Shown piece by piece: positions 1 through 64,000 of a stretch of DNA of 64,000 bases; positions within the stretch are counted from its first letter, which is position 1; each line of letters starts with the position of its first letter. Made by a program: the position numbers and the translations under genes. The stretch comes from Candidatus Latescibacterota bacterium (GTDB lineage: Bacteria > Latescibacterota > UBA2968 > UBA8231). Location: assembly GCA_022819745.1 (NCBI GenBank), contig JAJEGS010000030.1, forward strand, positions 1 to 64,000. Reading direction: 5' to 3'. The notes under the pieces are model-generated. The model was given only the letters and a program-made list of their open reading frames with translations. It had not been told where the DNA came from and did not search any database.

Positions 1-77
1 CGCAGATACACCACATCAGGGATCGGCTCAATCATCGACCGCGAAAGGGATTGGCATTTCAAACGCCGCATGAAATC
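1..77. other. Window edge, no complete gene
   Basis: No complete gene is visible. On the minus strand the frame of the neighbouring propeller gene stays open beyond its stop codon at 78-80 up to the window edge (reading ...PDVVYLR). This may be more of a decayed longer gene, but it is too short to identify. Confidence 0.3.
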
Positions 78-827
78 TTAGCCCAAGAAACAAGAGGGCA
101 ACCTAAACATGGCGAAATTGCACTTACGAGTTGAATCCGCGCCCACGTTAATGAATGCGAACTGCTCGTTATGTGAATCGTAGCAGCCGATCAAGGCTTC
201 GCTACCCGTATAATGGAAGGCGACCCACAGATGGCCGGAGGAGTCTTGAGCAAATTTCCAAGGCCCTTGGATTGTTCGGTCGCCGACACCCATGCTCTGC
301 CCATCCAAGCTGATGACGCCTCGGCTCACCGTCGCCAGCCAAGTGGTACCAGCCGCGTCGGTAGCCATATCGTACACTCGCTCCAACGGTTGGCCGCCAA
401 CTTCGGTTATGCTCCTTATGCATCGTCCCTCGGCAAACCAAGCCACACCCGCGCCGGTCATGGCCAAAATCGAGCCATCCGGCTGGACTTGCAGACCCAC
501 GATCTCGTTGGAAGGCAGGCCATGCTCAGTGGTATATACCTGAAAGCCACGCCCATCGTACGCGGCAATCCCCCCACCAAATGTGCCGAACAAAAGCCGC
601 CCATCCTCTTCCTCGGCAATGGCCATGACCGTCAGATTGGGCAGACCGTCCTTGAGACCAAACGTATCAAACCGGGCGCTATCAAATCGGCTGACGCCAC
701 CGTCGGCCGTAGCGACCCAGAGAAAGCCCTGGCGATCTTGGTAGATGTCTTCCACGTGCATCCCAGCCAGCCCATCAAAGACCGTGTACTGGCTGCTCAG
801 CACGTGCTCAAAAGATAGGTCGCTCAT
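78..827 (-). CDS. Truncated Reg_prop beta-propeller protein
   Basis: The 249-residue product carries several two-component-regulator propeller (Reg_prop) repeats, each seen as DRQGFLWVATADGGVSRFD-type units (about residues 30-50, 72-92, 155-175 and 195-205) spaced by GLPSNEI-like turns. In known families these blades form the periplasmic sensor of long hybrid histidine kinases or of ligand-binding propellers. Here there is no signal peptide, no membrane segment and no kinase or output domain. The last 25 residues do not look like a blade and end in an early stop, while the frame stays open further on. I read it as a 3'-truncated or frame-damaged member rather than a full sensor. The ATG at 825-827 has a GGAAGGA-like ribosome site a few bases upstream. 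Confidence 0.6.
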   Translation of the reverse strand: MSDLSFEHVLSSQYTVFDGLAGMHVEDIYQDRQGFLWVATADGGVSRFDSARFDTFGLKDGLPNLTVMAIAEEEDGRLLFGTFGGGIAAYDGRGFQVYTTEHGLPSNEIVGLQVQPDGSILAMTGAGVAWFAEGRCIRSITEVGGQPLERVYDMATDAAGTTWLATVSRGVISLDGQSMGVGDRTIQGPWKFAQDSSGHLWVAFHYTGSEALIGCYDSHNEQFAFINVGADSTRKCNFAMFRLPSCFLG

Positions 828-895
828 AATCGTCCTTCCGACGATGGGGATGTCCCGGCCTTTAATCCAGGACCGCCCCTACGGACGAGGCGAGA

Positions 896-1852
896 TTAAT
901 GAGCGCCCGTTGAAAGCAGCGATTTGACCTGTCCCCACGACTGGGACTCGACGTTCGTGGCAGTAGCGGAAGGGACGACCGATTGCCAAGCGGGAGCGAA
1001 TCCACCTAAGCCATTGGTCAGATTGACCAAGTTCTTCCCGTCTATATCGACAGCCCAAATCTCCCCAGTGCTGGTAGAATAGGAGAAAGAAGTGCCCACG
1101 ACGTCGAGAAAGGTGAACGAAGCGAAGGCTACCCTCATACTGTTGGGTGCCCAGGTAGGTGTACGAAAAGCGTCAGTAGAGAGCCAAGCGGTAGGATCCC
1201 AAGAAGAGAGACCGACATCGTTAAGTTGGCCGAACAGGGTGAACAGGACAATGGCCCGAGGGGCCGTGATCCGCCGACTGTCTTCATTGGCATTATATGT
1301 AATAAGAGCTTGGCCGTCTTCGTCACCAAGCAGCAAGACGAAGGCTGCTCGTTTGGTTCCGTCTGGAGAAAGATTGCGGTGGTCTTGGAAGCGGCGGATT
1401 ATCCAAGCCCCCTCCCGCCATTCCACGGGCGAGGAGCCACTGCCGTCTAGCGCCACAACGAATATCTCAGAGTGGTTGTGGTAGTAAATGCTACTCCCGT
1501 CTTCAGACCAAGAAAGCCTATCGCTGTCTGAAGGGCGGCCCGAATCGTCTGTTAGCTGCTGTGGATTGCTACCGTCGATGTCCATCACCCAGATATCCCA
1601 GTGGGAGCAATCGGCACTAGCGGCGACATAGGCGATCTTCGTGCCATCTGGAGACCAAGCTGGGTCCGAGCTGAAGCAATGTCGTCCTTTGGTCAGATTT
1701 ATGGGATCACTTCCATCCGCATTCATAGTCCAAACGTCGGAAGGTCCCTCGCGATAGGAGAGAAAAGCGATTTTGCCATCGGCTTGCCCCCAGCCCGAGA
1801 CGGCCAGCCCCAGCGTTGCCAAGCAGGCGATCAGTAGGGATCGATAGTTCAT
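896..1852 (-). CDS. Secreted PD40/TolB-like beta-propeller protein
   Basis: The 318-residue protein begins with a signal peptide (hydrophobic core about residues 5-20, probable cleavage after SGWGQA). It then carries WD40-like PD40 repeats of the type DVWTMNADGSDPINLT, AWSPDGTKIAYV, DIWVMDIDGSNPQQLT and EIWAVDIDGKNLVNLT. These repeats form the propeller of TolB and of many exported oligosaccharide- or peptide-associated proteins. No catalytic domain follows, so a binding or scaffolding role in the periplasm is likely; the ligand is unknown. Start at 1852 is supported by AAGGAG about 8 bases upstream. It is transcribed in the same direction as the truncated propeller gene below it, with about 70 bases between them. 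Confidence 0.75.
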   Translation of the reverse strand: MNYRSLLIACLATLGLAVSGWGQADGKIAFLSYREGPSDVWTMNADGSDPINLTKGRHCFSSDPAWSPDGTKIAYVAASADCSHWDIWVMDIDGSNPQQLTDDSGRPSDSDRLSWSEDGSSIYYHNHSEIFVVALDGSGSSPVEWREGAWIIRRFQDHRNLSPDGTKRAAFVLLLGDEDGQALITYNANEDSRRITAPRAIVLFTLFGQLNDVGLSSWDPTAWLSTDAFRTPTWAPNSMRVAFASFTFLDVVGTSFSYSTSTGEIWAVDIDGKNLVNLTNGLGGFAPAWQSVVPSATATNVESQSWGQVKSLLSTGAH

Positions 1853-2149
1853 AACGCGGCTCCTTGCATAAGGTTGTGAATAGAGTAGAGCGTTATACTT
1901 TATCTAGCAAGGAAGCAGAAGAGGAATGCATCACGCCCCGGCAGGTCAGCCAAAGCCAGCCCCTCTCGTCAACCCGCACGTGCCGCGTCCCGTTCTGCAC
2001 CACCCCCTCATCGCCCTTGCCTACATTAAATATAACCGCCGATGCGCTAAAACTACTCATAGCCTAGCGCCCTACACGTCCCCTCCATCCTGCTGCGCTT
2101 CTTGACAAGGATACACCGCTAAGCTAGCATCTTTACTATACCCAACGCC
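1853..2149. other. Intergenic region between divergent genes
   Basis: This 297-base stretch separates the minus-strand PD40 gene from the plus-strand exporter operon. I see no convincing gene. A 67-codon open frame (1864-2067) has no recognisable content. Its only clear signal is the promoter-like pair at 2102-2130. Confidence 0.5.
2102..2130 (+). promoter_or_regulatory. Probable sigma70-type promoter of exporter operon
   Basis: A perfect -35 hexamer TTGACA (2102-2107) is followed after 17 bases by TAGCAT (2125-2130, 4 of 6 matches to TATAAT). It lies about 20 bases before the ATG at 2150, implying a very short leader. This is a match to the consensus only; no transcript evidence. Confidence 0.45.
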
Positions 2150-2818
2150 ATGTTAGCTGCCCGCATCTTCAAGACGGTACTCGCGCCCGCCCTCGTCTTG
2201 CTGCCCTCCCCCAACCCAAGCGTTGAGCGCGATATGGCCCGCGACATCAACGGCTTGCAACGCGCCGAGTGCGAATATCGGGGCATTGTGGCCCGCTTCG
2301 ACGAACTCACCCGCGCCTATATCCTGCAAGCATACGAAGACGGCCAACTGCTCCGCTGGCAGGCCCAGCCCAGTCCCTACAACCCTGAGACCGAGACCTT
2401 GGTCACCGCGATCTTTACTGCGGCCGGCCCCAAGGCATCTGCTCCTGTGCCCGAACTGGCCCATCTGCGCTCCCAGAGTGGGACGACGGGTGCTGGCGTC
2501 ACCTGGCGTTACAGTAGGCTAGCGGCCGTGCGGATTGAACCCCACGGCGACTTGGCCCGCGACGCCATCGCCGTGTTTAGAGCCACAGTTGACAGCTTTG
2601 TCGAACGCATGGTGTACGCCCCCACTGGCGGTGTGCTCCGCACTGCTCCCGCTCCTAGTGCCCCAGTGCTAGCCCGCATTGAAGCGGGTGCAGTCCTGCT
2701 CGTCGAGGAAGAGCGAGCGGGCTACGTGCGCGTGCGCCAGCCGCCAGCGACTGCGGCCGGGTGGCTGGAACAAAAGCAAGTGCGAGCGGTTGAGGAAGTC
2801 GATGGACGCGATCATTGA
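2150..2818 (+). CDS. SH3-domain periplasmic protein, first gene of exporter operon
   Basis: The 222-residue product has a hydrophobic N-terminus (about residues 4-18) that could be a signal peptide or anchor. The middle region (about 25-150) is unrecognised. A C-terminal bacterial SH3-like domain (about 155-215) is visible from the pattern [20 protein letters not shown]...GYVRVR...GWLEQKQV. Such domains bind peptides or cell-wall components. The gene overlaps the following ABC ATPase by 17 bases and follows a promoter-like sequence, so it is probably the first gene of the exporter operon and may be an accessory periplasmic component. The ribosome site is weak. The domain call is fairly safe; the role is inferred from context. 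Confidence 0.65.
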
Positions 2819-3500
2819 AATACGCAACCTGACCAAGATCTACGACATGGGAGCGACTGCGGTCCACGCCCTAAGCGAGGTGGATCTGTGCGTGGCCACA
2901 GGCGAATACGTGGCCATCATGGGGCCGTCGGGATCGGGCAAAAGTACCTTGCTCAATATCCTCGGCTGCCTCGACGTGCCCACCTCGGGCAGCTACGCCC
3001 TCGGCAACGCCCTCGTCAGCGAAATGGACGACGACGACCTAGCGCGGATCCGCAATCAGGAGATCGGCTTTGTATTTCAAACCTTTAACCTCCTACCGCG
3101 CGCTAACGCCTTGGGCAATGTCGAGCTGCCGCTGATCTACAGCGGCCTACCAGTGCGCCAACGCCGTGAGCTAGCCGCCCGCGCCCTCGACTCCGTGGGC
3201 TTGGCCGAGCGCATTGAGCACCGGCCCAACGAACTGTCCGGCGGCCAGCGGCAGCGCGTGGCCATTGCGCGCGCCCTCGTCAACGAGCCTTCCATCATCC
3301 TCGCCGACGAGCCGACCGGTGCCCTCGACTCCCGCACCGGCGACGAAATCATGGACCTCTTCGACCAAGTACACGCCGCGGGTAACACTATCCTCCTCGT
3401 AACGCACGAAGAGCACCTCGCCCGCCGCAGCCGCCGCATCGTCCGCTTCCGCGATGGCCGAATCGAAAGTGATCATCTCACCGAGGAGGTCGCCCAGTGA
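2802..3500 (+). CDS. MacB/LolD-type ABC transporter ATP-binding protein
   Basis: This is a 232-residue ABC ATPase of the MacB/LolD subfamily. Walker A is GPSGSGKST (residues 41-49), the Q-loop region is [11 protein letters not shown], the signature is [15 protein letters not shown], Walker B is [13 protein letters not shown] and the H-loop is LLVTHE. This subfamily powers mechanotransmission by FtsX/MacB permeases rather than classical import. The ATG at 2802 ([10 protein letters not shown]) is preferred over an upstream in-frame start at 2679, because it begins exactly where the family begins. It lies inside the 3' end of the SH3 gene, and its own stop overlaps the GTG of the next gene (GTGA), as expected for a coupled operon. 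Confidence 0.93.
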
Positions 3501-4678
3501 GAGCGGTATTTTGCGCCCTCGTACTCTGCGCCTGTCAAGGTGCGCCGCCCGACCTACCCACAGCCGAGGTCGTGCGCGGCGATTTTGCCGTGACGCACTT
3601 TGAGGGGGGCGAGGTGCAGGCGGCCAGCGGCGAAGTCGTGGTGTCGCCGCGGATCGGCGGGCGGCTCAAAATCGTCCACCTCTGGCCCGAAGGCGAACAA
3701 GTGGATGTCGGCGACTTGATCCTCCAGTTCGACCCGGCCGAGTTTGAACGCGAGATGCTCGACCGCGAGGGCCAGTTCGAAGAGGCCCAATCGGACTTTG
3801 CCAAGGCCAAGGCCGAACGCGAGCAACGCCTAGCCGACATCAAGCGCCAGATCCAGCAGCGCCAAGCCGAGCTCAAACTCGTCGCGCTCAACCAAGAACG
3901 CCAACAGTTCGCCTCGACCATCGACCAAGAGCAAGGGCGCATCAATTTGGCGAAGGCCCAGCGCGCTGTGGCGGAAGCCCGCCAGGAGTCCATAGCCCAA
4001 GAAGTGGTCAATCGCGTGGATTTTCTCAATCACGAGTTGAGAATCGCCCGCCGGCAGGAGCGCTACGAAAGGGCGCGCCGCGACTACGAACGCACCAGCG
4101 TCTATGCGGCCAAACCAGGTATCGTGGTCTATCGCAAAATCTGGAAACCCGGCACCGACGAAGAGGGCAAAGTCGCGGTCGGCGACCAAGTCTGGAGTGG
4201 TCGCGCCCTGCTCGAAATTCCGGATATGAGCAAGATGCAGGTGCTGTGCCTGATCGGCGAAATGGACATTGAGCGCGTGCGCGTCGGCCAGCGCGCTTAC
4301 ATCCGCCTCGAAGCCTTTCCCGGCCCGGTCTTTAATGGGGTGGTGTCCGAACTAGCACCCATGGCATCCCCCCAGCCCGGGGCGCCGGACATCCACGTCT
4401 TCGAGTTAGTCATCGACATTGACGAGCAGGACGACCGGCTCAAGCCCGGCATGTCGGCCGAGGTCGAAATCGTCCTCGAAACCGTCCCCGAGGCTCTCTC
4501 GGTGCCGCTGGGTGCGTTCTTTGAGGGGGAGGATGGGCTAGTCGCTTTCCGCCTCGACAACGGAAAATTCGTGGAAGTGCCCGTAGTGATCGGGCCAAAA
4601 AACGCCACCGCAGCGGTCGTCACCGCTGGCTTGGCCGCAGGCGACATCGTCGCCTTGCAAAACCCCAATGCGCGCTGA
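3497..4678 (+). CDS. Membrane-fusion protein (HlyD/MacA-like) lipoprotein
   Basis: The 393-residue periplasmic adaptor has the expected order of parts. A lipoprotein signal peptide with lipobox LCAC lies at about residues 10-13. It is followed by a first half-lipoyl/beta-barrel segment, a long coiled-coil hairpin (about 75-205, rich in E, R, Q and A), a second lipoyl half ([15 protein letters not shown]) and a beta-barrel ([19 protein letters not shown]), ending in a membrane-proximal domain. Such proteins link a MacB-type permease to an outer-membrane channel. The GTG start overlaps the stop of the ATPase gene, and AGGAGG (3484-3489) sits about 7 bases upstream. It is followed at once by a second adaptor of the same architecture. 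Confidence 0.88.
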
Positions 4679-4693
4679 CGCGAGAAAGCTGTT

Positions 4694-6046
4694 ATGGCAC
4701 AGATCAAACGCCGCTGGTGGATTCCCTCTCTGCTCTTAGTCCTCGTCTTGGGCGGAGCTTGGCTTGGCGAACACCTGACGCACGAGGAAGCCGAATCCTC
4801 CATCCCCACCTATCCAGTCCAGCAGGGCGAGTTCGTCATCGAACTCAAGCTCAAGGGCGGCGAGTTGGAATCAGTAGAAGCCGAAAACATCGTCGCGCCC
4901 CGCGTTCGCGGCCAGCTCAAAATCGTCGAATTGTTTCCCGAAGGCGAGCAAGTCGCAGTCGGCGATCTATTGGTCCAATTTGAACAGACGGATTTTCAGA
5001 AGCGGGTCATGGACGACGAGCAGGAGGTCGAATCCGCCAAGGCCGACCTAGAAAAAACGCTAGCCACTCACAAGGCCGAAATCGCCAAGCTCGAAGCCGA
5101 CATTGCCAACGAGGAGGCCAATTTGCGCTTGGCCGAGCTAAAGATCGAGCGCATGGCCTTTGAGGCCACCGTGCAAAAGGAAGAAGCCGAAATTGAGGCC
5201 CACAAAGCCAAGCTGGGCCATCAGCAAGCTATCGAAAAGCTGGCCTCGCAAAAAATCGTCAACGCCGCTGAAGTCAAAAAGCGCCAACTCAACATCGAAC
5301 GCCAAGAGCGCGATTTGAAAAAGGCGCGCGACGATCTAGCCAGCACGACCATCAAGGCCGAAAAGCCTGGTTTAGTCGTGTACGGCAAGGTGTGGAAGGG
5401 CGAGCGACCGGAAAAGATTCGGGTCGGCGACGAGATCTGGGGCGGCGTCAACGTCATTTCCCTGCCCGATCTTTCCCAGATGCAAGTCAAAACCTACGTC
5501 AACGAGATCGAGGTCGATAAGCTCGACACCGGCCAAGTCGCCACCATCAAGCTCGACGCCCTGCCCGAACCCACATTCCACGGCAAAATCAAGAGCATCG
5601 CCTCGCTCGGCCGCGAAAAGGAAGGCGAAAAAAACGTCAAAGTATTTGACGTGATCATCCAAATCGAAGAAGAAGACATCCGCCTCAAACCCGGCATGAC
5701 CGCCACCTGTCACGTCGTCGTCGAGACCATCCCGCCGCGGCCGACGGCCGCTCCAGACTCCGTGCAAAGCGAGGCCACCGAAGTCGCGACCGCCGCACCC
5801 ATGCCCCTCTACATCCCCCTAGACGCGGTCTTTGAAAAGGATGGGCGCACCCTCGTCTATCGCCTCATGGGCGGTCAGCCCGAGGAACGGGAAGTGAAGC
5901 TAGGCCAGAAAAACGAGGACTTCGTCATCATCGAAGAAGGGCTGGCGCCCGGCGACCGCGTCACTCTGCGCGACCCACTCCAAGCAGCTGACGCCAGCGG
6001 CCTCATGGAGGAGGCCGACGCCTTGCCCGCTCCCCAAGGGCACTAA
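4694..6046 (+). CDS. Second membrane-fusion protein (HlyD/MacA-like)
   Basis: The 450-residue adaptor is a paralogue of the preceding one: both have a REQLKIVELFPEGEQVAVGD-type lipoyl motif, a coiled-coil hairpin (about 110-225) and an EKPGLVVYGKVWKG second lipoyl half. Here the N-terminus is an uncleaved-looking membrane anchor (about residues 8-24) rather than a lipobox. An acidic/Pro-Thr-rich insert lies near residues 350-370. It begins 15 bases after its neighbour and ends by overlapping the permease ATG (TAATG). Two adaptors for one permease suggests a mixed hexamer or alternative complexes. The name is secure at family level; the substrate is unknown. Confidence 0.86.
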   Translation: MAQIKRRWWIPSLLLVLVLGGAWLGEHLTHEEAESSIPTYPVQQGEFVIELKLKGGELESVEAENIVAPRVRGQLKIVELFPEGEQVAVGDLLVQFEQTDFQKRVMDDEQEVESAKADLEKTLATHKAEIAKLEADIANEEANLRLAELKIERMAFEATVQKEEAEIEAHKAKLGHQQAIEKLASQKIVNAAEVKKRQLNIERQERDLKKARDDLASTTIKAEKPGLVVYGKVWKGERPEKIRVGDEIWGGVNVISLPDLSQMQVKTYVNEIEVDKLDTGQVATIKLDALPEPTFHGKIKSIASLGREKEGEKNVKVFDVIIQIEEEDIRLKPGMTATCHVVVETIPPRPTAAPDSVQSEATEVATAAPMPLYIPLDAVFEKDGRTLVYRLMGGQPEEREVKLGQKNEDFVIIEEGLAPGDRVTLRDPLQAADASGLMEEADALPAPQGH

Positions 6047-7293
6047 TGGATTTACGCGAAACCGCCTCGTTGAGCCTAGTCGGCCTGCTGTCGCACAAGC
6101 TGCGGACTTTGCTGACCATGCTCGGTATCATCTTCGGCGTAGCCGCCGTCATTGCCATGCTCTCCATCGGCGAGGGTGCCAAGCAGGAATCCCTCGAACA
6201 AATCCGCCAGATGGGCATTAGCAATATCATCGTCCAGCACTGGCAAAAAGAAGCCGATGAGGAGACCGAAGCCGCCGACATTGACCACAATCGCTCCCCT
6301 GGCCTGACTTGGGACGATGCGCGGTCGATTGCTCGCATCTGCCTTTTGGCCGACTACGTCACCCCCCAGCGCGAGCTCAAAGTAAAGGCCCAAGCCCACG
6401 ACCACACTTTCCGCACCATGGTGGTCGGCACTACTCCTGACTATCTGACTGTGCTCGACGCCCGCATGGGCAGTGGGGTGTTTTTTTCCACCGAAGACCT
6501 GAACACCGCCAAGCGCGTCTGCGTGTTGGGCGCAGACGCCAAGCGGGCGCTGTTCTTTTTTGATAATCCCTTGGGTGGCCGGGTCAAAATCCGCAACCAG
6601 TGGTTTACGGTCATCGGCGTACTCGAAGATAAGGGCGCGGCCGGCGGCAAAATCGGCGGCGTGCTCGAAGTGCGCAATACCGACGAGGACATCTACGTTC
6701 CGCTGACGGCCCTGCTCAACCGCTTTCACTGGGAGCCGGGCGATCCCGAACTGACCCAAATCACCGTCAAGATCCCCAACTCCAACCAATTGCCAGAGGT
6801 CGCGGCCATCGTTCGCACCATCCTCAACCGACGGCATCGCGGCGTCGAGGACTTCAAGATCGCCATTCCCGAAGAGCTGTTGCGCCAGAGCCAGAAAACG
6901 CAGCAGATCTTCAACATCGTCATGGGCTGCATCGCCGGCATTTCCCTGTTGGTCGGGGGCATCGGCATCATGAATATCATGTTGGCCTCGGTGCTAGAGC
7001 GCACGCGCGAAATCGGCATCCGCCGCGCCTTGGGTGCGCGGCGGCGAGACATCCTCGCGCAGTTTTTGGTCGAATCGCTGTTGGTCAGCCTAATCGGCGG
7101 CCTGATTGGGGTGATGCTGGGCTACGCCATCCCGGAAGCGATCACCCTGTACGCGGGCTGGCGCACCATCGTCCAGCCTTGGACGATTGGCCTCGCCTTT
7201 GGGGTCTCGGCCGCGGTCGGCATTGGTTTTGGCATGTACCCGGCCCGCCAAGCCGCCCTCCTCAACCCCATAGACGCCCTGCGCTACGAATAG
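6046..7293 (+). CDS. MacB/FtsX-type ABC transporter permease
   Basis: The 415-residue permease has the MacB fold. TM1 lies at about residues 16-40 (LLTMLGIIFGVAAVIAMLSI), followed by a large MacB periplasmic core domain (about 45-270) and three C-terminal helices of the FtsX domain (about 285-405). The conserved segment VGGIGIMNIMLASVLERTRE and the turn EIGIRRALGARRRDI contact the ATPase. It completes the exporter with the ATPase and the two adaptors. No TolC-like outer-membrane protein is encoded next to it, so a shared channel is presumably used. The operon is followed directly by a perfect hairpin. Confidence 0.92.
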   Translation: MDLRETASLSLVGLLSHKLRTLLTMLGIIFGVAAVIAMLSIGEGAKQESLEQIRQMGISNIIVQHWQKEADEETEAADIDHNRSPGLTWDDARSIARICLLADYVTPQRELKVKAQAHDHTFRTMVVGTTPDYLTVLDARMGSGVFFSTEDLNTAKRVCVLGADAKRALFFFDNPLGGRVKIRNQWFTVIGVLEDKGAAGGKIGGVLEVRNTDEDIYVPLTALLNRFHWEPGDPELTQITVKIPNSNQLPEVAAIVRTILNRRHRGVEDFKIAIPEELLRQSQKTQQIFNIVMGCIAGISLLVGGIGIMNIMLASVLERTREIGIRRALGARRRDILAQFLVESLLVSLIGGLIGVMLGYAIPEAITLYAGWRTIVQPWTIGLAFGVSAAVGIGFGMYPARQAALLNPIDALRYE

Positions 7294-7322
7294 TAGGGGG
7301 CGGTTTGAAACCGCCCCCTACT
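7292..7322. terminator. Perfect hairpin after exporter operon
   Basis: A 15-bp perfect inverted repeat (AGTAGGGGGCGGTTT, 7292-7306, and its complement 7308-7322) starts inside the TAG stop codon of the permease gene. It is followed by only TTTGA. It could serve as a terminator, but the near-zero loop, the symmetry and the weak U-tract also fit an interspersed palindromic repeat. Confidence 0.6.
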
Positions 7323-7381
7323 TTGACGACAGCCGCCGCGTGCCCTTACTTATTTAGCCCATCCGCAAGCGAGGAGGTCGC

Positions 7382-7570
7382 ATGATCCGCTTTAAGAGAG
7401 AAGAGATTGAACAGATGCTCGAAGAGCGCAAACCCGAAATCAACCTGACCACCTATCAGCACATCAAAAAGGCCATCGACCAAGGCACCGAAGACATGGA
7501 TCCGTACACCCTGTCCAATATATGCCGAGACCTCAAGTGCCTACCCACCGACATCGTCGAATATGTCTGA
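7382..7570 (+). CDS. Small Cro/CI-type helix-turn-helix protein
   Basis: The 62-residue protein resembles the compact single-domain HTH_26/YozG-like regulators. The helices are visible as IEQMLEERKPEINLTTYQHIKKAI followed by MDPYTLSNICRDLKCLPTDIVEYV, with the recognition-type helix STLSNIC..LKC and the characteristic end DIVEYV. It has a strong ribosome site (GAGGAGGT, about 5 bases before ATG). It lies 15 bases upstream of the SAM decarboxylase gene, so the two are probably cotranscribed and it may regulate that unit. The regulatory target is inferred from position only. Confidence 0.72.
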   Translation: MIRFKREEIEQMLEERKPEINLTTYQHIKKAIDQGTEDMDPYTLSNICRDLKCLPTDIVEYV

Positions 7571-7585
7571 ACTGCACCACCGGCC

Positions 7586-7942
7586 ATGCAGGCCCTAGGC
7601 CGCCATCTGCTCGTCGATCTCTATGGCTGTAACCGCGAGCGACTCGACGACCCAGACTATATCACAACCGAGCTGCAGGCCGCAGCCCAAGCGGCCGGCA
7701 CCCGCGTCTTGGGCTCGGCATTCCATCGCTTCAGTCCAGGTGGAGTCACTGGCGTGCTCATCGTCCAAGAGAGCCATTTGGCCGTTCACACTTGGCCCGA
7801 GCGCGGTTATGCCGCCCTCGATCTCTTCACCTGCGGCCACCAGACAGACCCGTGGGCAGCCTATCAGCGGCTTCGCTGCGCCTTCGGCGCGACACAAGAC
7901 AATGTAGTGGAAGTCAGCCGAGGATTGGGCGCGGGCGAGTGA
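7586..7942 (+). CDS. speH: S-adenosylmethionine decarboxylase proenzyme (prokaryotic class 1B)
   Basis: The 118-residue proenzyme makes decarboxylated SAM, the aminopropyl donor for spermidine synthesis. The self-cleavage site is QESHLAVHTWPERGYAALD: E62-S63 is the scissile pair, S63 becomes the pyruvoyl group, H68 helps cleavage and C83 (in LFTCG) is the proton donor. The length fits the SpeH family. No spermidine synthase is adjacent. The gene follows the small HTH gene by 15 bases and converges on the minus-strand coiled-coil gene. Confidence 0.92.
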   Translation: MQALGRHLLVDLYGCNRERLDDPDYITTELQAAAQAAGTRVLGSAFHRFSPGGVTGVLIVQESHLAVHTWPERGYAALDLFTCGHQTDPWAAYQRLRCAFGATQDNVVEVSRGLGAGE

Positions 7943-7967
7943 AGCTCCTCGCCGACAAAAGTGCGGG

Positions 7968-8858
7968 CTATTCCTCGCCCTCTAACATGCTGCGCAAGTA
8001 GCGCCTGAACGCCTCGGCGCGGTCTTCGATCACGGCCTGTAGCTGGAGAATTTCCTGCTGGCGCGCCTTCAGCTTGTGAATTTTCAGCGCCACTTCGGCA
8101 ATCGACGATTCGAGATCAAATTCGGCCAAGGACTCGTCTTGCGCGAGCAACCGCACCGGCTCACGCGGCTGTTCTCCGCTCACCAAAATCCGCTCCTCAG
8201 ACCGCCGCGCTTTAGCCCGCTTTTGCTCCACCTTAGCGCACAGCCGATGCTCGGCCTCCAAGCGACTCAGCAGGTCGGCGTTGGCACTCCACTCGGCCTT
8301 GAGGCGGTCGGCGATGTCCTCTAATAGCTCTTGCTTTTGCTGAATCTCGTCCGGCCCGTCATCCACCTCAATTTTCATCTGTCCGCTGTAGTGCAGGTTC
8401 GCGCTGCGGACCCCGACTCCGAGTAGTTCCCGCGACTCCTGATAGAGCGTCAGTTGGGCCGACAGGCCCCGATCTGGTTGCTCGGCCAACTTCTGGATGA
8501 GGACGCCGATTTCCCAATCGTAGGCCAGACACAAGCGCTCGGCCACGCTGTCCTGCCGGGCCTCTAAGGCGACCAACTTCCAGTCGAGCTCAACCATTTG
8601 TTGCACCAACCGGAGCGAGGAGCGCCACGCTTCTTGCAGCACGGCAGAATTCGCTGCACTCAACCTCAGGCTATCGATGCGTACCGACAGCGCCTCGGCT
8701 GAGGCCGCAACCTTCAAGCGCTGGCTGGCGAGGGAATCGCGCTGGCTTTCCAAGGCGCGATATTGGGCCTTTAGGTCGCCCAGCCCACTCGAATCTCCAA
8801 GCGCGGATCCGGGCAGCGCCAACCCCAAAACCAACAACAGAATGGATGGATTTCTCAT
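7968..8858 (-). CDS. Exported coiled-coil protein of unknown function
   Basis: The 296-residue protein has a signal peptide (about residues 1-21, LLLVLGLALPGSALG). Most of the rest is heptad-rich helix (about 25-70, 85-130, 165-215 and 245-290). No enzymatic domain is recognised. It starts 2 bases after the stop of the sigma54 response regulator, so it is the third gene of that transcript and may be a periplasmic partner or target of the two-component system. The fold is seen; the role is inferred. Confidence 0.6.
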   Translation of the reverse strand: MRNPSILLLVLGLALPGSALGDSSGLGDLKAQYRALESQRDSLASQRLKVAASAEALSVRIDSLRLSAANSAVLQEAWRSSLRLVQQMVELDWKLVALEARQDSVAERLCLAYDWEIGVLIQKLAEQPDRGLSAQLTLYQESRELLGVGVRSANLHYSGQMKIEVDDGPDEIQQKQELLEDIADRLKAEWSANADLLSRLEAEHRLCAKVEQKRAKARRSEERILVSGEQPREPVRLLAQDESLAEFDLESSIAEVALKIHKLKARQQEILQLQAVIEDRAEAFRRYLRSMLEGEE

Positions 8859-8860
8859 TG

Positions 8861-10321
8861 CTAATCTAAACCGTATTTGTCGAGTTTGTAGTACAAAGCA
8901 CTCGTCTTAATCCCCAAAAGCGAAGCCGCCTTCGTCTTAACGTGATGCGCTTCCTCCATCGCCCGAGCGATTAGGTCGCGCTCCACCTCGTCGAGGCGCT
9001 CGTTGAGTAGCAAGCTCCCGTCGTCAGTGTCCCCCTCTCGCTCCTCAATAACTTCTTCCTCCACAGTCCCCTCGTCAAAAGTCAGCGGCAGATCGTGATA
9101 GCCGATTTCCTCGCCATCTACCAATACCATCGTGCGCTCGATGACGTTTTCTAGTTCGCGCACATTGCCGGGCCACGGGTAGCTTTTCAAGCCAGCTAAG
9201 GCTTCTTCGGTTAGACGCTTGGGCGGGATGTTCATTTCCCCACATTTTTTTTGCCTAAAGTGTTTCACCAATAGTTCAATGTCCTCTCGCCGCTCCCGCA
9301 GCGGCGGCAAGGTGAGAGGGATGACCTCCAGCCGATAGAACAGATCTTCGCGGAAGGTGCCCTCTTTGACCATGCGCTTGAGCGGCCGGTTGGTAGCCCC
9401 CACCACCCGCGCATCTACGTCGAGCGGCTGCTCGCCTCCTACGCGGTCAAACTGCTTTTCCTGCAACACTCGCAACAGCCGCACCTGAGTCTCCAAAGGT
9501 ATATCGCCGATCTCGTCTAAAAAAATCGTCCCCCCTTCGGCCAGTTCAAACTTGCCCTTCTTGCTCCGCACCGCGCTGGTAAAGGCCCCTCGCTCGTGCC
9601 CAAACAATTCGCTTTCGACCAACCCAGTCGGCAGGGCACCACAGTTGACCTTGACGAACGGCCCCTTGCTGCGGCGGCTCTGGTAGTGGATGGCGCGGGC
9701 AACCAGCTCCTTGCCAGTGCCGCTTTCCCCGTAGATGAGCACTGACGACGATGACGACGCCACCTTGCGCACTTGTTCGCGCACGGCCTTGATCTGTGGC
9801 GATTGGCCGACGATCTCGCCGAAGTTGTAGCGGCTGTCGATTTCTTCGCGCAGGTAGCGATTTTGCTCGAATAAGTGCTCCCAGTCCTGCAGCTTGGCCT
9901 CGGCTTCTTGGCGGAGGGTTTGGGCTTCCTGCAGCTTGGCTTGAGCTTCCTGCAGCTTGGTTCGATAGTCGAGCCGCTTATTGACCTTCAGCCACAGTTC
10001 GTCGGGCAGAAAGGGTTTGACGATAAAGTCGATCGCCCCCCGCTCCATCGCCTCTACGGCCAGCTCCCGGGTATCGTAGGCCGTCATCATCATCACGTCG
10101 GTGTCTGGTGCTTGGCGCTGGACGGCCTCCATCACCGCCAACCCGTCCATCTCCTCCATGCGGTAATCCGTAATGACTAGGTCAAACGGCTCATCCTTCA
10201 TCCGCGCCAAACCTTCGCGGCCACTGCCTGCGGCAACGGCTTGGTGCCCCATCTTGTTCAAGCTCAGCACCAGTCCGTCGCCGAGGCTTTTGTTGTCGTC
10301 GATAATCAGAATCCTGCCCAT
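8861..10321 (-). CDS. NtrC-family sigma54-dependent response regulator
   Basis: The 486-residue regulator has a receiver domain (about 1-120; acidic pocket D8-D9, phosphoacceptor D52 in VITDYRMEEMDG, Lys in IVKPF). A heptad-rich linker with repeated KLQEAQ units follows, then an AAA+ domain (Walker A GESGTGKE, Walker B GGTIFLDEIGD, arginine finger region FREDLFYRLEV) and a Fis-type HTH at the C-terminus (TKAASLLGIKTSALYYKL). The sigma54-contacting loop reads GAFTSA rather than GAFTGA. The ATG at 10321 (MGRILIIDDN) is chosen over an upstream start at 10360. It overlaps the 3' end of the sensor kinase gene by 16 bases. It should activate sigma54 promoters, which I could not locate here. Confidence 0.93.
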   Translation of the reverse strand: MGRILIIDDNKSLGDGLVLSLNKMGHQAVAAGSGREGLARMKDEPFDLVITDYRMEEMDGLAVMEAVQRQAPDTDVMMMTAYDTRELAVEAMERGAIDFIVKPFLPDELWLKVNKRLDYRTKLQEAQAKLQEAQTLRQEAEAKLQDWEHLFEQNRYLREEIDSRYNFGEIVGQSPQIKAVREQVRKVASSSSSVLIYGESGTGKELVARAIHYQSRRSKGPFVKVNCGALPTGLVESELFGHERGAFTSAVRSKKGKFELAEGGTIFLDEIGDIPLETQVRLLRVLQEKQFDRVGGEQPLDVDARVVGATNRPLKRMVKEGTFREDLFYRLEVIPLTLPPLRERREDIELLVKHFRQKKCGEMNIPPKRLTEEALAGLKSYPWPGNVRELENVIERTMVLVDGEEIGYHDLPLTFDEGTVEEEVIEEREGDTDDGSLLLNERLDEVERDLIARAMEEAHHVKTKAASLLGIKTSALYYKLDKYGLD

Positions 10322-11793
10322 AGTATCCCATCTTTGGACTGCGGCAGGCGCAGGCGGCACACCGTGCCTGCGCCTTGCCGACTGTCTATTTCGATCCGGC
10401 CGCGATTTTCCTCAACCGCCCGCGCCACCAGCGCCATCCCCAAGCCCGATCCCTTCTCTTTGGTGGTAAAGAAAGGCTCAAAAAGGCGCGCCTGCACCTC
10501 CTCCGACATACCCGAACCATCGTCGGCCACCTCGACGACGACCTCATCGCCTGCGACCGTAGCTCGCACCGTCAAGTGCCCGCCATCGCGCATGGCCTGC
10601 ACGGCGTTCTTCATCAGATTGACCAGCGCCCGCTCCATCTGTTCGGCGTCGATGTAGCACACCAAATCCGGCGCGACGCGCTCTTCGTAGCTAATGCCCG
10701 CAGCCTGCATTTCCGGGGCCAGCAAAAAGGCCGCGTTGGCCACGAGCGGGGCCAGCTCCGTCGGCTGCGGCTGCGCCGGTGCCGGGCGAGCGAATTCGAG
10801 AAATTCAGCGATTACGCCATTGAGCCGACGCACTTCCTCAATGACCTTCTCAATGTGTTGCTTGCGCTCGTCGCTAGCGGGCAAGTCGCTGGCGATCAGG
10901 CCGGCATACAGATCAATGCTGCTCAGTGGGTTGCGAATTTCGTGGGCAACGCCGCCCAGCATGAGGCGCAGTTGGGCGTCGCGGGCGACTAGCTTGCGCC
11001 GCATCTCCTCCATGGTCTCGCCCAAATAGCCAATTTCGTCGTCGGACGCGGTGGCCACCTCTTGGTTCATGTTGCCCCGGCCGATTTCGCGCGCGGCCTC
11101 GACCAACTTCTGGATGGGCCGCGTCAGCGTCCGCGCCAGCCCCCACGCTACCCCGACAGTAAGCAACGCACCCAACCCGGCAAAGATCAGCACTGACCGC
11201 CCAAAAACGCGGATGGAATCCACAAACCTAGCCCCAATCTCGACCCCGACTGCCGCGACGACCTCGCCGTCGTGAAAAATTGGGGCGTAGCCCGTCATGT
11301 ATGGAACATCGCCGTCGTAAAAAAGCACCGAATGCGCGGTCTGTCCTTTCCAAACCCGCTCTAGTTCTTGGCGGTGGAAGAGCAGTTTGGGGTACTCGCG
11401 GCCAATGGGCATTAGGCCATCCGTGTCGAGCAGCGAGCGGTACTCGCGGTCGAAAACGAAAATGTGCCGAGCACCAACCCCTTGTTCGGCGCGCTGCAAT
11501 TTAAGCACTAGGTTCCGATAGAGAGTGGTGTGCTCGCGGCCCTCGTTCAAATAGGACAACACGCTGCCGGACAGATTTGTGCTCACCAGCGCGGCAACCG
11601 ATACGAGGTGGTCGCGCATCTGCCGCTCCAAGCTGCGGTCCGTCAGCTCAAAGAGCACCCAACCCGATAGCCCTACAACAACCATGACCAACAGCACGAA
11701 ACTCAAAATCAGCTTGTGGCCGATCCGCGTCCGCGGACGCTCTCCGGGGGCCTTGCCCTTGGTCATTTGGACAAACTCGACAAATTGGCGCAT
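10306..11793 (-). CDS. Membrane sensor histidine kinase (partner of NtrC-type regulator)
   Basis: The 495-residue kinase has TM1 at about residues 27-48, a periplasmic sensor region (about 50-195) resembling a single Cache fold (HIFVFDREYRSLLDTDG, YMTGYAPIFHDGEVVAAVGVEI), TM2 at about 198-217, and HAMP at about 218-272. The HisKA domain has the phosphoacceptor H284 in GGVAHEIRNPL. The HATPase domain shows an N-box (NLMKNAVQAM), G1 (DDGSGM) and G2 (GSGLGMAL). It resembles ZraS/AtoS-type partners of NtrC regulators. Its 3' end overlaps the regulator gene, indicating translational coupling. The sensed signal is not evident. Confidence 0.92.
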   Translation of the reverse strand: MRQFVEFVQMTKGKAPGERPRTRIGHKLILSFVLLVMVVVGLSGWVLFELTDRSLERQMRDHLVSVAALVSTNLSGSVLSYLNEGREHTTLYRNLVLKLQRAEQGVGARHIFVFDREYRSLLDTDGLMPIGREYPKLLFHRQELERVWKGQTAHSVLFYDGDVPYMTGYAPIFHDGEVVAAVGVEIGARFVDSIRVFGRSVLIFAGLGALLTVGVAWGLARTLTRPIQKLVEAAREIGRGNMNQEVATASDDEIGYLGETMEEMRRKLVARDAQLRLMLGGVAHEIRNPLSSIDLYAGLIASDLPASDERKQHIEKVIEEVRRLNGVIAEFLEFARPAPAQPQPTELAPLVANAAFLLAPEMQAAGISYEERVAPDLVCYIDAEQMERALVNLMKNAVQAMRDGGHLTVRATVAGDEVVVEVADDGSGMSEEVQARLFEPFFTTKEKGSGLGMALVARAVEENRGRIEIDSRQGAGTVCRLRLPQSKDGILWAGF

Positions 11794-11908
11794 CCTATTT
11801 GGTAATGTACCGTCTTAAGAAAGACGAACAAGCCGAGTAGTGGTTCTCGCTGACTCGTGCTGTTGGACCTAGCCTACCAACTCAATCTATTCTAAAAAGG
11901 CATACTCT

Positions 11909-12709
11909 ATGAAGTACCTCCTATTGGCCGCTTGTAGTTTTTTGCTAGCCTGCGGCGACTCGGATGACGACCAAGGCGAGGTGACTGTTCACTTCAACCA
12001 CACCGTCGCCGGTGCCGATCTCAAGCACGAAGAGATTCTCTACACCAACGCCGCGGGTAACGAATACGGCGTTACCCGCCTAGAGTACATCGTCTCGGAT
12101 ATCGCCTTAGAGACGGCTGGGGGCAAGCGCGTCGAACTGGCCGAATTTCACTATCGCAACGCCTTCGTAAATGCGACCCGCAGCGTTTCGGCCAAGGTGC
12201 CCGGTGGCGAATACGCTACTTTGCACTTTACCTTTGGCATCGACGGCGCTAAAAACGAGACCGGCGTACTGCCGAGCGTCGATCACTTCAACAACATGGC
12301 GTGGCCCGCTCCCATGGGTGGCGGCTACCACTATATGCGCATGGAGGGCCTCTTCCGCACCGACGATGGCGCGGGAGCCTTTCTCACGCACACCGGCCCG
12401 GCGGGTGGAGAAGACTTTTCGGTTGACGTCTCCCTGCCGCTTTCCCTAACAGTTAGCGGGGATGAGTGGGCAATCGCCGTGGTGATGGACCTCAACGAGT
12501 GGTACGACGCGCCATCCCTGTACGACTTTAGCGGTCACGGCGGAATCATGGGCAACGCCAACGCGCAATTGACCTTGCAAGGCAACGGCGCTACCGTCTT
12601 TTCCCTAGGCTCTATCGGGCACCCCGACCACGTCAGCCAAGGCCACGGGGAAGAGGAAGTCGAACAAGACCAAGCAGCGCAAGACCACGACGAACACGTA
12701 GGGGGATAA
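11909..12709 (+). CDS. MbnP-like copper-associated lipoprotein
   Basis: The 266-residue lipoprotein (lipobox LLAC, Cys15) belongs to the MbnP family. The pattern is VTVHFNHTVAGADL, TRLEYIVSDIAL, a conserved W132 in HFNNMAWPAPMGGGYHYMR, and the C-terminal half with GDEWAIAVVMDLNEWY. In characterised relatives the partner di-haem enzyme MbnH converts a Trp of MbnP to kynurenine, which takes part in Cu(I) binding. W132 is the best candidate here by motif. The His/Asp/Glu-rich tail (about 238-266) could add metal sites. The MbnH-like gene follows after 3 bases. Family membership is strong; copper binding is inferred. Confidence 0.82.
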   Translation: MKYLLLAACSFLLACGDSDDDQGEVTVHFNHTVAGADLKHEEILYTNAAGNEYGVTRLEYIVSDIALETAGGKRVELAEFHYRNAFVNATRSVSAKVPGGEYATLHFTFGIDGAKNETGVLPSVDHFNNMAWPAPMGGGYHYMRMEGLFRTDDGAGAFLTHTGPAGGEDFSVDVSLPLSLTVSGDEWAIAVVMDLNEWYDAPSLYDFSGHGGIMGNANAQLTLQGNGATVFSLGSIGHPDHVSQGHGEEEVEQDQAAQDHDEHVGG

Positions 12710-12712
12710 CCC

Positions 12713-13720
12713 ATGAAGTTTGGGGCACTAATCCTGCTAGGGCTAGTCGCCTGCGGCAAAGACGCGGTCGTTCCCCCTACCCCTCCGCCGACCCCAACCC
12801 CCTATGAACTAGTCGTGCCGACGGGATTTCCCGCACCGGAAATCCCACCCGACAATCCCCTGACCATCGAGGGCATCGCCCTTGGCGAGCGGCTTTTTGC
12901 CGATCCCATCCTCTCGGTCGATAGCACCACAGCCTGCGTTTCGTGTCACCTGCCCGCTCATGCCTTCTCCGATCCGCGGCCCCTTAGCCAAGGCGTCGGA
13001 GGTCTCACCAGCCGCAACTCCATGCCGCTTTTCAACTTGCTCTGGAGCCCATCTTTTTTTTGGGACGGGCGCACAGCTAGTCTCGAAGACCAAGCCCTCG
13101 AACCCGTGCAGAGCCTCACGGAGCTGGGAGAGAACTGGGATCGCGTGGTGGCCAAATTGGAGCGCCATCCCGAATATCCCGCGCTCTTCGCCCGCGCCTT
13201 TAGCGACGCGCCCATCAACCGGCAACGCGTCGTCCAAGCCATCGCCCAATTCGAGCGCACCCTCGTTTCGGCAGACAGCAAATACGACCGCTGGCTGGCC
13301 GGTCAAGCGGAGTTTACCCCGGAAGAGGAACGGGGCTTCCTTCTCTTTCACACCGAGGCGGGCGACTGCTTTCACTGTCACGTCGCACCGCTTTTCACCG
13401 ACAACGAGTTCCACAACAACGGGCTGGATCTAGATCCCCCGGACGAGGGGCTGGCCGCGCTCACTGGGAAACGCCTCGACCGCGGCAAATTCAAGACGCC
13501 GACCCTGCGCAACGTAGAATACACCGCACCGTACATGCACGATGGCCGCTTCCAAACCCTTGAAGAAGTCGTCGAGCACTACGACTCCGGCTTTCACCGC
13601 ATAGTCCTCACCGACCCGCTGTTGCTCGTCCGGCCCAACCTCGACCTCGACCCGGCCGACAAACGCGCCCTCGTAGCCTTTTTGAAAACCCTTTCCGACC
13701 CTCAATTCCAAGCCCCGTGA
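12713..13720 (+). CDS. MbnH-like di-haem cytochrome c peroxidase lipoprotein
   Basis: The 335-residue protein has a lipobox (LVAC, Cys14), a Pro-rich linker (about 20-32) and two c-type haem sites, CVSCH (75-79) and CFHCH (218-222). Both lie in the MauG/CCP fold (LGERLFADPILSVDSTTA, SRNSMPLFNLLWSPSFFWDGR, YMHDGRFQTLEEVVEHYDSGF). It is placed with MbnH rather than classical peroxidases because it directly follows an MbnP homologue. MbnH uses a bis-Fe(IV) state to oxidise a Trp in MbnP. Cytochrome c maturation must be present elsewhere. Both genes form a two-gene operon whose products are probably anchored at the same membrane. Confidence 0.87.
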   Translation: MKFGALILLGLVACGKDAVVPPTPPPTPTPYELVVPTGFPAPEIPPDNPLTIEGIALGERLFADPILSVDSTTACVSCHLPAHAFSDPRPLSQGVGGLTSRNSMPLFNLLWSPSFFWDGRTASLEDQALEPVQSLTELGENWDRVVAKLERHPEYPALFARAFSDAPINRQRVVQAIAQFERTLVSADSKYDRWLAGQAEFTPEEERGFLLFHTEAGDCFHCHVAPLFTDNEFHNNGLDLDPPDEGLAALTGKRLDRGKFKTPTLRNVEYTAPYMHDGRFQTLEEVVEHYDSGFHRIVLTDPLLLVRPNLDLDPADKRALVAFLKTLSDPQFQAP

Positions 13721-13747
13721 CGCGCTTGGGTCTCTGTTACTTTTCCC

Positions 13748-13775
13748 TTGATTAAGTTTCAGAATTTCGTATAAT
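13748..13775 (+). promoter_or_regulatory. Probable sigma70-type promoter of the HU gene
   Basis: TTGATT (13748-13753) and a perfect TATAAT (13770-13775) are separated by 16 bases, in an A/T-rich patch about 58 bases before the HU start. It is one of the clearest promoter matches in the window. Confidence 0.6.
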
Positions 13776-13832
13776 ACAAGCACTTATGAACAAAATCAGC
13801 ACCGGTTTAACTCCTCATCTAGCGAGGTTTTA

Positions 13833-14174
13833 GTGGCCACCATAACCAAGAAAGATCTAGCGCGGTCGGTAGCCGACACGCTCGGCTGCAAAAACAACCT
13901 GACTTTGCAAATGGTCGATAGCCTCTTCGAGGCCATGCGCGAAACGCTTATCGAGGGCAATCGCATTGAAATCAGAGGCTTCGGCGTCCTCGAAGTCAAA
14001 GATACCAAGCCCAAGCCCGCGGCACGCAACCCGCGCACCGGCGAGGTCGTGTACGTGCCCGCCCGCCGCAAAACCCACTTCAAGCCGGGCAAACAGCTCA
14101 AAGAAGCCCTGCACGATACCGGCTCGGTCGCCGACCAAGCCGCGCCAGAGCCCGGCGGCTCTTGGCCCCCCTAA
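13833..14174 (+). CDS. HU/IHF-family nucleoid DNA-binding protein
   Basis: The 113-residue protein has the full HU fold: helices about 5-45 (KKDLARSVADTLGCKNNLTLQMVDSLFEAM), the saddle RIEIRGFGVLEVKDTKPKPA, the arm tip ARNPRTGEVVYVPARR, and the final strand and helix KTHFKPGKQLKEAL. The RNP motif bends DNA by Pro intercalation. The C-terminal extension of about 17 residues is slightly longer than usual. The start is a GTG preceded by GCGAGG. A clear promoter precedes it and a hairpin follows it. Confidence 0.92.
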   Translation: MATITKKDLARSVADTLGCKNNLTLQMVDSLFEAMRETLIEGNRIEIRGFGVLEVKDTKPKPAARNPRTGEVVYVPARRKTHFKPGKQLKEALHDTGSVADQAAPEPGGSWPP

Positions 14175-14202
14175 TATCGTTGGAAATTCGCTCCAAAAAA
14201 TT

Positions 14203-14231
14203 AAAAGCCGGCTCATTGCGAGTCGGCTTTT
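14203..14231 (+). terminator. Intrinsic terminator-like hairpin after the HU gene
   Basis: An 11-bp stem (left arm 14203-14213, AAAAGCCGGCT; right arm 14221-14231, AGTCGGCTTTT, with one G-U pair) encloses a 7-base loop. The right arm ends in a short T run. It ends the HU transcript about 30 bases past the stop codon and overlaps the region where the next gene must start. Confidence 0.7.
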
Positions 14232-15289
14232 ATTGTGTGTGCGTTGGTCTCGCGCTGCTGATGGCATCCGACATCCGCGCCGAGCAACGCCTACACATCG
14301 GCGCGGATCCGCGCATCGAACTGCTCATCGCAGTCCAGCTCCTCAGCCAGTATCGCTATCTGACGCCCTATCAGGTGGATTATGCGGATGACCTCGTCTC
14401 CCACTTCTCGCGCTATCCTCCCCAGCAGGCCGTGGCCTTTTTTCGCAGCTTGAGCTTGGACACCGGGTGGTCCGATGCCTACCCAACCGCCATGCTCTAC
14501 CTGTCCGATCCACCCGTACTAGAACCAACCCAACCCATTCCCCCCCATATCTATCGCGCCTTTCGCGGCGAGGAAAACTTTACGCGCTTCGTCCACGCCT
14601 TGCGCAGCTTTGCGCGCCAGACCCAATTCAACCACTTCTTCACCCGCAGTCAAAAGCTCTATCAGCTCCTTGAGACACGCCTCCGCGAAGAACTGGCCGG
14701 TGCCGATCCCACCGGCGAAGTCGAGGCTTATTTCGGCACCCGCCAAATCAGCTACCACCTCATCCTTAGCCCGCTTTTGCACCACGGGGGATTTGGTCCG
14801 CACATCGGTCGCCACGGGGGGCCGTACGATGTCTATACGCTGCTCGGCCCCACAGGTGCCACGCAGCGCGGCCTACCCGAATACGGCCCCCGCGAGCAGC
14901 TTTTGCAGATTATATGGCACGAATTCAGCCACGCCTTCGTCAACCCCCTCAGCGAGGAGTACTATCCCATGCTGAGGCCCCATGCCGACCTATTCGCCCC
15001 GCTGGCTGAACAGATGGCCACCATCGGCTACACGCACTGGTTCGACTGCGCCAATGAACACCTCATCCGCGCCATCACCGCGCGCTTAGCCCACCATCAC
15101 CTCGGCGCGGAAGCAGGCCGCCGGGCACTGCGCGAAGAATCCGCGCGCGGCTTCCGCTATATCCACGCCGTCGCCCGCCGCCTCGAATCATACGAATCCC
15201 AGCGCGACCGCTACCCGACCTTCGCCACCTTCTTCCCCCGCTTAATCGCCGTCTTTACCGAGCTTGATCCTGAAACTTTAGCGCACTAG
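14216..15289 (+). CDS. DUF4932-like exported metalloprotease
   Basis: The protein (about 357 residues from the TTG at 14216) has a signal-peptide-like N-terminus (GFYCVCVGLALLMASDIRA) and a central zinc-metallopeptidase motif HEFSH in IWHEFSHAFVNPL. A downstream Glu-containing helix (DCANEHLIRAITARL) could supply the third ligand. The pattern resembles the DUF4932 family. The start is uncertain: the in-frame TTG at 14162 overlaps the HU stop, the TTG at 14216 lies in the loop of the HU terminator hairpin, and GTG 14237 or ATG 14261 would shorten or remove the signal peptide. A hairpin next to the initiation region might limit translation. Substrate unknown. Confidence 0.72.
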   Translation: MRVGFYCVCVGLALLMASDIRAEQRLHIGADPRIELLIAVQLLSQYRYLTPYQVDYADDLVSHFSRYPPQQAVAFFRSLSLDTGWSDAYPTAMLYLSDPPVLEPTQPIPPHIYRAFRGEENFTRFVHALRSFARQTQFNHFFTRSQKLYQLLETRLREELAGADPTGEVEAYFGTRQISYHLILSPLLHHGGFGPHIGRHGGPYDVYTLLGPTGATQRGLPEYGPREQLLQIIWHEFSHAFVNPLSEEYYPMLRPHADLFAPLAEQMATIGYTHWFDCANEHLIRAITARLAHHHLGAEAGRRALREESARGFRYIHAVARRLESYESQRDRYPTFATFFPRLIAVFTELDPETLAH

Positions 15290-16609
15290 CCGCCGAAAAA
15301 GATCCTCCTGCGGCGGTACTTCGAGCAGTTCGTCCAACGTCCCGCGCTCCAACCCCTCGGCAATAACGGCAAAACTCTCTCGCACCACGGCCGCGGTCTG
15401 CTCGACCTCAGCCTCGCCGTGGGCGCAATTGAACATGAATCCCGTCGCCAAGATCACGCCGCGGCGGGCGTTTTCTTGGATGAACAGCGTGTTTACTTTG
15501 GCGGTCGTCGCGGCATCCTCCGCTCCCAAGCGGATGCGGGGATGCGCCGCCACCCCCTCGCAGCTAGCGTCGAGTCCAACGACCGCGGCTGCCGCGTCAA
15601 TCTGCTCCTTGAAGAAGGTGCCGATGCGCTGGAAGTGGCCTACTGCGTCGCGGCGTTCCAACTCGCGCAAGGTCGCCAGCGAGGCTGCCACGCCGATGTT
15701 GTCGTCCCAATAGGCGCTGGAGATAAACATCTGCTGAGCCGGGGCCATAAACTCCCGCTTGCCGACCACCGCGCCCATTGGATAGCCGTTGGAGATGGCC
15801 TTGGCAAAAACGGATATATCTGGCGTCACGCCCGTGTATTCCTGGGCACTGCCCAAGGCGACGCGGAACCCCGACGACACCTCGTCGAAGATGAGCACCA
15901 CGCCGTAGTGCGACGCCAACTCCCGCACCTTTTCCAAGTAGCCCGGCGGTGGCTCGTCGGAGCGCATCGGCTCCATGATAATACAGGCCAACTCGCCAGC
16001 GTGCTCTTCGAGCAGAGCGGTGAGTTCATCGACATCGCCATAGGTAAAAGGCATAGCCGTGCCCTCCAGACAGCGGGGCACGCCAATCGGCTCAATGCCA
16101 TTGAAAAGATGAGTGGCCAGTCGCTCGGCCCCGATGTTGGCGGCTTGGTACCAGTCGTGCCAGCCGTGGTACCCGCAAAACAGCACCTTGTCGCGGCCGG
16201 TAACTCCGCGCGCGATCCGCACCGCAATGGTACATGCCTCGCCGCCCCCCTTGCAGTAGCGCACCATTTCCGCTGAGGGCACGATCCGCACCAACTCCTC
16301 GGCCAACTCCACCGCCGACTCTTGGACGATGCTATAGATGGTCCCGCGGTCGATTTGGGCGCGAACCGCGGCATCGACCACTTCGTCGGCATAGCCCAAG
16401 ATCACCGGCCCCACCGCACTGGTCCAATCGATGTATTCGTTGCCATCTACATCCCAGATGCGGCAGCCTTTAGCGCACTCGGCGTAGATCGGACTGACGC
16501 CGAGCGCGGCCCGGGTCGGCCGCCGGCTGATGAGCTGAGTGGTGCCGGGGACGAGCGCTTTGGCGCGCTCGTATATTTGCAATGAGCGGCGCACTGAGTG
16601 TTCTCGCAT
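15278..16609 (-). CDS. Class III PLP aminotransferase (glutamate-1-semialdehyde aminomutase-like)
   Basis: The 443-residue enzyme belongs to the fold-type I class III aminotransferases. PLP lysine is K270 in VFAKAISNGYPMGA, the cofactor Asp is D242 in LIFDEVSSGFR, and the substrate/cofactor loops CKGGGEACTIAVRIAR and FCGYHGWHDW are present. It resembles glutamate-1-semialdehyde 2,1-aminomutase. But no other haem-biosynthesis gene is near, and such paralogues are common in secondary metabolism of uncultured phyla, so the substrate is open. AAGGAG lies about 9 bases before the ATG. The 3' end overlaps the convergent protease gene by 12 bases. Confidence 0.88.
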   Translation of the reverse strand: MREHSVRRSLQIYERAKALVPGTTQLISRRPTRAALGVSPIYAECAKGCRIWDVDGNEYIDWTSAVGPVILGYADEVVDAAVRAQIDRGTIYSIVQESAVELAEELVRIVPSAEMVRYCKGGGEACTIAVRIARGVTGRDKVLFCGYHGWHDWYQAANIGAERLATHLFNGIEPIGVPRCLEGTAMPFTYGDVDELTALLEEHAGELACIIMEPMRSDEPPPGYLEKVRELASHYGVVLIFDEVSSGFRVALGSAQEYTGVTPDISVFAKAISNGYPMGAVVGKREFMAPAQQMFISSAYWDDNIGVAASLATLRELERRDAVGHFQRIGTFFKEQIDAAAAVVGLDASCEGVAAHPRIRLGAEDAATTAKVNTLFIQENARRGVILATGFMFNCAHGEAEVEQTAAVVRESFAVIAEGLERGTLDELLEVPPQEDLFRRLVR

Positions 16610-16781
16610 GACACAGGCTCCTTCTACCGCCCGCTGCGGAGCGGATTCTAGTTGCGCTTTGGACTATCTCACCGCTGCGAAGTGGCACTTATCGCCGGTA
16701 GCGGTGTTAGATAATTTGACAGCCCGTTTAAGTCCCTTTTTTTTGCCTATCTAACCTCGAACTTCTGAATGGAGCTTCATC

Positions 16782-17384
16782 ATGCAACGCGCCTTGCCTC
16801 TCTTCGTCCTCTTACTAGCGCTGCCGCTGACCGCCCACGCCTTTGATGGAAAACGCGAGGGGTTTATGTTCGGTTTGGGCCTTGGGCCGAGCTACCAGTC
16901 CATCGAGCAAGAGTGGCTCATCGACGGCGAACCTTCCCGGCACAAGAACAGCGACTCGGCATTCGGGATGGCGATCCAGCTCGGCTACGGCCTCACTGAC
17001 CACCTCGTCTTAGGCTGGATCTTGGACTTAGGCAACGACACCAACGACGACGAGACCAAGCTCCTCGGCAAAGCGGTCGCCAAGGGCAACACCAGCTTTG
17101 AGATCGACGGCTTTAGCGCAACCTATTTCTTCAAAAAACGCGCCCCATCGCCCTTTGTCGAAGCCGTCATCGGCACCGCGCGCTGGGACGACGGCGGCGA
17201 CAACGTCCTCGATGGCCTCGGACTGGCCGGTAGTATAGGCTACGAGGTGCGCAAGAGCTGGATGGTCAAAGGCACCGTTGGCTGGGGCGCGCCAAGCGCC
17301 GAGGCCACAATCGGCGATCAGGCTATCAAAGCCGACGTCACGGGCTTAGTTATCGCCTTCAACGCCAGCTATCTCTGGTACTGA
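16782..17384 (+). CDS. Small outer-membrane beta-barrel protein
   Basis: The 200-residue product has a signal peptide (about 1-20, ending TAHA). It then shows an 8-strand barrel pattern of alternating hydrophobic segments (FMFGLGLGPSYQSI, GMAIQLGYGLTDHLVLGWILDL, FEIDGFSATYFF, PFVEAVIGTARWD, LAGSIGYEVRK, WMVKGTVGWG, VTGLVIAFNASYLWY). It ends in aromatic Tyr, as barrel proteins recognised by BamA usually do. It resembles OmpA/OmpX-like or general outer-membrane beta-barrel domains; no ligand can be named. It stands alone between oppositely oriented genes. Confidence 0.78.
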   Translation: MQRALPLFVLLLALPLTAHAFDGKREGFMFGLGLGPSYQSIEQEWLIDGEPSRHKNSDSAFGMAIQLGYGLTDHLVLGWILDLGNDTNDDETKLLGKAVAKGNTSFEIDGFSATYFFKKRAPSPFVEAVIGTARWDDGGDNVLDGLGLAGSIGYEVRKSWMVKGTVGWGAPSAEATIGDQAIKADVTGLVIAFNASYLWY

Positions 17385-17390
17385 ACAGGC

Positions 17391-18383
17391 TCACTCCTGC
17401 TCTTCCATCTGGTCGTAGAACTGGACGATCTTGCCCCGGTCATCAGAGGCGTTGAACGCCATACCAGCCCGTGGATGCTCATTGAGCAAGCCGGTGATCA
17501 TGTAGGGATAGTCGTAGCCCCACAGCAGTTGAGAGCGCAGCGGCTCAACGTGCTCCTCAATGCACTTGAGCACTGGGCGCAAGCGGAATTTCGGGTTGTG
17601 CAAAAAGCCCAACAAAAGCTCCATCTGGCAGTTGCCCGCGCCGCGGCCCAAGCCAGCGAAACTCGCGTCCGCGCAGTTGGCCCCCAACACTACGGCTTCG
17701 ATGGTATTGGCAAAGGCCAGTTGCCGATTGTTGTGGGCGTGGATCCCGACCTCAATCGGGGTGCCCTCGCAGTATTCGAAAAACATGTTGCACAGCGCGT
17801 GGATCTGCTCGCTGTAGAGCGAGCCAAAGCTATCAACCACGTACACAGCCCCCACGTCTGAACGCACCAGCATCTCCAGCGCGCCCTTGACCTCGGACTC
17901 CGGCACAGTGGAAACGGCCATTAGGTTTAGGGTCGTCTCATAGCCCTTGTCCGAGGCGTCCTTGACCATGTCCAACGCCAGCGGCATCTGGTGGATGTAG
18001 GTGGCCACGCGGATCATGTCCAACACGCTTTCAGACGCGGGCAGGATGTCCGTCTTGTAATCGCTTTTTTCGGCGTCAGCCATGGCCGCCAACTTCAGCG
18101 AGGTGTTGTTGTCGCCGACGATGCGGCGGATGTCCTCCTCGCGGCAATGCTTCCACGGACCAAACTCGCCGGGCGGAAACTGCTCCCGCGAGTTGATATA
18201 GCCGATTTCCATGTAGTCAATCCCAGCCTCGACGCAGGACTCGTACACGCCTCTTACTACCTCGTCAGTGAACTGGTGGTCGTTCATCAAGCCGCCATCG
18301 CGGATTGTGACATCGACGACCTTGATCTCCTCCCGGTACCCGAGCCAATTATCGGCCCAGGTTGCGCGGTCTTCCTCGCTCAT
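17391..18383 (-). CDS. DRE-TIM metallolyase (HMGL-like aldolase family)
   Basis: The 330-residue enzyme has the HMG-CoA lyase-like TIM barrel. Motif DVTIRDGG (about 24-31) supplies the metal Asp and the Arg of the DRE set, and IEVGIHAHNNRQLAFAN supplies the HxH metal ligands. GLGRGAGN closes the pocket. It is close to 4-hydroxy-2-oxovalerate aldolase-like proteins, yet lacks the C-terminal DmpG communication domain and has no acetaldehyde dehydrogenase neighbour. It probably cleaves or condenses a 2-oxo acid with a divalent metal. AGGAG sits 7 bases before the ATG. Confidence 0.82.
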   Translation of the reverse strand: MSEEDRATWADNWLGYREEIKVVDVTIRDGGLMNDHQFTDEVVRGVYESCVEAGIDYMEIGYINSREQFPPGEFGPWKHCREEDIRRIVGDNNTSLKLAAMADAEKSDYKTDILPASESVLDMIRVATYIHQMPLALDMVKDASDKGYETTLNLMAVSTVPESEVKGALEMLVRSDVGAVYVVDSFGSLYSEQIHALCNMFFEYCEGTPIEVGIHAHNNRQLAFANTIEAVVLGANCADASFAGLGRGAGNCQMELLLGFLHNPKFRLRPVLKCIEEHVEPLRSQLLWGYDYPYMITGLLNEHPRAGMAFNASDDRGKIVQFYDQMEEQE

Positions 18384-18537
18384 TTTTCTCTCCTGTTTAT
18401 GTGTAACTCAAGTATTGTCGAAAGGATATATACTGCGGCACAACCGGCAAAAGGTCAAACCCCCAGCAGTTGGCGTGCGGCGGCAACGTATCTGCAGATG
18501 AACGCAGATGAGCGCAGAGGTGGGATGCGACGGGCAC
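18384..18537. other. Intergenic stretch with ATCTGC-type repeat words
   Basis: No gene is seen. It contains GCAGATGAACGCAGATGAGC (18496-18515), a repetitive word also found, as CTGCGTCCATCTGC, in the 55.6 kb intergenic region on the other strand. Confidence 0.35.
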
Positions 18538-19614
18538 TTAGGCCGTCGCCACCGTCAGGGTGCGCAGCTTGTCCGCGTCGATTTCCACACCCAATCCCGG
18601 CCCTTCAAACGGATACAAGTAGCTGCCCTCGGCCCGCACCCTTTCCACGGCCGGCGACGCCGTGTACAGCACCGGCCCCATGGGATCGCAGGGCAAGTTG
18701 GTGTTGGGCATGGCGATGCCAACGCTGACCTGCGCCGATACCCCCAGCGTCGATTCTTGGTCGGTGCCGATCAGGCAGCGGAACCCAGCCGCTTCCGCCA
18801 AGGCGAAAAGCCGGCGGATATGGGTCGGGCCGCCGCAGACGCAGGCGACGTTAAAGGCTGTGCAGGCCCTTTTTTCAATGGCTTCCATGCCCAGCTCTAG
18901 ACTGTTGATGTGCCAACTCACCGGCAGGTCAACGCGCCGCACAAATTCGGCCGAGACCCGCAGACTGCGCGAGGGCTGCTCAAAGTGATAGGGCGCGTGG
19001 TGGCGGAGGACATCGGCGTAGCGGACGGCAGTCTCCCAATCGGTGAAGCGCCCGGAAAAGTCGATAGACTTGAGCTTGAGCCGGTCGTCGAAGCGGCGTT
19101 TGGCCTCGTCTAAGAAGCGGTCGTCGAGCGCGCTATCACCCGACACGTAGTAGCGAAATAGGTGATGGCCCAAGTCGAGCAGCCGCTGGAGATAGCTCAG
19201 CGTGCGCTCAAAGTCCTCTTTTACCTGCCAGCCAAAGATCGGATAACAGCAATAGAGCTTCTCCCGCATCTTGCCGCCCAAAAACCGATAGGCCGGCACC
19301 CCTTGGGCCTTGCCGTGGAGATCGTAGAGCGCCAAGTCAATTGCCGAGGCGAGGTGGAGATTGGTCACTGAACTGTTAAAGGCGTGGCCGCGCAACAGCT
19401 CGTTGATCTCGGTAATAGCCCCGGCGTCCCGTCCCACCAGCAACTCGTTGTACTGCCGGGCAATGGCCGCCAAATCTTCGGCGCGACTGTCGGACGCCTC
19501 GCCCCAGCCGACCGGGCCGTCATCGACAAAGACCTTGACCAGCACGTGCCCGGAGATGTGGCCGTAGTAGCGCGGGGTCTCTATCTGAATGGTTTCTACT
19601 TTGGTGATTTTCAC
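18538..19614 (-). CDS. Enolase-superfamily (mandelate racemase-like) protein with atypical active site
   Basis: The 358-residue protein has the N-terminal capping domain (about 1-115) and the modified TIM barrel of the mandelate racemase group. Two of the three usual metal ligands are visible: D185 (SIDFSGRF) and E212 (FEQPSR). The expected third D/E position reads SWHINS (234-238), and the usual KxK acid/base pair appears as R154-x-Y156 (FRYYVSG). It may therefore be a divergent lyase/epimerase or a non-catalytic member. Start is GTG with AAGGAG 8 bases upstream. That ribosome site lies within the relic of an aminotransferase gene directly upstream, suggesting an ancestral aminotransferase-enolase operon. 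Confidence 0.8.
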   Translation of the reverse strand: MKITKVETIQIETPRYYGHISGHVLVKVFVDDGPVGWGEASDSRAEDLAAIARQYNELLVGRDAGAITEINELLRGHAFNSSVTNLHLASAIDLALYDLHGKAQGVPAYRFLGGKMREKLYCCYPIFGWQVKEDFERTLSYLQRLLDLGHHLFRYYVSGDSALDDRFLDEAKRRFDDRLKLKSIDFSGRFTDWETAVRYADVLRHHAPYHFEQPSRSLRVSAEFVRRVDLPVSWHINSLELGMEAIEKRACTAFNVACVCGGPTHIRRLFALAEAAGFRCLIGTDQESTLGVSAQVSVGIAMPNTNLPCDPMGPVLYTASPAVERVRAEGSYLYPFEGPGLGVEIDADKLRTLTVATA

Positions 19615-19616
19615 GC

Positions 19617-19742
19617 CTAGCTCCTTTGCAAGCGGCCCAACGCCGCGAGTGGTTGGTCAGTTTCAGCTTTGAGTAAGAAAAAGGCGATGCGGACGCGCAA
19701 GCCCTCGCGTCCGTATGGCAGGTGTCCATCAACTAGACAAAA
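19617..19742 (-). pseudogene. 3' remnant of a class V aminotransferase gene
   Basis: The translated relic reads LPYGREGLRVRIAFFLL (then KAETDQPLAALG) and ends at a TAG at 19617-19619. It matches the C-terminus of the intact class V aminotransferase at 48092-49261 (LPHGREGLRTSITFFLLESE, then IDELLAALNSL), at DNA as well as protein level. Nothing of the catalytic domain remains; the adjoining sequence reaches the end of the deacetylase gene. It is a decayed gene end, kept perhaps because it holds the ribosome site of the enolase-family gene. Confidence 0.7.
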
Positions 19743-19771
19743 ATGTTGAATCCAAAATTGACTGTCCCCGC

Positions 19772-20830
19772 TTATTCCTCCACCTCTGGGCGCACCCAAA
19801 CATGGCTAAACCAGTGCCAGACCCGTCCGTCAATCGAAGGTGCCGTCAGCGTGTACAGTGTCCGACGCCCGGTCAGGGGTTTATCCGCCTGTAGCAGCAG
19901 ACGGCCTAGATTGGCGAGATCGGGCCGCTGTAGGGCTTGCTGCTGGCCCTGCACAAAAAACTGTATAGCGGCCGCATTCAATCCTCCGGTATCCACCTCG
20001 ACTTCCAAAATAGGCGGATTGCTGTTATCTATCAGCGGTGAGCGAAGCCGATTATCAGTAATGCGCAAGGCCCTCATGCGGCTTTTTTGCCGAAATCCTG
20101 CCGAAGTTGCATAAGGACCTCCCATGGGATAGCGCGGCAGAGCATAGCGGGGACTACCTCGATACACCACCCCCGAGTTCTGCGCAGCCGCGGCCTTAAA
20201 ACCCAACTCGCGCAAAGCGCTTTCCCAAGCGGGTAGATATTCTCCAAATGGATAGGCAAAAAGGCTAGGCCGCCATCCCAGATGGGTCTGAAAAGCCTCT
20301 TGGGCCCGCTCGACATCCTTCTTGAAGGCACTTAATTGTTCAGAGGTAGGTAGGTTGAGAAAATAAGCGTGTGAGGCCGAATGATTGCCAATCTCCACCC
20401 CTTCGGCGGCCAAGCCAGCCAAATCATCCCAGGTCATGTACTCAGGTCGTCCTACACTGTCGGTATTGATGAACACGGTCGCTGTAAATCCAAAACGCCG
20501 CAAAAGAGGCAAGGCCCCCGTGAGAAAAGACTGGTACCCATCGTCCACAGTCAGTACCACCGTGCGCTCGGAAAGGCCCCTGTCCGAATCGAGTTGCTCT
20601 AAGGCCTCCCCCAAGGTGAGAACCCTAAAGTCTTGGTCCCGGAGAAAGCTCAGTTGCGCGGCGAAAACATCGAGAGCTATGTTGGTGGAAGGATAGCGCT
20701 CATCGCCAAAACGGTGGTACACAAAGCAGGAGAATTCGCCTGCCCCCCCAGCCTGCCCCACACTAGACCAAATTAGCAGTAGTAGCAGCACCCAAGCGCC
20801 AAGGCCGCCAGACCTCATGGAGCCATTCAT
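19772..20830 (-). CDS. Polysaccharide deacetylase (NodB/CE4) with C-terminal extension
   Basis: The 352-residue protein has a signal peptide (about 9-27), then a NodB homology domain. Motif 1 is TVDDGY (D96 catalytic base, D97 metal), motif 2 is H-S-A-S-H (H150, H154 metal ligands), and motif 3 is AYPFGEY. A C-terminal region of about 110 residues (from 245) is probably beta-rich and unassigned. Such enzymes remove N- or O-acetyl groups from peptidoglycan or extracellular glycans. It starts 3 bases after the stop of the Bax-like glucosaminidase gene, so the two are cotranscribed and probably act on the same cell-wall or exopolysaccharide polymer. Confidence 0.87.
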   Translation of the reverse strand: MNGSMRSGGLGAWVLLLLLIWSSVGQAGGAGEFSCFVYHRFGDERYPSTNIALDVFAAQLSFLRDQDFRVLTLGEALEQLDSDRGLSERTVVLTVDDGYQSFLTGALPLLRRFGFTATVFINTDSVGRPEYMTWDDLAGLAAEGVEIGNHSASHAYFLNLPTSEQLSAFKKDVERAQEAFQTHLGWRPSLFAYPFGEYLPAWESALRELGFKAAAAQNSGVVYRGSPRYALPRYPMGGPYATSAGFRQKSRMRALRITDNRLRSPLIDNSNPPILEVEVDTGGLNAAAIQFFVQGQQQALQRPDLANLGRLLLQADKPLTGRRTLYTLTAPSIDGRVWHWFSHVWVRPEVEE

Positions 20831-20833
20831 CGG

Positions 20834-21826
20834 TTAGCTGGTCCCCGCTCGGAAATCTCGGCGCTGCAAAGCCAATTCGGAAAAACCCGGTAGGGCCATA
20901 AGTCGTCTATTCTGACGAATCACAGTGCGAATTTTATCGACATAGGCCATGCCGATTTTGGCGTATTTCTGCAGCCCTAAGGCCAGCGTATGCCCATCAG
21001 GTCGCTCTCCGGCCAGCCGTTTTTCGTAGCGCAACACGCGGAATTGACGATAGGCGGGATGGGCGTTGAGGTTTTGGATGTACGAGTGCACTGCGTGAAT
21101 GGGCGTGAGAAAGGCGGCTACTTCGTACGTTTGCCCTTGGGGCCGTCCAGCCGGCACAATGCCGCAACCCGGCGTAAAGCAATACTCCCCAAACAGGTTG
21201 TTGCCGCAATAGGCAAAGCGCGACTGGCCCCAAGCCGACTCAATGGCCGCTTGGGCCAAAGCCAACTCCGGCGGCACGGTGTCAACGCGCATCAACAACT
21301 CCTGGAATAGAGCGTCCATGGACAATTCTTCGGTTGATACGCGGTATTCTTGGCACAATTGGCGCAGCCATTCTTTGTCGTAACCGGATAGTTCCTTGCC
21401 CTGTTGCACGCCTTCGTGTAGGCGGAGGAGTTGGAGACGCTTTTTCTCTATCTGGATATTCTCCGCCTCGATGAGCGGTGCCATAAACTCAAAAAAGCTC
21501 TTTTTCCGCATTTTGGTGTCTCTAATGGCAGCAAAATCGGGAAATGCCGCAGAAGCCCTAGGCAGTGAACTGGGATTCTCAGGGCGCAGGTCAACGGGCC
21601 TAGGCAACGTGGCCGCTTTGGACACGGCCTCGCTTTTACGAAGCACATCAAAGGACATGTGCGGCAGTTTGAAACGCTCAAAGAGCCAAGCTAAACCGCT
21701 TGGTGCTGGTGCTTTGACGGGATCGTCTTGGGCCGCTTCAGGCGAACTGAAATCGATCTGCGCCAGCTTGAAAAGGAGCACCAACAATAGGAAGCATAAC
21801 ACTAAAGAAACTTTCAATAGACGCAT
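20834..21826 (-). CDS. Bax/FlgJ-type glucosaminidase-domain protein
   Basis: The 330-residue protein has an N-terminal membrane anchor (about 3-20) and a low-complexity linker, then a GH73-like glucosaminidase domain of the Bax type: ALAQAAIESAWGQSRFA with the catalytic Glu, NNLFGEYCF, and the later Y-rich motif AVHSYIQNLNAHPAYRQFR. Such enzymes cut the glycan chains of peptidoglycan. The ATG at 21826 (MRLLKV) is chosen over the TTG at 21847, with GAGAAAG upstream. The upstream region is the start of the duplicated segment shared with 34.6 kb. It heads the transcript that includes the deacetylase. Confidence 0.85.
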   Translation of the reverse strand: MRLLKVSLVLCFLLLVLLFKLAQIDFSSPEAAQDDPVKAPAPSGLAWLFERFKLPHMSFDVLRKSEAVSKAATLPRPVDLRPENPSSLPRASAAFPDFAAIRDTKMRKKSFFEFMAPLIEAENIQIEKKRLQLLRLHEGVQQGKELSGYDKEWLRQLCQEYRVSTEELSMDALFQELLMRVDTVPPELALAQAAIESAWGQSRFAYCGNNLFGEYCFTPGCGIVPAGRPQGQTYEVAAFLTPIHAVHSYIQNLNAHPAYRQFRVLRYEKRLAGERPDGHTLALGLQKYAKIGMAYVDKIRTVIRQNRRLMALPGFSELALQRRDFRAGTS

Positions 21827-21848
21827 AATTTTTCTTTCTCGGGTCAAA

Positions 21849-22135
21849 TGCCGTTGAAGTTAGTCGAATACCAAATTTACCGACTATATCCTGCAATACC
21901 AATATCGCCGTATCCTCGGGGAAGAAATTTGCAAGCAACAGGTCGATTGACTAGGTGATACGTCGAGGCTTTTGGTCAGAGCGACCAATTGGGCTTTGCC
22001 TATCCTCGCGGCTCCTTTGAATATCACATCGGAGGAGATCGCTCGCTACCGCCGATGTTTAAGGTCGCCGACCGGCCCCCAAGGGAGTTGAAATTACAAG
22101 GAATTAGAGATCAGCAGTGCGCTTTTCATGGCAGA
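21849..22135. repeat. Duplicated segment, copy A, left part
   Basis: About 114 bases (21849-21962) match 34598-34712, and 21962-22135 match 35648-35820, with scattered substitutions. In copy A these two pieces are joined directly, so nearly the whole MscS gene that lies between them in copy B is missing. The right piece runs into the last codons of the BrkB gene. Confidence 0.85.
21962..22090 (+). pseudogene. 3' remnant of an MscS channel gene
   Basis: The frame reads VEAFGQSDQLGFAYPRGSFE and on to SLPPMFKVAD, nearly identical to the C-terminus of the intact MscS protein encoded at 34847-35776. A one-base insertion near 22080 (CCCCCAAGGG against CCCCAAGGC) shifts the frame so the original stop is lost. 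No channel domain remains, so it cannot be functional. Confidence 0.85.
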
Positions 22136-23057
22136 GTTGGGCGATCTCAGCGCCGGCGATGAAGACGATGGCTGCAAAGTAGAGCCACCAAGCCATGGCC
22201 ACCGATAGAACGTAGGCCCCGTATAAGTACCAGATAGAGGCGAAATGGCTCAGATAGTAGCCGAAAAGCCATTCGGCGAGTTTCCACAGCAGGGCGGCCC
22301 AAAAAGCGCCTATAGCTAGTACCTGTATCCGAGGTTGCCGATCGGGAACCAGCCAGTACAGGCCAAGAAACACGGCAAAAATTATGGCGAGGGAGGCGAG
22401 CTCATAGATATAGGTCATATAGGAATGCAGCGGAGACAGGACGACGGCGACGACCGCGGCCAAAATGGGCAACAGGAGAACCGACAGCAGGAAAGTCCCC
22501 AACACCAAGAGTACCATGGCGAGATCCCTGATCTTGTCCACTACCGCCGGCAAGGCCATGCGAAAAAAATTCACCCTGTGCTCTAGAGTACTCGCATCCT
22601 TCAATTTGTTTACTGATACCGGCCATTCCTTGAACATTTTCGCCACAAAATTATGCTCGTGCTCGGACGCTTGGAAGATCGTGTTGAGGAGAGTTCTCAT
22701 GCTGCTGAACAGGCCGCTGACACTCAGCAGTAGAATCAACAGGCCGGAAATCCCATAGGCCTCTTTGAATTCGACAACGCCAGAGATGCGCGAGGATAGA
22801 GCATCCTTCAGGTACGCGGCCTGTTCTTCATAGGGAATGAACAGCTCCACCGTCCTATTGATCAAGTAGGTCATGGATGTCGGATCCAAGACTGCTTCGA
22901 GTGCAAAGAAAATAAGGAAGACCAAAGGGACGAGGCACAGGAGGGTAGCAAAAGCCAAGCCGCCGGCGAACAGGAAGAGATGATGGTTGCTCATCCTGAC
23001 ATACAGACCGCCCAGATAGTAGGCCCAGAAGTCCTGTTTAGCTATTTGTTCGTTCAT
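22104..23057 (-). CDS. YihY/BrkB-family inner-membrane protein
   Basis: The 317-residue protein has the six-helix BrkB/YihY pattern: helices near 25-50 (LFLFAGGLAFATLLCLVPLV), 90-115, 185-215, 225-250, 255-275 and 280-305. The family feature is the N-terminal hydrophobic FAGGLAFATLLCLVPLVFL. Older annotations call this family ribonuclease BN; its true role is unresolved, with transport or envelope functions proposed. ATG 23057 is preferred to the TTG at 23069. Its last codons (CHEKRTADL, stop) lie inside the duplicated segment; the same codons survive as a relic at 35789-35820, where the rest of the gene has been lost. Confidence 0.87.
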   Translation of the reverse strand: MNEQIAKQDFWAYYLGGLYVRMSNHHLFLFAGGLAFATLLCLVPLVFLIFFALEAVLDPTSMTYLINRTVELFIPYEEQAAYLKDALSSRISGVVEFKEAYGISGLLILLLSVSGLFSSMRTLLNTIFQASEHEHNFVAKMFKEWPVSVNKLKDASTLEHRVNFFRMALPAVVDKIRDLAMVLLVLGTFLLSVLLLPILAAVVAVVLSPLHSYMTYIYELASLAIIFAVFLGLYWLVPDRQPRIQVLAIGAFWAALLWKLAEWLFGYYLSHFASIWYLYGAYVLSVAMAWWLYFAAIVFIAGAEIAQLCHEKRTADL

Positions 23058-23096
23058 TTCTTCTCGCAAGCCACTCTCGCTTGCAAGGACCGTAGG

Positions 23097-23411
23097 TCGA
23101 TCAATACGAGGATCACGGTCGCGTCTTTGGAGAGTCGGGAGGAGCGGTATTCGATGGTTTCGATTTTAGTCGCCCGGCCGCGATCGATTCGTCCACTGTC
23201 GTCTGGCGTCTCATCTGCGCGAGCTGACGCAGATCGGCGGTTTCGTCGAACTCGTCGACGATTTCCTTGCCGATGATTTCTTCGATGACATCCTCCATCG
23301 TGATCAGGCCGGCCACGCCGCCGAACTCGTCGAGGACCACAAACATCTGCTGATGTTGGTGCATCAGCATCGGCATCAGATGATCCGCAGACACTGAATC
23401 GGAGACAAACT
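23097..23411. repeat. Duplicated segment, copy A, right part
   Basis: This matches 35834-36141 with about one difference per 10 bases, beginning at TCGATCAATACGAG and ending abruptly at GGAGACAAACT. It holds the 3' end of a CNNM gene. The right junction abuts the glutamate dehydrogenase gene. Confidence 0.88.
23113..23411 (-). pseudogene. 3' remnant of a CNNM/CorC transporter gene
   Basis: The frame encodes the second CBS domain and tail of a CNNM protein (FVSDSVSADHLMPMLMHQHQ, DEFGGVAGLITMEDVIEEII, then EIVDEFDETADLRQL), almost identical to the intact protein at 35850-36944. The membrane domain and first CBS domain are absent. The frame extends a few codons into unrelated sequence to 23433 before its first Met. 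It is probably not translated usefully, although a free CBS fragment cannot be excluded. Confidence 0.85.
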
Positions 23412-23429
23412 CATTTACAGTTCGCACCA

Positions 23430-24875
23430 TCAATACACCATCTCTCGATAGCTCTGCGCAATTTTCTCGATCGCCACGACGTACGCCGCGGTGCGCAGGT
23501 CATGCACCTTATCATGATTCAAAAACACCTCGCGCATCTCGTTGTACGCCTGCCGCATGGTATCGTCCAAGCCAGATCGCACCAAATCCAGCTCATCGGC
23601 CCCGCGCATCAAGTCGTGCCGCTGGGTTTCGGGCAGGGGTTTGCCGACCGCCGTCTCGATTGCCTCGACGATGCGCTGTCCGCGCAACTCGTCGAGGCGC
23701 CGATCCATGCGGCCGAAGCGGATGTGGGACAGGTTCTTGATCCATTCGAAGTAGGAGACGGTCACGCCTCCTGCGTTCAGGTAAGCGTCTGGAATCATCA
23801 CCTTGCCGCGGTCGCGCAGGATTTTGTCCGCCTCGAAAGTGATCGGACCGTTAGCGGCCTCGGCGATCAACCGCGCCTCGATGCGCTCGGCGTTTTCCGC
23901 AGTGATCACCGATTCGATAGCTGCGGGGATCAGGATGTCGCAGTCTGCTTCCAGCAAAAGGCTGCCATCCTCCACAAACTCGGAGTCCCGAAAACCCTCG
24001 CCGCCGCCCTTTTCGCGGCGATAGGTGGCAAGCTCCTCGATGTCTAGCCCGTCCTCACACACTATGGCCCCCTCGCGCTCGATCAGGGCGATCACCTGGA
24101 CGCCATCCTCTTCGGACAGGAACTTCGCAGCGTGGTATCCGACATTCCCTAGACCTTGGATGATTACACGCTTGCCCTCCAAGTCTCCGTCCATCCCGGC
24201 CCTCTGCACATCTTCGGGATGGCGGAAGAATTCCCTGAGGGCGTACTGCACCCCGCGCCCCGTTGCCTCGTTGCGGCCGCGGATGCCGCTCATGTGTACG
24301 GGTTTGCCGGTGACACAGGCGACGGCGTTGATGTCGTTGGGATACAAGGCGCGGTAGGCATCCGCGATCCACCCCATCTCGCGCGCGCCCGTACCCATAT
24401 CGGGGGCCGGTACGTTGAGGCTGGGGCTGATGTAGCCTTTCTTCGTCAACTCCATCGTGAAATTGCGAGTGATCAGCTCGAGCTCGGCCGCGTCGTAGTC
24501 GCGCGGATCGATCTGCAGGGCTCCCTTAGACCCCCCGTACGGGACATCGACGATGGCGCACTTATAGGTCATCAGGGCGGCTAGGGCCTCCACCTCGTCT
24601 TGGTCGGCGATTGGCGCATAGCGGATGCCGCCTTTTACCGGCAGGAAGTGCTCGCTGTGGACGGCGCGCCAACCGGTAAATACCCGAAACTCGCCCCGTA
24701 TGTAAACGGGAAAGCTGACCTGGAACACGGAGTTGCAGGTCCTGATCTGGTCGGCGAGTCCCGGCTCGAGCTCCATCGTGGCGGCGGCCGCCTCGAACAT
24801 CCGGTCAACGCTGCCCTTGAACGACTTGCTCTGCTCTTTCAAATCGGACTCCTCAGCACCTTCTTTTTTGTGCAT
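23430..24875 (-). CDS. Glu/Leu/Phe/Val-type glutamate dehydrogenase
   Basis: The 481-residue enzyme interconverts glutamate and 2-oxoglutarate plus ammonia with NAD(P)H. The substrate domain has the Lys-containing LPVKGGIRYAP and the catalytic region TYKCAIVDVPYGGSKGAL. The Rossmann domain has VIIQGLGNVGYHAAKFL. NGPITFEADKIL and PDAYLNAGGVTVSYFEW complete the family pattern. ATG 24875 with GGAG 5 bases upstream is chosen over the TTG at 24884. Among osmotic and ion genes it may supply glutamate as counter-ion for potassium, but it is also a general nitrogen enzyme. Confidence 0.93.
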   Translation of the reverse strand: MHKKEGAEESDLKEQSKSFKGSVDRMFEAAAATMELEPGLADQIRTCNSVFQVSFPVYIRGEFRVFTGWRAVHSEHFLPVKGGIRYAPIADQDEVEALAALMTYKCAIVDVPYGGSKGALQIDPRDYDAAELELITRNFTMELTKKGYISPSLNVPAPDMGTGAREMGWIADAYRALYPNDINAVACVTGKPVHMSGIRGRNEATGRGVQYALREFFRHPEDVQRAGMDGDLEGKRVIIQGLGNVGYHAAKFLSEEDGVQVIALIEREGAIVCEDGLDIEELATYRREKGGGEGFRDSEFVEDGSLLLEADCDILIPAAIESVITAENAERIEARLIAEAANGPITFEADKILRDRGKVMIPDAYLNAGGVTVSYFEWIKNLSHIRFGRMDRRLDELRGQRIVEAIETAVGKPLPETQRHDLMRGADELDLVRSGLDDTMRQAYNEMREVFLNHDKVHDLRTAAYVVAIEKIAQSYREMVY

Positions 24876-25056
24876 GTTCTCCAACCCTTATTATTTGATG
24901 ATGGCCAGAGTTCGGTTTCTCCATACCGCGTAATATATGGGGATCGCGCCGCGCCAGACAAACACAGTTTGCCCGCCTGACGCGGATTTTCTACTTTTTT
25001 ACTCCGCACTGATTCGAATGTACCCTGAACACAGGTTTTCTTCGCTAAAAACGCAC

Positions 25057-27153
25057 ATGGCTATCCCCAAGTTCTTCCGCCCCGTTCGAGAACTCAACGA
25101 CGAAGAGCGCCAGCGCGGGTTGGGCAACATGACCCGGCAGGCAATCTCAGCGGCAGGTGCCGACGGACTGGCATCCGGCGGGTTTCTCGCCTCGTTCGCC
25201 CTGATTTTAGGAGCCTCCAATTTCCACATCGGTATCATGACGGCCATCCCGTTCATCATGCAGCCCTTACAGCTAGTCGCGGTGCTCGCCATCGAGCGAT
25301 TGCGGCTGCGCAAGGCCGTCGCGGTCACCGCCTATTTCTTGGCCTACGCAACCTGGATACCGGTCGCGCTGCTTCCCTTCTTGGTCGAGGTGCCCAACCC
25401 GAGCGCCGTAACCCTCATGCTCGTGTTCATCGCCCTGCGAGGCATAAGCAACGCCTTCGTGAACGCGAGTTGGAACGGCTGGCTGCGCGACCTCGTGCCG
25501 CAGGACCTGATGGGCAAATTCTTCGCCCAGCGTCTGCGAGTGGCGACGATTGCGGCGGCGGTGTCGGGGCTTATTGCGGCCCTCTATATCGACTGGTGGA
25601 AGACATCCGGCCCGAGCGATGAGATCTTCGCCTATTCGTACGCGATGCTATTCGGCAGCGTCGTGCTGGGATTCGGTGCTGTCGGGTTCATGGCGCGCAT
25701 GCCGGAGCCACAGATGGTCGTCCCCATCGACGAACGTCCCTCAGTATTCAGCAGCCTCGGAGCACCATTCCGCGACCGCAACTTCCGCCAGCTAATCAAT
25801 TTCCTGTTCCTGTGGAACTTCGTCGCCCATCTGGCGGTCCCCTTCTTTACCGTTTACATGCTGACCAAGCTCGACATGAGTCTGACCTGGGTCGTGGGGC
25901 TAGGCGTGTTGAGTCAACTCGCCAACGTCCTCTTCCTGCGGGTCTGGGGGCCGTTCGTCGATCAGTTCGGCAGCAAGGTGGTGCTGTCGCTTTCCTCGTC
26001 CCTCTACTTCCTCGTCATCCTCGGCTGGACCTTCACCACGCTGCCCGAAAAACACGCATTCACAGTGCCTCTGCTTGTGGCCCTGCACATGCTGATAGGA
26101 ATCGCAAGCGCCGGCATCAACATCGCGACGACGACAATCCGCATGAAGATGGCACCGCAGGCCCAAGCCATGACCTACCTGACGGCCGCATCCCTAGCGG
26201 CCAGCCTCGGCGCGGGCGTCAGCCCGCTGCTCGGCGGCGCTTTCGCCGACTTTTTCAGCGTGCGTCACCTCGAAATCGCAGTGCAGTGGGTCGATCCGGT
26301 GCGCACCATCGGTTTTCCCGCGGTCTTTCTGACCGGCTTCGATTTCCTGTTTGTCATCGCCTTCGTCCTCGGTCTATTCACCCTCGGCGTACTGGCGGGC
26401 ATTCGGGAGGAAGGGGAAGCGGAAAGTAAAGTCGTGATGGACGAACTCGTGTCGCAGACGCGCCAAAACCTGCGGGTGCTGACCTCCGTCCCAGGCTTGA
26501 GCTTCGCAGCAAATTTTCCAGTAGAGTCTCTCCGTAGGCTCCCTCCCATACCCGGGCTCGATGTGGCCGTCGGCGTCACTTCCTACCAGCTATCCTCCAC
26601 CATCAAGGCTGCGGTCGAAGGACTCAACTACGGGCAGTTGCGGGCCGGCCAATTGACGGATCACGTCAGACAGTCGGTCGAAAAAGCGGCAGACACAGTA
26701 GAGCAGATCGGCAAACAGGGTGCTGAGGTGGCGACGGGTGCGACCGAAGGGGCCATGTGGGCGGCGGCGGATGTCGCGATGGGAGTCGGACGCGTCGCCG
26801 AGGAAGCTATGCAGGGCACTATGCAGGCGCTCGCCAAAACCGCGACCGATCCGCTCGACGCACTGCGCGGCGCCACGCACGGCGTCATCCAAGGGGCGAG
26901 CGAGGCCGGGCTACACGTGGGCAACGCCGTCAGGCACGCGGTGAAGGCGGCGCGCGAAGCGGCTGGCGATCTCGGCGTTTCAGAGCAGCAGGCGGGGCAG
27001 GTGGCGGCACAGGCAGCCGTCGAATCGGCTGCCCAGCTCGGCAAGGAAGTAGAGACCGAGGTCGTCGATGCCGTCCTGCACGAACTGATGGACGATACCG
27101 ATACGCGGCCCGCAGAGGAAACAGCCTCCGACGATCGCTCGAAACAAACTTAG
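25057..27153 (+). CDS. MFS transporter fused to a long Ala-rich amphipathic tail
   Basis: The 698-residue protein has about 12 membrane helices (roughly residues 25-450) of the major facilitator superfamily. Recognisable blocks are GFLASFALILGASNFHIGIM, RGISNAFVNASWNGWLRDLV and GPFVDQFGSKVVLSLSSSL. After about residue 460 comes a tail of about 240 residues rich in A, G, E, K, T and V with 11-residue-like periodicity (AVEKAADTVEQIGKQGAEVA, EAMQGTMQALAKTATDPLDA), resembling LEA or apolipoprotein-type amphipathic helices. The ATG at 25057 (MAIPKFF) fits the fold start; an upstream frame to 24937 is unlikely. Substrate unknown. Confidence 0.82.
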   Translation: MAIPKFFRPVRELNDEERQRGLGNMTRQAISAAGADGLASGGFLASFALILGASNFHIGIMTAIPFIMQPLQLVAVLAIERLRLRKAVAVTAYFLAYATWIPVALLPFLVEVPNPSAVTLMLVFIALRGISNAFVNASWNGWLRDLVPQDLMGKFFAQRLRVATIAAAVSGLIAALYIDWWKTSGPSDEIFAYSYAMLFGSVVLGFGAVGFMARMPEPQMVVPIDERPSVFSSLGAPFRDRNFRQLINFLFLWNFVAHLAVPFFTVYMLTKLDMSLTWVVGLGVLSQLANVLFLRVWGPFVDQFGSKVVLSLSSSLYFLVILGWTFTTLPEKHAFTVPLLVALHMLIGIASAGINIATTTIRMKMAPQAQAMTYLTAASLAASLGAGVSPLLGGAFADFFSVRHLEIAVQWVDPVRTIGFPAVFLTGFDFLFVIAFVLGLFTLGVLAGIREEGEAESKVVMDELVSQTRQNLRVLTSVPGLSFAANFPVESLRRLPPIPGLDVAVGVTSYQLSSTIKAAVEGLNYGQLRAGQLTDHVRQSVEKAADTVEQIGKQGAEVATGATEGAMWAAADVAMGVGRVAEEAMQGTMQALAKTATDPLDALRGATHGVIQGASEAGLHVGNAVRHAVKAAREAAGDLGVSEQQAGQVAAQAAVESAAQLGKEVETEVVDAVLHELMDDTDTRPAEETASDDRSKQT

Positions 27154-27195
27154 GTCGTAGAACGGCCCCAACCGTCCAGCAATTGCTGCGGCTTC

Positions 27196-28818
27196 TCAGA
27201 TGGACTCGGCGTCTTTCGCTTCACCTTCGTCCGAAGCCGTTGGTTCGGTGTCCTGCAAGGCGGCAAAACTGACTAGCTTGTCCTTGAGGCGTCTAGAATA
27301 GGTGACGAAGTTGGAGAGTGTGCCGGCATCGGACCGGTCTGGATCTGCCAACAACGGCAGCAAATCTCGGTTGATCTCGTCCAGCATCCCTTGGAGTTCG
27401 TTAGCTCTTGCCGTGACGTCCAATTGGTCCCCCTCCGCTAGCGACTTGTGAATGTCGTCGAACAACGCCAGCGTTTGGCTAGAGAGCTTCCGCACCATAA
27501 GTAAGATGTCGCTTTTCAACTCAACGTAGCGCTCGCTCATAGCTTTCTTGGTGTTGAAAATGTCTTCTATTGAATCGTATATCTGGAAGAGATAATCAAA
27601 CTGAGTGTGCAGTCGCAGTAATTCTCTCGATTCGCGTTCATGGGAAACGGAGGAGACGGCTTTGGCAAAATAGCCCACGTACTCCTTTTCCAAGAAGTTG
27701 ACGTATTCCATTCGCTTGGCCGACGCTTCAAAGATGCTGCGGTAGTTGGACTCAATGCTCAGCGTCACGAGATTGTAGCTTTCCTGTAAAAAGCCCAACA
27801 GATCCGCGAGATTGCGGCGCAAGTCGGACTTCACCGTCTCAAAAGCGCTTTGCTCATTAAACGTCGGAATGTCCAATCGCGCAAAATCCATCTTATCCTC
27901 GCCCAAAAGCGCATCAACCAGTCGAGTGAAGGGATTGATCAATACGACGAAAATCAGACTCGCCACCACGTTAAATACGAGGTGTATATTGGCCAATGCG
28001 ACTGCCGGGTTGGCATCGAACTCATTCAGCCTATCTCCGAACAGCAGGAGAATCGGCAGAAAAATCAACACGCCGCCAACATTAAAAAAGAAATGACTGA
28101 GCGCGGTCTTTTTGGCGGCAACGTCCATATTTAACATCGCGAGCAATGCCGTTGCCGTGGTGCCGATATTGGCCCCCATAATGAGCGGAACGGCGTTTTC
28201 AAGGCTCAATAATCCTTGTTGCGTAAAAATGATCGCCAGTCCGGTTGTCACCGAACTCGATTGCACCGCGGCCGTAAATAGACAACCCACCAAAATGGCA
28301 AATAACGGATTCTGCGGCTGGATGAGGTACTTGGTCAGTGCTGGTTCATTCTGGAGCGGTGCGAGTGCCGCAGAAATAAGATTGAGGCTGAAAAAGACAA
28401 AGCCAAAGTAAAATATGGATTTGCCGAAGATGGAAATTTTCGAGCGAACGAACGAAAGTAAAAAGCCTATAATGATAAATACGGGCGCAAAAGCCGTGAG
28501 TTTGAACGCAACTAGTTGAGCCGTAATCGTGGTGCCAATATTCGCTCCAAAGACAATACCCACGCTGCTTTTGAATGAGAGAACGCCGGCATTAACCAAG
28601 CCAACGGCGATTACCGAGGTCGCCGAACTAGACTGGATAACAGCGGTTACTAAGGCACCAATAAGGACGCCTATGGCCGGAATTTTAGTCGCTCTGGCGA
28701 GGAACTTGCGGAACTTTTCGCCAGAGATTTGTTCAATCTCCGTGGAAAAGCTCTCCAACCCAAAAACGAAGAGAATGATGGCGGTTACTCCGGCCATAAT
28801 AACATGGATGTGTTCCAT
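27196..28818 (-). CDS. Na/Pi cotransporter (NptA/PNaS family) with PhoU-like domain
   Basis: The 540-residue protein has two inverted halves of the Na/Pi cotransporter fold, each with the QSSSA-type signature: AVIQSSSATSVIAVGLV (about 60-76) and AAVQSSSVTTGLAIIF (about 182-197). Also seen are GANIGTTITAQL and GANIGTTATALL. The C-terminal 210 residues form a helical PhoU-like domain. It likely moves phosphate with sodium, and such proteins may export phosphate. GAGGAA precedes the ATG. Base composition looks more A/T-rich than its neighbours by eye, consistent with acquisition. Confidence 0.92.
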   Translation of the reverse strand: MEHIHVIMAGVTAIILFVFGLESFSTEIEQISGEKFRKFLARATKIPAIGVLIGALVTAVIQSSSATSVIAVGLVNAGVLSFKSSVGIVFGANIGTTITAQLVAFKLTAFAPVFIIIGFLLSFVRSKISIFGKSIFYFGFVFFSLNLISAALAPLQNEPALTKYLIQPQNPLFAILVGCLFTAAVQSSSVTTGLAIIFTQQGLLSLENAVPLIMGANIGTTATALLAMLNMDVAAKKTALSHFFFNVGGVLIFLPILLLFGDRLNEFDANPAVALANIHLVFNVVASLIFVVLINPFTRLVDALLGEDKMDFARLDIPTFNEQSAFETVKSDLRRNLADLLGFLQESYNLVTLSIESNYRSIFEASAKRMEYVNFLEKEYVGYFAKAVSSVSHERESRELLRLHTQFDYLFQIYDSIEDIFNTKKAMSERYVELKSDILLMVRKLSSQTLALFDDIHKSLAEGDQLDVTARANELQGMLDEINRDLLPLLADPDRSDAGTLSNFVTYSRRLKDKLVSFAALQDTEPTASDEGEAKDAESI

Positions 28819-28874
28819 TGATTCCTCTCTTATATCCCAAGGTATTGAGATTCGCTAGCGAATAATCTGAGAAT

Positions 28875-30287
28875 TCACGGCAGAAAGGCCAAGGCTTCTT
28901 CCGGGGTCGCCTCGCCATCCAACACAGCTCGACGCAGGGCTGCGGTCAGGCTCTCGGGCCCGGTTGGCGGGAGAGGTGGAGCGGCCTGCGGGTCGCCGAT
29001 CCACGCTGCCAGTTCGGCGTCCGCCAGCCATAACCCGTACACCGGTCGCCGCCCGACGAACCCATTGCCGCACGCCGAACACCCCACTGGTGTGCCGACC
29101 TCATCGCCGACTGCTGCATTCAGCCGCGCCGCTTCTTCGTCCTGCAGAGGCCGACGCCGAGTGCACTGGGGACACAGCCGACGCACAACGGCCTTGTCGG
29201 TGCCGCCCAGCAAAACCCGACTAAGCGCCGCCCGGTCAATCTCAAATTCCAGCAACTTCTGCACCGCCTCTATCATACTCCCGGCCCGCATTTGGGCCAG
29301 CACCACAGCACCGCTACGCACCCCTTCGAGCAGCGCTTGGGCTTGGTCAACATCTCGCACTTCGTCTAGCACCACAACATCGGGACTCATGTCCAGCGCC
29401 GCCTGCCACAAGGTTTTAAAATCAGGGATAGCACCATCTCGTAACTCTAGCTGCACCAATTGCTCAGCCCGGTACCCAACGCGGTGATCCAGGCACACCA
29501 CCAACCGTCCCGCATCGGCCCAGTCCCGGGCCAACACCAAGCGATGACGCTCGTCTTCGGGCCCTCCCGAGCCAACGAGCAGGAAAAGCCCCGGGTGTGC
29601 CCCAAATTCTCGTCTGAGGCGTTCGGCTTGCTCCGGCATGTAGCCCAGATCTTCCAACCTTGTCCCTTCGTAATCAGTGAACAGATGGAGATGGAAATGA
29701 GAGCCCAAAGTGGAGGGCACTTCGGTCAACCGCAACTGACAGCCTACCTCCCCCCAAGTTTTCCTAGCTAGGCCTTCACTCAATTGATCGGGCGCAGCTT
29801 CTGCCAAGACGGTTAGCCCCTTAAGCCACGTCCCCAAAGGCTCTGTCAGGCAGTCCTCAAAACGGGCCATTTCCCGGCAGTGCTCCACGCTATAGAGCAG
29901 GCGCAAGCCAGCGTACAGAGGATCGAAATACACATCCCTAGCTCCCTCACCCAAGGCGTCCTGCAAAATGCGCTCGCCTATTTCGGCTACTTGTTCGGCA
30001 GCGGGTTTGTCGGCTACATCCTCGATCACTACCCCAGGACGGTCTGCCAAACGCCCGGCAAAAAACGCTAACCAACGGTCAATCGCCTCCTGCAATAGGT
30101 CGCGCTCCTGCCTCAGTACCTCGGCATAGCGCTCGATCTCCTCTAGGTCGAAGCACAGATTGCGGTCGCTTTTCTCGCCTTTGAGAGCTTTGTCCTGCAC
30201 CCGGCGATATATTTCCGGGCGGCTCAAGCCGAGTTTATCCACCGCCTCGTCGAGGGAGAAGAAGCCTTGCTGTTGGACCATGCTCAC
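28875..30287 (-). CDS. Degenerate GspE/PilB-like protein with N-terminal HTH
   Basis: The 470-residue protein begins with an excisionase/MerR-like HTH (FFSLDEAVDKLGLSRPEIYRR, about 9-60). Then comes a type II/IV secretion ATPase-like region. The C-terminal hallmark VVRRLCPQCTRR...CSACGNGFVGRRPVYGLW and the Walker-B-like SPDVVVLDEVRDVDQAQALL are recognisable. But Walker A is replaced by LLVGSGGPEDERHR and the His box by VLAQMRAGS. It therefore probably neither binds nor hydrolyses ATP. No pilus or secretion gene is adjacent. GTG 30287 overlaps the MscS stop (GTGA); ATG 30281 is an alternative. Role unknown. Confidence 0.72.
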   Translation of the reverse strand: MSMVQQQGFFSLDEAVDKLGLSRPEIYRRVQDKALKGEKSDRNLCFDLEEIERYAEVLRQERDLLQEAIDRWLAFFAGRLADRPGVVIEDVADKPAAEQVAEIGERILQDALGEGARDVYFDPLYAGLRLLYSVEHCREMARFEDCLTEPLGTWLKGLTVLAEAAPDQLSEGLARKTWGEVGCQLRLTEVPSTLGSHFHLHLFTDYEGTRLEDLGYMPEQAERLRREFGAHPGLFLLVGSGGPEDERHRLVLARDWADAGRLVVCLDHRVGYRAEQLVQLELRDGAIPDFKTLWQAALDMSPDVVVLDEVRDVDQAQALLEGVRSGAVVLAQMRAGSMIEAVQKLLEFEIDRAALSRVLLGGTDKAVVRRLCPQCTRRRPLQDEEAARLNAAVGDEVGTPVGCSACGNGFVGRRPVYGLWLADAELAAWIGDPQAAPPLPPTGPESLTAALRRAVLDGEATPEEALAFLP

Positions 30288-31099
30288 TCCTCCCGTTTCA
30301 GGTCAATCGCTGTAGCTGGCACTGTAACCGCCAGACCTGCGGTCTCAAAAGCTGTGCGCATGCGAATGACCACCTCGCCGAAGATATTCATGTCATCGAC
30401 ATCGCTCCATGCTACCAGCATCATCTTCACATCCTCCGCGGTCACTTCCGACACAGTGCAGGAAGGAGCGGGATCGTCGAGTACCTGCTCGTGCTGGGCT
30501 AGCACGTCGAGGGCCAAGTCTGCGACCCAGTCCACATCCACATCGTACGGCACGGCGATGGGGATGCGGATGGCGCGCTGCCCAAGGGAAGAAAAATTGA
30601 CGATTTTATTGCGCCAGATCACCATATTGGGCACGACCAGCCGCACATTGTCGAGCGTCACTAGGCCAGTATATGTCATCTTGACCTCCGTGACCCGACC
30701 GATCTGCGGCGGCGGTCCAAACTCTATGAGGTCGCCCTGCTTGAAGGGCCGGGCTGCCAACATCATCAACCCCGAAAAATAATTGGCAATAGACCGGCGT
30801 GCCCCCAAACCGATGATGATGCCGCTAATGCCAAAGGTGGCCAGTACCGCTTCTACTGGAAAACCAATCTTCTTGAGGGCTGATACCCATCCCACAATCA
30901 AGGTTAGGTAGCGCAGTACCGTACCAAAATAATCCCACAGGATTTCGTCCCAGCCTAGGCGCTTGGCAGTGCGGGAGACAAAGCGCTTGACCCAGCGGCT
31001 GGCCAGCCAAGACGCTAAGGCAATGAGCAGTCCTAGCACCAAATCGGCGAGGCTGCTTATCAGCCATTCCCACAACCGATCTACATAGACATCAATCAT
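30284..31099 (-). CDS. MscS-family small-conductance mechanosensitive channel
   Basis: The 271-residue protein has N-terminal helices (about 10-32 and 60-80), the pore helix VEAVLATFGISGIIIGLGARRSIANYFSG and the MscS beta domain (KQGDLIEF...GRVTEVKMTYTGLVTLDN..LVVPN). The C-terminal domain is short. The channel opens on membrane tension to release solutes during hypo-osmotic shock. It overlaps the upstream potassium-channel gene by 8 bases and the downstream GspE-like gene by 4, so the three form one coupled operon. Confidence 0.92.
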   Translation of the reverse strand: MIDVYVDRLWEWLISSLADLVLGLLIALASWLASRWVKRFVSRTAKRLGWDEILWDYFGTVLRYLTLIVGWVSALKKIGFPVEAVLATFGISGIIIGLGARRSIANYFSGLMMLAARPFKQGDLIEFGPPPQIGRVTEVKMTYTGLVTLDNVRLVVPNMVIWRNKIVNFSSLGQRAIRIPIAVPYDVDVDWVADLALDVLAQHEQVLDDPAPSCTVSEVTAEDVKMMLVAWSDVDDMNIFGEVVIRMRTAFETAGLAVTVPATAIDLKREE

Positions 31100-32252
31100 G
31101 GTCCAAACTCTCCGCTACGCCCACTGCCCGCTGCGCCATGAGTCGTCCGCCCAAAGTAGAAGGCGAGATGATCTCATCGACGCCTATACTCTCCACCTTG
31201 GCGATATTTTCCTCGTCCTCAATGCGCACAATAATGCGGAACTTGTGCTGCTCCCCGGCTTCGCGCAGGGTGCAGGCAGTAAGAGCCACTAAAGTATTGG
31301 TGGCGTCCGAATCCGTGGCCGCGATTACCGCGGTAGCACTGGATAGATTGGCCTGCTCCAACACGGCTCGCTCCGTGGGGTTGCCTTGCAAAACGTCAAG
31401 GCCGCTGTTTTTGAGATATGCAACGAACTCTTCGCGCTCTTCGATAATGAGGAACGGCACCTGTCGCGTGCGCAATTCATCGGTGATGCTCTCGGTTACT
31501 TTGGTATAGCCGCACACTACTATGTGATCCACGCTCTTTTGAAATTTGCTCACCACAGCGAATACTCCTTTTAGCCGATTCTCGATCAGCGGTCCCAGCA
31601 ATACGGTTAGGGCCGTGATAAACGATCCAATGCCAACGCTCACCATGGAGATAGCAAACCACTTGGCGTTGGTACTCTGGGGCAGCATATCCCCGTATCC
31701 TAAGGTGCTATACGTGACGACCGTGAAATAGACCGCGTCCGCCCACGTCTCAATGCCGCTGAACTCAGCGCGTAGCAAATACGCCCCGCCAATGCCGTAG
31801 GCCAAAGCGAAGATGATCGACAGCACGGCAATCACTTCGGCATAGCTCCAGCGGTGGCGCTCGCTGTGGTGAGAAAACTCGGTGCGCAATAGCCCCAAAA
31901 ACACCAAACCCGCTGCCGACAAGATACAGTTCCGCAATGGCAGTCCTTGGTATAGATGGGACAAAACGTTGAGCAGCAGCGCCACCACGGCCCAGTTGCG
32001 CGCGCGCCGTCGCCGCTCGGCCAACCCCTTGCCTAAAACGATGAATACGACGCCCAAGAAAACCGCCACGAAACCACCCAACTGCGGGGCGGGGACCACT
32101 TCCAGATAGCGGCGCATTTCGCCCAGTTCGACAGCCAGATACTGGTCGAGGTGAAAGATCTCGCCTAAGCCCATGGCCAAGGTGAAAAAGCCGTTGGCGA
32201 CCATAAAGGCAGCAACGAGATACGGCACATATCGCCATATAAGCGCCTTCAT
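31092..32252 (-). CDS. Two-domain potassium channel with TrkA-N (RCK) domain
   Basis: The 386-residue protein has four N-terminal hydrophobic helices (to about 122), then a pore module. The selectivity filter is TVVTYSTLGYGD (177-188) between helices at about 140-162 and 195-220. A RCK/TrkA-N domain with Rossmann motif HIVVCGYTKVTESI (about 241) follows. It conducts potassium under control of a nucleotide or ion bound to the RCK domain. The extra N-terminal helices are unusual for two-TM channels. It is the first gene of the operon with MscS and the GspE-like protein. Confidence 0.9.
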   Translation of the reverse strand: MKALIWRYVPYLVAAFMVANGFFTLAMGLGEIFHLDQYLAVELGEMRRYLEVVPAPQLGGFVAVFLGVVFIVLGKGLAERRRRARNWAVVALLLNVLSHLYQGLPLRNCILSAAGLVFLGLLRTEFSHHSERHRWSYAEVIAVLSIIFALAYGIGGAYLLRAEFSGIETWADAVYFTVVTYSTLGYGDMLPQSTNAKWFAISMVSVGIGSFITALTVLLGPLIENRLKGVFAVVSKFQKSVDHIVVCGYTKVTESITDELRTRQVPFLIIEEREEFVAYLKNSGLDVLQGNPTERAVLEQANLSSATAVIAATDSDATNTLVALTACTLREAGEQHKFRIIVRIEDEENIAKVESIGVDEIISPSTLGGRLMAQRAVGVAESLDHD

Positions 32253-32277
32253 AGTTTGCTCCAGTACCTCAAACCAT

Positions 32278-34479
32278 TTACAGCCATTTCTCGCTCCAAG
32301 CGTAGCCCAGCCCCACTTGCAGTTCCGATTTGACAGCCAGCGCCTGAACTTGACTATCGCGGTGCAGAAACAAGTTGGCGTCGAGGGTAACGGCCAGATT
32401 GCCCAGCAACCGGATGCGCAGGCTGTTGAAATTCTGCAGCGACAGCGTACTCCTTTGCCTTACGCCCCAAAAGAATTTGGTCTGAGAGGACACAACATTA
32501 CCCGGCCGCAATTCTTCTTTGTACTCGGGTGCTATTTCTAGCCCCATTACATTGGTCGCTTGGACCTGATCTCTTTCCACAGCCAGACCGATGCGGACGC
32601 CAGCATTCGAGCCAAATTTTTTATGCAGCCCCCCTTTGAACCGCAGCGCAAGGGGATGTTTCTCCCCCAAGGCGGCTGTCCATACCGTGTTAATGTCGAG
32701 CCCTAAAAAAGGAGCGAGTCCGCGCTGCGACCACGTGTAGAGCACGTCCCCTTCCAAACGGTCCACGGCCTCGCGGAGGCTGCCGCGGGTGCGCAACTGG
32801 CCGAAACCGGTGCGCAGCAGGGCAATCAGTGTGCCCCGCTGGCTCAAGTAGCTGGTGCGGCTCTCGAACCGTCCATTCCAGGCCAAGGCATCGTGGCCCC
32901 CTAGAAAGGAGACGCCGCTGTAGCGGCTAGCCGAGGCGTCGAGAGTTGTATGCGACAGCGAGCCGTTGAGCTTGGTGCTGTTCTTCCAAACGCTCCGTCC
33001 GCCCCGCCGCACTCCGTCCCAGCGCCCCAAGTTGGGGTATCTGCGGATGTGATCCTCCAGCATCTGCTTCAGCGTAATCCAATCCCCCGATTCCATATTG
33101 GGGGCCTCTTTTTTGGTCCAGTAGTCGTCCCCCCCAGAGGCTAGATACGAAGTAGTGGCCACTTGGTACTCCTCCTCTGGCACTAGAGGCCGACCGCCGA
33201 TCAAGCTGGTCTGGACATCGTACCCCGAAAAAACTAGTCGCTGACTTCCCGCAGGCCGCTTGGCGCTGCTAGCGGCCATAGCTTTCAACTGGCTCCCCAG
33301 CACCTCCATGCGAACTAGGACATCATCGTAGCGCACTAGGTTGGCCAGAGTCCCTAGCTGGATATCGCCATCCAAGGTTAGGCTCCGCAGGGTTCCTTGG
33401 TTAATCACGCTCACTTCCGTGTTCAGCCGCGTGCGGATCAGATCGGCGACCCATTGGGCAGCGTCCTCAATGGGTTCATTGGTATTGCCAAGCTGCTGTT
33501 GCTGGGCTCGCTGTACGGCTTCTTGCTGCTCGTCAATAAGAGACGCCACGGTCTGGTCTTGGGGAACCTCGGGGCTTAGAGGCACTAGCCGAGGCTGCAC
33601 ATCCACCAAGACGACCTTGTCCTCCTTTCGGCGCACGGTCATGTCCATCTGTCCCAAGAAAGCGCCCCAACCCGGCGTGGAGACCAAATGCCCACCTCCG
33701 GCAAAGCGCACCACATGTTCGCCAGCACCTCTGCGGGTTTCCCGGCCAAAGCCTCCGGCGATGCACAGGTCCACTTGTGGGAAAGCCCACACCAAGTCGC
33801 GTGCCTCCTGAGCGCTCATGTGGACCAAGACCACTTGCAGATCCGCCTGCCCTGCCGGTCCCTCCAATAAAGTCTTCAAAACCAAGTGAGGGTCGTCGAT
33901 GTTGAGAGCGGGATTTTTCACAGGGTTGATCACTTTTAGGGCCTGGGGCGAGAGCAAGCCGATGAGGGCAATCTGTAGTCCGGCCCGCTCCACGAGGACA
34001 AAGGGGGCAAACAAGGCCGTGCTGTCCGGTGCTACCCGCACATTGGCACTTAGCACATTGAAATTCGCCTCGCTAGCGCGGACGCGAAGGGAGTCGAGGC
34101 CGTAGTCGAATTCGTGGTTTCCCACCACCATCGCATCATAGCCCATCGCGTTCATCAACCGCACGACCATTCGACCGGCGTCCACACCAGCGAGGGGAGA
34201 ATCGCCCAAGGCATCGCCCCCGTCCACGATCAGAATGGAGTCAGAGTGAGCACTGCGCTGCTCCTCTATCAGATGGGCCAAGCGGGCAAAACCGCCCCAG
34301 TCGGCTTCGTCGAAATAAGGCTCTGGCCGCAGTCGGCCCAGCAGGTCGTTGGTGTGCAGGATGGTCAACCGATGCTCGCTTTCTGCGGCAGCGGCTGCAC
34401 TCCAGATCAGGACCATCAATAAAGTACGCCACCAGACCGTGTAGGCACCCCGATTGAGGCGCAATTCAAACCTGTCCAA
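32278..34479 (-). CDS. UshA/5'-nucleotidase-like protein fused to a beta-barrel-like domain
   Basis: The 733-residue protein has a signal peptide (about 14-33), then a metallophosphoesterase domain (37-300) and a 5'-nucleotidase C-terminal domain (about 330-470, INQGTLRSLTLDGDIQLGTL, YLASGGDDYW). From about 500 to 733 alternating strands (GTLIALLRTGFGQLRTRGSL, VLYTWSQRGLAPFLGLDINT, AVTLDANLFLHRD, LQVGLGYAWSEKWL) resemble an outer-membrane barrel. Several metal ligands are altered: HTNDLLG (L47 for His) and AGGFGRE for the GHTH motif; GGD and GNHEFD remain. Activity is therefore doubtful. The start is a TTG preceded by GAGGAT. The fusion is seen directly; its location in the outer membrane is inferred. 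Confidence 0.72.
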   Translation of the reverse strand: MDRFELRLNRGAYTVWWRTLLMVLIWSAAAAAESEHRLTILHTNDLLGRLRPEPYFDEADWGGFARLAHLIEEQRSAHSDSILIVDGGDALGDSPLAGVDAGRMVVRLMNAMGYDAMVVGNHEFDYGLDSLRVRASEANFNVLSANVRVAPDSTALFAPFVLVERAGLQIALIGLLSPQALKVINPVKNPALNIDDPHLVLKTLLEGPAGQADLQVVLVHMSAQEARDLVWAFPQVDLCIAGGFGRETRRGAGEHVVRFAGGGHLVSTPGWGAFLGQMDMTVRRKEDKVVLVDVQPRLVPLSPEVPQDQTVASLIDEQQEAVQRAQQQQLGNTNEPIEDAAQWVADLIRTRLNTEVSVINQGTLRSLTLDGDIQLGTLANLVRYDDVLVRMEVLGSQLKAMAASSAKRPAGSQRLVFSGYDVQTSLIGGRPLVPEEEYQVATTSYLASGGDDYWTKKEAPNMESGDWITLKQMLEDHIRRYPNLGRWDGVRRGGRSVWKNSTKLNGSLSHTTLDASASRYSGVSFLGGHDALAWNGRFESRTSYLSQRGTLIALLRTGFGQLRTRGSLREAVDRLEGDVLYTWSQRGLAPFLGLDINTVWTAALGEKHPLALRFKGGLHKKFGSNAGVRIGLAVERDQVQATNVMGLEIAPEYKEELRPGNVVSSQTKFFWGVRQRSTLSLQNFNSLRIRLLGNLAVTLDANLFLHRDSQVQALAVKSELQVGLGYAWSEKWL

Positions 34480-34492
34480 ACTATCTATCCTC

Positions 34493-34562
34493 GCCCAAAA
34501 AAGTGATGCTAGCGCGCAAGTCTTCGCGCTCGTGCGACAGTCTTTTAATCACGGACAACTCC
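34493..34562 (-). pseudogene. Short remnant of a class V aminotransferase 3' end
   Basis: The frame reads MELSVIKRLSHEREDLRASI (then TFLGE), matching MVIKPLPHGREGLRTSITFF of the intact aminotransferase encoded at 48092-49261. The DNA words AAAAAAGTGATGCTAGCGCG and CAAGTCTTCGCGCTCGTGCG align with 48166-48200. Only about 23 codons remain. It lies directly between the nucleotidase-like gene and the duplicated flank. Confidence 0.65.
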
Positions 34563-34597
34563 ATGTTGTGAATTTGACAACTGTCAACATTGGATAG

Positions 34598-34712
34598 TGC
34601 CGTTGCAGTTAGTCGAAAACCAAATTTACCGACTATATCTTGACAATACCAATATCGCCATATCCTCGGGGAGGAAATTTGCAAGCAACTGGTCTATTGA
34701 CTAGGTAATACG
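34598..34712. repeat. Duplicated segment, copy B, flank
   Basis: About 115 bases match 21849-21962 (for example ACCAAATTTACCGACTATAT and TTTGCAAGCAA). It precedes an intact MscS gene here and the Bax gene (on the other strand) in copy A. It may carry a promoter or operator, but no consensus pair is convincing. Confidence 0.8.
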
Positions 34713-34846
34713 CCAAGACGATTTTACATGAATTGGGGAGCATGATACGCTTTCAAGCCTGCAACTCGACCTGTCCCCACTTGGGGTGCAAGGTGCATTA
34801 AAAGGCCGACGCGGCGCGCTTTTTCTTTTATCAAAGGAGCTGACCA

Positions 34847-35776
34847 ATGGAACAGGAAACTACTACTTGGCTGCACGCTGTGGAGGAGTGGTTCAACTAC
34901 TATGTCCCCGAGATGGTGAGAGACATTCTTCCGGCCATTTTGGCGCTAATCGCCATAATAATCGTCCACAAAATTACCAAACGACTCCTCATAAAGGCCA
35001 TGCAGCACCAAAAGCGCGAGGATGCAGATATCCGCCAGCTCCAATCGCTGTTGAAGTATGCCTTCATGCTAGCGGGCATCGTCTTCGTCATTGCCAGCTT
35101 GTCCGGCTCATTGGCCGCTATGGGGTTGACCGCAGCCTTTCTCAGCATGGTGCTAGGTTGGTCCTTGCAACGCCCGGTGACTGGAGTCGCCGCTTGGCTC
35201 ATGGTCATGATCAAGCGTCCTTTCCAAATCGGCGACCGAATCATCATCCAAGGCGTGCGGGGCGACGTGCTCGACATCAGCCCGACGCACGTTCTGTTGG
35301 GCGAAGTAGGTGGGACCATTGGCGGCGAAGAATCCTCTAATCGGGGCATTTTGATCCCCAACGCAGTGCTGTTCGACCAGATGGTCACCAATTACGCGGT
35401 CTCCGAGGAAGCCAAGTACATTCTCGATGAAGTACCCGTGCGGGTTTCCTACGACTCGGACTACCAACTGGCCGAGCAGACACTGATCAACTGCGCTGCT
35501 GAAGTGACCCAAGCAATCATCGAGGAGACCGGCCAAACGCCGTTCATTCGGGCGGAGTTTTTCGATTCCGGGGTATTTATGCGGCTGCGGTATCAATCCA
35601 TCGCGGTCGAGCGGCAACGCATTTCCAGTGAGATTGTGGGAAAAATTGTCGAGGCTTTTGGCCAGAGCGACCAATTGGGCTTTGCCTACCCTCGCGGCTC
35701 CTTTGAATACCACGCTGGAGGAGGTCGCTCGCTACCGCCGATGTTTAAGGTCGCCGACCAGCCCCAAGGCAGTTGA
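34847..35776 (+). CDS. MscS-family mechanosensitive channel
   Basis: The 309-residue channel has helices at about 22-45, 65-88 and the pore-lining region SGSLAAMGLTAAFLSMVLGW. The MscS beta domain (KRPFQIGDRIIIQGVRGDVLDISPTH) follows, then a C-terminal domain (about 195-290). AAGGAG lies 9 bases before the ATG. The last 42 codons are duplicated as a dead relic at 21962-22090. The gene points towards the CNNM gene, converging with it. Together with BrkB it made up the ancestral duplicated unit. Confidence 0.92.
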   Translation: MEQETTTWLHAVEEWFNYYVPEMVRDILPAILALIAIIIVHKITKRLLIKAMQHQKREDADIRQLQSLLKYAFMLAGIVFVIASLSGSLAAMGLTAAFLSMVLGWSLQRPVTGVAAWLMVMIKRPFQIGDRIIIQGVRGDVLDISPTHVLLGEVGGTIGGEESSNRGILIPNAVLFDQMVTNYAVSEEAKYILDEVPVRVSYDSDYQLAEQTLINCAAEVTQAIIEETGQTPFIRAEFFDSGVFMRLRYQSIAVERQRISSEIVGKIVEAFGQSDQLGFAYPRGSFEYHAGGGRSLPPMFKVADQPQGS

Positions 35777-35820
35777 AATTACAAGGAATTAGAGATCAGC
35801 AGTGTGCTTTTCATGGCAGA
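35648..35820. repeat. Duplicated segment, copy B, MscS 3' end and BrkB relic
   Basis: This matches 21962-22135. It spans the last MscS codons, its stop and the short spacer. It also contains the last nine codons plus stop of a BrkB gene (CHEKHTADL on the minus strand, 35789-35818). The remainder of BrkB is absent; only 13 bases separate this piece from the next matching block. Confidence 0.85.
35789..35818 (-). pseudogene. Terminal codons of a lost BrkB gene
   Basis: On the minus strand the codons CHEKHTADL and a TAA stop correspond to CHEKRTADL-stop of the intact BrkB gene at 22104-23057. Sequence identity ends at 35820, marking the deletion boundary. Confidence 0.7.
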
Positions 35821-35833
35821 TCGCCTTGGAACG

Positions 35834-36141
35834 TCGATCAATACGAGGCTCACGGTCGTGTCTTCGGAGGGCTGGGGGAAGCGGGGCCCGACGGTTTTCG
35901 TCGCCCGGCCGCGATCGATTCGTCCACTGTCGTCTGGCGTCTCATCTGCGCGAGCTGACGCAGATCGGCAATCTCGTCGAACTCGTCGACGATCTCCTTA
36001 CCGATAATTTCTTCGATGACATCTTCCATCGAGATCAGGCCAGCCACACCGCCGAACTCATCGAGGACCACAAACATCTGCTGATGTTGGTGCATCAGCA
36101 TCGGCAGCAGATGGTCAGCAGACACTGAATCGGAGACAAAC
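35834..36141. repeat. Duplicated segment, copy B, CNNM 3' end
   Basis: This matches 23097-23411. It is part of the intact CNNM gene here. The homology stops at GGAGACAAACT, in the codons for FVSDS. Confidence 0.87.
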
Positions 36142-36944
36142 TGCACCGGCCGAGTCATCTTCTCGACGGTGTCATCCCAGCGGTCTTCGGCCATGGCCGT
36201 CAGCAAATCTCGCCGGTGGACGAACCCAACCACGTCGTCAACGGAATCGCTGTACACCGGTATGCGGGTGTGCCGCAGGGTTTCCAAATCGCCGCGCAGG
36301 TCTTCCAGTACCGTCGAGGCTTCCAGCGCGTACATCACGACGCGCGGCGTCATCAGGTCTCTGACCGTGAATTTTTTGAGCGAGAGGATGTTCTGAATGA
36401 CCTCGGCCTCGTGCGTCTGGAGACTACCTCCCTTCAAACCCAGCCTCGTCATTACTATAAGTTCCTGCTCAGAGACGGTCTCGCTGTCGCGACCGCGAGA
36501 GATTGCACTGGTCACGGCAGTCGTGACCCAGATCAGAGGCCGAAATAGCGAAACGAGCAGCGCGAGCGGCCAAGCTATGAGCCGCGAAAGGGGCCGACTG
36601 TACACGACGCCCGTCGTTTTGGGGATGATCTCCGACAGCATCAGGATGGCCAGCGTCAGCCCGGCCGAGAACCAGCCGAGCCAATGCTCACCAAATGCTT
36701 CAGCCGCGGCGGCCCCGGCGATCGCCGCGCCACCCGTGTTGGCGATGGTATTGAGAGAGAGAATCGCCGAGATGGGACGCTGAACATCGGCGCGCAACTT
36801 CTGAAGCTGCCGCCCCGCCCGGCTGCCGGCGGCGACCAAGGTCTCCACGTGGCTCGCGGGTACCGAGTAGAGAACGGCCTCGAACAGGGAACACACGGCT
36901 GACACCAATATGACGATGGCCGCAGCAATCGCAACTTCAGTCAT
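35850..36944 (-). CDS. CNNM/CorC-type transporter with paired CBS domains
   Basis: The 364-residue protein has the CNNM membrane domain with helices at about 3-25, 55-80, 90-110 and 118-140 (LSLNTIANTGGAAIAGAAA, LSEIIPKTTGVVYSRPLS). A Bateman module of two CBS domains follows (DLMTPRVVMYALEASTVLED and DEFGGVAGLISMEDVIEEII). The short basic/Pro tail replaces the usual CorC_HlyC domain. Members export magnesium or other divalent cations. GAGGAGC precedes the ATG. Its 3' third is duplicated at 23113-23411. Confidence 0.92.
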   Translation of the reverse strand: MTEVAIAAAIVILVSAVCSLFEAVLYSVPASHVETLVAAGSRAGRQLQKLRADVQRPISAILSLNTIANTGGAAIAGAAAAEAFGEHWLGWFSAGLTLAILMLSEIIPKTTGVVYSRPLSRLIAWPLALLVSLFRPLIWVTTAVTSAISRGRDSETVSEQELIVMTRLGLKGGSLQTHEAEVIQNILSLKKFTVRDLMTPRVVMYALEASTVLEDLRGDLETLRHTRIPVYSDSVDDVVGFVHRRDLLTAMAEDRWDDTVEKMTRPVQFVSDSVSADHLLPMLMHQHQQMFVVLDEFGGVAGLISMEDVIEEIIGKEIVDEFDEIADLRQLAQMRRQTTVDESIAAGRRKPSGPASPSPPKTRP

Positions 36945-37051
36945 GTAGCTAGCTCCTCATGCGAAAATTTTTCACAGACTACCATCCAACCGACATCTAC
37001 ACCGACGAAGGGCAGCTATCCCCGCCGAAAAACGTGCTAGACGATTTCAAA

Positions 37052-39322
37052 CTACTCAATTGCGACCGGCTCGCTCGCATGGACGAACAGCACGTCGTTT
37101 GCCCCGTCGTAGCACTGGAGGGCTTGCTCGGTCTCACCTGATTTGATGTCGTCATCGGTCAGACCAGCGATGACCAAATCGGCTTTAGAAGATCGGAGGG
37201 TCACCTCCTGCTCAAGGGCTTCGTGGGTCGTACAAGGAACCGAGGTCACATTCTGCCTAGAAATCGGCAGCCGTCCTTCCGTCATCAACTTGGACAGCTT
37301 GTTTGTCTCGCGTTCTCCGTTTTCAGAGTCGAAGCACACAAAAAGCCGAATCTCGGCGTGTCTCCACTCCCGATGCCCCACGATGATGTACGCCAAAAGT
37401 AGCATCAGCGGAGCGTTGACCAGATTCTCCTCGGTCACCCACAGGTGGATCGAGGAGTGATAGCCGAAGCGGTAATCCGTTGACCGCAGGATCAAGACAT
37501 TGAACATTGATTCCGCGGCAAGCTGTGCGCCCTGTACGGTCTCTTTGATCTCTTCGGGATGCTCTTTGTCGAATTCGAGCAGAACGCAGTTGTTGGGCAA
37601 GCCCGAAATGCCGTGCATCTGGAGCGTTTGTGCCAGCGCCGTCTGGAACGAAGGACAAATTAGCGAATCCACGAAAATACCCGCCCCGCTGACCTCGGTC
37701 CGCTCGATCAGCTTACCCACCTGCAGGCGGGCTTCGATCTCTTTGGTGAACGAGTATTCTCCCTGAAAGAACTGAATGAAGTGCCCAAACCCATGCCGGT
37801 GGCTGATCCAGCGCAGCAGGTCGAAGTGCCCTAGCCGGCGCTCCCCAAAACGGGTCATCGCGACGATCGAGGGCCGCCAGCCCCCTTCCGATTTCACCAC
37901 GCGGTTCTTCTGCAGCGAGATTTGCAGACGGCGAGTCAGTTGGAACATCGTCCCTTGGAAAATCGCCGCCAAGCCGCGTTCTCCCCGCCGCGTGCGGCGC
38001 AATCCAAAGTAGGTCACCACCATGAGAAAAATCGCTACAAACGCGTACAGTACATTCATTTGGATCATCATCAGGCCGCACATTATTGCGCCTAGCAGCG
38101 ACAGGTACCAGCGCGAATGGAAGGTAGGGCGGTACGACGGATTGCCGGCGAAATATTCGAGGAATGATACCGAGCAAAGGGCACCATAAGTCACCATGAA
38201 GAACATGCTGAGAATATGGGCGATGAAGTCCACGTCGCCCAGCACGACGAATACAATCGCAATGGCACTCGATACGAAGGTTGCGTACATCGGCTCCTGT
38301 GCCTTGCCCCAGCCTTTCTCCAACAGGCGATTCAGTTTCGGAACGGGCAGTACATTATCGCGCGCTAGCGCTTGCAAGGTTCTGGGAGCAACGAGAATCG
38401 AACCAAGGGCAGAGGACAGGGCGGCAGCCCCTAGCCCTATGTAGATGGCTGGACCCCACAGGGCGATTTGGGCCATGATGAACTGATCATCGGCGAGCGC
38501 CTCTGGCGTCGCGCTCTGGGCGAGCTTGATGGCGACCAATGCGTACACCAGCATCCCCGCGAGCGTCGCGGCAATCGTGCCGAGGGGGATGCTGCGCTGG
38601 GGATTCTTCAGATCGCCGGAAAGGCCCAAGCCCGCGATCATGCCCGTGAAGGCCGGAAAGCACGTCGCGAAGACGAGGCCAAAGGCATCGCCGCCTTCAA
38701 TCCTAGCGGTTAGCTGAAACCCGTCGGGACGGATTTCCTCGGGGCTCTGTCCCAACAGGAACGCGGCAATCGACATCCCCAAAATCGCGCTGACGATCCA
38801 CAGTGCCCGAACGCCGAGGCCGGCCCCTTTGGTGAGCATCAGCACGGCAAGCAGGATCGTGCACGGCAAGCTCACCCAACGCGGGTCGGCTTCTACTGCG
38901 TACGTCGCGGCGACCCATTCGTACACAGGCTCGAACGCTTCGGCAAAGGCGACCAAGTAGAAGGCAACCGAAATCGCTTGCGAGAGGTATAGCGCGATCC
39001 CAATCGAACCGCCGATGCTAGTGCCAAAGGAGCGGCTGACAATGTAGTACGCGCCGCCGCCGGCCACGCGGCGATTCGTGGCAATCTCGGACACCGCCAA
39101 GACCGTGGGAATGGTCACCAGATGCCCGATAACGATGATCATGAGGCTGCCCCAAAGGCCAACATGCGCGACTGCGTAGCCGAACCGCAGGAACAGGATC
39201 GCGCCGAGGATCGTGCTGATTGACGCGAGGAAAACAGGCGCGGTGCCAAAGCCGTGCCCCGATTGGGAAGCTGCAGAGGAGCTACCTGTCGTCGGTCCAG
39301 TTCGTTGTGTCGTCACCATCAT
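37052..39322 (-). CDS. SLC12-like amino acid/cation-chloride transporter with C-terminal cytosolic domain
   Basis: The 756-residue protein has about 12 helices of the APC fold (about 30-440; GAILFLRFGYAVAHVGLWGS, AGGGAYYIVSRSFGTSIGG). A cytosolic domain of about 300 residues follows, in the arrangement of SLC12 cation-chloride cotransporters. The domain contains LLRWISHRHGFGHFIQFFQG and FVCFDSENGERETNKLSKLM and ends with a USP-like segment (KADLVIAGLTDDDI). It probably couples chloride or amino acids to cations in volume control. Two tandem ATGs follow AAAGGA; I use 39322. A longer start at 39361 would overlap the MscS gene by 20 bases. Confidence 0.85.
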   Translation of the reverse strand: MMVTTQRTGPTTGSSSAASQSGHGFGTAPVFLASISTILGAILFLRFGYAVAHVGLWGSLMIIVIGHLVTIPTVLAVSEIATNRRVAGGGAYYIVSRSFGTSIGGSIGIALYLSQAISVAFYLVAFAEAFEPVYEWVAATYAVEADPRWVSLPCTILLAVLMLTKGAGLGVRALWIVSAILGMSIAAFLLGQSPEEIRPDGFQLTARIEGGDAFGLVFATCFPAFTGMIAGLGLSGDLKNPQRSIPLGTIAATLAGMLVYALVAIKLAQSATPEALADDQFIMAQIALWGPAIYIGLGAAALSSALGSILVAPRTLQALARDNVLPVPKLNRLLEKGWGKAQEPMYATFVSSAIAIVFVVLGDVDFIAHILSMFFMVTYGALCSVSFLEYFAGNPSYRPTFHSRWYLSLLGAIMCGLMMIQMNVLYAFVAIFLMVVTYFGLRRTRRGERGLAAIFQGTMFQLTRRLQISLQKNRVVKSEGGWRPSIVAMTRFGERRLGHFDLLRWISHRHGFGHFIQFFQGEYSFTKEIEARLQVGKLIERTEVSGAGIFVDSLICPSFQTALAQTLQMHGISGLPNNCVLLEFDKEHPEEIKETVQGAQLAAESMFNVLILRSTDYRFGYHSSIHLWVTEENLVNAPLMLLLAYIIVGHREWRHAEIRLFVCFDSENGERETNKLSKLMTEGRLPISRQNVTSVPCTTHEALEQEVTLRSSKADLVIAGLTDDDIKSGETEQALQCYDGANDVLFVHASEPVAIE

Positions 39323-39341
39323 TCCTTTCGCAACTAGGCTA

Positions 39342-40646
39342 TCACGCCTCGGCGCGTACAATCCTTACATCGCGTTGCGGGAACGGGATTTCGATATCGT
39401 TCTCTTTTAGTACATCCCAAATCATAAGAAGCAGATCTGCGCCGACCCGATTTTCCCCATCATCAATCCCGAGCATCCAAAACTCGACTAGAATATTGAC
39501 ACCCGAATCGCCGAAGCTGCTGATTTCCGCGTCCGGCCGTTCCTCAATAGGTAACTCAGGCCCAGACAGCACCTTCGGATGACTAGCAACAACCTCCCTC
39601 ACGAGCCGTAGCATGGTATGGAGATCGGTCTTGTAGGCCACTGAGAATTCAAGTGAGTAGCGCTGTTTCTTGTTGTTGTGCGTCCAGTTGACAAATGGCA
39701 ACGTAATGAACTGTTCGTTTGGAACTATGATGTCCTTGCCGTCAAAGGTCTCCAAAGTCGCCGACCGCATATTCAGTTCGCGGAGTGTCCCGGAATGTCC
39801 ATCGTCGAACTCGATGTAGTCGCCAGGGGTGATTGAGCGGTCAAAGAGGATAATCAATCCAGAAACGAAATTCGCAGCGATCTTTTGCAGGCCGAACCCA
39901 AGGCCGACGCCGAGTGCGCCGCCAAAGACCGCGAGAGCAGTGAGATTGATGCCCATCGCCCCAAGAAGCAACAGAAAGATGCTGACATACAGGCCGATCT
40001 GGAACAGCTTGATGATCATCTCACGCGTCCCGACATCCAGCGCGTGGCGGTTGCGGATAGCTTCTTTGCCAAACGTGTTTAAGATGCTACCAAGCCAAAA
40101 CAGCACACCGCCTGCAACAAAGGTACGCCCGAGCGAAAGCAGAGAAATGCGGATGGTGCCAACATCGAGGGAAACTGCATCGAGCCACACACTGACTTCA
40201 TCGAGCCAACCGAAGACGCGGAGCGTTGCCAAGGGGATCACGATCCATGTGAATAGACCGGAGACAAGGGTATTGCCGACAAAATCTGAGATGATGCGAT
40301 AGAAGAACGCGACGACCGCGACGCTTTGGGCAATCCGGACTAGCCAACTCTGGCCCACTGAAGCAACGCAGACCTCAATCGCGACGCCCAGCAGTAGTAT
40401 ATTCAGCGCGGGAGAGACCAGATTGCGCGTCCGGTAGAGCATTGTACGCAGGTAGAGCAGCGGTCCAGCCTTCGGTTCAGCTTCGAATACGCGGACCCTG
40501 CTTTGGACTACTAGGCCGATCAGAAGCGCAACGAGGACTGCGACAATTGTCGCGGCGACCTGTACATTGAGTCCTGGGAGCAATGTCGAAGCACTGACCG
40601 TCCCCCAAAACTGTTGCACAGCGTCGAGCATATCTTCGGTCGTCAT
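39342..40646 (-). CDS. MscS-family mechanosensitive channel (longer type)
   Basis: The 434-residue channel has five or more helices (about 30-50, 78-98, 105-125, 132-150, 175-190). The pore segment is AVFGGALGVGLGFGLQKIAANFVSG, followed by a beta domain (RSITPGDYIEFDDGHSGTLRELNMRS...DIIVPNEQFI) and a C-terminal domain. The extra N-terminal helices place it near the YbdG/MscM or KefA-like middle-size group. It lies 20 bases upstream of the SLC12-like gene on the same strand, so both may be cotranscribed. Confidence 0.91.
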   Translation of the reverse strand: MTTEDMLDAVQQFWGTVSASTLLPGLNVQVAATIVAVLVALLIGLVVQSRVRVFEAEPKAGPLLYLRTMLYRTRNLVSPALNILLLGVAIEVCVASVGQSWLVRIAQSVAVVAFFYRIISDFVGNTLVSGLFTWIVIPLATLRVFGWLDEVSVWLDAVSLDVGTIRISLLSLGRTFVAGGVLFWLGSILNTFGKEAIRNRHALDVGTREMIIKLFQIGLYVSIFLLLLGAMGINLTALAVFGGALGVGLGFGLQKIAANFVSGLIILFDRSITPGDYIEFDDGHSGTLRELNMRSATLETFDGKDIIVPNEQFITLPFVNWTHNNKKQRYSLEFSVAYKTDLHTMLRLVREVVASHPKVLSGPELPIEERPDAEISSFGDSGVNILVEFWMLGIDDGENRVGADLLLMIWDVLKENDIEIPFPQRDVRIVRAEA

Positions 40647-40760
40647 ACCTTACGAAAATTCCTTCCGTCGCTGAATGTTAATCAAGTGGCAACGCGCATC
40701 TAGCAGCTATCCTCAGTTGCGTGAACCGACGTGGTAGCCCAGCGACAGTCTCCCTCTGTA

Positions 40761-41837
40761 TCAGACGATTTCCGGCTCTGTTTCTGCAAGCTCCCCGGTC
40801 GCGCCCGATTTGTATTCTTCTAAGGGATCGAAATCGTCGAGCGTGCGGGCCACAACCTGCGTTCCCGTGGTCAACCCAATGTTGAAGAGTGCCTCTCCCT
40901 CGTGCGTCAAAGGCAGATTGGTGCGGCCGATGATCACGCCATCCACCGGAGCTTCTATCTCAGTTTCCGTCTCGCCCAGCGGATCGGACACAATGGCCAA
41001 GACTTGGCCCATCTTCACCCGTGCTCCTATGGGCTTGATGGCCCGCACAACCCCGCTACAGGGCGCACGCACCCATTGACTTGAACGCAGGATCAAGGGG
41101 TCGTGAGCCTGCCTGGTGCTCCTCAGCGGCGACAACATACCCAGTTCCCGCATCACCCGCATCACTCCCTTGACGCCAGCGCGGATGGCGGCCTCGTCAA
41201 AGCGCAGTGCTTCCCCCGCCTCATAGACGATGACCGGTACGCCGTGCTCATGGGCCGCCGCACGCAGGCTTCCCTCGGGAAATCCCGCGTTGATCACGAG
41301 CGGCACACCGAAAGCGCGCCCCATGCGTTCGGCTTCGGCGTCGTCGAGGTTTACGCGGATTTGCGGATAGTTGTCCCGATGCACGGCACCGGTGTGCAGG
41401 TCAATGCCGTGGGTGGAACCCACGACGATCTCGTCGAGAAACAACTTGGCGAGGCGAGCAGTGAGAGAGCCTTTGGTCAGCCCTGGGAACGAGCGATTGA
41501 GATCCCGGCGGTCCGGCAAATACCGGCTGAGATTGAGAAAGCCCGGGACATTGACGATCGGCACGGCGATAAGCGCCCCACGGAGTCGCTTCAGCGCGCT
41601 TAGTTTGACGAGACGCCGGATAATCTCCACGCCATTGAGCTCGTCGCCGTGTACGGCCGCCGACACGAACAACTGCGGACCATCTCGGCGGCCGTTGATG
41701 ACGTGAACCGGCATGGTCAGCGGCACGCGGGTTGAAAGATCGACAAGGGGCAGGTCGATTTGGGTCCGCGTACCAGGGCCAACTTCCGACCCGTTGATGC
41801 AGACGACCTGCGATGGTCTTGGCGCACGCGCTTTCAT
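40761..41837 (-). CDS. Succinylglutamate desuccinylase/aspartoacylase-family zinc hydrolase
   Basis: The 358-residue enzyme has the carboxypeptidase-like zinc site: H63-x-x-E66 in AVHGDELNG and a later His in GIDLHTGAVHRD. RRDLNRSFPG gives the substrate Arg/Asn set. A C-terminal barrel domain (about 245-325, WVRAPCSGVVRAIKPIGARV) is lipoyl-like. Family members cleave N-acyl amino acids such as succinylglutamate or acetylaspartate. It follows RimK by 3 bases and is the third gene of RimB-RimK-desuccinylase. This suggests removal or trimming of glutamyl or acyl groups linked to RimK activity; the substrate is inferred. ATG 41837 is preferred over TTG 41840. Confidence 0.88.
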   Translation of the reverse strand: MKARAPRPSQVVCINGSEVGPGTRTQIDLPLVDLSTRVPLTMPVHVINGRRDGPQLFVSAAVHGDELNGVEIIRRLVKLSALKRLRGALIAVPIVNVPGFLNLSRYLPDRRDLNRSFPGLTKGSLTARLAKLFLDEIVVGSTHGIDLHTGAVHRDNYPQIRVNLDDAEAERMGRAFGVPLVINAGFPEGSLRAAAHEHGVPVIVYEAGEALRFDEAAIRAGVKGVMRVMRELGMLSPLRSTRQAHDPLILRSSQWVRAPCSGVVRAIKPIGARVKMGQVLAIVSDPLGETETEIEAPVDGVIIGRTNLPLTHEGEALFNIGLTTGTQVVARTLDDFDPLEEYKSGATGELAETEPEIV

Positions 41838-41840
41838 CAA

Positions 41841-42752
41841 TTAACCCCTGCCGCGAGTCCTAGTCTTCATAGGTTTGGCATGGCTCTCTATAAAAGAGAT
41901 GATCCGCCCAGCGATATCGGAACCCGTCGCCTTCTCGATTCCCTCCAGTCCCGGTGATGAATTTATCTCCATGAGCACGGGGCCGTGGTTGGAACGCAAA
42001 AGATCGACGCCGGCGACATTGAGACCCATCACCTTGGCTGCTCGTACAGCGGTCGAGCGCTCTTCGGGGGTGATGCGGATCTTCATAGACGAGCCACCTC
42101 GGTGCAGATTGGAACGGAACTCGCCCGGCGCACCCTGGCGCATCATGGCCCCGACGACGCGGTTGCCGACGACGAAGGCGCGAATGTCGGCACCGCCCGC
42201 TTCCTTGATGAACTCTTGGACTAAGATGTTGATCTTAGCACCCCGGAATGCCTCAAACACGCTCTTTGCCGACGACATAGTATTGCTGAGGATAACGCCG
42301 ATGCCCTGAGTGCCTTCTAGTAGCTTAATAACGACGGGCGGGCCATTCACCATCTTGATCATTTCCTCGGCATGACTTGCCGAATTGGCAAATCCGGTAA
42401 CCGGCAAGCCAATGCCCTCGCGCGACAAAAGCTGCAATGAACGCAATTTGTCGCGCGAACGACCAATGGCCACGGACTCGTTCAGCGGCCAGACTCCCAT
42501 CATCTCGAATTGGCGCAGTACCGCAAGGCCGTAAAAGGTAATCGACGCACCAATGCGCGGGATCACAGCGTCATAGCCTCTAAGGGTAAGGGATTCACCC
42601 TGGTATATCACTTGAGGACGGTGCGCCGTGATATTCATGTTGCACTGGATCGTGTTGATAATGTCGATAGTGTGCCCCTTGGCCTCCGCGGCCTCGACGA
42701 GGCGCTTATGGCTGTAGAGATTCGGGTTGCGGGCCAGCATGGCGATTTTCAT
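41841..42752 (-). CDS. rimK: RimK-family ATP-grasp glutamate ligase
   Basis: The 303-residue ATP-grasp enzyme has the RimK pre-ATP domain ([21 protein letters not shown]), the ATP-binding segment [18 protein letters not shown] and metal ligands in VAGVDLLRS...[15 protein letters not shown]. In known species it adds glutamates to the C-terminus of ribosomal protein S6 and makes poly-alpha-glutamate. Its ATG overlaps the RimB stop (ATGA). The arrangement with the RimB-like protease is a recognised association, in which RimB removes the added glutamates. Confidence 0.92.
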
Positions 42753-43300
42753 AAACGCGTCCTTTCGGTAGTGGTTTTAGGGGATTTCTTCACTTTCCTA
42801 CGGGGCTTACCAGCGCGATATGAAGCGTTCGGATCGACGATCAGGCGACCGCGCATGGCTTCGCGGCCAATGAGCATGCGGAATCCCATCTCGTCGCGGT
42901 TGGTAAGGGTGAGTTCAATCGGCCAAAAGCCAGCGCCGATTCTGAGGCGAGTCGAGATGACGTAGCGCCGCTCGCGCGTGCCCCCGGAATTGGTCACCCA
43001 ACGCCGGTCGCTAAGCGGTGCGGTGCAGAGCACGACCGAGACGTCGTCGCGCTGTAGGGGATAGACGTAAAAGCTAACCCAAGGCCGTCCATCGACTTCA
43101 TACGTATTGATATCCCACGCATGCAATGCCGATGTCTTGGCACCCGTATCGAGCTTCGCCTTAATCGCAACGATACCAAGAGCCGGCAGGGATGCCCATT
43201 CGCGCCAGCCGCAAATTCGCCGCTCCGCAACGGCAGGATAACGTGTTCTCGTCCGCTTTTTCGCAGTCACAGATCCAATCTCACCAAACGTCGGAAGCAC
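42749..43300 (-). CDS. rimB: RimB-like retropepsin-type (ATP-dependent zinc protease family) protein
   Basis: The 183-residue protein belongs to the family annotated as ATP-dependent zinc protease (COG4067). It has a retropepsin-like fold with the active-site motif [15 protein letters not shown] (D51-T-G) and a second-half motif [22 protein letters not shown] (seen as [18 protein letters not shown]). In Pseudomonas the relative RimB trims RimK-added glutamates from S6. The start is a GTG at 43300; another GTG at 43270 is possible. The protein is slightly long at both ends with basic extensions ([17 protein letters not shown]). Confidence 0.87.
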
Positions 43301-43350
43301 AGCTAGCCCGACCCGCTACGTTCGGGCCTGTCCCCCAAACATAGATCGGC

Positions 43351-43398
43351 GGGACCACCCATTCTCCCCTACGTTCCTCCATACTTATGGGTGGCCCC
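43351..43398. repeat. Imperfect inverted repeat, hairpin 1
   Basis: GGGACCACCCAT (43351-43362) pairs with ATGGGTGGCCCC (43387-43398): 8 bp plus 3 bp with one mismatch, 24-base loop. It lies 3' of the outer-membrane protein gene and could end that transcript or be an interspersed repeat. Confidence 0.55.
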
Positions 43399-43430
43399 GC
43401 CTCAGCAGAGCCACCCACTCCTCGTCTGTC

Positions 43431-43443
43431 CCCATAATATGGG
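43431..43443. repeat. Palindrome CCCATAATATGGG
   Basis: A 13-base palindrome (one-base centre) lies between the imperfect hairpin and the outer-membrane gene end. It may be an operator for the RimB operon or part of the same repeat element. Confidence 0.45.
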
Positions 43444-43489
43444 CGGCCCCGTCTTGTCCATCAACTTACTCTATATTCGGGCAGCCTTT

Positions 43490-44650
43490 CTAACGCAGGC
43501 GGTACTCGATAGCCATATTCAGGCCCTGCGTGGGATCCTGGCCGCGCTCTTTGGCGATAGACCCGGTGACATTGAGGTTGACCTGATTCTCGATGAAGAA
43601 GATGAATCCCGATCGCACCTGATTAACCACTGTTGCATCGACATCCGGTTCGCTGCGCGAAGCCGTTAGGATGTTGCTGAGCGTAAAGTCAATGCGATTG
43701 GTCACCTCATACAGATAGTTCAGCGAACTCGACAGCGTAAAGACCTTGGAGCCAAAGTCGCCGGTGAATGGCGAGGAGTACTGGGCACCGAAGTCGAACT
43801 GGGACTTCCAACCCACAGGCCGCGAGTATCGCACTCTTAGAGACAATCCCGGGTCCTGACGGGGGGTGTCCGCGTCCTTCGTCAACGCCTCGAAGCGGAT
43901 GCCTGAGCGCACGTCCCAGCCGATAAAGCGCTCGTTCACATGTTCTTGAAAGAGCACTTCATCGACGCGCAGCGAGCCGACGGCCCCGAATCCTCCTTGG
44001 ACAAACAGTCCGGACTCGGCGATAACTTGCTCCATCGCTTCGAACCACTTGACCTTGTAACGATCGCCAAATTCGGTCTCAAACTCGCCTTGGCGCTCGA
44101 TCACCTGCGCTAGCGCGATCAGCGTCTTTTTCGGCAGCGGCCCCTCAATTAATCCTTCACTCAGCAGGAATTGCTCAATACGCACCGCCTGGGCAAGCGG
44201 CGTGACGCGGATAAAGCGTCCGTACCCCACACCCGGCGTAACGTCGAAAGTCGGGCGATCGAAGTCGCTGTTACCCGTGACGCGAAGTTCGCCGGAGTAG
44301 AAAAGATCACCTTCCGGCTTGAAATACTTCCTGATCCCTGAGCCGGCTACGAAATTGTAGGAGCCTTCCTGCGTACCGTCAGCCGTCCGCCGTGTCAATC
44401 CGACGCCGTTGAAGTTCATATCCCAAGCGTAGGGCAGGGAGTTGTAATAACGGTGGTACAGCAGCGAGGCCGAGCCGTCGCTGGTTCCGGTGTCGCTGCC
44501 ACTGCCTGCGTAGGAGTACGTACCTCCGAGGCGTAGCTGCTGGGCCGTGCTCACTGGAACATCGTAGTCTTCGGGAGAGACCGCCCGCAGTTGGGACGAT
44601 GCAACGAAAATGATGGTGAGCAAAGCCAAAAACGTGCGCGTGTTTATCAT
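43490..44650 (-). CDS. Outer-membrane beta-barrel protein
   Basis: The 386-residue protein has a signal peptide (about 3-22, TFLALLTIIFVASSQLRA). Alternating strands follow: LRLGGTYSYAGSGSD, GSYNFVAGSGIRKYF, LFVQGGFGAVGSLRVD, LSLRVRYSRPVGWKSQFDFG and LNMAIEYRLR with an aromatic/Arg end. A central segment (about 135-200, LAQAVRIEQFLLSEG) is helical and may sit in the periplasm. No porin family can be named. ATG 44650 has AAGGAG 8 bases upstream. It follows the mechanosensitive-channel gene across a strong hairpin, so its expression may be partly separate. Confidence 0.75.
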   Translation of the reverse strand: MINTRTFLALLTIIFVASSQLRAVSPEDYDVPVSTAQQLRLGGTYSYAGSGSDTGTSDGSASLLYHRYYNSLPYAWDMNFNGVGLTRRTADGTQEGSYNFVAGSGIRKYFKPEGDLFYSGELRVTGNSDFDRPTFDVTPGVGYGRFIRVTPLAQAVRIEQFLLSEGLIEGPLPKKTLIALAQVIERQGEFETEFGDRYKVKWFEAMEQVIAESGLFVQGGFGAVGSLRVDEVLFQEHVNERFIGWDVRSGIRFEALTKDADTPRQDPGLSLRVRYSRPVGWKSQFDFGAQYSSPFTGDFGSKVFTLSSSLNYLYEVTNRIDFTLSNILTASRSEPDVDATVVNQVRSGFIFFIENQVNLNVTGSIAKERGQDPTQGLNMAIEYRLR

Positions 44651-44678
44651 TGTGTTACTCCTTGGGTTAAGATTTGTA

Positions 44679-44721
44679 TTGAGTTGGGGGTTGGACCGAT
44701 ACCCTACAACCCCCAACTCAA
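44679..44721 (-). terminator. Strong hairpin between channel and outer-membrane gene
   Basis: A perfect 15-bp stem (TTGAGTTGGGGGTTG, 44679-44693, with its complement 44707-44721) encloses a 13-base loop. On the minus strand it starts 9 bases after the channel stop and is followed by a mixed A/T stretch rather than a pure U-run. It may be a terminator or an attenuating element between the two genes. Confidence 0.6.
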
Positions 44722-44729
44722 CAGTGGTG

Positions 44730-46346
44730 TTACCCCTCCTCTGAGGACGAAGAACCATCCTTGTTTATTTCCTCCAGATCCTGCGTCCATTGCTCCATGT
44801 GCTTTTTGGCCAAATCGCGCCCCCCCATGCCGAACGCGATCGCCGCGGCGATGGCTGCCGAACCGAGGATGAGCCCAAAGGCGAGGGTAATGATCTCGTT
44901 GGCAATGCCCATCTCCCTGAGTCCCATGAAGAGCGCCAATGCCACAATCGCAACCCGAACGATAGTGCCGAGTATGCTGCCATAGGCTCCCCCTTTTCTG
45001 GACGCGATGCGGCCAAACACAGACGCGAGGTAAAGCCCAAAACCAAAGATCACCGCGCCCAAGACGATCTTGCCGAACAGCAGCGTCAGCTTCACGAGCA
45101 TACCGGCCAAATCCTGAAATCCGAGTTGCGCGGTCGCCTCAATAGCAGAAAAGAGGAGCACGGCCACCATGGCGAGATAGCCCGCCAGTTGCGACGGCGG
45201 GCGTTCCAGCGCAAAGGTCGCCTCCGTCGTTGAAGGACGCTCTTCAGCAGAGGTCGCCTCCGCTATGGAAGGCGAGCGGTCCTCAGCAACGGTCACCTCC
45301 GCTATTCCAAGGCGCTGTAGCAGCGCGTTGAAACCTATTTGCCGGAGCACATCATCAACCACGCGGGCTACCAATCGAGCCACCAGATAGCCGATGAGGA
45401 GGATACCAGCGGCGACCAAAATAGACGGTACTGCCGCCAAGGCCCCTTCCAGCATGGAACTAGCGGGATCGGAGATAGCCCTGAAGTTTAGCGATTCGAG
45501 CGCAGCGATGGCCGAGATGATCAGGATGATTGCATAAGACAACGTACCGGCAAGCCCCGACAGACTTTCAATCCCCAGTCCGGTCGCCAGTCCTACGCGA
45601 CGGCCAAAATCGTTTACCCCGGTGGCGTCAAGGACATTGGTTACTACCTGCTGGACGATGCGCGCACCGAGCCAGCCGATTAGCATGATGAGAGCAGCAG
45701 CAAACAGGTTGGGCAGGAAACCAACTATTTTGGCCAGCATCTGCTGCACTGGCTGCAGCAATCCCTGCAATCCCAAAGCATCCAAGACCGCCGGGAGCAA
45801 CACGAGAAACGTAAGCCAGTACACGAAGTTACCGATGGTCTGCGGCAACACGCTCTCTGTCGTAGGCTCGATTCCTGCCGGTTCAGCCAACCGTCGCTCG
45901 ATATTGACCCGTGAAAGCACTCCCGTTACGACCCGCCGCAGCAAGCTGCCCGCGATCCAAGCAAGCAAAAGCAACACGCCGGCGCTCACCAGCTTGGGCA
46001 GATAAACGAAGATCTGGTTTAGCATCCCGTTGAGCGGTTCGGTCAGTGCTGTCATGCCTAGTATCTGAAAGAAGGCAACGAACACGAAGATCATCGCTAG
46101 GTAGAACACCGCTTTGCTGATCCAGCGTTCGGGATGGATATCCGCAGCAGCATCGCGGCCCATGACCAACCCTACTACTTTGTCATCCAGTCGCGTCTTG
46201 AGCAGAATCCGCCGGACGATCAAGGACACCAGATGAGCCACCAACCATCCGAGTACGAGTACGACGAAAGCCACGATAATATGGGCAAAGGGGGCAAAGT
46301 ATTGCTCCCACCATTTCCACCTTTCAAGCACGCTTGCTAGTTCCAT
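44730..46346 (-). CDS. TM-helix-repeat mechanosensitive channel-like protein
   Basis: The 538-residue membrane protein has repeated units of the conserved TM helix family (VFVYLPKLVSAGVLLLLAWI, KIVGFLPNLFAAALIMLIGW, ALAAVPSILVAAGILLIGYL, LTLLFGKIVLGAVIFGFGLY). Each unit is followed by GSLLRRVV or GARIVQQVV-like turns. A cytosolic linker (about 365-400) contains a three-fold repeat of AEATSAEERPSTT type. The C-terminal tail is acidic/Ser-rich. Members are weakly related to MscS; some conduct ions. ATG 46346 with AAGGAG 7 bases upstream is chosen over an upstream start. Confidence 0.85.
   Translation of the reverse strand: MELASVLERWKWWEQYFAPFAHIIVAFVVLVLGWLVAHLVSLIVRRILLKTRLDDKVVGLVMGRDAAADIHPERWISKAVFYLAMIFVFVAFFQILGMTALTEPLNGMLNQIFVYLPKLVSAGVLLLLAWIAGSLLRRVVTGVLSRVNIERRLAEPAGIEPTTESVLPQTIGNFVYWLTFLVLLPAVLDALGLQGLLQPVQQMLAKIVGFLPNLFAAALIMLIGWLGARIVQQVVTNVLDATGVNDFGRRVGLATGLGIESLSGLAGTLSYAIILIISAIAALESLNFRAISDPASSMLEGALAAVPSILVAAGILLIGYLVARLVARVVDDVLRQIGFNALLQRLGIAEVTVAEDRSPSIAEATSAEERPSTTEATFALERPPSQLAGYLAMVAVLLFSAIEATAQLGFQDLAGMLVKLTLLFGKIVLGAVIFGFGLYLASVFGRIASRKGGAYGSILGTIVRVAIVALALFMGLREMGIANEIITLAFGLILGSAAIAAAIAFGMGGRDLAKKHMEQWTQDLEEINKDGSSSSEEG
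45206..45309. repeat. Three-copy minisatellite within channel gene
   Basis: The word GGTCGCCTCC or GGTCACCTCC recurs at 45216, 45252 and 45291, spacings of 36 and 39 bases. The units encode a 12-13-residue repeat (EVTVAEDRSPSIA, EATSAEERPSTT, EATFALERPPSQL). Length variation between strains would be expected. Confidence 0.7.
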
Positions 46347-46518
46347 AGCAACTCCTTTCTTCGAGTATGCGTGGTCCCTTTTCGGTCGTCGGACGAAATA
46401 AAGCAAAGCCTGTGCCACTCTTTAGAGCCGCGTCTCGGACTTCGCGGCAATTCCTTAAATTACATGGTGTTGCATCGGGTTCGGCCCGAGGCGGAGCTTG
46501 ACAATCGAAATCGCGGCT

Positions 46519-46539
46519 ACGACATTTTGTCGTCCCTAC
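46519..46539. repeat. Palindromic repeat word upstream of sigma54 regulator
   Basis: ACGACA-TTT-TGTCGT (46519-46533) followed by CCCTAC. The 13-base word TTGTCGTCCCTAC (46527-46539) recurs in the same orientation at 48006-48018, just after the regulator gene. Confidence 0.6.
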
Positions 46540-46574
46540 CACATCACTTTGACGTAGTGCGCAACAAACCACCG

Positions 46575-47975
46575 ATGCAGACATCTTCCGATCCAATCGC
46601 TCATGCGCCTTTGCTAGGCCGCGTGTTCGTCGCCGATAGCAACCCAAAACACGTAGCAATCGCGACCAAAATCCTACGGGAGAACGGGTGTGATGAAGTT
46701 GTCGAAGCGACCGATGGCACCATCGCCGAGCGGCTGCTCAAAACGCAATCTCTGGATGTGGCGCTCATAGATATCAAGATGCCGGGCGGTATGCAGTTGC
46801 TGCGCACAGCCATTAGACTGACTCCACCGCTGCCGGTAGTCATCTTCACCTCTTATACAACTGTAAAACAAGCGGTCCAGGCCATGCGGCTAGGTGCCGT
46901 CGATTACGTGGTCAAACCGGTCGATGCCAACGACCTGCTGACTGCCGTACATCGCGCGCTCGAACGCAAGCGGGTATTTGACCCTATCGCCGCTAGCCAG
47001 ATGGAGGCGAAGACGGGATTCGGCGAATTGCTGGGAACCTCGAGTGCGATGCAGGCGGTGTTTGATCAGATCCGCCGTGCGGCACCGTTCAAAGCGACGG
47101 TTCTGATCACGGGCGAAAGCGGTACCGGAAAAGAATTGGTGGCCAGCGCCATCCACTCGCTCAGTGCTGTGAGCAATGGGCCGTTCGTTGCTATTAACTG
47201 CTCGGCTCTGCCGACGGAGCTAGCCGAAAGCGAGTTATTCGGACACGAGAAAGGTTCCTTTACCGGGGCCACGCAGGACCAGCAGGGGCTTTTTGCAGCA
47301 GCCCACAATGGGACCCTCTTCCTCGATGAAATCGGGGACTTAGAAATGCAGGTGCAGACGAAACTATTGCGCGTGCTAGAGGAACAGAAAGTCCGACGCT
47401 TAGGGGCGACCCGATTGCTCGATGTCAACGTGCGCGTCGTCGCAGCCTCAAATGCGAATTTGACGACCGCGGTCAGAATGGGACAATTCCGCGAAGACCT
47501 ATATTACCGCCTCAACGTCATTCACATTCCCGTCCCGCCCCTCAGAGATCGGAGGTCGGATATCCCGCTACTGGTGCGGGTTTTTGCCGAGCGTTTCGCC
47601 GAGCAGAATGGAATCGCTCTCGTCGAAATAGCAGATCGGGGTCTCGACCGCATGGCCGAATACGACTGGCCGGGGAATGTCAGAGAGCTAAAGAACGCGG
47701 TCGAGCGTCTGGTGATCAATGCCGCAGGCAGCAACATGGCGGTCGGCGAGAACGACATCGAGTCCATTTTGCCAATCGCTCCTCCAGACGATTCGGAATC
47801 TCAGCGGCTGGATTTCGTGCCGAGGCGGCTGGACGAAATGGAAAGGGAGATGATTTTAGATACGCTTGCGCACACCGGCGGCAACCGCACTCAAGGGGCC
47901 GCAATTCTGGGCATCAGTTTGCGAACGCTCCAGCGAAAACTCATCCAGTACGGCGTCCCCCCGCAGAAAATCTAA
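46575..47975 (+). CDS. NtrC-family sigma54-dependent response regulator
   Basis: The 466-residue regulator has a receiver domain (about 15-130, phosphoacceptor D66 in VALIDIKMPGG, Lys in YVVKPVDAN). The usual DD pair is reduced to ADS (20-22). An AAA+ domain follows (Walker A GESGTGKE, GSFTGA loop, Walker B GTLFLDEIGD), then a Fis-type HTH (NRTQGAAILGISLRTLQRKL). ATG 46575 is chosen because the family begins just after it and the upstream open frame contains a palindromic repeat. No histidine kinase lies next to it (orphan). It is divergent from the channel gene and may regulate the block. Confidence 0.9.
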   Translation: MQTSSDPIAHAPLLGRVFVADSNPKHVAIATKILRENGCDEVVEATDGTIAERLLKTQSLDVALIDIKMPGGMQLLRTAIRLTPPLPVVIFTSYTTVKQAVQAMRLGAVDYVVKPVDANDLLTAVHRALERKRVFDPIAASQMEAKTGFGELLGTSSAMQAVFDQIRRAAPFKATVLITGESGTGKELVASAIHSLSAVSNGPFVAINCSALPTELAESELFGHEKGSFTGATQDQQGLFAAAHNGTLFLDEIGDLEMQVQTKLLRVLEEQKVRRLGATRLLDVNVRVVAASNANLTTAVRMGQFREDLYYRLNVIHIPVPPLRDRRSDIPLLVRVFAERFAEQNGIALVEIADRGLDRMAEYDWPGNVRELKNAVERLVINAAGSNMAVGENDIESILPIAPPDDSESQRLDFVPRRLDEMEREMILDTLAHTGGNRTQGAAILGISLRTLQRKLIQYGVPPQKI

Positions 47976-48005
47976 GCCACCATCCTTATCCGGTTGTACG
48001 CCGTC

Positions 48006-48022
48006 TTGTCGTCCCTACGACA
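48006..48022. repeat. Palindromic repeat word after sigma54 regulator
   Basis: TGTCGT-CCCT-ACGACA (48007-48022) contains the same TTGTCGTCCCTAC word found at 46527-46539. The pair flanks the regulator gene as direct repeats. Confidence 0.6.
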
Positions 48023-48091
48023 TAATGCCGCTATGAGCCATGATCGACAGGTCTTCGGCGCTGTGGAGCGAAATAAACGCGACCTTCGCGC

Positions 48092-49261
48092 CTAGATCCT
48101 TTGCTTGGCCAAGCTGTTCAGCGCCGCGAGCAATTCGTCGATTTCAGATTCCAGTAGGAAAAAAGTAATGCTAGTGCGCAAGCCTTCGCGCCCGTGCGGC
48201 AGCGGCTTGATGACCATGTTCCACTCATCCCGAAGGACTTGGCTCAATTCCTCTCCCTTCCAGCCAGCCAGCCCAAAGCTGACCAGCGCCGCAGACCGCT
48301 GCGGAGAGCGCGGAGTGTAGAGCACTGCACCCGGTATCTGCGCTAGCCCTTCCTTCAGCCGCCCAGCCAACGCCACCGTCCGCGCCCAGATCGCCTCCAG
48401 CCCGATGGCCGACAGATACTCGACGGCAAAGGCCCAAGCCAGCACCAGCGGCCAACACCAAGGACCATACTGAAAGCGCTCAGCCGTCTCGCGCAGCGCG
48501 AAGGTGTCCGCCACCGGGTCCAACCACTGTTCAGCCCGCCCGCCAGCATAGCGCACCTCCACCGCGTCGAGGGCTTCCTCCCACACGTAGAGCAACCCCG
48601 CGGCATACGGCGCGTACATCCACTTATAGGAGAGCAACCCGGCAAAATCGCACCTCAGTGAGCGCAAATCCAAAGGATACAGCCCTGCCGAATGCGCCAA
48701 ATCCAAAAAGCTGCGCACCCCCCGCACTCGCGCTGCCGCACAAATCCGCTCCACTGGCAGGCGGTAACCCAAATCCGTCGTCACATGGCTCAGAGCCACC
48801 AGCTTGGTCCGCTCCCCCAGCCGCTCCTCCACGGCCTGCACCTGCCCGTCATCGTCGTCAATCAGCGGCACCTTCACCACCTCGACCCCGTACAAATCCC
48901 GCAAGTGCAGCGCCGGCAAAAGCAGCGCCGCCTCCTCATCCGCACTGATCACAATCTCGTCCCCAGCCGCCCACTCCATCCCCCGCACCACCGTCTGAAA
49001 CCCCTCGCTGACCCCCCGCATCAATGCCAACTCCCCAGCCGCCACGCCAAAAAATTGCGCCAGCCGCTCCATCGCCTCCTTGCGCCGAGGATACTCCTCC
49101 TCTGGATAGACGATGTGCAAAGGCCCCCGCCGCACCATCTCTTCCGTCCACCGCATATACTCAGCAGCCACCGGCACCGGCGTAATACTCACTCCCCCAT
49201 TCTGGAACCACGTGTACTGCTCCAGCGCGGGGAAATCGCGGCGAATTGCTTGGACATCCAT
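48092..49261 (-). CDS. Class V PLP aminotransferase (cysteine desulfurase-like fold)
   Basis: The 389-residue enzyme belongs to aminotransferase class V. PLP Lys is K213 in GLLSYKWMYAPYAAG, the PLP-pairing Asp/His are in SFLDLAHSAG (D187, H190), and the N-terminal FQNGGVSITPVP is typical. The C-terminus has the conserved LPHGREGLRTSITFF, which survives as relics at 19.6 and 34.5 kb. It could be an isopenicillin-N epimerase-like or kynureninase-like enzyme. It starts 5 bases after the stop of the M20 hydrolase gene, as the third gene of an M81-M20-aminotransferase operon. ATG 49261 is chosen for family fit. Confidence 0.88.
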   Translation of the reverse strand: MDVQAIRRDFPALEQYTWFQNGGVSITPVPVAAEYMRWTEEMVRRGPLHIVYPEEEYPRRKEAMERLAQFFGVAAGELALMRGVSEGFQTVVRGMEWAAGDEIVISADEEAALLLPALHLRDLYGVEVVKVPLIDDDDGQVQAVEERLGERTKLVALSHVTTDLGYRLPVERICAAARVRGVRSFLDLAHSAGLYPLDLRSLRCDFAGLLSYKWMYAPYAAGLLYVWEEALDAVEVRYAGGRAEQWLDPVADTFALRETAERFQYGPWCWPLVLAWAFAVEYLSAIGLEAIWARTVALAGRLKEGLAQIPGAVLYTPRSPQRSAALVSFGLAGWKGEELSQVLRDEWNMVIKPLPHGREGLRTSITFFLLESEIDELLAALNSLAKQRI

Positions 49262-49266
49262 GGCAT

Positions 49267-50451
49267 TCAATCCGGGGATGCGACGCCGCAATAGTCGGCT
49301 GCGGCCAGCGCGTACACTTGCGCCGCCCGCTCTAGTCGATCCACTTCTACCCACTCCACATCCGCGTGCGCCGTCTCGTTCGAGGGGCCGTAGTAAAAGG
49401 TCGGCACCCCTGTCCCGTGCACGTATAAATTGGCGTCCCCCACAATCCGCATCCCCACCAACTCTGCCTCTTGGCTAGTCACCTGTTCGTGCGCCCTCCC
49501 CACCGCTTGTACTGCTAGATCGTCTGCAGACGTCTCAAAAGGCTCGCGCTCGTGCTCCATCTCGACCCGCAGACCCAATCCCCCAGCCTCGGCCAACGGT
49601 TGCGCCAAGGCTTCCAACTCCGCCAATACCTGCGGCGCAGTGCGCCCCGGCATCCAGCGCCGGGTCCCCGTCAGCGTGCAGCACAGCGGCGTGCGATTGA
49701 AATAGTCACCCCCGGTGACGATCCCTAGGTCAATTCGCTCGGCACCCGCCAAGGCGTGTGCATCCCCCGCGTCGAGTTCGAGTTGATATTGGTGGATCCG
49801 CTCTATGAGCGCACCGACAAAGCGGAGCGGGTTTTCCGCAAAGGGCACGTACTGGGTGTGCTTGCCGCCAGCGTCCGATTCGAGTGTAATGGTAAAGACC
49901 ATGGACCCCATGCTCATCACCCACAGCGCGTCGCGGCCCTCGACGATCAAAATCCGGTCGCCGCCAATCCGGCCGCTGTTGCGATCGGCGATCAGCGCCA
50001 GCGGCCCGTCCTTTTGCGCCTCGACTTCCTCGTGCCCCACAATCGCCGTCAGCCACAAATCGCCCTGCAATTCTACCCCGCTTTCCAAGAGCGCCTTGAC
50101 CGCAGCCAAAGCTGCGGCCATCCCCCCCTTCATGTCGGTCGCCCCCCGTCCGTACACGCGGTTGCCCTCGCGGCGGGCGGGCGGGCAGGACCCCACGGGA
50201 ATGGTGTCGAGATGGCCATTGAGCATCAGCGCGGGGCCATCCCCTCGGCCCTCGATGCGCGCGTAGAGATTGTTGCGCCCCGGAGTCACTTCCCGCACAT
50301 CGACTGCTAAGCCGACCTCGCGCATCATGGCCTCATAGGCGCGACACACTTCGGCTTCGGCCATGGTTACGCTGTAAATATCGACCAATTCCCGGGTCCG
50401 CTCGGCCACCCATTCTCGGTCAATAGCTGCGATTAATTTTTCCATCTGCAT
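49267..50451 (-). CDS. M20-family metallopeptidase (ArgE/DapE-like)
   Basis: The 394-residue enzyme has the two-metal M20 site: MLNGHLDTIPVG (His, Asp), GRGATDMKGGMAA (bridging Asp), GHEEVEAQK (Glu pair) and the C-terminal His in NETAHADVEWVEVD. The dimerisation domain is about 180-290. Relatives deacylate N-acyl amino acids or hydrolyse dipeptides. Two ATGs (50451 and 50445) follow GGAGG at 4 and 10 bases; the first overlaps the 3' end of the M81 gene by 19 bases. The long upstream open frame is shadow coding. It probably acts with the M81 protein on a common amide substrate. Confidence 0.9.
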   Translation of the reverse strand: MQMEKLIAAIDREWVAERTRELVDIYSVTMAEAEVCRAYEAMMREVGLAVDVREVTPGRNNLYARIEGRGDGPALMLNGHLDTIPVGSCPPARREGNRVYGRGATDMKGGMAAALAAVKALLESGVELQGDLWLTAIVGHEEVEAQKDGPLALIADRNSGRIGGDRILIVEGRDALWVMSMGSMVFTITLESDAGGKHTQYVPFAENPLRFVGALIERIHQYQLELDAGDAHALAGAERIDLGIVTGGDYFNRTPLCCTLTGTRRWMPGRTAPQVLAELEALAQPLAEAGGLGLRVEMEHEREPFETSADDLAVQAVGRAHEQVTSQEAELVGMRIVGDANLYVHGTGVPTFYYGPSNETAHADVEWVEVDRLERAAQVYALAAADYCGVASPD

Positions 50452-52007
50452 CGCGCCTCCGAGCGCAAAACTTCCATCTCCAACTCCATATCCGAATCCA
50501 GCGGAAAAAACGGCCGCGCCCGCCGGACAAACGGCAAGTGCCGCACCGTCGCCGGTGTCGGTCCCGGCGTGTCGAGCACAAAAACAGCTTGGGCTATTGC
50601 TCCGTAAGCGAGGCGGTAGTTCATGGGATTCTTGGCGACGATAAAGCGCGCTTGCGCCGCATCCATCCCCAAAGCCGCAAACTGCTCGTTGTCCCACTCA
50701 TAAGTCGGATGCGACGCCAACAGTACCTGAATCTGTCCTTCGGCTGAGCTCAGGACTTCGGCGAGCTCAGTCGAGTCGTCGAAGCCCAGCGCGAGCACCG
50801 CCGTCGGCCCCATCTGCCCTTCGACCCCCTCCCAGATGCCGCCCCGATAGCGGAAGCGGCCATCGCTCAACCGCAACACTCGCCCCCGCACGTCAATCGG
50901 CTGTCCCCAACGCGGATCGTGCCCGTGCCCCAGCGCCAACTCCACCTCGGCCCCAACGCCAGCTTGGTGACAAGCCGCAGCCGCGCGGGCATCAACCAAG
51001 GGCACTAGCGCCGGTCCGTCCAACTCCGCTTGCAACAGCGCTGCCAACGCCGCCACGCTATCGCCAGCCGCGCCCCCACCGCAGCAGTCCGCAGCCTCCA
51101 CCAGCACCACCGGGCCACCTTCGACAGCCAAACCAGCGCACACAGCATCCTCGGGTGCGTACAGCGCTGGCTCTAACGCAAAGCGCCGCTCCCAGTACGC
51201 CGTAGCAAGCTCGCAGGCGAGGGCCTCGGCCTTGGCAAAGTCGCCATCGGCAATCACCAGCCCACCGCTACCCATGCCAGCAAAATCGAGATAGGGATGC
51301 ACCAAGATCGCACTCGTCGAGAGGATGCCGTCGCGCTGCTCACCGGCCTTGGCCAAGGCCATCACTTGCGCGAAGGGATCGTCGTCTTCGGTCGAGCCGT
51401 GAATGGCCCCGGTGAGCACTGGCACCTTGGCCATGGCCATCGCAGGTTTGCACGCGCCAGCGAGCGCGTCGCACAGCAAGCGCGCCCCGCGCTCGCCCGT
51501 GGAAAAGGCATCGCGATGCGGATAGGTTTCCCAAGCCACCAAGCCGTCGGCAGCGCGCATCATCTGTGCGGAAATATGGGCGTGCAAATCGAGCGTAGCG
51601 ACGATAGGCACAGCGTCCCCGACAACATCCCGTACGGCAGCCAGCAGATCTCCTTCTAAATCGACGCCGCCCTCCACCGCCGCCGCCCCGTGCAGCGGCA
51701 TGAGGACACCATCCACCGGGAGCGCTTCGCTAAGCCGCGCCAAAAGCTCTTCCTTGAGTGGGTCGTAACAAGCCCGCGTCAGCGGCCCACCGGGACAGGT
51801 GCTGGCAAACAACAGGGGTGCAACATCCACGCCGCGCGCCGCCAGCACGCTGAGCATACCGCCGGCCACCCCGTCTTCTGCTGCAAGCACATCGCGCCCG
51901 CGCCGCAGTTCATAGCGCTCAAACCACGACAAATCAATCGGCTCGCCGCCGAATTGATTGCACTCGGTAAAAATCGCCCCCAAGGCTACGCGATGTTTGT
52001 CGGTCAT
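50433..52007 (-). CDS. M81-family (MlrC-like) metallopeptidase
   Basis: The 524-residue protein matches the MlrC/M81 family (DUF1485 plus MlrC C-terminal domain). Hallmarks are the N-terminal GAIFTECNQF, the metal-site segment IVATLDLHAHISAQM, WETYPHRDAFSTGERGA, and the second domain with VLVEAADCCGGGAAGDS and LALGHGHDPRWGQP. MlrC was named for the last step of microcystin breakdown, but most relatives are in gene clusters with other amidohydrolases and act on unknown small peptides or amides. First gene of the operon with M20 and aminotransferase. Confidence 0.9.
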   Translation of the reverse strand: MTDKHRVALGAIFTECNQFGGEPIDLSWFERYELRRGRDVLAAEDGVAGGMLSVLAARGVDVAPLLFASTCPGGPLTRACYDPLKEELLARLSEALPVDGVLMPLHGAAAVEGGVDLEGDLLAAVRDVVGDAVPIVATLDLHAHISAQMMRAADGLVAWETYPHRDAFSTGERGARLLCDALAGACKPAMAMAKVPVLTGAIHGSTEDDDPFAQVMALAKAGEQRDGILSTSAILVHPYLDFAGMGSGGLVIADGDFAKAEALACELATAYWERRFALEPALYAPEDAVCAGLAVEGGPVVLVEAADCCGGGAAGDSVAALAALLQAELDGPALVPLVDARAAAACHQAGVGAEVELALGHGHDPRWGQPIDVRGRVLRLSDGRFRYRGGIWEGVEGQMGPTAVLALGFDDSTELAEVLSSAEGQIQVLLASHPTYEWDNEQFAALGMDAAQARFIVAKNPMNYRLAYGAIAQAVFVLDTPGPTPATVRHLPFVRRARPFFPLDSDMELEMEVLRSEARCRWKN

Positions 52008-52122
52008 TGTAATAGTTGGTTGGTGGAATGGGTTTGTGAAACCGCTTCTAATATAGCCAGACTAAAAGTGACCGGCGAACTAGCTTGCGTTCGTCTCTCG
52101 TAGGGGATACAATCGGTGGATA

Positions 52123-52317
52123 ATGGATATTGTTTGGGAGTACCTCACCGACCTCCAAAGCCGCCACTCGGCCTACGCTATCGCCGCGTTGCTCGTCCTC
52201 GTCTGGTGGGTGGGCCGGAGTTTCGTCCGCCTCTACCGCCAGGCGACCAGCGGTGCCGGCCGCTTAGAACGCCCCCAAGAAGAGGAGCGTCCACGTCGGC
52301 GCCTGCCGCTCGATTAA
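52123..52317 (+). CDS. Small single-pass membrane protein
   Basis: The 64-residue product has one hydrophobic helix (about 17-36, AYAIAALLVLVWWVGRSFV) and a charged Arg/Glu-rich tail. It ends 2 bases before the TPR gene start, so the two are probably translated together. A GGTGG-like ribosome site lies just upstream. No family is recognised; it may anchor or regulate the TPR protein. Confidence 0.6.
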   Translation: MDIVWEYLTDLQSRHSAYAIAALLVLVWWVGRSFVRLYRQATSGAGRLERPQEEERPRRRLPLD

Positions 52318-52319
52318 AC

Positions 52320-53495
52320 ATGCAGCCAGACCAGTTCGCCGCCTATCACGACGAGGATCTCGTCCGCGCCCTCACCCTAGAACGCGCCAACTATCAGGCC
52401 CCCTACCTAGCCAGCGTCGCCGCCGAACTGGCACGCCGCAACGTCGATCCCCAAGCCTTCATCGACCAAGTCGAAGTCCGCTACCACGCAGACGCCCCCG
52501 CAACCTGCACCATCGCCCAAGCCCTCGCAAAAGCCAGCGAAGAATTGCCGCTGTGGCATCTGCTGGCCTTTACCCGCTACTTCGGCGATACCCTCGTCGT
52601 CCAGCGCGAGCTGCGCTCCTATCTGGTGAACGTTTACCGAGGCGAGGAGTATGCCTTCTCCTTCTTCGTCGCCGAGGGCCAAGCCCTACAAGACTTGCTA
52701 CGCCGTTTTCTGACCCTAGCAGACTGGGACCACCTCGCGGGCACAACCTATCAGCTCGATAGCTGGCACTCCCTCCTCCGTACCCGCTCACCCCGCTACA
52801 TGCAAAAAATCGCCACGGCCCTAGCCGACGAGGGACTGCTCTTCACCGTCCAGACCCCGGTCTTGAGCCGCGACCCGCGCGGCCAGCTAACCCTGCTGGT
52901 CCCCGGCCGCGACCCGGCGGCTACCGCGGTCCTGCACAAGGTGGAAGACCACCTCAGCACCCTCCGCGACCAAGCCACTGCCGCCTTTGCAGCAAACGAC
53001 CGCGACCGCGAGTTGGCCATCTACGCCGAGCTTGCCACCTACGGGCTGAACAACCCGGCTATCTACTACAACCTAGGCAGCGCACTCGCCGAAGCCGGGC
53101 GCTATGCTAAGGCCGCCACCGCCTTTGTCGAAGCCGCATCCTTGAGCCTTACTGCGCTCGACATCCAAGTCCCATTCCAGTCCCGCCGGGGTACTGGAGG
53201 GCTGGGGGGGACTTTCGGGATGGTGGGGACGTTGATCTCGTCGCTCAAACCGGATGAGAAGACGCCAACAGATGAGCAGCGCGAGGTCCCCGATTACATC
53301 GAAGACATTGAGCTACAGCTTGCACATCTACTCAAGCGCTTACCCCAAGACCTCAACATCCTCCACGCCCTAGCCGCCATCGCCGCCATCCGCCACGACG
53401 TCCCCCGCGCCCGCGAACACTACCGGCAAATCATCGAGATCAACCCCGCCGACGAAACAGCTAAGCACTACTTGGCCGAACAGGCGGGCGAATAG
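52320..53495 (+). CDS. TPR-repeat protein of unknown function
   Basis: The 391-residue soluble protein has an unrecognised N-terminal region (about 1-220), then TPR-like helices: AAFAANDRDRELAIYAELATYGLNNPAIYYNLGSALAEAGRYAKA (about 225-270) and a last unit LNILHALAAIAAIRHDVPRAREHYRQIIEINPADETAKHYL-type (about 345-385). A Gly-rich stretch (RRGTGGLGGTFGMVGTLI) interrupts the repeats. TPRs mediate protein contacts. ATG 52320 is chosen; the longer open frame from 52116 overlaps the small membrane-protein gene in another phase. Confidence 0.7.
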   Translation: MQPDQFAAYHDEDLVRALTLERANYQAPYLASVAAELARRNVDPQAFIDQVEVRYHADAPATCTIAQALAKASEELPLWHLLAFTRYFGDTLVVQRELRSYLVNVYRGEEYAFSFFVAEGQALQDLLRRFLTLADWDHLAGTTYQLDSWHSLLRTRSPRYMQKIATALADEGLLFTVQTPVLSRDPRGQLTLLVPGRDPAATAVLHKVEDHLSTLRDQATAAFAANDRDRELAIYAELATYGLNNPAIYYNLGSALAEAGRYAKAATAFVEAASLSLTALDIQVPFQSRRGTGGLGGTFGMVGTLISSLKPDEKTPTDEQREVPDYIEDIELQLAHLLKRLPQDLNILHALAAIAAIRHDVPRAREHYRQIIEINPADETAKHYLAEQAGE

Positions 53496-53544
53496 AATGC
53501 TGGAAAACTGGAGAAGATCGGGAGTTACCTTGGCTACTGAGTCT

Positions 53545-54621
53545 TCACCAAGTCAGCGGCTCAAATCCCATGTGCTGCGTCAGCTTGCGCGCCGCTTGCG
53601 CCACCTGCGGGTGCGGGTCGTAGAGCGCGGCCTCAAAGCTGTCGCGATGCGTGCGCGGGTCCAGGCGATCGAGGAACTTGGCTGCGCTCAGCCGCACGTG
53701 CGGCACCGGGTCGGTCAGGCCGCGCCAAAACCACTTGGGGGCCTCCTCCCCACTGCGTAGGACCAGCACCTCAATAGCCGCGCCGCGCACCGCCTTGTGC
53801 TCGCTCTCCGCATACGGAACCAACACCTCCGGCTGAATGTCCTCGCAATGCCGCATCACCTTGAGGATACCGACTGTGCTTTGCGGCTGGCTCTCGCCGA
53901 GCAGCAATACGCACCACTCGAACAGGTCTGGGTCGTCTAAATCGGCCAAGAGCTGGAGGCCGCGCACCTGCCGCTGTGGCTTGTCCGACTCTAAGCAATC
54001 AATGGCCTCTTCCTCGCGGTGATCAACGGGCGCTGCAATTTCAAACGCGGCCTGCTGCGCTTCGGCCTCGCGCGCCACCTTGGGCCAGACCCGCAAGTGC
54101 TCGAAGTCGATCTCCACCCCGGCAAAGCGGTCGGGGATCCACTGCGCAGCACGAGCGAGCAACTCCTTCTCGCCAAGCCGCGCATTGGGCCGGGTCGCCA
54201 GCCGGTTGTCGATCCAGCGGGCCAAGCGCAAGACGCCCTCGTGGCGGGCGCTGACGCCCTTGTGCGCCTTGACGCCCAACACGGCATTGACCCAGCGGGC
54301 GATCTCCTCGGCAGTCTCCGGGAGGCCCAGCCCGTAGTGGCTGCGCAGCGAGGACGCGGGAATAGCTCCGTTGATCGAGATGACCCCGCCGCTTTCGCGC
54401 ACCTGCCGACTGCCGTAGCGCTGGCGCAGAGTTTTCAAGTCGAGATCTACGGTTAGCACAACGGGGCGATCTCGCGTGTGCCGCGATTTGGAGTGTGCCC
54501 GCTGCTTGGCGTAACTCTTGCCCCGCGAAAACCACACCCGCCGCGAGGGCGACCGCGGCTGAAAACCATCGCGGGCGATCTGGCGCGCGGCGCGGCGCGT
54601 CGTGCCGTGATAGACGATCAT
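53545..54621 (-). CDS. Possible ADP-ribosyltransferase-fold domain fused to HEAT repeats
   Basis: The 358-residue protein starts with MIVYHGTTRRAARQIARDGF, then VWFSRGKSYAKQRA and VVLTVDLDLKTL, ending near residue 95 in ISINGAIPASSL. This order resembles small ART-like or Tpt1-like folds (YHGT motif, FS strand, final IP strand). The middle (100-205) is unassigned. The C-terminal half (about 210-350) contains HEAT repeats (RQVRGLQLLADLDDPDLFEW, KAVRGAAIEVLVLRSGEEAP, PHVRLSAAKFLDRLDPR, PQVAQAARKL). Ribosome site AGGAGG is strong. The ART assignment is tentative. Confidence 0.6.
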   Translation of the reverse strand: MIVYHGTTRRAARQIARDGFQPRSPSRRVWFSRGKSYAKQRAHSKSRHTRDRPVVLTVDLDLKTLRQRYGSRQVRESGGVISINGAIPASSLRSHYGLGLPETAEEIARWVNAVLGVKAHKGVSARHEGVLRLARWIDNRLATRPNARLGEKELLARAAQWIPDRFAGVEIDFEHLRVWPKVAREAEAQQAAFEIAAPVDHREEEAIDCLESDKPQRQVRGLQLLADLDDPDLFEWCVLLLGESQPQSTVGILKVMRHCEDIQPEVLVPYAESEHKAVRGAAIEVLVLRSGEEAPKWFWRGLTDPVPHVRLSAAKFLDRLDPRTHRDSFEAALYDPHPQVAQAARKLTQHMGFEPLTW

Positions 54622-54674
54622 GATAGACCTCCTGACTAGTTCAAAACGCCTGCGGTCAGAATGGCTTTCTCACT

Positions 54675-55577
54675 TCACAATGTCAAGTTTTTCTTCGGTT
54701 CCCGCGTGCAGCGAACTAAGCAGCGCAGCTCGGTGAGCGGATCAGTAGGACAGTTCCTTTGGTAATCTCGCACCCGCTCCAGCCATTCAGCCTCCCAATC
54801 GCCGCCCTGATAGCGGTGCAACGTCGCCAAGGCACCTACGGCTGCGGCTTGGACGGCCCCGGACTTTTCCGCGCTCCAAACGTCGCCACTGTACTCCCTG
54901 CGGATGCCGCCTTCGGTTGGATCCCAAGCGGCCTCTACGTGTTGGTGCAGGTAGCGCCCCGCCAAGGCGCAAAGGTGCCTCTCCTTACGGCGATCGGCCT
55001 CGTCCAACAGCGCGGTCAGCGCGGCGAGAGCCGCCGCGCTATAGACGCAGGTTCCCCAATACTCGTCAAAGCGGAAAAAGTCGCCGCGAACGGCAAAGAG
55101 CACCCCCCCCAAGTCCGGGTGATAGTGGTAGTTCAAGATGGCGGCTACGGCGCGAGCGGCCGCTATTTGCAACTCGCGGTCGGCATGGTCGTGCAAAAGG
55201 CGCGTACACACACTTAGCACCTGCGCCCAGTCGTCGAGACAGCGCGCGCCCTTGGGCATGGGTTGCCCCTCTGGCGACTCGCCGATGTAGTCTGCCGCGT
55301 CGCAACGCACTAGGCTTTGCAGGACGAGTGTCCGCGCCCGTTCCCAATATCCACAGGCCGCCAGCCCCTCGGCCAACGCAAGGGAGCCGCGCACCGCAGC
55401 CTCTTCGCGTTCACAGCTCTCGGCCACCTGCTCAGCCAGCCTCCGGTAGCGCGGCTGATCCCACAAATGCGCTAGCGACCACAACAACTGACCGTCCCGG
55501 AGCGCACTGGTACTCGTGCCGTCCGCCAACAGCACCTCGACGGACTTGGCGGCGGCCTCGGCGATCTGCTCAGTCAT
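54675..55577 (-). CDS. Hypothetical alpha-helical (toroid-like) protein
   Basis: The 300-residue protein is made of amphipathic helices with Trp/Tyr/Gly-rich turns (WSLAHLWDQPRYRRLAEQV, AEGLAACGYWERARTLVLQ, YWGTCVYSAAALAALTALLD, HVEAAWDPTEGGIRREYSGD). This resembles alpha/alpha-toroid folds of six-hairpin glycosidases and DUF255-like domains, but no catalytic pair is identifiable. No signal peptide. It lies downstream of the epimerase-like gene by about 100 bases on the same strand. Function unknown. Confidence 0.55.
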   Translation of the reverse strand: MTEQIAEAAAKSVEVLLADGTSTSALRDGQLLWSLAHLWDQPRYRRLAEQVAESCEREEAAVRGSLALAEGLAACGYWERARTLVLQSLVRCDAADYIGESPEGQPMPKGARCLDDWAQVLSVCTRLLHDHADRELQIAAARAVAAILNYHYHPDLGGVLFAVRGDFFRFDEYWGTCVYSAAALAALTALLDEADRRKERHLCALAGRYLHQHVEAAWDPTEGGIRREYSGDVWSAEKSGAVQAAAVGALATLHRYQGGDWEAEWLERVRDYQRNCPTDPLTELRCLVRCTREPKKNLTL

Positions 55578-55681
55578 TTAGCAATGCGGCATGATTTGAA
55601 CGATTCGAGTAGTAGGTCGTCTTGTGCATCCTATTCTGCGTCCATCTGCGGATTATCTTATACGTGATGTAGGGATTGCTA

Positions 55682-56683
55682 TTAGAACTGCCCACTGCGG
55701 GATTCGTATTTGGTCGGCTTACCCAAGCTCAGACCGTCGGCCATGACCCATTCGGCCACCGTGTGCAGCATCTGCTCCGGGCCGACGCGCGGGCGGCCAA
55801 ATTCCGCGCACAAGCGCCGGCTATCTCCCAAGAGGGCGTCCGAAGCCTCCGCGCCCGTGAAGCGGGGAGTTTTACCCATGATCTTCCCTAGCTGTTTGGC
55901 TAGCTCGCGCACGGACAAGGTATCCGGTCCGGTCAGATTGATAACGTCGGCTGGACTATCGCACAGGGGGAAGAAACGGCATAAATAGGCGTTGGCGTCG
56001 CCCTGCCAAATTTGGTTGACGTACCCCATAGTCAGGTCAATCGGCTCTTCCTGCCACACCTTATCGGCCAAATCGCGGATTATGCCGTAACGCGGCTCAG
56101 TGGCGTAAAACAGCCGCACAATGACCAAGGGCGTCCCCCGCACCCGCGACGCGTACTCGGCGACCCGCTCGCCGCCCAGGCGCGATTGGGCGTATTCTCC
56201 CACCGGCCCCAACGCTCCGTCTTCGTCCACCCCCACTCCCGGAGCCTTGGCATACGCATACACGTTGCCCGAACTCACATAGACGATCCGCGACTGGGCG
56301 TAACGGGCCATCACCGCGCCGGGCAACGCAGTGTTCATCGCCCAAGTCGCGTCTTCATTGCCCGTGGCACCAAACTTAAACCCGGCGAGCAAGAGGACGT
56401 TGGGGGCGTCGGGCAACTCCTTCAGCGCCCCGTCGGCGAGCAAGTCGCAAGCAATGGTTTGCACGCCGACATCCTCCAAATAGCGCCGCTTCTCTGCGTC
56501 CGTAAAGCGCGCCACCCCTATCACCTGCTGCGCCCCAGCCCGCACCAACAGTTCGGCCAAGGTCGGCCCCATCTTACCACTGACCCCCAGCAGCAGAATC
56601 GGCCCGTCCAACTGGCGCACGGCCTCCACGACTTCGGGCGTCGGAGTCGTCATGTCGTCTATAAGTGCGGCTTCGCTGACCAT
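55682..56683 (-). CDS. NAD-dependent epimerase/dehydratase-like protein
   Basis: The 333-residue protein has an extended-SDR Rossmann fold: ILLLGVSGKMGPTLAELLV (glycine motif), cofactor-specifying region, RIVYVSSGNVYAYAK (Ser of the triad) and EYAQSRLGGE where the usual YxxxK reads YxxxR. The C-terminal part (IWQGDANAYLCRFF, INLTGPDTLSVRELAK) fits sugar-nucleotide epimerases. The Lys-to-Arg change could weaken catalysis. It follows thrB by 6 bases. GAGGTA precedes the ATG. Confidence 0.78.
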   Translation of the reverse strand: MVSEAALIDDMTTPTPEVVEAVRQLDGPILLLGVSGKMGPTLAELLVRAGAQQVIGVARFTDAEKRRYLEDVGVQTIACDLLADGALKELPDAPNVLLLAGFKFGATGNEDATWAMNTALPGAVMARYAQSRIVYVSSGNVYAYAKAPGVGVDEDGALGPVGEYAQSRLGGERVAEYASRVRGTPLVIVRLFYATEPRYGIIRDLADKVWQEEPIDLTMGYVNQIWQGDANAYLCRFFPLCDSPADVINLTGPDTLSVRELAKQLGKIMGKTPRFTGAEASDALLGDSRRLCAEFGRPRVGPEQMLHTVAEWVMADGLSLGKPTKYESRSGQF

Positions 56684-56689
56684 ACTTAT

Positions 56690-57631
56690 TTACCTCTCTT
56701 TCACGCATTGAACGCCCTCGGCGACAAGGCCGAGGACCAAAGTTCGCGCGGCAATCCCTTCTTTAGTCCATGCCTGCTGCATAGCATCGGCCACCTCTGC
56801 GCTCCGATCGGTCACAAGCGCCAACGCAGTCGGCCCGGCCCCGCTCAACGCCGCACCCAACGCCCCCGCCTCTGTAGCCGCTGTCAACACGGCCTCCATC
56901 CCCGGCACCAAGGCCGTTCGATAGGGCTGGTGCAACCGATCTTGCATCCCAATCCGCAGCAGACTGTAGTCGCCCTGTTGCAGCGCGGCCACCAACAAAC
57001 CGACGCGCCCGGCGTTAAATATCGCATCCCGCCGCTCAATCCGCTCGGGCAGCACGCTCCGCGACTTAGACGTGGGCAAGGGAAAATCCGGTACGGCCAC
57101 GACCGCGGCCAAATCCCTCGGCGGCTCAATCCGCGCCCATGCAATCTCCTCACCGTCCAAAGCCGCGATGACGATCCCCCCCAACGCGCAGGGCGCGACA
57201 TTGTCTGGGTGTCCCTCCACAGCCACACCCTGCCGCAAAATCTCCTCCCGATCCAGCCCCATCCCGCACAGTTCGGCACCGGCGGTTAAACCGGCGACTA
57301 AGGCCGCCGAACTGCTGCCCAACCCACTGGCCAGCGGAATCTGACTGTCAATGGCTAAACGCAGCCGCCCAGGCGTCTTACCAGCCCGCGCATAGGCACG
57401 CATCACCCCCTGATAGACGGCGTTGCGCTCGTCCAAAGGCACGTTCCCACTCCCCTCGCCTGTAGCCACAATCTCCAAGCCCGCGCCCGCGCCTTCTTCC
57501 ACCGTCAAATCCATGTACAATTCCAGCGCCAGTCCCAAGCAGTCAAAGCCCGCGCCTAAATTCGCCGACGTAGCGGGTGCGCGCACCCGCACCTGTTTCA
57601 GTGTCTTGTCCGTGGAGACTCTCTTATCCAT
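56690..57631 (-). CDS. thrB: Homoserine kinase
   Basis: The 313-residue GHMP kinase phosphorylates homoserine in threonine synthesis. Motif 1 is VRAPATSANLGAGFDCLGLAL, motif 2 (ATP loop) is IPLASGLGSSSAALVAGL (about 97-114), and motif 3 is GALGAALSGAGPTALAL. Length fits the family. No thrC or hom gene is nearby. It is divergent from the amidohydrolase gene and heads the transcript with the epimerase-like gene. Confidence 0.93.
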   Translation of the reverse strand: MDKRVSTDKTLKQVRVRAPATSANLGAGFDCLGLALELYMDLTVEEGAGAGLEIVATGEGSGNVPLDERNAVYQGVMRAYARAGKTPGRLRLAIDSQIPLASGLGSSSAALVAGLTAGAELCGMGLDREEILRQGVAVEGHPDNVAPCALGGIVIAALDGEEIAWARIEPPRDLAAVVAVPDFPLPTSKSRSVLPERIERRDAIFNAGRVGLLVAALQQGDYSLLRIGMQDRLHQPYRTALVPGMEAVLTAATEAGALGAALSGAGPTALALVTDRSAEVADAMQQAWTKEGIAARTLVLGLVAEGVQCVKER

Positions 57632-57666
57632 CTTTATTCAAACCTTAATCCCAACCCAATAAAACT

Positions 57667-58512
57667 ATGCGTATTGACTCTCATCTGCACGTCTTCGCCC
57701 GCCCCAGCGCCGAGTTTCCGCGCGAAACCACCCCGAGTATGCCCGCCGAGCGCGAAGCCCCCGTCGAGGATCTCTTGGCGCATATGGCCGACCACGCCAT
57801 CGACAAAGCCGTGCTCGTGCAAACCGGCGGCACCAGCCTCGCGCATCACGCCTATTTACAACACTGCCTGCACACCTATCCCGACCGCTTCTTGGGCATC
57901 GGCTTGATACCGCCCGACGCGTCCGCACCCGCCGACCACATGGATCGCCTCGCCGCAGACGGCTCGATCATCGGCTTCCGGCTCCGCTCACTCGGCGACT
58001 TTTCCCGTCCGATATGGGAACACGCCGCCCGCAAAGACTACGTGCTCTGGCTCTACCTGCGCGCTACCTCCGCCCCACTACTGCCCCAGTTCCTCGCGGA
58101 TTTCCCCCAAGTGCGCGTCGTGATTAATCACCTAATGGTCTGTCCACGCGAGGATCGGTTCACTTGGGACGCCAAGGGCCGCCCGCAAATCGACACAGAG
58201 ATGCCGCCGCCGACCGGATTCCTCGGCCCTGCGCCCGATTCGCCCAACGTCTGCGTCCATCTGTCGGGTCAATACGCCATGAGCAAGGCGGCCTATCCCT
58301 ATCCCGACTTGGCCGCTTGGCACCGCAGCCTGCTGGACGCTTTTGGTGCCGAACGCCTGCTATGGGCTTCGGATTTTCCCTGGATTGTAGCCGACCCGGG
58401 CTACGGCGAATGCGTCGAGGTACTCGACCACCTGCTTCCCGACCTGAGCAGCGAGCAGCGCCAACTCATCATGGGCGAGACCGCACGGCGTTTTCTTGGC
58501 TTTAGGGATTAA
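57667..58512 (+). CDS. Amidohydrolase-2 family (TIM-barrel metal hydrolase)
   Basis: The 281-residue protein has the amidohydrolase-2 pattern: metal site MRIDSHLHVF at the N-terminus, LVQTGGTSLAHHAYL, VRVVINHLM with the metal His, and LLWASDFPW with the catalytic Asp. Members include decarboxylases and lactonases (gamma-resorcylate, ACMSD, 2-pyrone-4,6-dicarboxylate types) acting on cyclic acids. The substrate is not evident. Alone and divergent from thrB. Confidence 0.86.
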   Translation: MRIDSHLHVFARPSAEFPRETTPSMPAEREAPVEDLLAHMADHAIDKAVLVQTGGTSLAHHAYLQHCLHTYPDRFLGIGLIPPDASAPADHMDRLAADGSIIGFRLRSLGDFSRPIWEHAARKDYVLWLYLRATSAPLLPQFLADFPQVRVVINHLMVCPREDRFTWDAKGRPQIDTEMPPPTGFLGPAPDSPNVCVHLSGQYAMSKAAYPYPDLAAWHRSLLDAFGAERLLWASDFPWIVADPGYGECVEVLDHLLPDLSSEQRQLIMGETARRFLGFRD

Positions 58513-58570
58513 TGCACCGACTCATTCGTCGATTCGGCAAGGGATGCGATGACCGCGTTCCTCATCGGCC

Positions 58571-59329
58571 TCAAAGCGCACGATCATCATTTTCTAAGAA
58601 GTAGATAAACGCTTGCCCAAGTTCTGTTACCTTCCCAAAGCCTTCCGCAAAAACGAAAAGTCCCTTTGACATTAAATCTTGGATCAAAAGAGGATACTCT
58701 GACTCTGAGACATTGTAGTAACTCGGCTGACGATGCTCAGCGTCTTCCCCTGTATTCTCTCGTTCCTCAACCGCCCGCAGATGTTCAGCCAAAATGCGCA
58801 CTTGGATGTCTGACAGGGTAATCAACAGATCTAGAAAGCGATCGTCGAAAGGCGTACCTTCGGCGTGCTGCAACCGGCCGGCGAGTACTGCGGCCAGTTT
58901 TTTCCGCTTTTCCTCCGCTCTCACCTTGGCAGCTCGTATCAAGACATCTTCTAGGAAATCGACAAACTCTGGGCTGTGAATATAGGCGACATCAATTTTG
59001 TCGGTCTCAAGAGTCTGAAGGTTTTCTGCCAGATACCCCACGAACTTTTCGAGACGTTCCTGTTTAAGACGGGCGCGCCCTTCAAAAATAGCTTCGTTTA
59101 GCAGTGTTCCAACGTACGGGATTGCACCGACGAGTCCGCGAACCACCACTTCAGTCGATTTTTTGACGTAGGCTTCTGCGGGCAGAGACGTAGTGCTTAC
59201 CACGCGACTGCGATCTTGTTTTGCAGCACCGCGCAAACGGTTTAGAAATCGGTCGAGATCGCCGCCGCACTCTTCCCAAATTTTCTGCCTCGTCTGGTGA
59301 ATTTCTTCAACGATAGGATCGCGGTTCAT
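58571..59329 (-). CDS. DUF4393/Abi-alpha-like protein with antitoxin-like leader
   Basis: The 252-residue protein opens with MNRDPIVEEIHQTRQKIWEE and DLDRFLNRLR, a short module known as stand-alone antitoxin-like ORFs in many bacteria. After residue 45 comes a segment (KSTEVVVRGLVGAIPYVGTL, LEKFVGYLAENLQTLE) that resembles the DUF4393/Abi-alpha region, with a single hydrophobic helix (about 62-80). A C-terminal winged-helix-like part (about 195-245, YPLLIQDLMSKGLFVFAEG) follows. It could act in abortive infection. GGAGGAG precedes the ATG. The fold links are from motif memory and tentative. Confidence 0.6.
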   Translation of the reverse strand: MNRDPIVEEIHQTRQKIWEECGGDLDRFLNRLRGAAKQDRSRVVSTTSLPAEAYVKKSTEVVVRGLVGAIPYVGTLLNEAIFEGRARLKQERLEKFVGYLAENLQTLETDKIDVAYIHSPEFVDFLEDVLIRAAKVRAEEKRKKLAAVLAGRLQHAEGTPFDDRFLDLLITLSDIQVRILAEHLRAVEERENTGEDAEHRQPSYYNVSESEYPLLIQDLMSKGLFVFAEGFGKVTELGQAFIYFLENDDRAL

Positions 59330-59374
59330 ATTCTCCTCCGGGCGGCTGCAAGAGTTCTTTAGGTACGGTGTGCT

Positions 59375-60376
59375 TTAGGTTTTTCCCTGCTCGTCAGCCC
59401 GCAATTTCTTCACCGCCTGCCCCACACTGCGCAGCATCTCAGTCACTCCACGACCGGTAACGGCCGAGACCAAAAAGCGCGGCGCACGCAAATCGGCAAA
59501 CGGATCTTCAAATTCCGCATTCGGCCCTAGCAAGTCAGCCTTAGTCAGCGCAATCCCAGCGGGCTTGTGCCGCATCCCTTCGTCGAAAGCATCCAACTCG
59601 CCGCGGAGGGCCTCCAGCTCGCCGCGCGGGTCCGGGCTGGTGCAATCAATGGCAAACAGCAGGATGCGCGTGCGCTCGATGTGGCGCAAAAACCGCATGC
59701 CCAAGCCCTTGCCCTCGTGCGCCCCCTCAATCAGCCCAGGCAAGTCGGCCAACACAAAACTCTCGCCCTCGGCCCACTCCACAATGCCCAAGTGCGGCTC
59801 CAAGGTGGTAAAGGGATAGTCGGCAATTTTGGGACGGGCCGCGGAAAGCCGCGACAGCAGTGTGGATTTGCCCGCATTGGGAAAGCCCACCAGCCCCACA
59901 TCCGCCAGCAACTTCAGCTCGAGCCGCACCACCATTTGCTCGCCCTCTCGCCCAGAGTCAGCGCGCCGTGGGGCCTGCACGCGAGGCGTGGCAAAGCGAG
60001 CATTGCCCCGACCCCCGCGACCACCCTCCAGCAGGACCAACTCCTGCCCCTCCGCGACCATGTCGCGGATCAGCGCGCCCTTTGCGTCGCGCAAGAGGGT
60101 GCCCGGCGGCACGCAGATAATCGCGTGCTCGCCGCGCTGACCCGTCCGGCGCTTGCCCTCGCCATGGGCACCGCGACCAGCGCGGATGTGGCGTTGGTAG
60201 CGAAAATCGTGCAACGTGTTAAGTTGAGGATCAACGCGGAAAATTACATCGCCCCCATCGCCCCCATCGCCCCCGTCCGGCCCGCCGCGCGGCACGAACT
60301 TCTCGCGCCGAAACGAACAGCAGCCATTGCCGCCACTGCCCGACTCCACCGTTATGGTCATTTCGTCGATGAACAT
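59375..60376 (-). CDS. obgE: GTPase Obg (ribosome assembly and stress)
   Basis: The 333-residue GTPase has the glycine-rich Obg domain (about 1-155; SGSGGNGCCSFRREKFVPRG, GGPDGGDGGDGGDV) and the G domain: G1 GFPNAGKST, G2 DYPFTTLEPHLG, G3 DLPGLIEGAHEGKGLG, G4 LTKADLL and G5 SAVTG. The variable OCT domain is absent, which is common. It binds the 50S subunit during assembly and responds to ppGpp. It lies 9 bases after the dnaB gene on the same strand. Confidence 0.95.
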   Translation of the reverse strand: MFIDEMTITVESGSGGNGCCSFRREKFVPRGGPDGGDGGDGGDVIFRVDPQLNTLHDFRYQRHIRAGRGAHGEGKRRTGQRGEHAIICVPPGTLLRDAKGALIRDMVAEGQELVLLEGGRGGRGNARFATPRVQAPRRADSGREGEQMVVRLELKLLADVGLVGFPNAGKSTLLSRLSAARPKIADYPFTTLEPHLGIVEWAEGESFVLADLPGLIEGAHEGKGLGMRFLRHIERTRILLFAIDCTSPDPRGELEALRGELDAFDEGMRHKPAGIALTKADLLGPNAEFEDPFADLRAPRFLVSAVTGRGVTEMLRSVGQAVKKLRADEQGKT

Positions 60377-60385
60377 GGGGACCGA

Positions 60386-61768
60386 CTAGTACTCTTCCGG
60401 CTCCGCCCGCCATCCAGGTGCCATCGCCTCGTACGTGGCACTTTCCTTGTTCCACATCAAATCCACCGAGCCAACCGGGCCGTTGCGCTGCTTGCCGATG
60501 ATGATCTGAGCAAGGCCCTCCAGACTCTCACCGTCTGGAGACTTGAGATCGTACATCTCTGGGCGATAGATGAACATCACTACATCGGCGTCCTGCTCCA
60601 AGCTGCCCGACTCCCGCAGGTCCGATAGCTGCGGCCTCCGGTCCGTGCGGCTTTCTACGGCGCGCGACAACTGCGACAAGGCCAAGACCGGCACGTCCAA
60701 TTCTTTCGCCATGGCCTTGAGGCCGCGCGAGATATGCGAAATCTCCTGTTCGCGGCTCTGTGCCCTAGCATGTCCACTCATGAGTTGCAGATAGTCGATT
60801 ATGACCATGTCGATCCCGTACTCGCGCTGCAGCCGCCGCGCCTTGGCTCGCGCTTCGAGCACTGAGATACCGGGTGTGTCGTCGATGTGGATGGGCGCTT
60901 GAGCCAAACGGTCGATATTGTGCGTTAAGTGCATCCAGTCTTCTTCGCGCAGCCGGCCAGTGCGGAGCTTGTGCAAATCAACCTTGGTCTCCGCGCTAAG
61001 CAGTCTCTGAGCTAATTGCATCTTAGACATCTCCAAGCTGAAAATCGCCACCCCAACTCCAGCCTCCACGGCCGCGTTACGCGCCAGCGTCAGCGCCAGC
61101 GCCGTCTTGCCGACGCTGGGCCGCGCCGCGAGGATGACCAGATCGCCCTTCTGAAAACCCGACATCTGGTCGTTGAGATCGGCAAAACCCGTATCCACCC
61201 CCAAGACCGTGCCCGCCCCCGCGTGGACGTGCTCGAGGTGCTCGAAGGTTTCGCCCATCACCTTCTCCAGCAGCTCAAAACCCTCGCCGATTTGGTTTTC
61301 GCTCAGGGTGAAAAGCTTCTGCTCGGCATTGTCGATCAGGGTCTGGACATCCTCGTCGGCCGCGTACGCTCGCTCAATGACTTCGCTAGAAGTTTCGATC
61401 AACTTGCGGCTGAGCGCCTTCTCCAAAACGATCCGCGCGTGATAGTCGATATTGGCCGTCGTGGCCACTTCAGACCCCAGCTTGGCCAGATAAACGACCC
61501 CGCCGACATCGTCGAGTTGGCCGCGGCGCTTGAGTTCCTCGGTCAAGGTTAGCTGATCGACTGCCGTGCCCCGCTCAAAAAGGTCGGTCATGGCCGCGAA
61601 TATCCGGCTGTGCGGGGCGTGGTAGAAACAGCTTTCGTCGAGGATTTCAACGGCGCGGACAATGGCCCGCTGCTCTAGCATCATCGCCCCGAGCACGGCC
61701 TGCTCGACCTCTACGGCCTGCGGCGGCATCCGCCCGAGATCTTGGCCTCCATTTGGACTCTGGGTCAT
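60386..61768 (-). CDS. dnaB: Replicative DNA helicase DnaB
   Basis: The 460-residue helicase has the N-terminal DnaB domain (EQAVLGAMMLEQRAIVRAVE), a linker, and the RecA-like domain: Walker A ARPSVGKTALAL, Walker B MVIIDYLQLMSG, the arginine finger region and the loop LSQLSRAVESRTDRRPQLSD. It unwinds DNA at the fork as a hexamer. GGAG precedes the ATG at 61768. It lies between the udg gene and obgE in one direction. Confidence 0.96.
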   Translation of the reverse strand: MTQSPNGGQDLGRMPPQAVEVEQAVLGAMMLEQRAIVRAVEILDESCFYHAPHSRIFAAMTDLFERGTAVDQLTLTEELKRRGQLDDVGGVVYLAKLGSEVATTANIDYHARIVLEKALSRKLIETSSEVIERAYAADEDVQTLIDNAEQKLFTLSENQIGEGFELLEKVMGETFEHLEHVHAGAGTVLGVDTGFADLNDQMSGFQKGDLVILAARPSVGKTALALTLARNAAVEAGVGVAIFSLEMSKMQLAQRLLSAETKVDLHKLRTGRLREEDWMHLTHNIDRLAQAPIHIDDTPGISVLEARAKARRLQREYGIDMVIIDYLQLMSGHARAQSREQEISHISRGLKAMAKELDVPVLALSQLSRAVESRTDRRPQLSDLRESGSLEQDADVVMFIYRPEMYDLKSPDGESLEGLAQIIIGKQRNGPVGSVDLMWNKESATYEAMAPGWRAEPEEY

Positions 61769-61786
61769 GATTCTGCTCCAAAAAAT

Positions 61787-62470
61787 TTAGAGTTCGACCC
61801 CGTCGTAGAGCTTCCGCACCCGCTTCATGTCTTCCCAAGTCGGGCGCTTCCACTGGGAGTTGCGCAACAGGGCCGCCGGGTGGTACGTGGCCACCAAGGG
61901 AATGCCCTCGTAGTGGTGATCCTGGTCGCGCAAGCGGCCCATGGGCTCGCTGCTGCGGAGCAAGGTCTGCGCGGCAAAGCGACCCAAGGTGCAGATGACG
62001 CGGGGCTGGACGATTTCGATCTGGCGCTTGAGATACGGCTCGCACTGCTCAATCTCGTCGGGTAGGGGGTCGCGGTTATTCGGCGGGCGGCACTTGAGTA
62101 TGTTGCAGATATAGACCTCGTCGCGCGATAGGTCCATAGCCTCGATGATCTTGGTCAGCAGTTGACCGGCTTTCCCCACAAAAGGCTGGCCCATGCGGTC
62201 TTCCTCGGCCCCTGGGGCCTCGCCGATGAACATGATGCCGGCCGCTGGATCGCCGCTGCCAAACACGAAATTCTGCCGCGTCGCACCCAGCCGACAACGA
62301 GTGCACTCGCAAATCTGGCTGCGAAATGCCTCTAGCGTATCAACTGCTGGTTCCTCTGCCTTATGCTCCACAACCGCCTCCGGTGCTGTGAATTGGGTAC
62401 CTTCAAAAGCCACTAAATCGGCTAGATAACGCCGAGCCTCGTCCAGCACGTCCTCGCTCCGCTCTTCCAT
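61787..62470 (-). CDS. Family-4 uracil-DNA glycosylase
   Basis: The 227-residue enzyme excises uracil from DNA. Catalytic motif A is [20 protein letters not shown], motif B is [11 protein letters not shown]. Cysteines that hold the 4Fe-4S cluster are C56-x-x-C59 (CTRC), C127 (NILKCRPP) and C143 (EQCEPY). The extended N-terminus (about 45 residues) is unstructured and acidic, as in many mesophilic family-4 enzymes. GAGGATG precedes the ATG. Separated from dnaB by 18 bases. Confidence 0.93.
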
Positions 62471-62494
62471 GGCGACATCCTCGCTCAGTACGGG

Positions 62495-63688
62495 TTAAAC
62501 TCCCCGCCGCGTCCGCACCCAGTCGAGGATGCGATCGGCAACCGCTGACTTGCTCAGCAGAGGCAGGGCCTCCTCTTGGCCCTCAACGTCAATCAGGGTA
62601 ACGCGATTGGTGTCGCCGGCAAAACCAGCCCCTTCGTCGTTGAGCATGTTGAGCACGATTAAGTCGCCCCCCTTGCGCACCAGCTTCTCCCGCGCCCGCT
62701 CCGGCCCCTTTTCCGTCTCCATCGCAAAGACGACCAGCAACCGCTGCCCCTTGCGCTGCCCTAACCCAGCGGCAATGTCCGGGTTTTCGACCAACTCGAT
62801 AGAGCGGGACGCTGCACTACGCTTGATTTTTTGCGCGGCCACTTCCTTGGCGCGATAGTCGGCCGGAGCTGCCGCCAAAATCGCCCCATCTACTTGCTCA
62901 AACAAGGTCTCGACAGCGCGCTGCATGTCGCGCGTCGAGCGCACCAACTGCCGTTCCACGCCAGCGGGCACGGGCAGTGCAGTCGGCCCGGAAACCAGCC
63001 ACACGCGCGCCCCACGCGCAGCAGCGCGCTCGGCTAGCGCGTAGCCCATCTTGCCCGACGAGCGATTGGAAATAAAGCGCACCGGATCGAGGTCCTCGAC
63101 CGTGGGACCAGCCGTTACCAGCAGCTTCAGCCCATCCAAGTCGCCGCTGAAATGCGCCGCAACCGCCTCAACCAACTCCGCTGGCTCGGGCATCCGCCCG
63201 CGGCCAACCGCACCCGACGCCAGAGGCCCCACCCCTGGTTCGAGCAGGTGGAACCCCCGCTGCGCCAAGGTCTGCACATTGGCCTCGACCGCGGGATTGG
63301 CGAACATGTTCTCCTCCATCGACGGCGCCAGCAGGACGGGGACACCCGCGCACAACAACACCGAGGTGAGCAAGTCGTCGGCCAAACCGCCGGCTATGCG
63401 CCCCAAACAGTGCGCCGTAGCCGGAGCTACTAAAATCAAGTCGGCCCACTCGGCCAACCCCACGTGCAGGACGGGAAATTCCGCATCGCGGCCGAATAAA
63501 TCGCTGTACACCGCGTGGCGGGAAAGCACTTCTAACGTCTTGGGCGCGACGAACTCGCCAGCCGCACGGGTCAATACCACTCGTACCTCAGCCCCTTCAG
63601 CCATCAGCAGCCGCACGATTTCCGGCGTCTTGTACGCGGCAATGCCGCCGGTGACTCCGAGTAGGATATGGCGACCCTGCAAGCTCAT
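62495..63688 (-). CDS. coaBC: Bifunctional CoaBC (phosphopantothenoylcysteine synthase/decarboxylase)
   Basis: The 397-residue enzyme makes 4'-phosphopantetheine for coenzyme A. The N-terminal FMN decarboxylase half has H75 (VLHVGLAEW) and APATAH; the usual Asn125 of PxMNxxM is Glu (PSMEENM) and the usual Cys158 is Ser (GPLASGAVGRGRMPEP). The CTP-dependent synthase half begins at about 187 (LLVTAGPTVEDLDPVRFISN, SSGKMG, AAPADYRAKE). Ser at 158 is, as I recall, common in Bacteroidetes and Chlorobi relatives. ATG 63688 overlaps the kinase stop (ATGA). Confidence 0.93.
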   Translation of the reverse strand: MSLQGRHILLGVTGGIAAYKTPEIVRLLMAEGAEVRVVLTRAAGEFVAPKTLEVLSRHAVYSDLFGRDAEFPVLHVGLAEWADLILVAPATAHCLGRIAGGLADDLLTSVLLCAGVPVLLAPSMEENMFANPAVEANVQTLAQRGFHLLEPGVGPLASGAVGRGRMPEPAELVEAVAAHFSGDLDGLKLLVTAGPTVEDLDPVRFISNRSSGKMGYALAERAAARGARVWLVSGPTALPVPAGVERQLVRSTRDMQRAVETLFEQVDGAILAAAPADYRAKEVAAQKIKRSAASRSIELVENPDIAAGLGQRKGQRLLVVFAMETEKGPERAREKLVRKGGDLIVLNMLNDEGAGFAGDTNRVTLIDVEGQEEALPLLSKSAVADRILDWVRTRRGV

Positions 63689-64000
63689 GGCTGATCGAGG
63701 CGCGCCAAGATGTGCGCGCAGGCGGCTTGGGGGTTGCAGCATTCGGTATCGACGACCAAGTCGTACACCGATAAGTCGCTGATGGCGATTTGGTGATGCG
63801 CGGCGTAGCGCTGGGCCTCGGACTCCTCGCGCTGGCGCGTTTCCGCGAGCGCTTGCGCCACCGGCTTGCCCTCGCGCTGTCCCACGCGCTCAGCCCGCAC
63901 GGCCAGCGCCGCTTGCAGCCAGACCTTGAGGGCTGGAAGCTGATGCCGCTGGGCCATCCAGCCGGTGAGCCGCCCTTCGACAACTACCGGCGCACTCGCC
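63685..64000 (-). CDS. CMP kinase-like protein, 5' end outside window
   Basis: About 104 C-terminal residues are in the window: VVVEGRLTGWMAQRHQLPAL, LKVWLQAALAVRAERVGQRE, then REESEAQRYAAHHQIAISDL and VYDLVVDTECCNPQ. This pattern fits the archaeal-type cytidylate kinase family (AAA-type P-loop, found also in several bacterial phyla). The P-loop at the N-terminus lies beyond the edge. The stop overlaps the coaBC ATG (ATGA), suggesting coupled translation. Confidence 0.8.
   Translation of the reverse strand, partial: ASAPVVVEGRLTGWMAQRHQLPALKVWLQAALAVRAERVGQREGKPVAQALAETRQREESEAQRYAAHHQIAISDLSVYDLVVDTECCNPQAACAHILARLDQP

Follow-up and report, generated by a model that had tools for sequence, protein, structure and literature searches.

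Two related copies of an MscS-BrkB-CNNM module lie within the window (the whole 64,000-nucleotide stretch analysed here, from a relative of Candidatus Latescibacterota), and each copy has decayed where the other has been retained. Both are located inside a hypervariable island of 28.5 kb, bounded by an aminotransferase gene (AT) and an enolase-superfamily gene (g18538). This complementary decay is real. We interpret it as one outcome of rearrangement in the island, not as a functional unit being divided in two. Homologous exchange within the island probably copied or moved modules, with deletions trimming the redundant parts and BrkB arriving as a later insertion; we place the probability of this reading at about 0.6.

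Results

Complementary losses in two copies of one module

A repeat search aligned the two loci as direct repeats in register (Table 1); identity is 91-97%, except for one 65-nt block at 80%. The pairs agree with the segments matched in the initial annotation. The remaining direct repeats listed across the whole 64 kb are just 30-34 nt long at 71-77% identity, so the repeat pairs of the module are far from a chance result. Blastn adds one gapped pair at 72% (19610-19721 / 48085-48202), absent from the repeat-search list, which corresponds to the AT tail.

Table 1. Repeat pairs and features of the two module copies, the AT scars and the island anchors (window positions)
Feature	Position	Strand	Basis or comment
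Repeat pair	21849-21893 / 34598-34642		repeat search
Repeat pair	21894-21967 / 34644-34717		repeat search
Repeat pair	21962-22079 / 35648-35765		repeat search
Repeat pair	22077-22135 / 35762-35820		repeat search
Repeat pair	23096-23160 / 35833-35897		repeat search
Repeat pair	23161-23411 / 35892-36142		repeat search
g18538, MR_MLE enolase-superfamily gene, left anchor	18538..19614	-	PF13378, PF02746
AT 3'-tail fragment, left boundary scar, just upstream of g18538	19606..19721	-	blastn E 4.9e-22; tblastn aa371-417, 49%
R1, left copy (sequence upstream of MscS)	21849..21967	.	repeat match; remnant in G005 too
MscS 3' remnant, left copy, ~last 42/309 codons	21962..22103	+	tblastn aa268-306, 92%
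BrkB/YihY-family gene, intact, left copy	22104..23069	-	PF03631, 115 bits
CNNM 3' remnant with CBS domain, plus sequence beside BrkB start, left copy	23096..23411	-	repeat match, tblastn, PF00571
AT 3'-tail fragment, internal scar, upstream of 5'-nucleotidase-domain gene	34497..34540	-	blastn E 8.2e-13
Flank between internal scar and R1	34541..34597	.	in G001, BrnTA follows instead of R1
R1, right copy	34598..34717	.	repeat match; corresponding place in G011
MscS-type channel gene, intact, right copy	34847..35776	+	PF00924; 99% aa to G011
BrkB-insertion ends, gene body missing; includes BrkB last nine codons	35777..35849	-	repeats, BrkB alignment
CNNM/CBS gene, intact, right copy	35850..36944	-	PF01595, PF00571; 95% aa to G011
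AT, aminotransferase class V, right anchor	48092..49354	-	PF00266

The left locus reads R1, MscS tail, BrkB, CNNM tail; the right locus reads R1, MscS, BrkB end, CNNM. As first described, order and strands agree between the copies. On the left, BrkB is an intact ORF of 321 aa, nearly all of MscS is gone, and CNNM has lost its 5' part. For CNNM the loss had been put at two-thirds, which is slightly low: ~97 of 364 codons are left and 73% is lost, with the DNA match between the loci stopping at 23411, in CNNM codon 268. By tblastn, aa268-306 of the right-hand MscS protein match the left locus at 21962-22078, and aa263-364 of the right-hand CNNM protein match it at 23430-23116. R1 and the MscS tail meet at 21960-21968, where a short imperfect homology is common to both parents. 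The CNNM remnant is joined to the 3' flank of GDH; this joint is known from the window assembly alone.

On the right, MscS and CNNM are intact and BrkB is represented by its last nine codons, CHEKHTADL. Among 10 aligned BrkB proteins, the C-terminus carries L-C-x-E in 10/10 and a final D-L in 8/10, which identifies CHEKHTADL as a genuine BrkB end. Since both ends of the BrkB insertion persist here, the right copy once held BrkB. Purifying selection on the right MscS is strong (dN/dS 0.024 to the related genome G011); for CNNM, dN/dS is 0.197 to G011 and 0.095 to G005.

MscS, BrkB and CNNM in related genomes

G001, the nearest genome, has 23% of sampled 31-mers in common with the window. CNNM matches occur in 29 of 30 genomes, MscS matches in 13 (best match 50-99% in 5, weaker in 8) and BrkB matches in 10 (one weak, the other 9 at 59-62% identity). 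Searching 25 family genomes at the DNA level revealed a further BrkB, in G036 (71% DNA, 64% aa), and a search of the genome contigs with BrkB found no relative.

The initial annotation proposed that the ancestor had a functional MscS-BrkB-CNNM unit, that this was copied inside the genome, and that reciprocal losses then divided it between two loci. The shared order and strands, the complementary remnants and the two BrkB-insertion ends of the right copy are all as this proposal would have them, whereas the relatives speak against it. An intact MscS-BrkB-CNNM arrangement was looked for and found in 0/11 genus genomes. A contig search with the MscS alignment gave 16 MscS loci, several of them cut by contig ends; CNNM is nearby at one (that of G011) and BrkB at 0/16. 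In G011, MscS and CNNM are convergent with a 4-bp overlap and have no BrkB between them. In G005, a 57-bp MscS remnant (81%, E 1.6e-8) adjoins CNNM, again with no BrkB between them, and a different BrkB (59-60% aa) lies on the other side of CNNM.

The G005 and G011 junction sequences match each other with a score of 40 (shuffles 11.1 +/- 3.8; 0/500 reach 40), the G011 junction sequence being the overlapping end of CNNM. The right-copy junction of the window shows no match to those of G011 and G005, as 101/500 and 249/500 shuffles reach the respective scores. Taken together, two BrkB-less loci with similar junctions leave an ancestral functional trio unsupported. In addition, BrkB and CNNM share a strand and MscS lies on the opposite one, so these genes form no operon. 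Division of an ancestral unit is therefore unlikely, and the three genes appear to have stood together only in the window's inferred past.

Among the 11 genus genomes, R1 is matched in G011 and G005 only, once each, ruling it out as a dispersed repeat; the G005 remnant adjoins a glucosaminidase-domain gene. These recurrences also bear on the possibility that the locus, which is read from a single assembly, is an assembly chimera. The joint between the glucosaminidase gene and R1 recurs in G005, the series 5'-nucleotidase gene-R1-MscS-CNNM recurs in G011, and the copies differ by 3-20%, all of which make a chimera extremely improbable.

Divergence and mosaic structure of the copies

Across 78 codons of CNNM, dS between the window copies is 0.25. 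To G011 it is 0.20 from the right copy and 0.40 from the left; to G005 it is 0.33 from the left copy and 0.39 from the right. The window copies, ~6% apart, differ about as much as sister species. Of the duplication originally proposed, two related copies with complementary decay are upheld; a recent or internal duplication is not (dS 0.25 vs 0.20).

Informative sites group the copies differently along their length. In the 251-bp CNNM tail, 5 of 8 such sites place the left copy with G005 against the right copy with G011, 3 pair the window copies and 0 fall the third way. Within R1 and its edges, 4 sites place left with G005 against right with G011, and the remaining two groupings have 1 and 2. 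Over the MscS tail and the BrkB junction, the window copies pair at 14 sites, with 2 and 2 for the other groupings. No single duplication explains these patterns.

Since the dS between the copies resembles that between sister species, the left copy might have come from outside rather than from duplication within the genome. It would then be a xenolog, a BrkB-bearing module of a sister strain brought by homologous recombination into the left site of the island, with the BrkB junction later exchanged between the copies. Such an origin would account for the mosaic site patterns and for R1 at the same left place in G005, and public data hold BrkB proteins 89-96% identical to that of the window. 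These homologs come without genomic context, however, and no donor locus was seen; we regard the import as rather unlikely.

A hypervariable island between AT and g18538

What lies between the two conserved anchor genes varies among related genomes. In three of the 11 genus genomes (G006, G007, G009), AT lies directly before g18538 with no cargo, the AT alignment ending 8-10 bp before the g18538 start. Three others hold the whole span on one contig, with a gap between AT and g18538 of 3.9 kb in G002, 5.8 kb in G008 and 27.6 kb in G005, as compared to 28.5 kb in the window. In the other 5/11, the span is broken over contigs or an anchor was not seen. The left outer side is collinear to ~19.7 kb of the window in G001, G002 and G005. 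From AT onward, the right outer side is collinear where contigs reach, over 1.4-2.4 kb in G001, G004 and G008 and for longer in G011 and G002, the latter with an insertion of ~0.8 kb.

Cargo order and content differ between genomes. Cargo genes recognised include GDH, MFS, Na/Pi cotransporter, T2SSE-domain, K+-channel/TrkA-N, 5'-nucleotidase-domain, amino-acid permease, AstE/AspA-type and RimK-type genes, together with three MscS-type genes. G011 carries a Na+/H+ antiporter, and G008 carries Rieske, cytochrome b and multihaem cytochrome genes. The initial annotation saw no transposase, and neither an integrase nor a transposase was recognised among the 34 distinct proteins scanned with Pfam, a set covering part of the relatives' ORFs.

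That the cargo-free state is ancestral is a fair but unproven reading. The three cargo-free genomes are the most distant genus members by g18538 identity (82-85%, vs 94-99%). In five other-genus genomes (G012, G013, G015, G018, G036), AT lies downstream of g18538, not upstream, so that outside the genus either state may be ancestral. Three further loci (G014, G032, G035) show no AT within 1.5 kb of g18538.

AT 3'-tail fragments mark module joints

A blastn search with the AT tail at E<=1e-6 gave 33 hits, spread over the window and 11 loci in 8 genomes. Once 7 AT genes, 4 matches to the AT N-terminus (an effect of a query taken from a deleted AT) and one site that had been counted double are set aside, 21 fragments are left. 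These lie at module joints, and 21/21 point in the AT direction; where the contig carries no AT, direction was judged by g18538 or by cargo as in the window. Reversed sequences gave 0 hits, as did the 30.5 kb of the window outside the island (1-17000 plus 50501-64000), and in G005 and G008, whose genomes are each a single contig, the AT-tail matches are located in the island. A looser threshold (E<=0.01) added 3 short hits (15-27 bp) in the opposite direction. The internal scar of the window is 91% identical to the G001 AT tail.

A role of the repeat at 19600-19722 as a regulatory leader or riboswitch was rejected: Rfam gave 0 matches at E<=1 across 17000-50000, and the repeat reads as the AT C-terminus.

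The left scar of G005 is a hybrid of left-type and right-type scars, with the switch at the AT-tail core. To the left of the core it matches the window left scar at 81/95 positions, and right-type scars at 20-23 of 35-41. To the right of the core it matches right-site flanks at 53/72, 57/72 and 66/83, and the left scar at 27/65. The hybrid scar is a direct trace of exchange between sites, although the segment carried by this joint is BrnTA, not MscS. The G005 left-site flank is no proof that the MscS module once adjoined it, as BrnTA follows this flank in both G005 and G001.

A BrnT/BrnA pair (PF04365, PF14384) lies beside AT-tail fragments or AT in G001, G003, G004, G005 and G008, with a second BrnA lacking BrnT in G005; the window yielded none. 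These genomes also hold more distant BrnT relatives at other places.

Site-specific islands integrate at ssrA or tRNA genes. Here, one element after another might similarly have entered at the AT 3' end, and each would have left part of that end behind. Consistent with this proposal, AT adjoins g18538 without cargo in three genomes, co-oriented 3'-end direct repeats stand at module boundaries, and accreted modules include BrnTA cargo. The Pfam scan, however, recognised 0 integrase families, although an integrase could act in trans, and the repeats, 40-140 bp long, have diverged (about 75-96%) and show no single shared breakpoint on visual inspection. Site-specific integration is accordingly quite unlikely. 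Within the AT tail, an inverted repeat (e.g. GGACGCG-AGGGCTTG-CGCGTCC in the left scar) is a candidate recombinase core around which breakpoints vary, as judged by eye. A more speculative and very unlikely variant is that the AT 3' end and BrnT/BrnA form a cassette system recognised by a recombinase encoded elsewhere in the genome. If true, housekeeping transporter genes would be shuffled as modules at one address with no mobile element on site.

Discussion

The reading that we favour, homologous exchange within the island, would begin with an older module in the form of a convergent pair, MscS -> <- CNNM. Ordinary homologous recombination between direct AT 3'-end repeats may move, copy and delete modules, with partners on the same chromosome or in DNA from sister strains. 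BrkB would have inserted later between MscS and CNNM, giving [R1 - MscS -> <- (BrkB) <- CNNM], of which two copies now lie in the ~28.5 kb island. With two copies present, one copy of each gene would become dispensable, and separate, presumably neutral, deletions could have trimmed left MscS, left CNNM and right BrkB. The simplest order that we infer is MscS-CNNM, copies at two sites, BrkB insertion, exchange between the copies, and trimming.

Three observations count against island exchange: the divergence of the copies equals that of species, the site pattern is mosaic, and AT-tail fragments do not bracket each copy. Neither window copy is flanked by such fragments on both sides, and the left copy lies 2.1 kb from the nearest.

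Reciprocal decay alone is an ordinary outcome of duplication. Within the genus, in addition, the same address is found without cargo or with a span of 3.9 kb, 5.8 kb or ~28 kb, and the scars let individual joints be read. The locus would thereby make the gain and reordering of cargo at hotspots without mobile elements testable in uncultured bacteria. A literature search gave no description of the AT-g18538 locus among the matches listed.

Parts of the locus resemble three known systems. Tandem duplication-random loss, as described for mitochondrial genomes, likewise combines duplication, complementary loss, changed gene order and gene remnants, and complementary retention in two copies is what the window displays. 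The window copies, in contrast, are not adjacent, and no second remnants of the genes from GDH to the 5'-nucleotidase gene were seen in the window.

The tandem ssrA islands of Dehalococcoides (PMC3146451) share with this island accreted modules, direct repeats of a gene 3' end and a location in a high-plasticity region. There, the repeats are 20 bp long and sixteen islands carry a serine-recombinase integration module. Here, the repeated gene encodes a protein, the repeats are 40-140 bp and diverged, and no recombinase was seen.

A further resemblance is to homologous-recombination hotspots without mobile elements, which, as described in 2017 (PMC5635113), show two conserved anchors, cargo turnover and no recognised mobility genes, as found here. 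Relative to those hotspots, the present island has fragments of its AT anchor gene inside the cargo, and exchange may thus be possible at internal joints too.

Anchors of the rearranging island

The aminotransferase class V gene that bounds the island on the right (48092..49354, -) and the MR_MLE enolase-superfamily gene that bounds it on the left (g18538, 18538..19614, -) have relatives in five genomes of other genera (L142, L143, L145, L146 and L147). There, the relative of g18538 has the aminotransferase relative on its downstream side, the reverse of the order in the window's genus. In the genus mate G002, the aminotransferase gene (L128 9842-10123) retains its start and 3' tail and is missing about residues 69-378. 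The copies of the aminotransferase tail in the window (19690-19715, 34505-34530 and 48175-48195) each carry an 8-bp spacer flanked by short inverted arms, which vary from copy to copy.

Variable content of the island

A closely related BrnT/BrnA pair is found in five genomes, where its position in the island varies: at the left site, at the right site, or beside the aminotransferase gene.

Positions of the BrnT/BrnA pair in the compared loci
Locus	Genome	Coordinates
L064	G005	6536-7097
L070		10459-11017
L127		3897-4455
L129		1441-1999
L130		5569-6127

The gene at 43490-44758 encodes a 422-aa protein that has no Pfam matches; relatives are present in the genus mates G004, G005 and G011. Close to its start is an inverted repeat (44664-44736; 30-nt arms, 77% complementary, 13 nt apart).

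Relatives of the MscS and CNNM genes

Outside the genus, G036 carries a tandem of two full-length CNNM genes (L096 363-2543), each ~53% identical to the window CNNM. In two Poribacteria records (L113, L122), an amino-acid permease resembling that of the window (37052-39361) lies 137-181 bp from an MscS relative; MscS and the permease are possibly an older neighbour pair.
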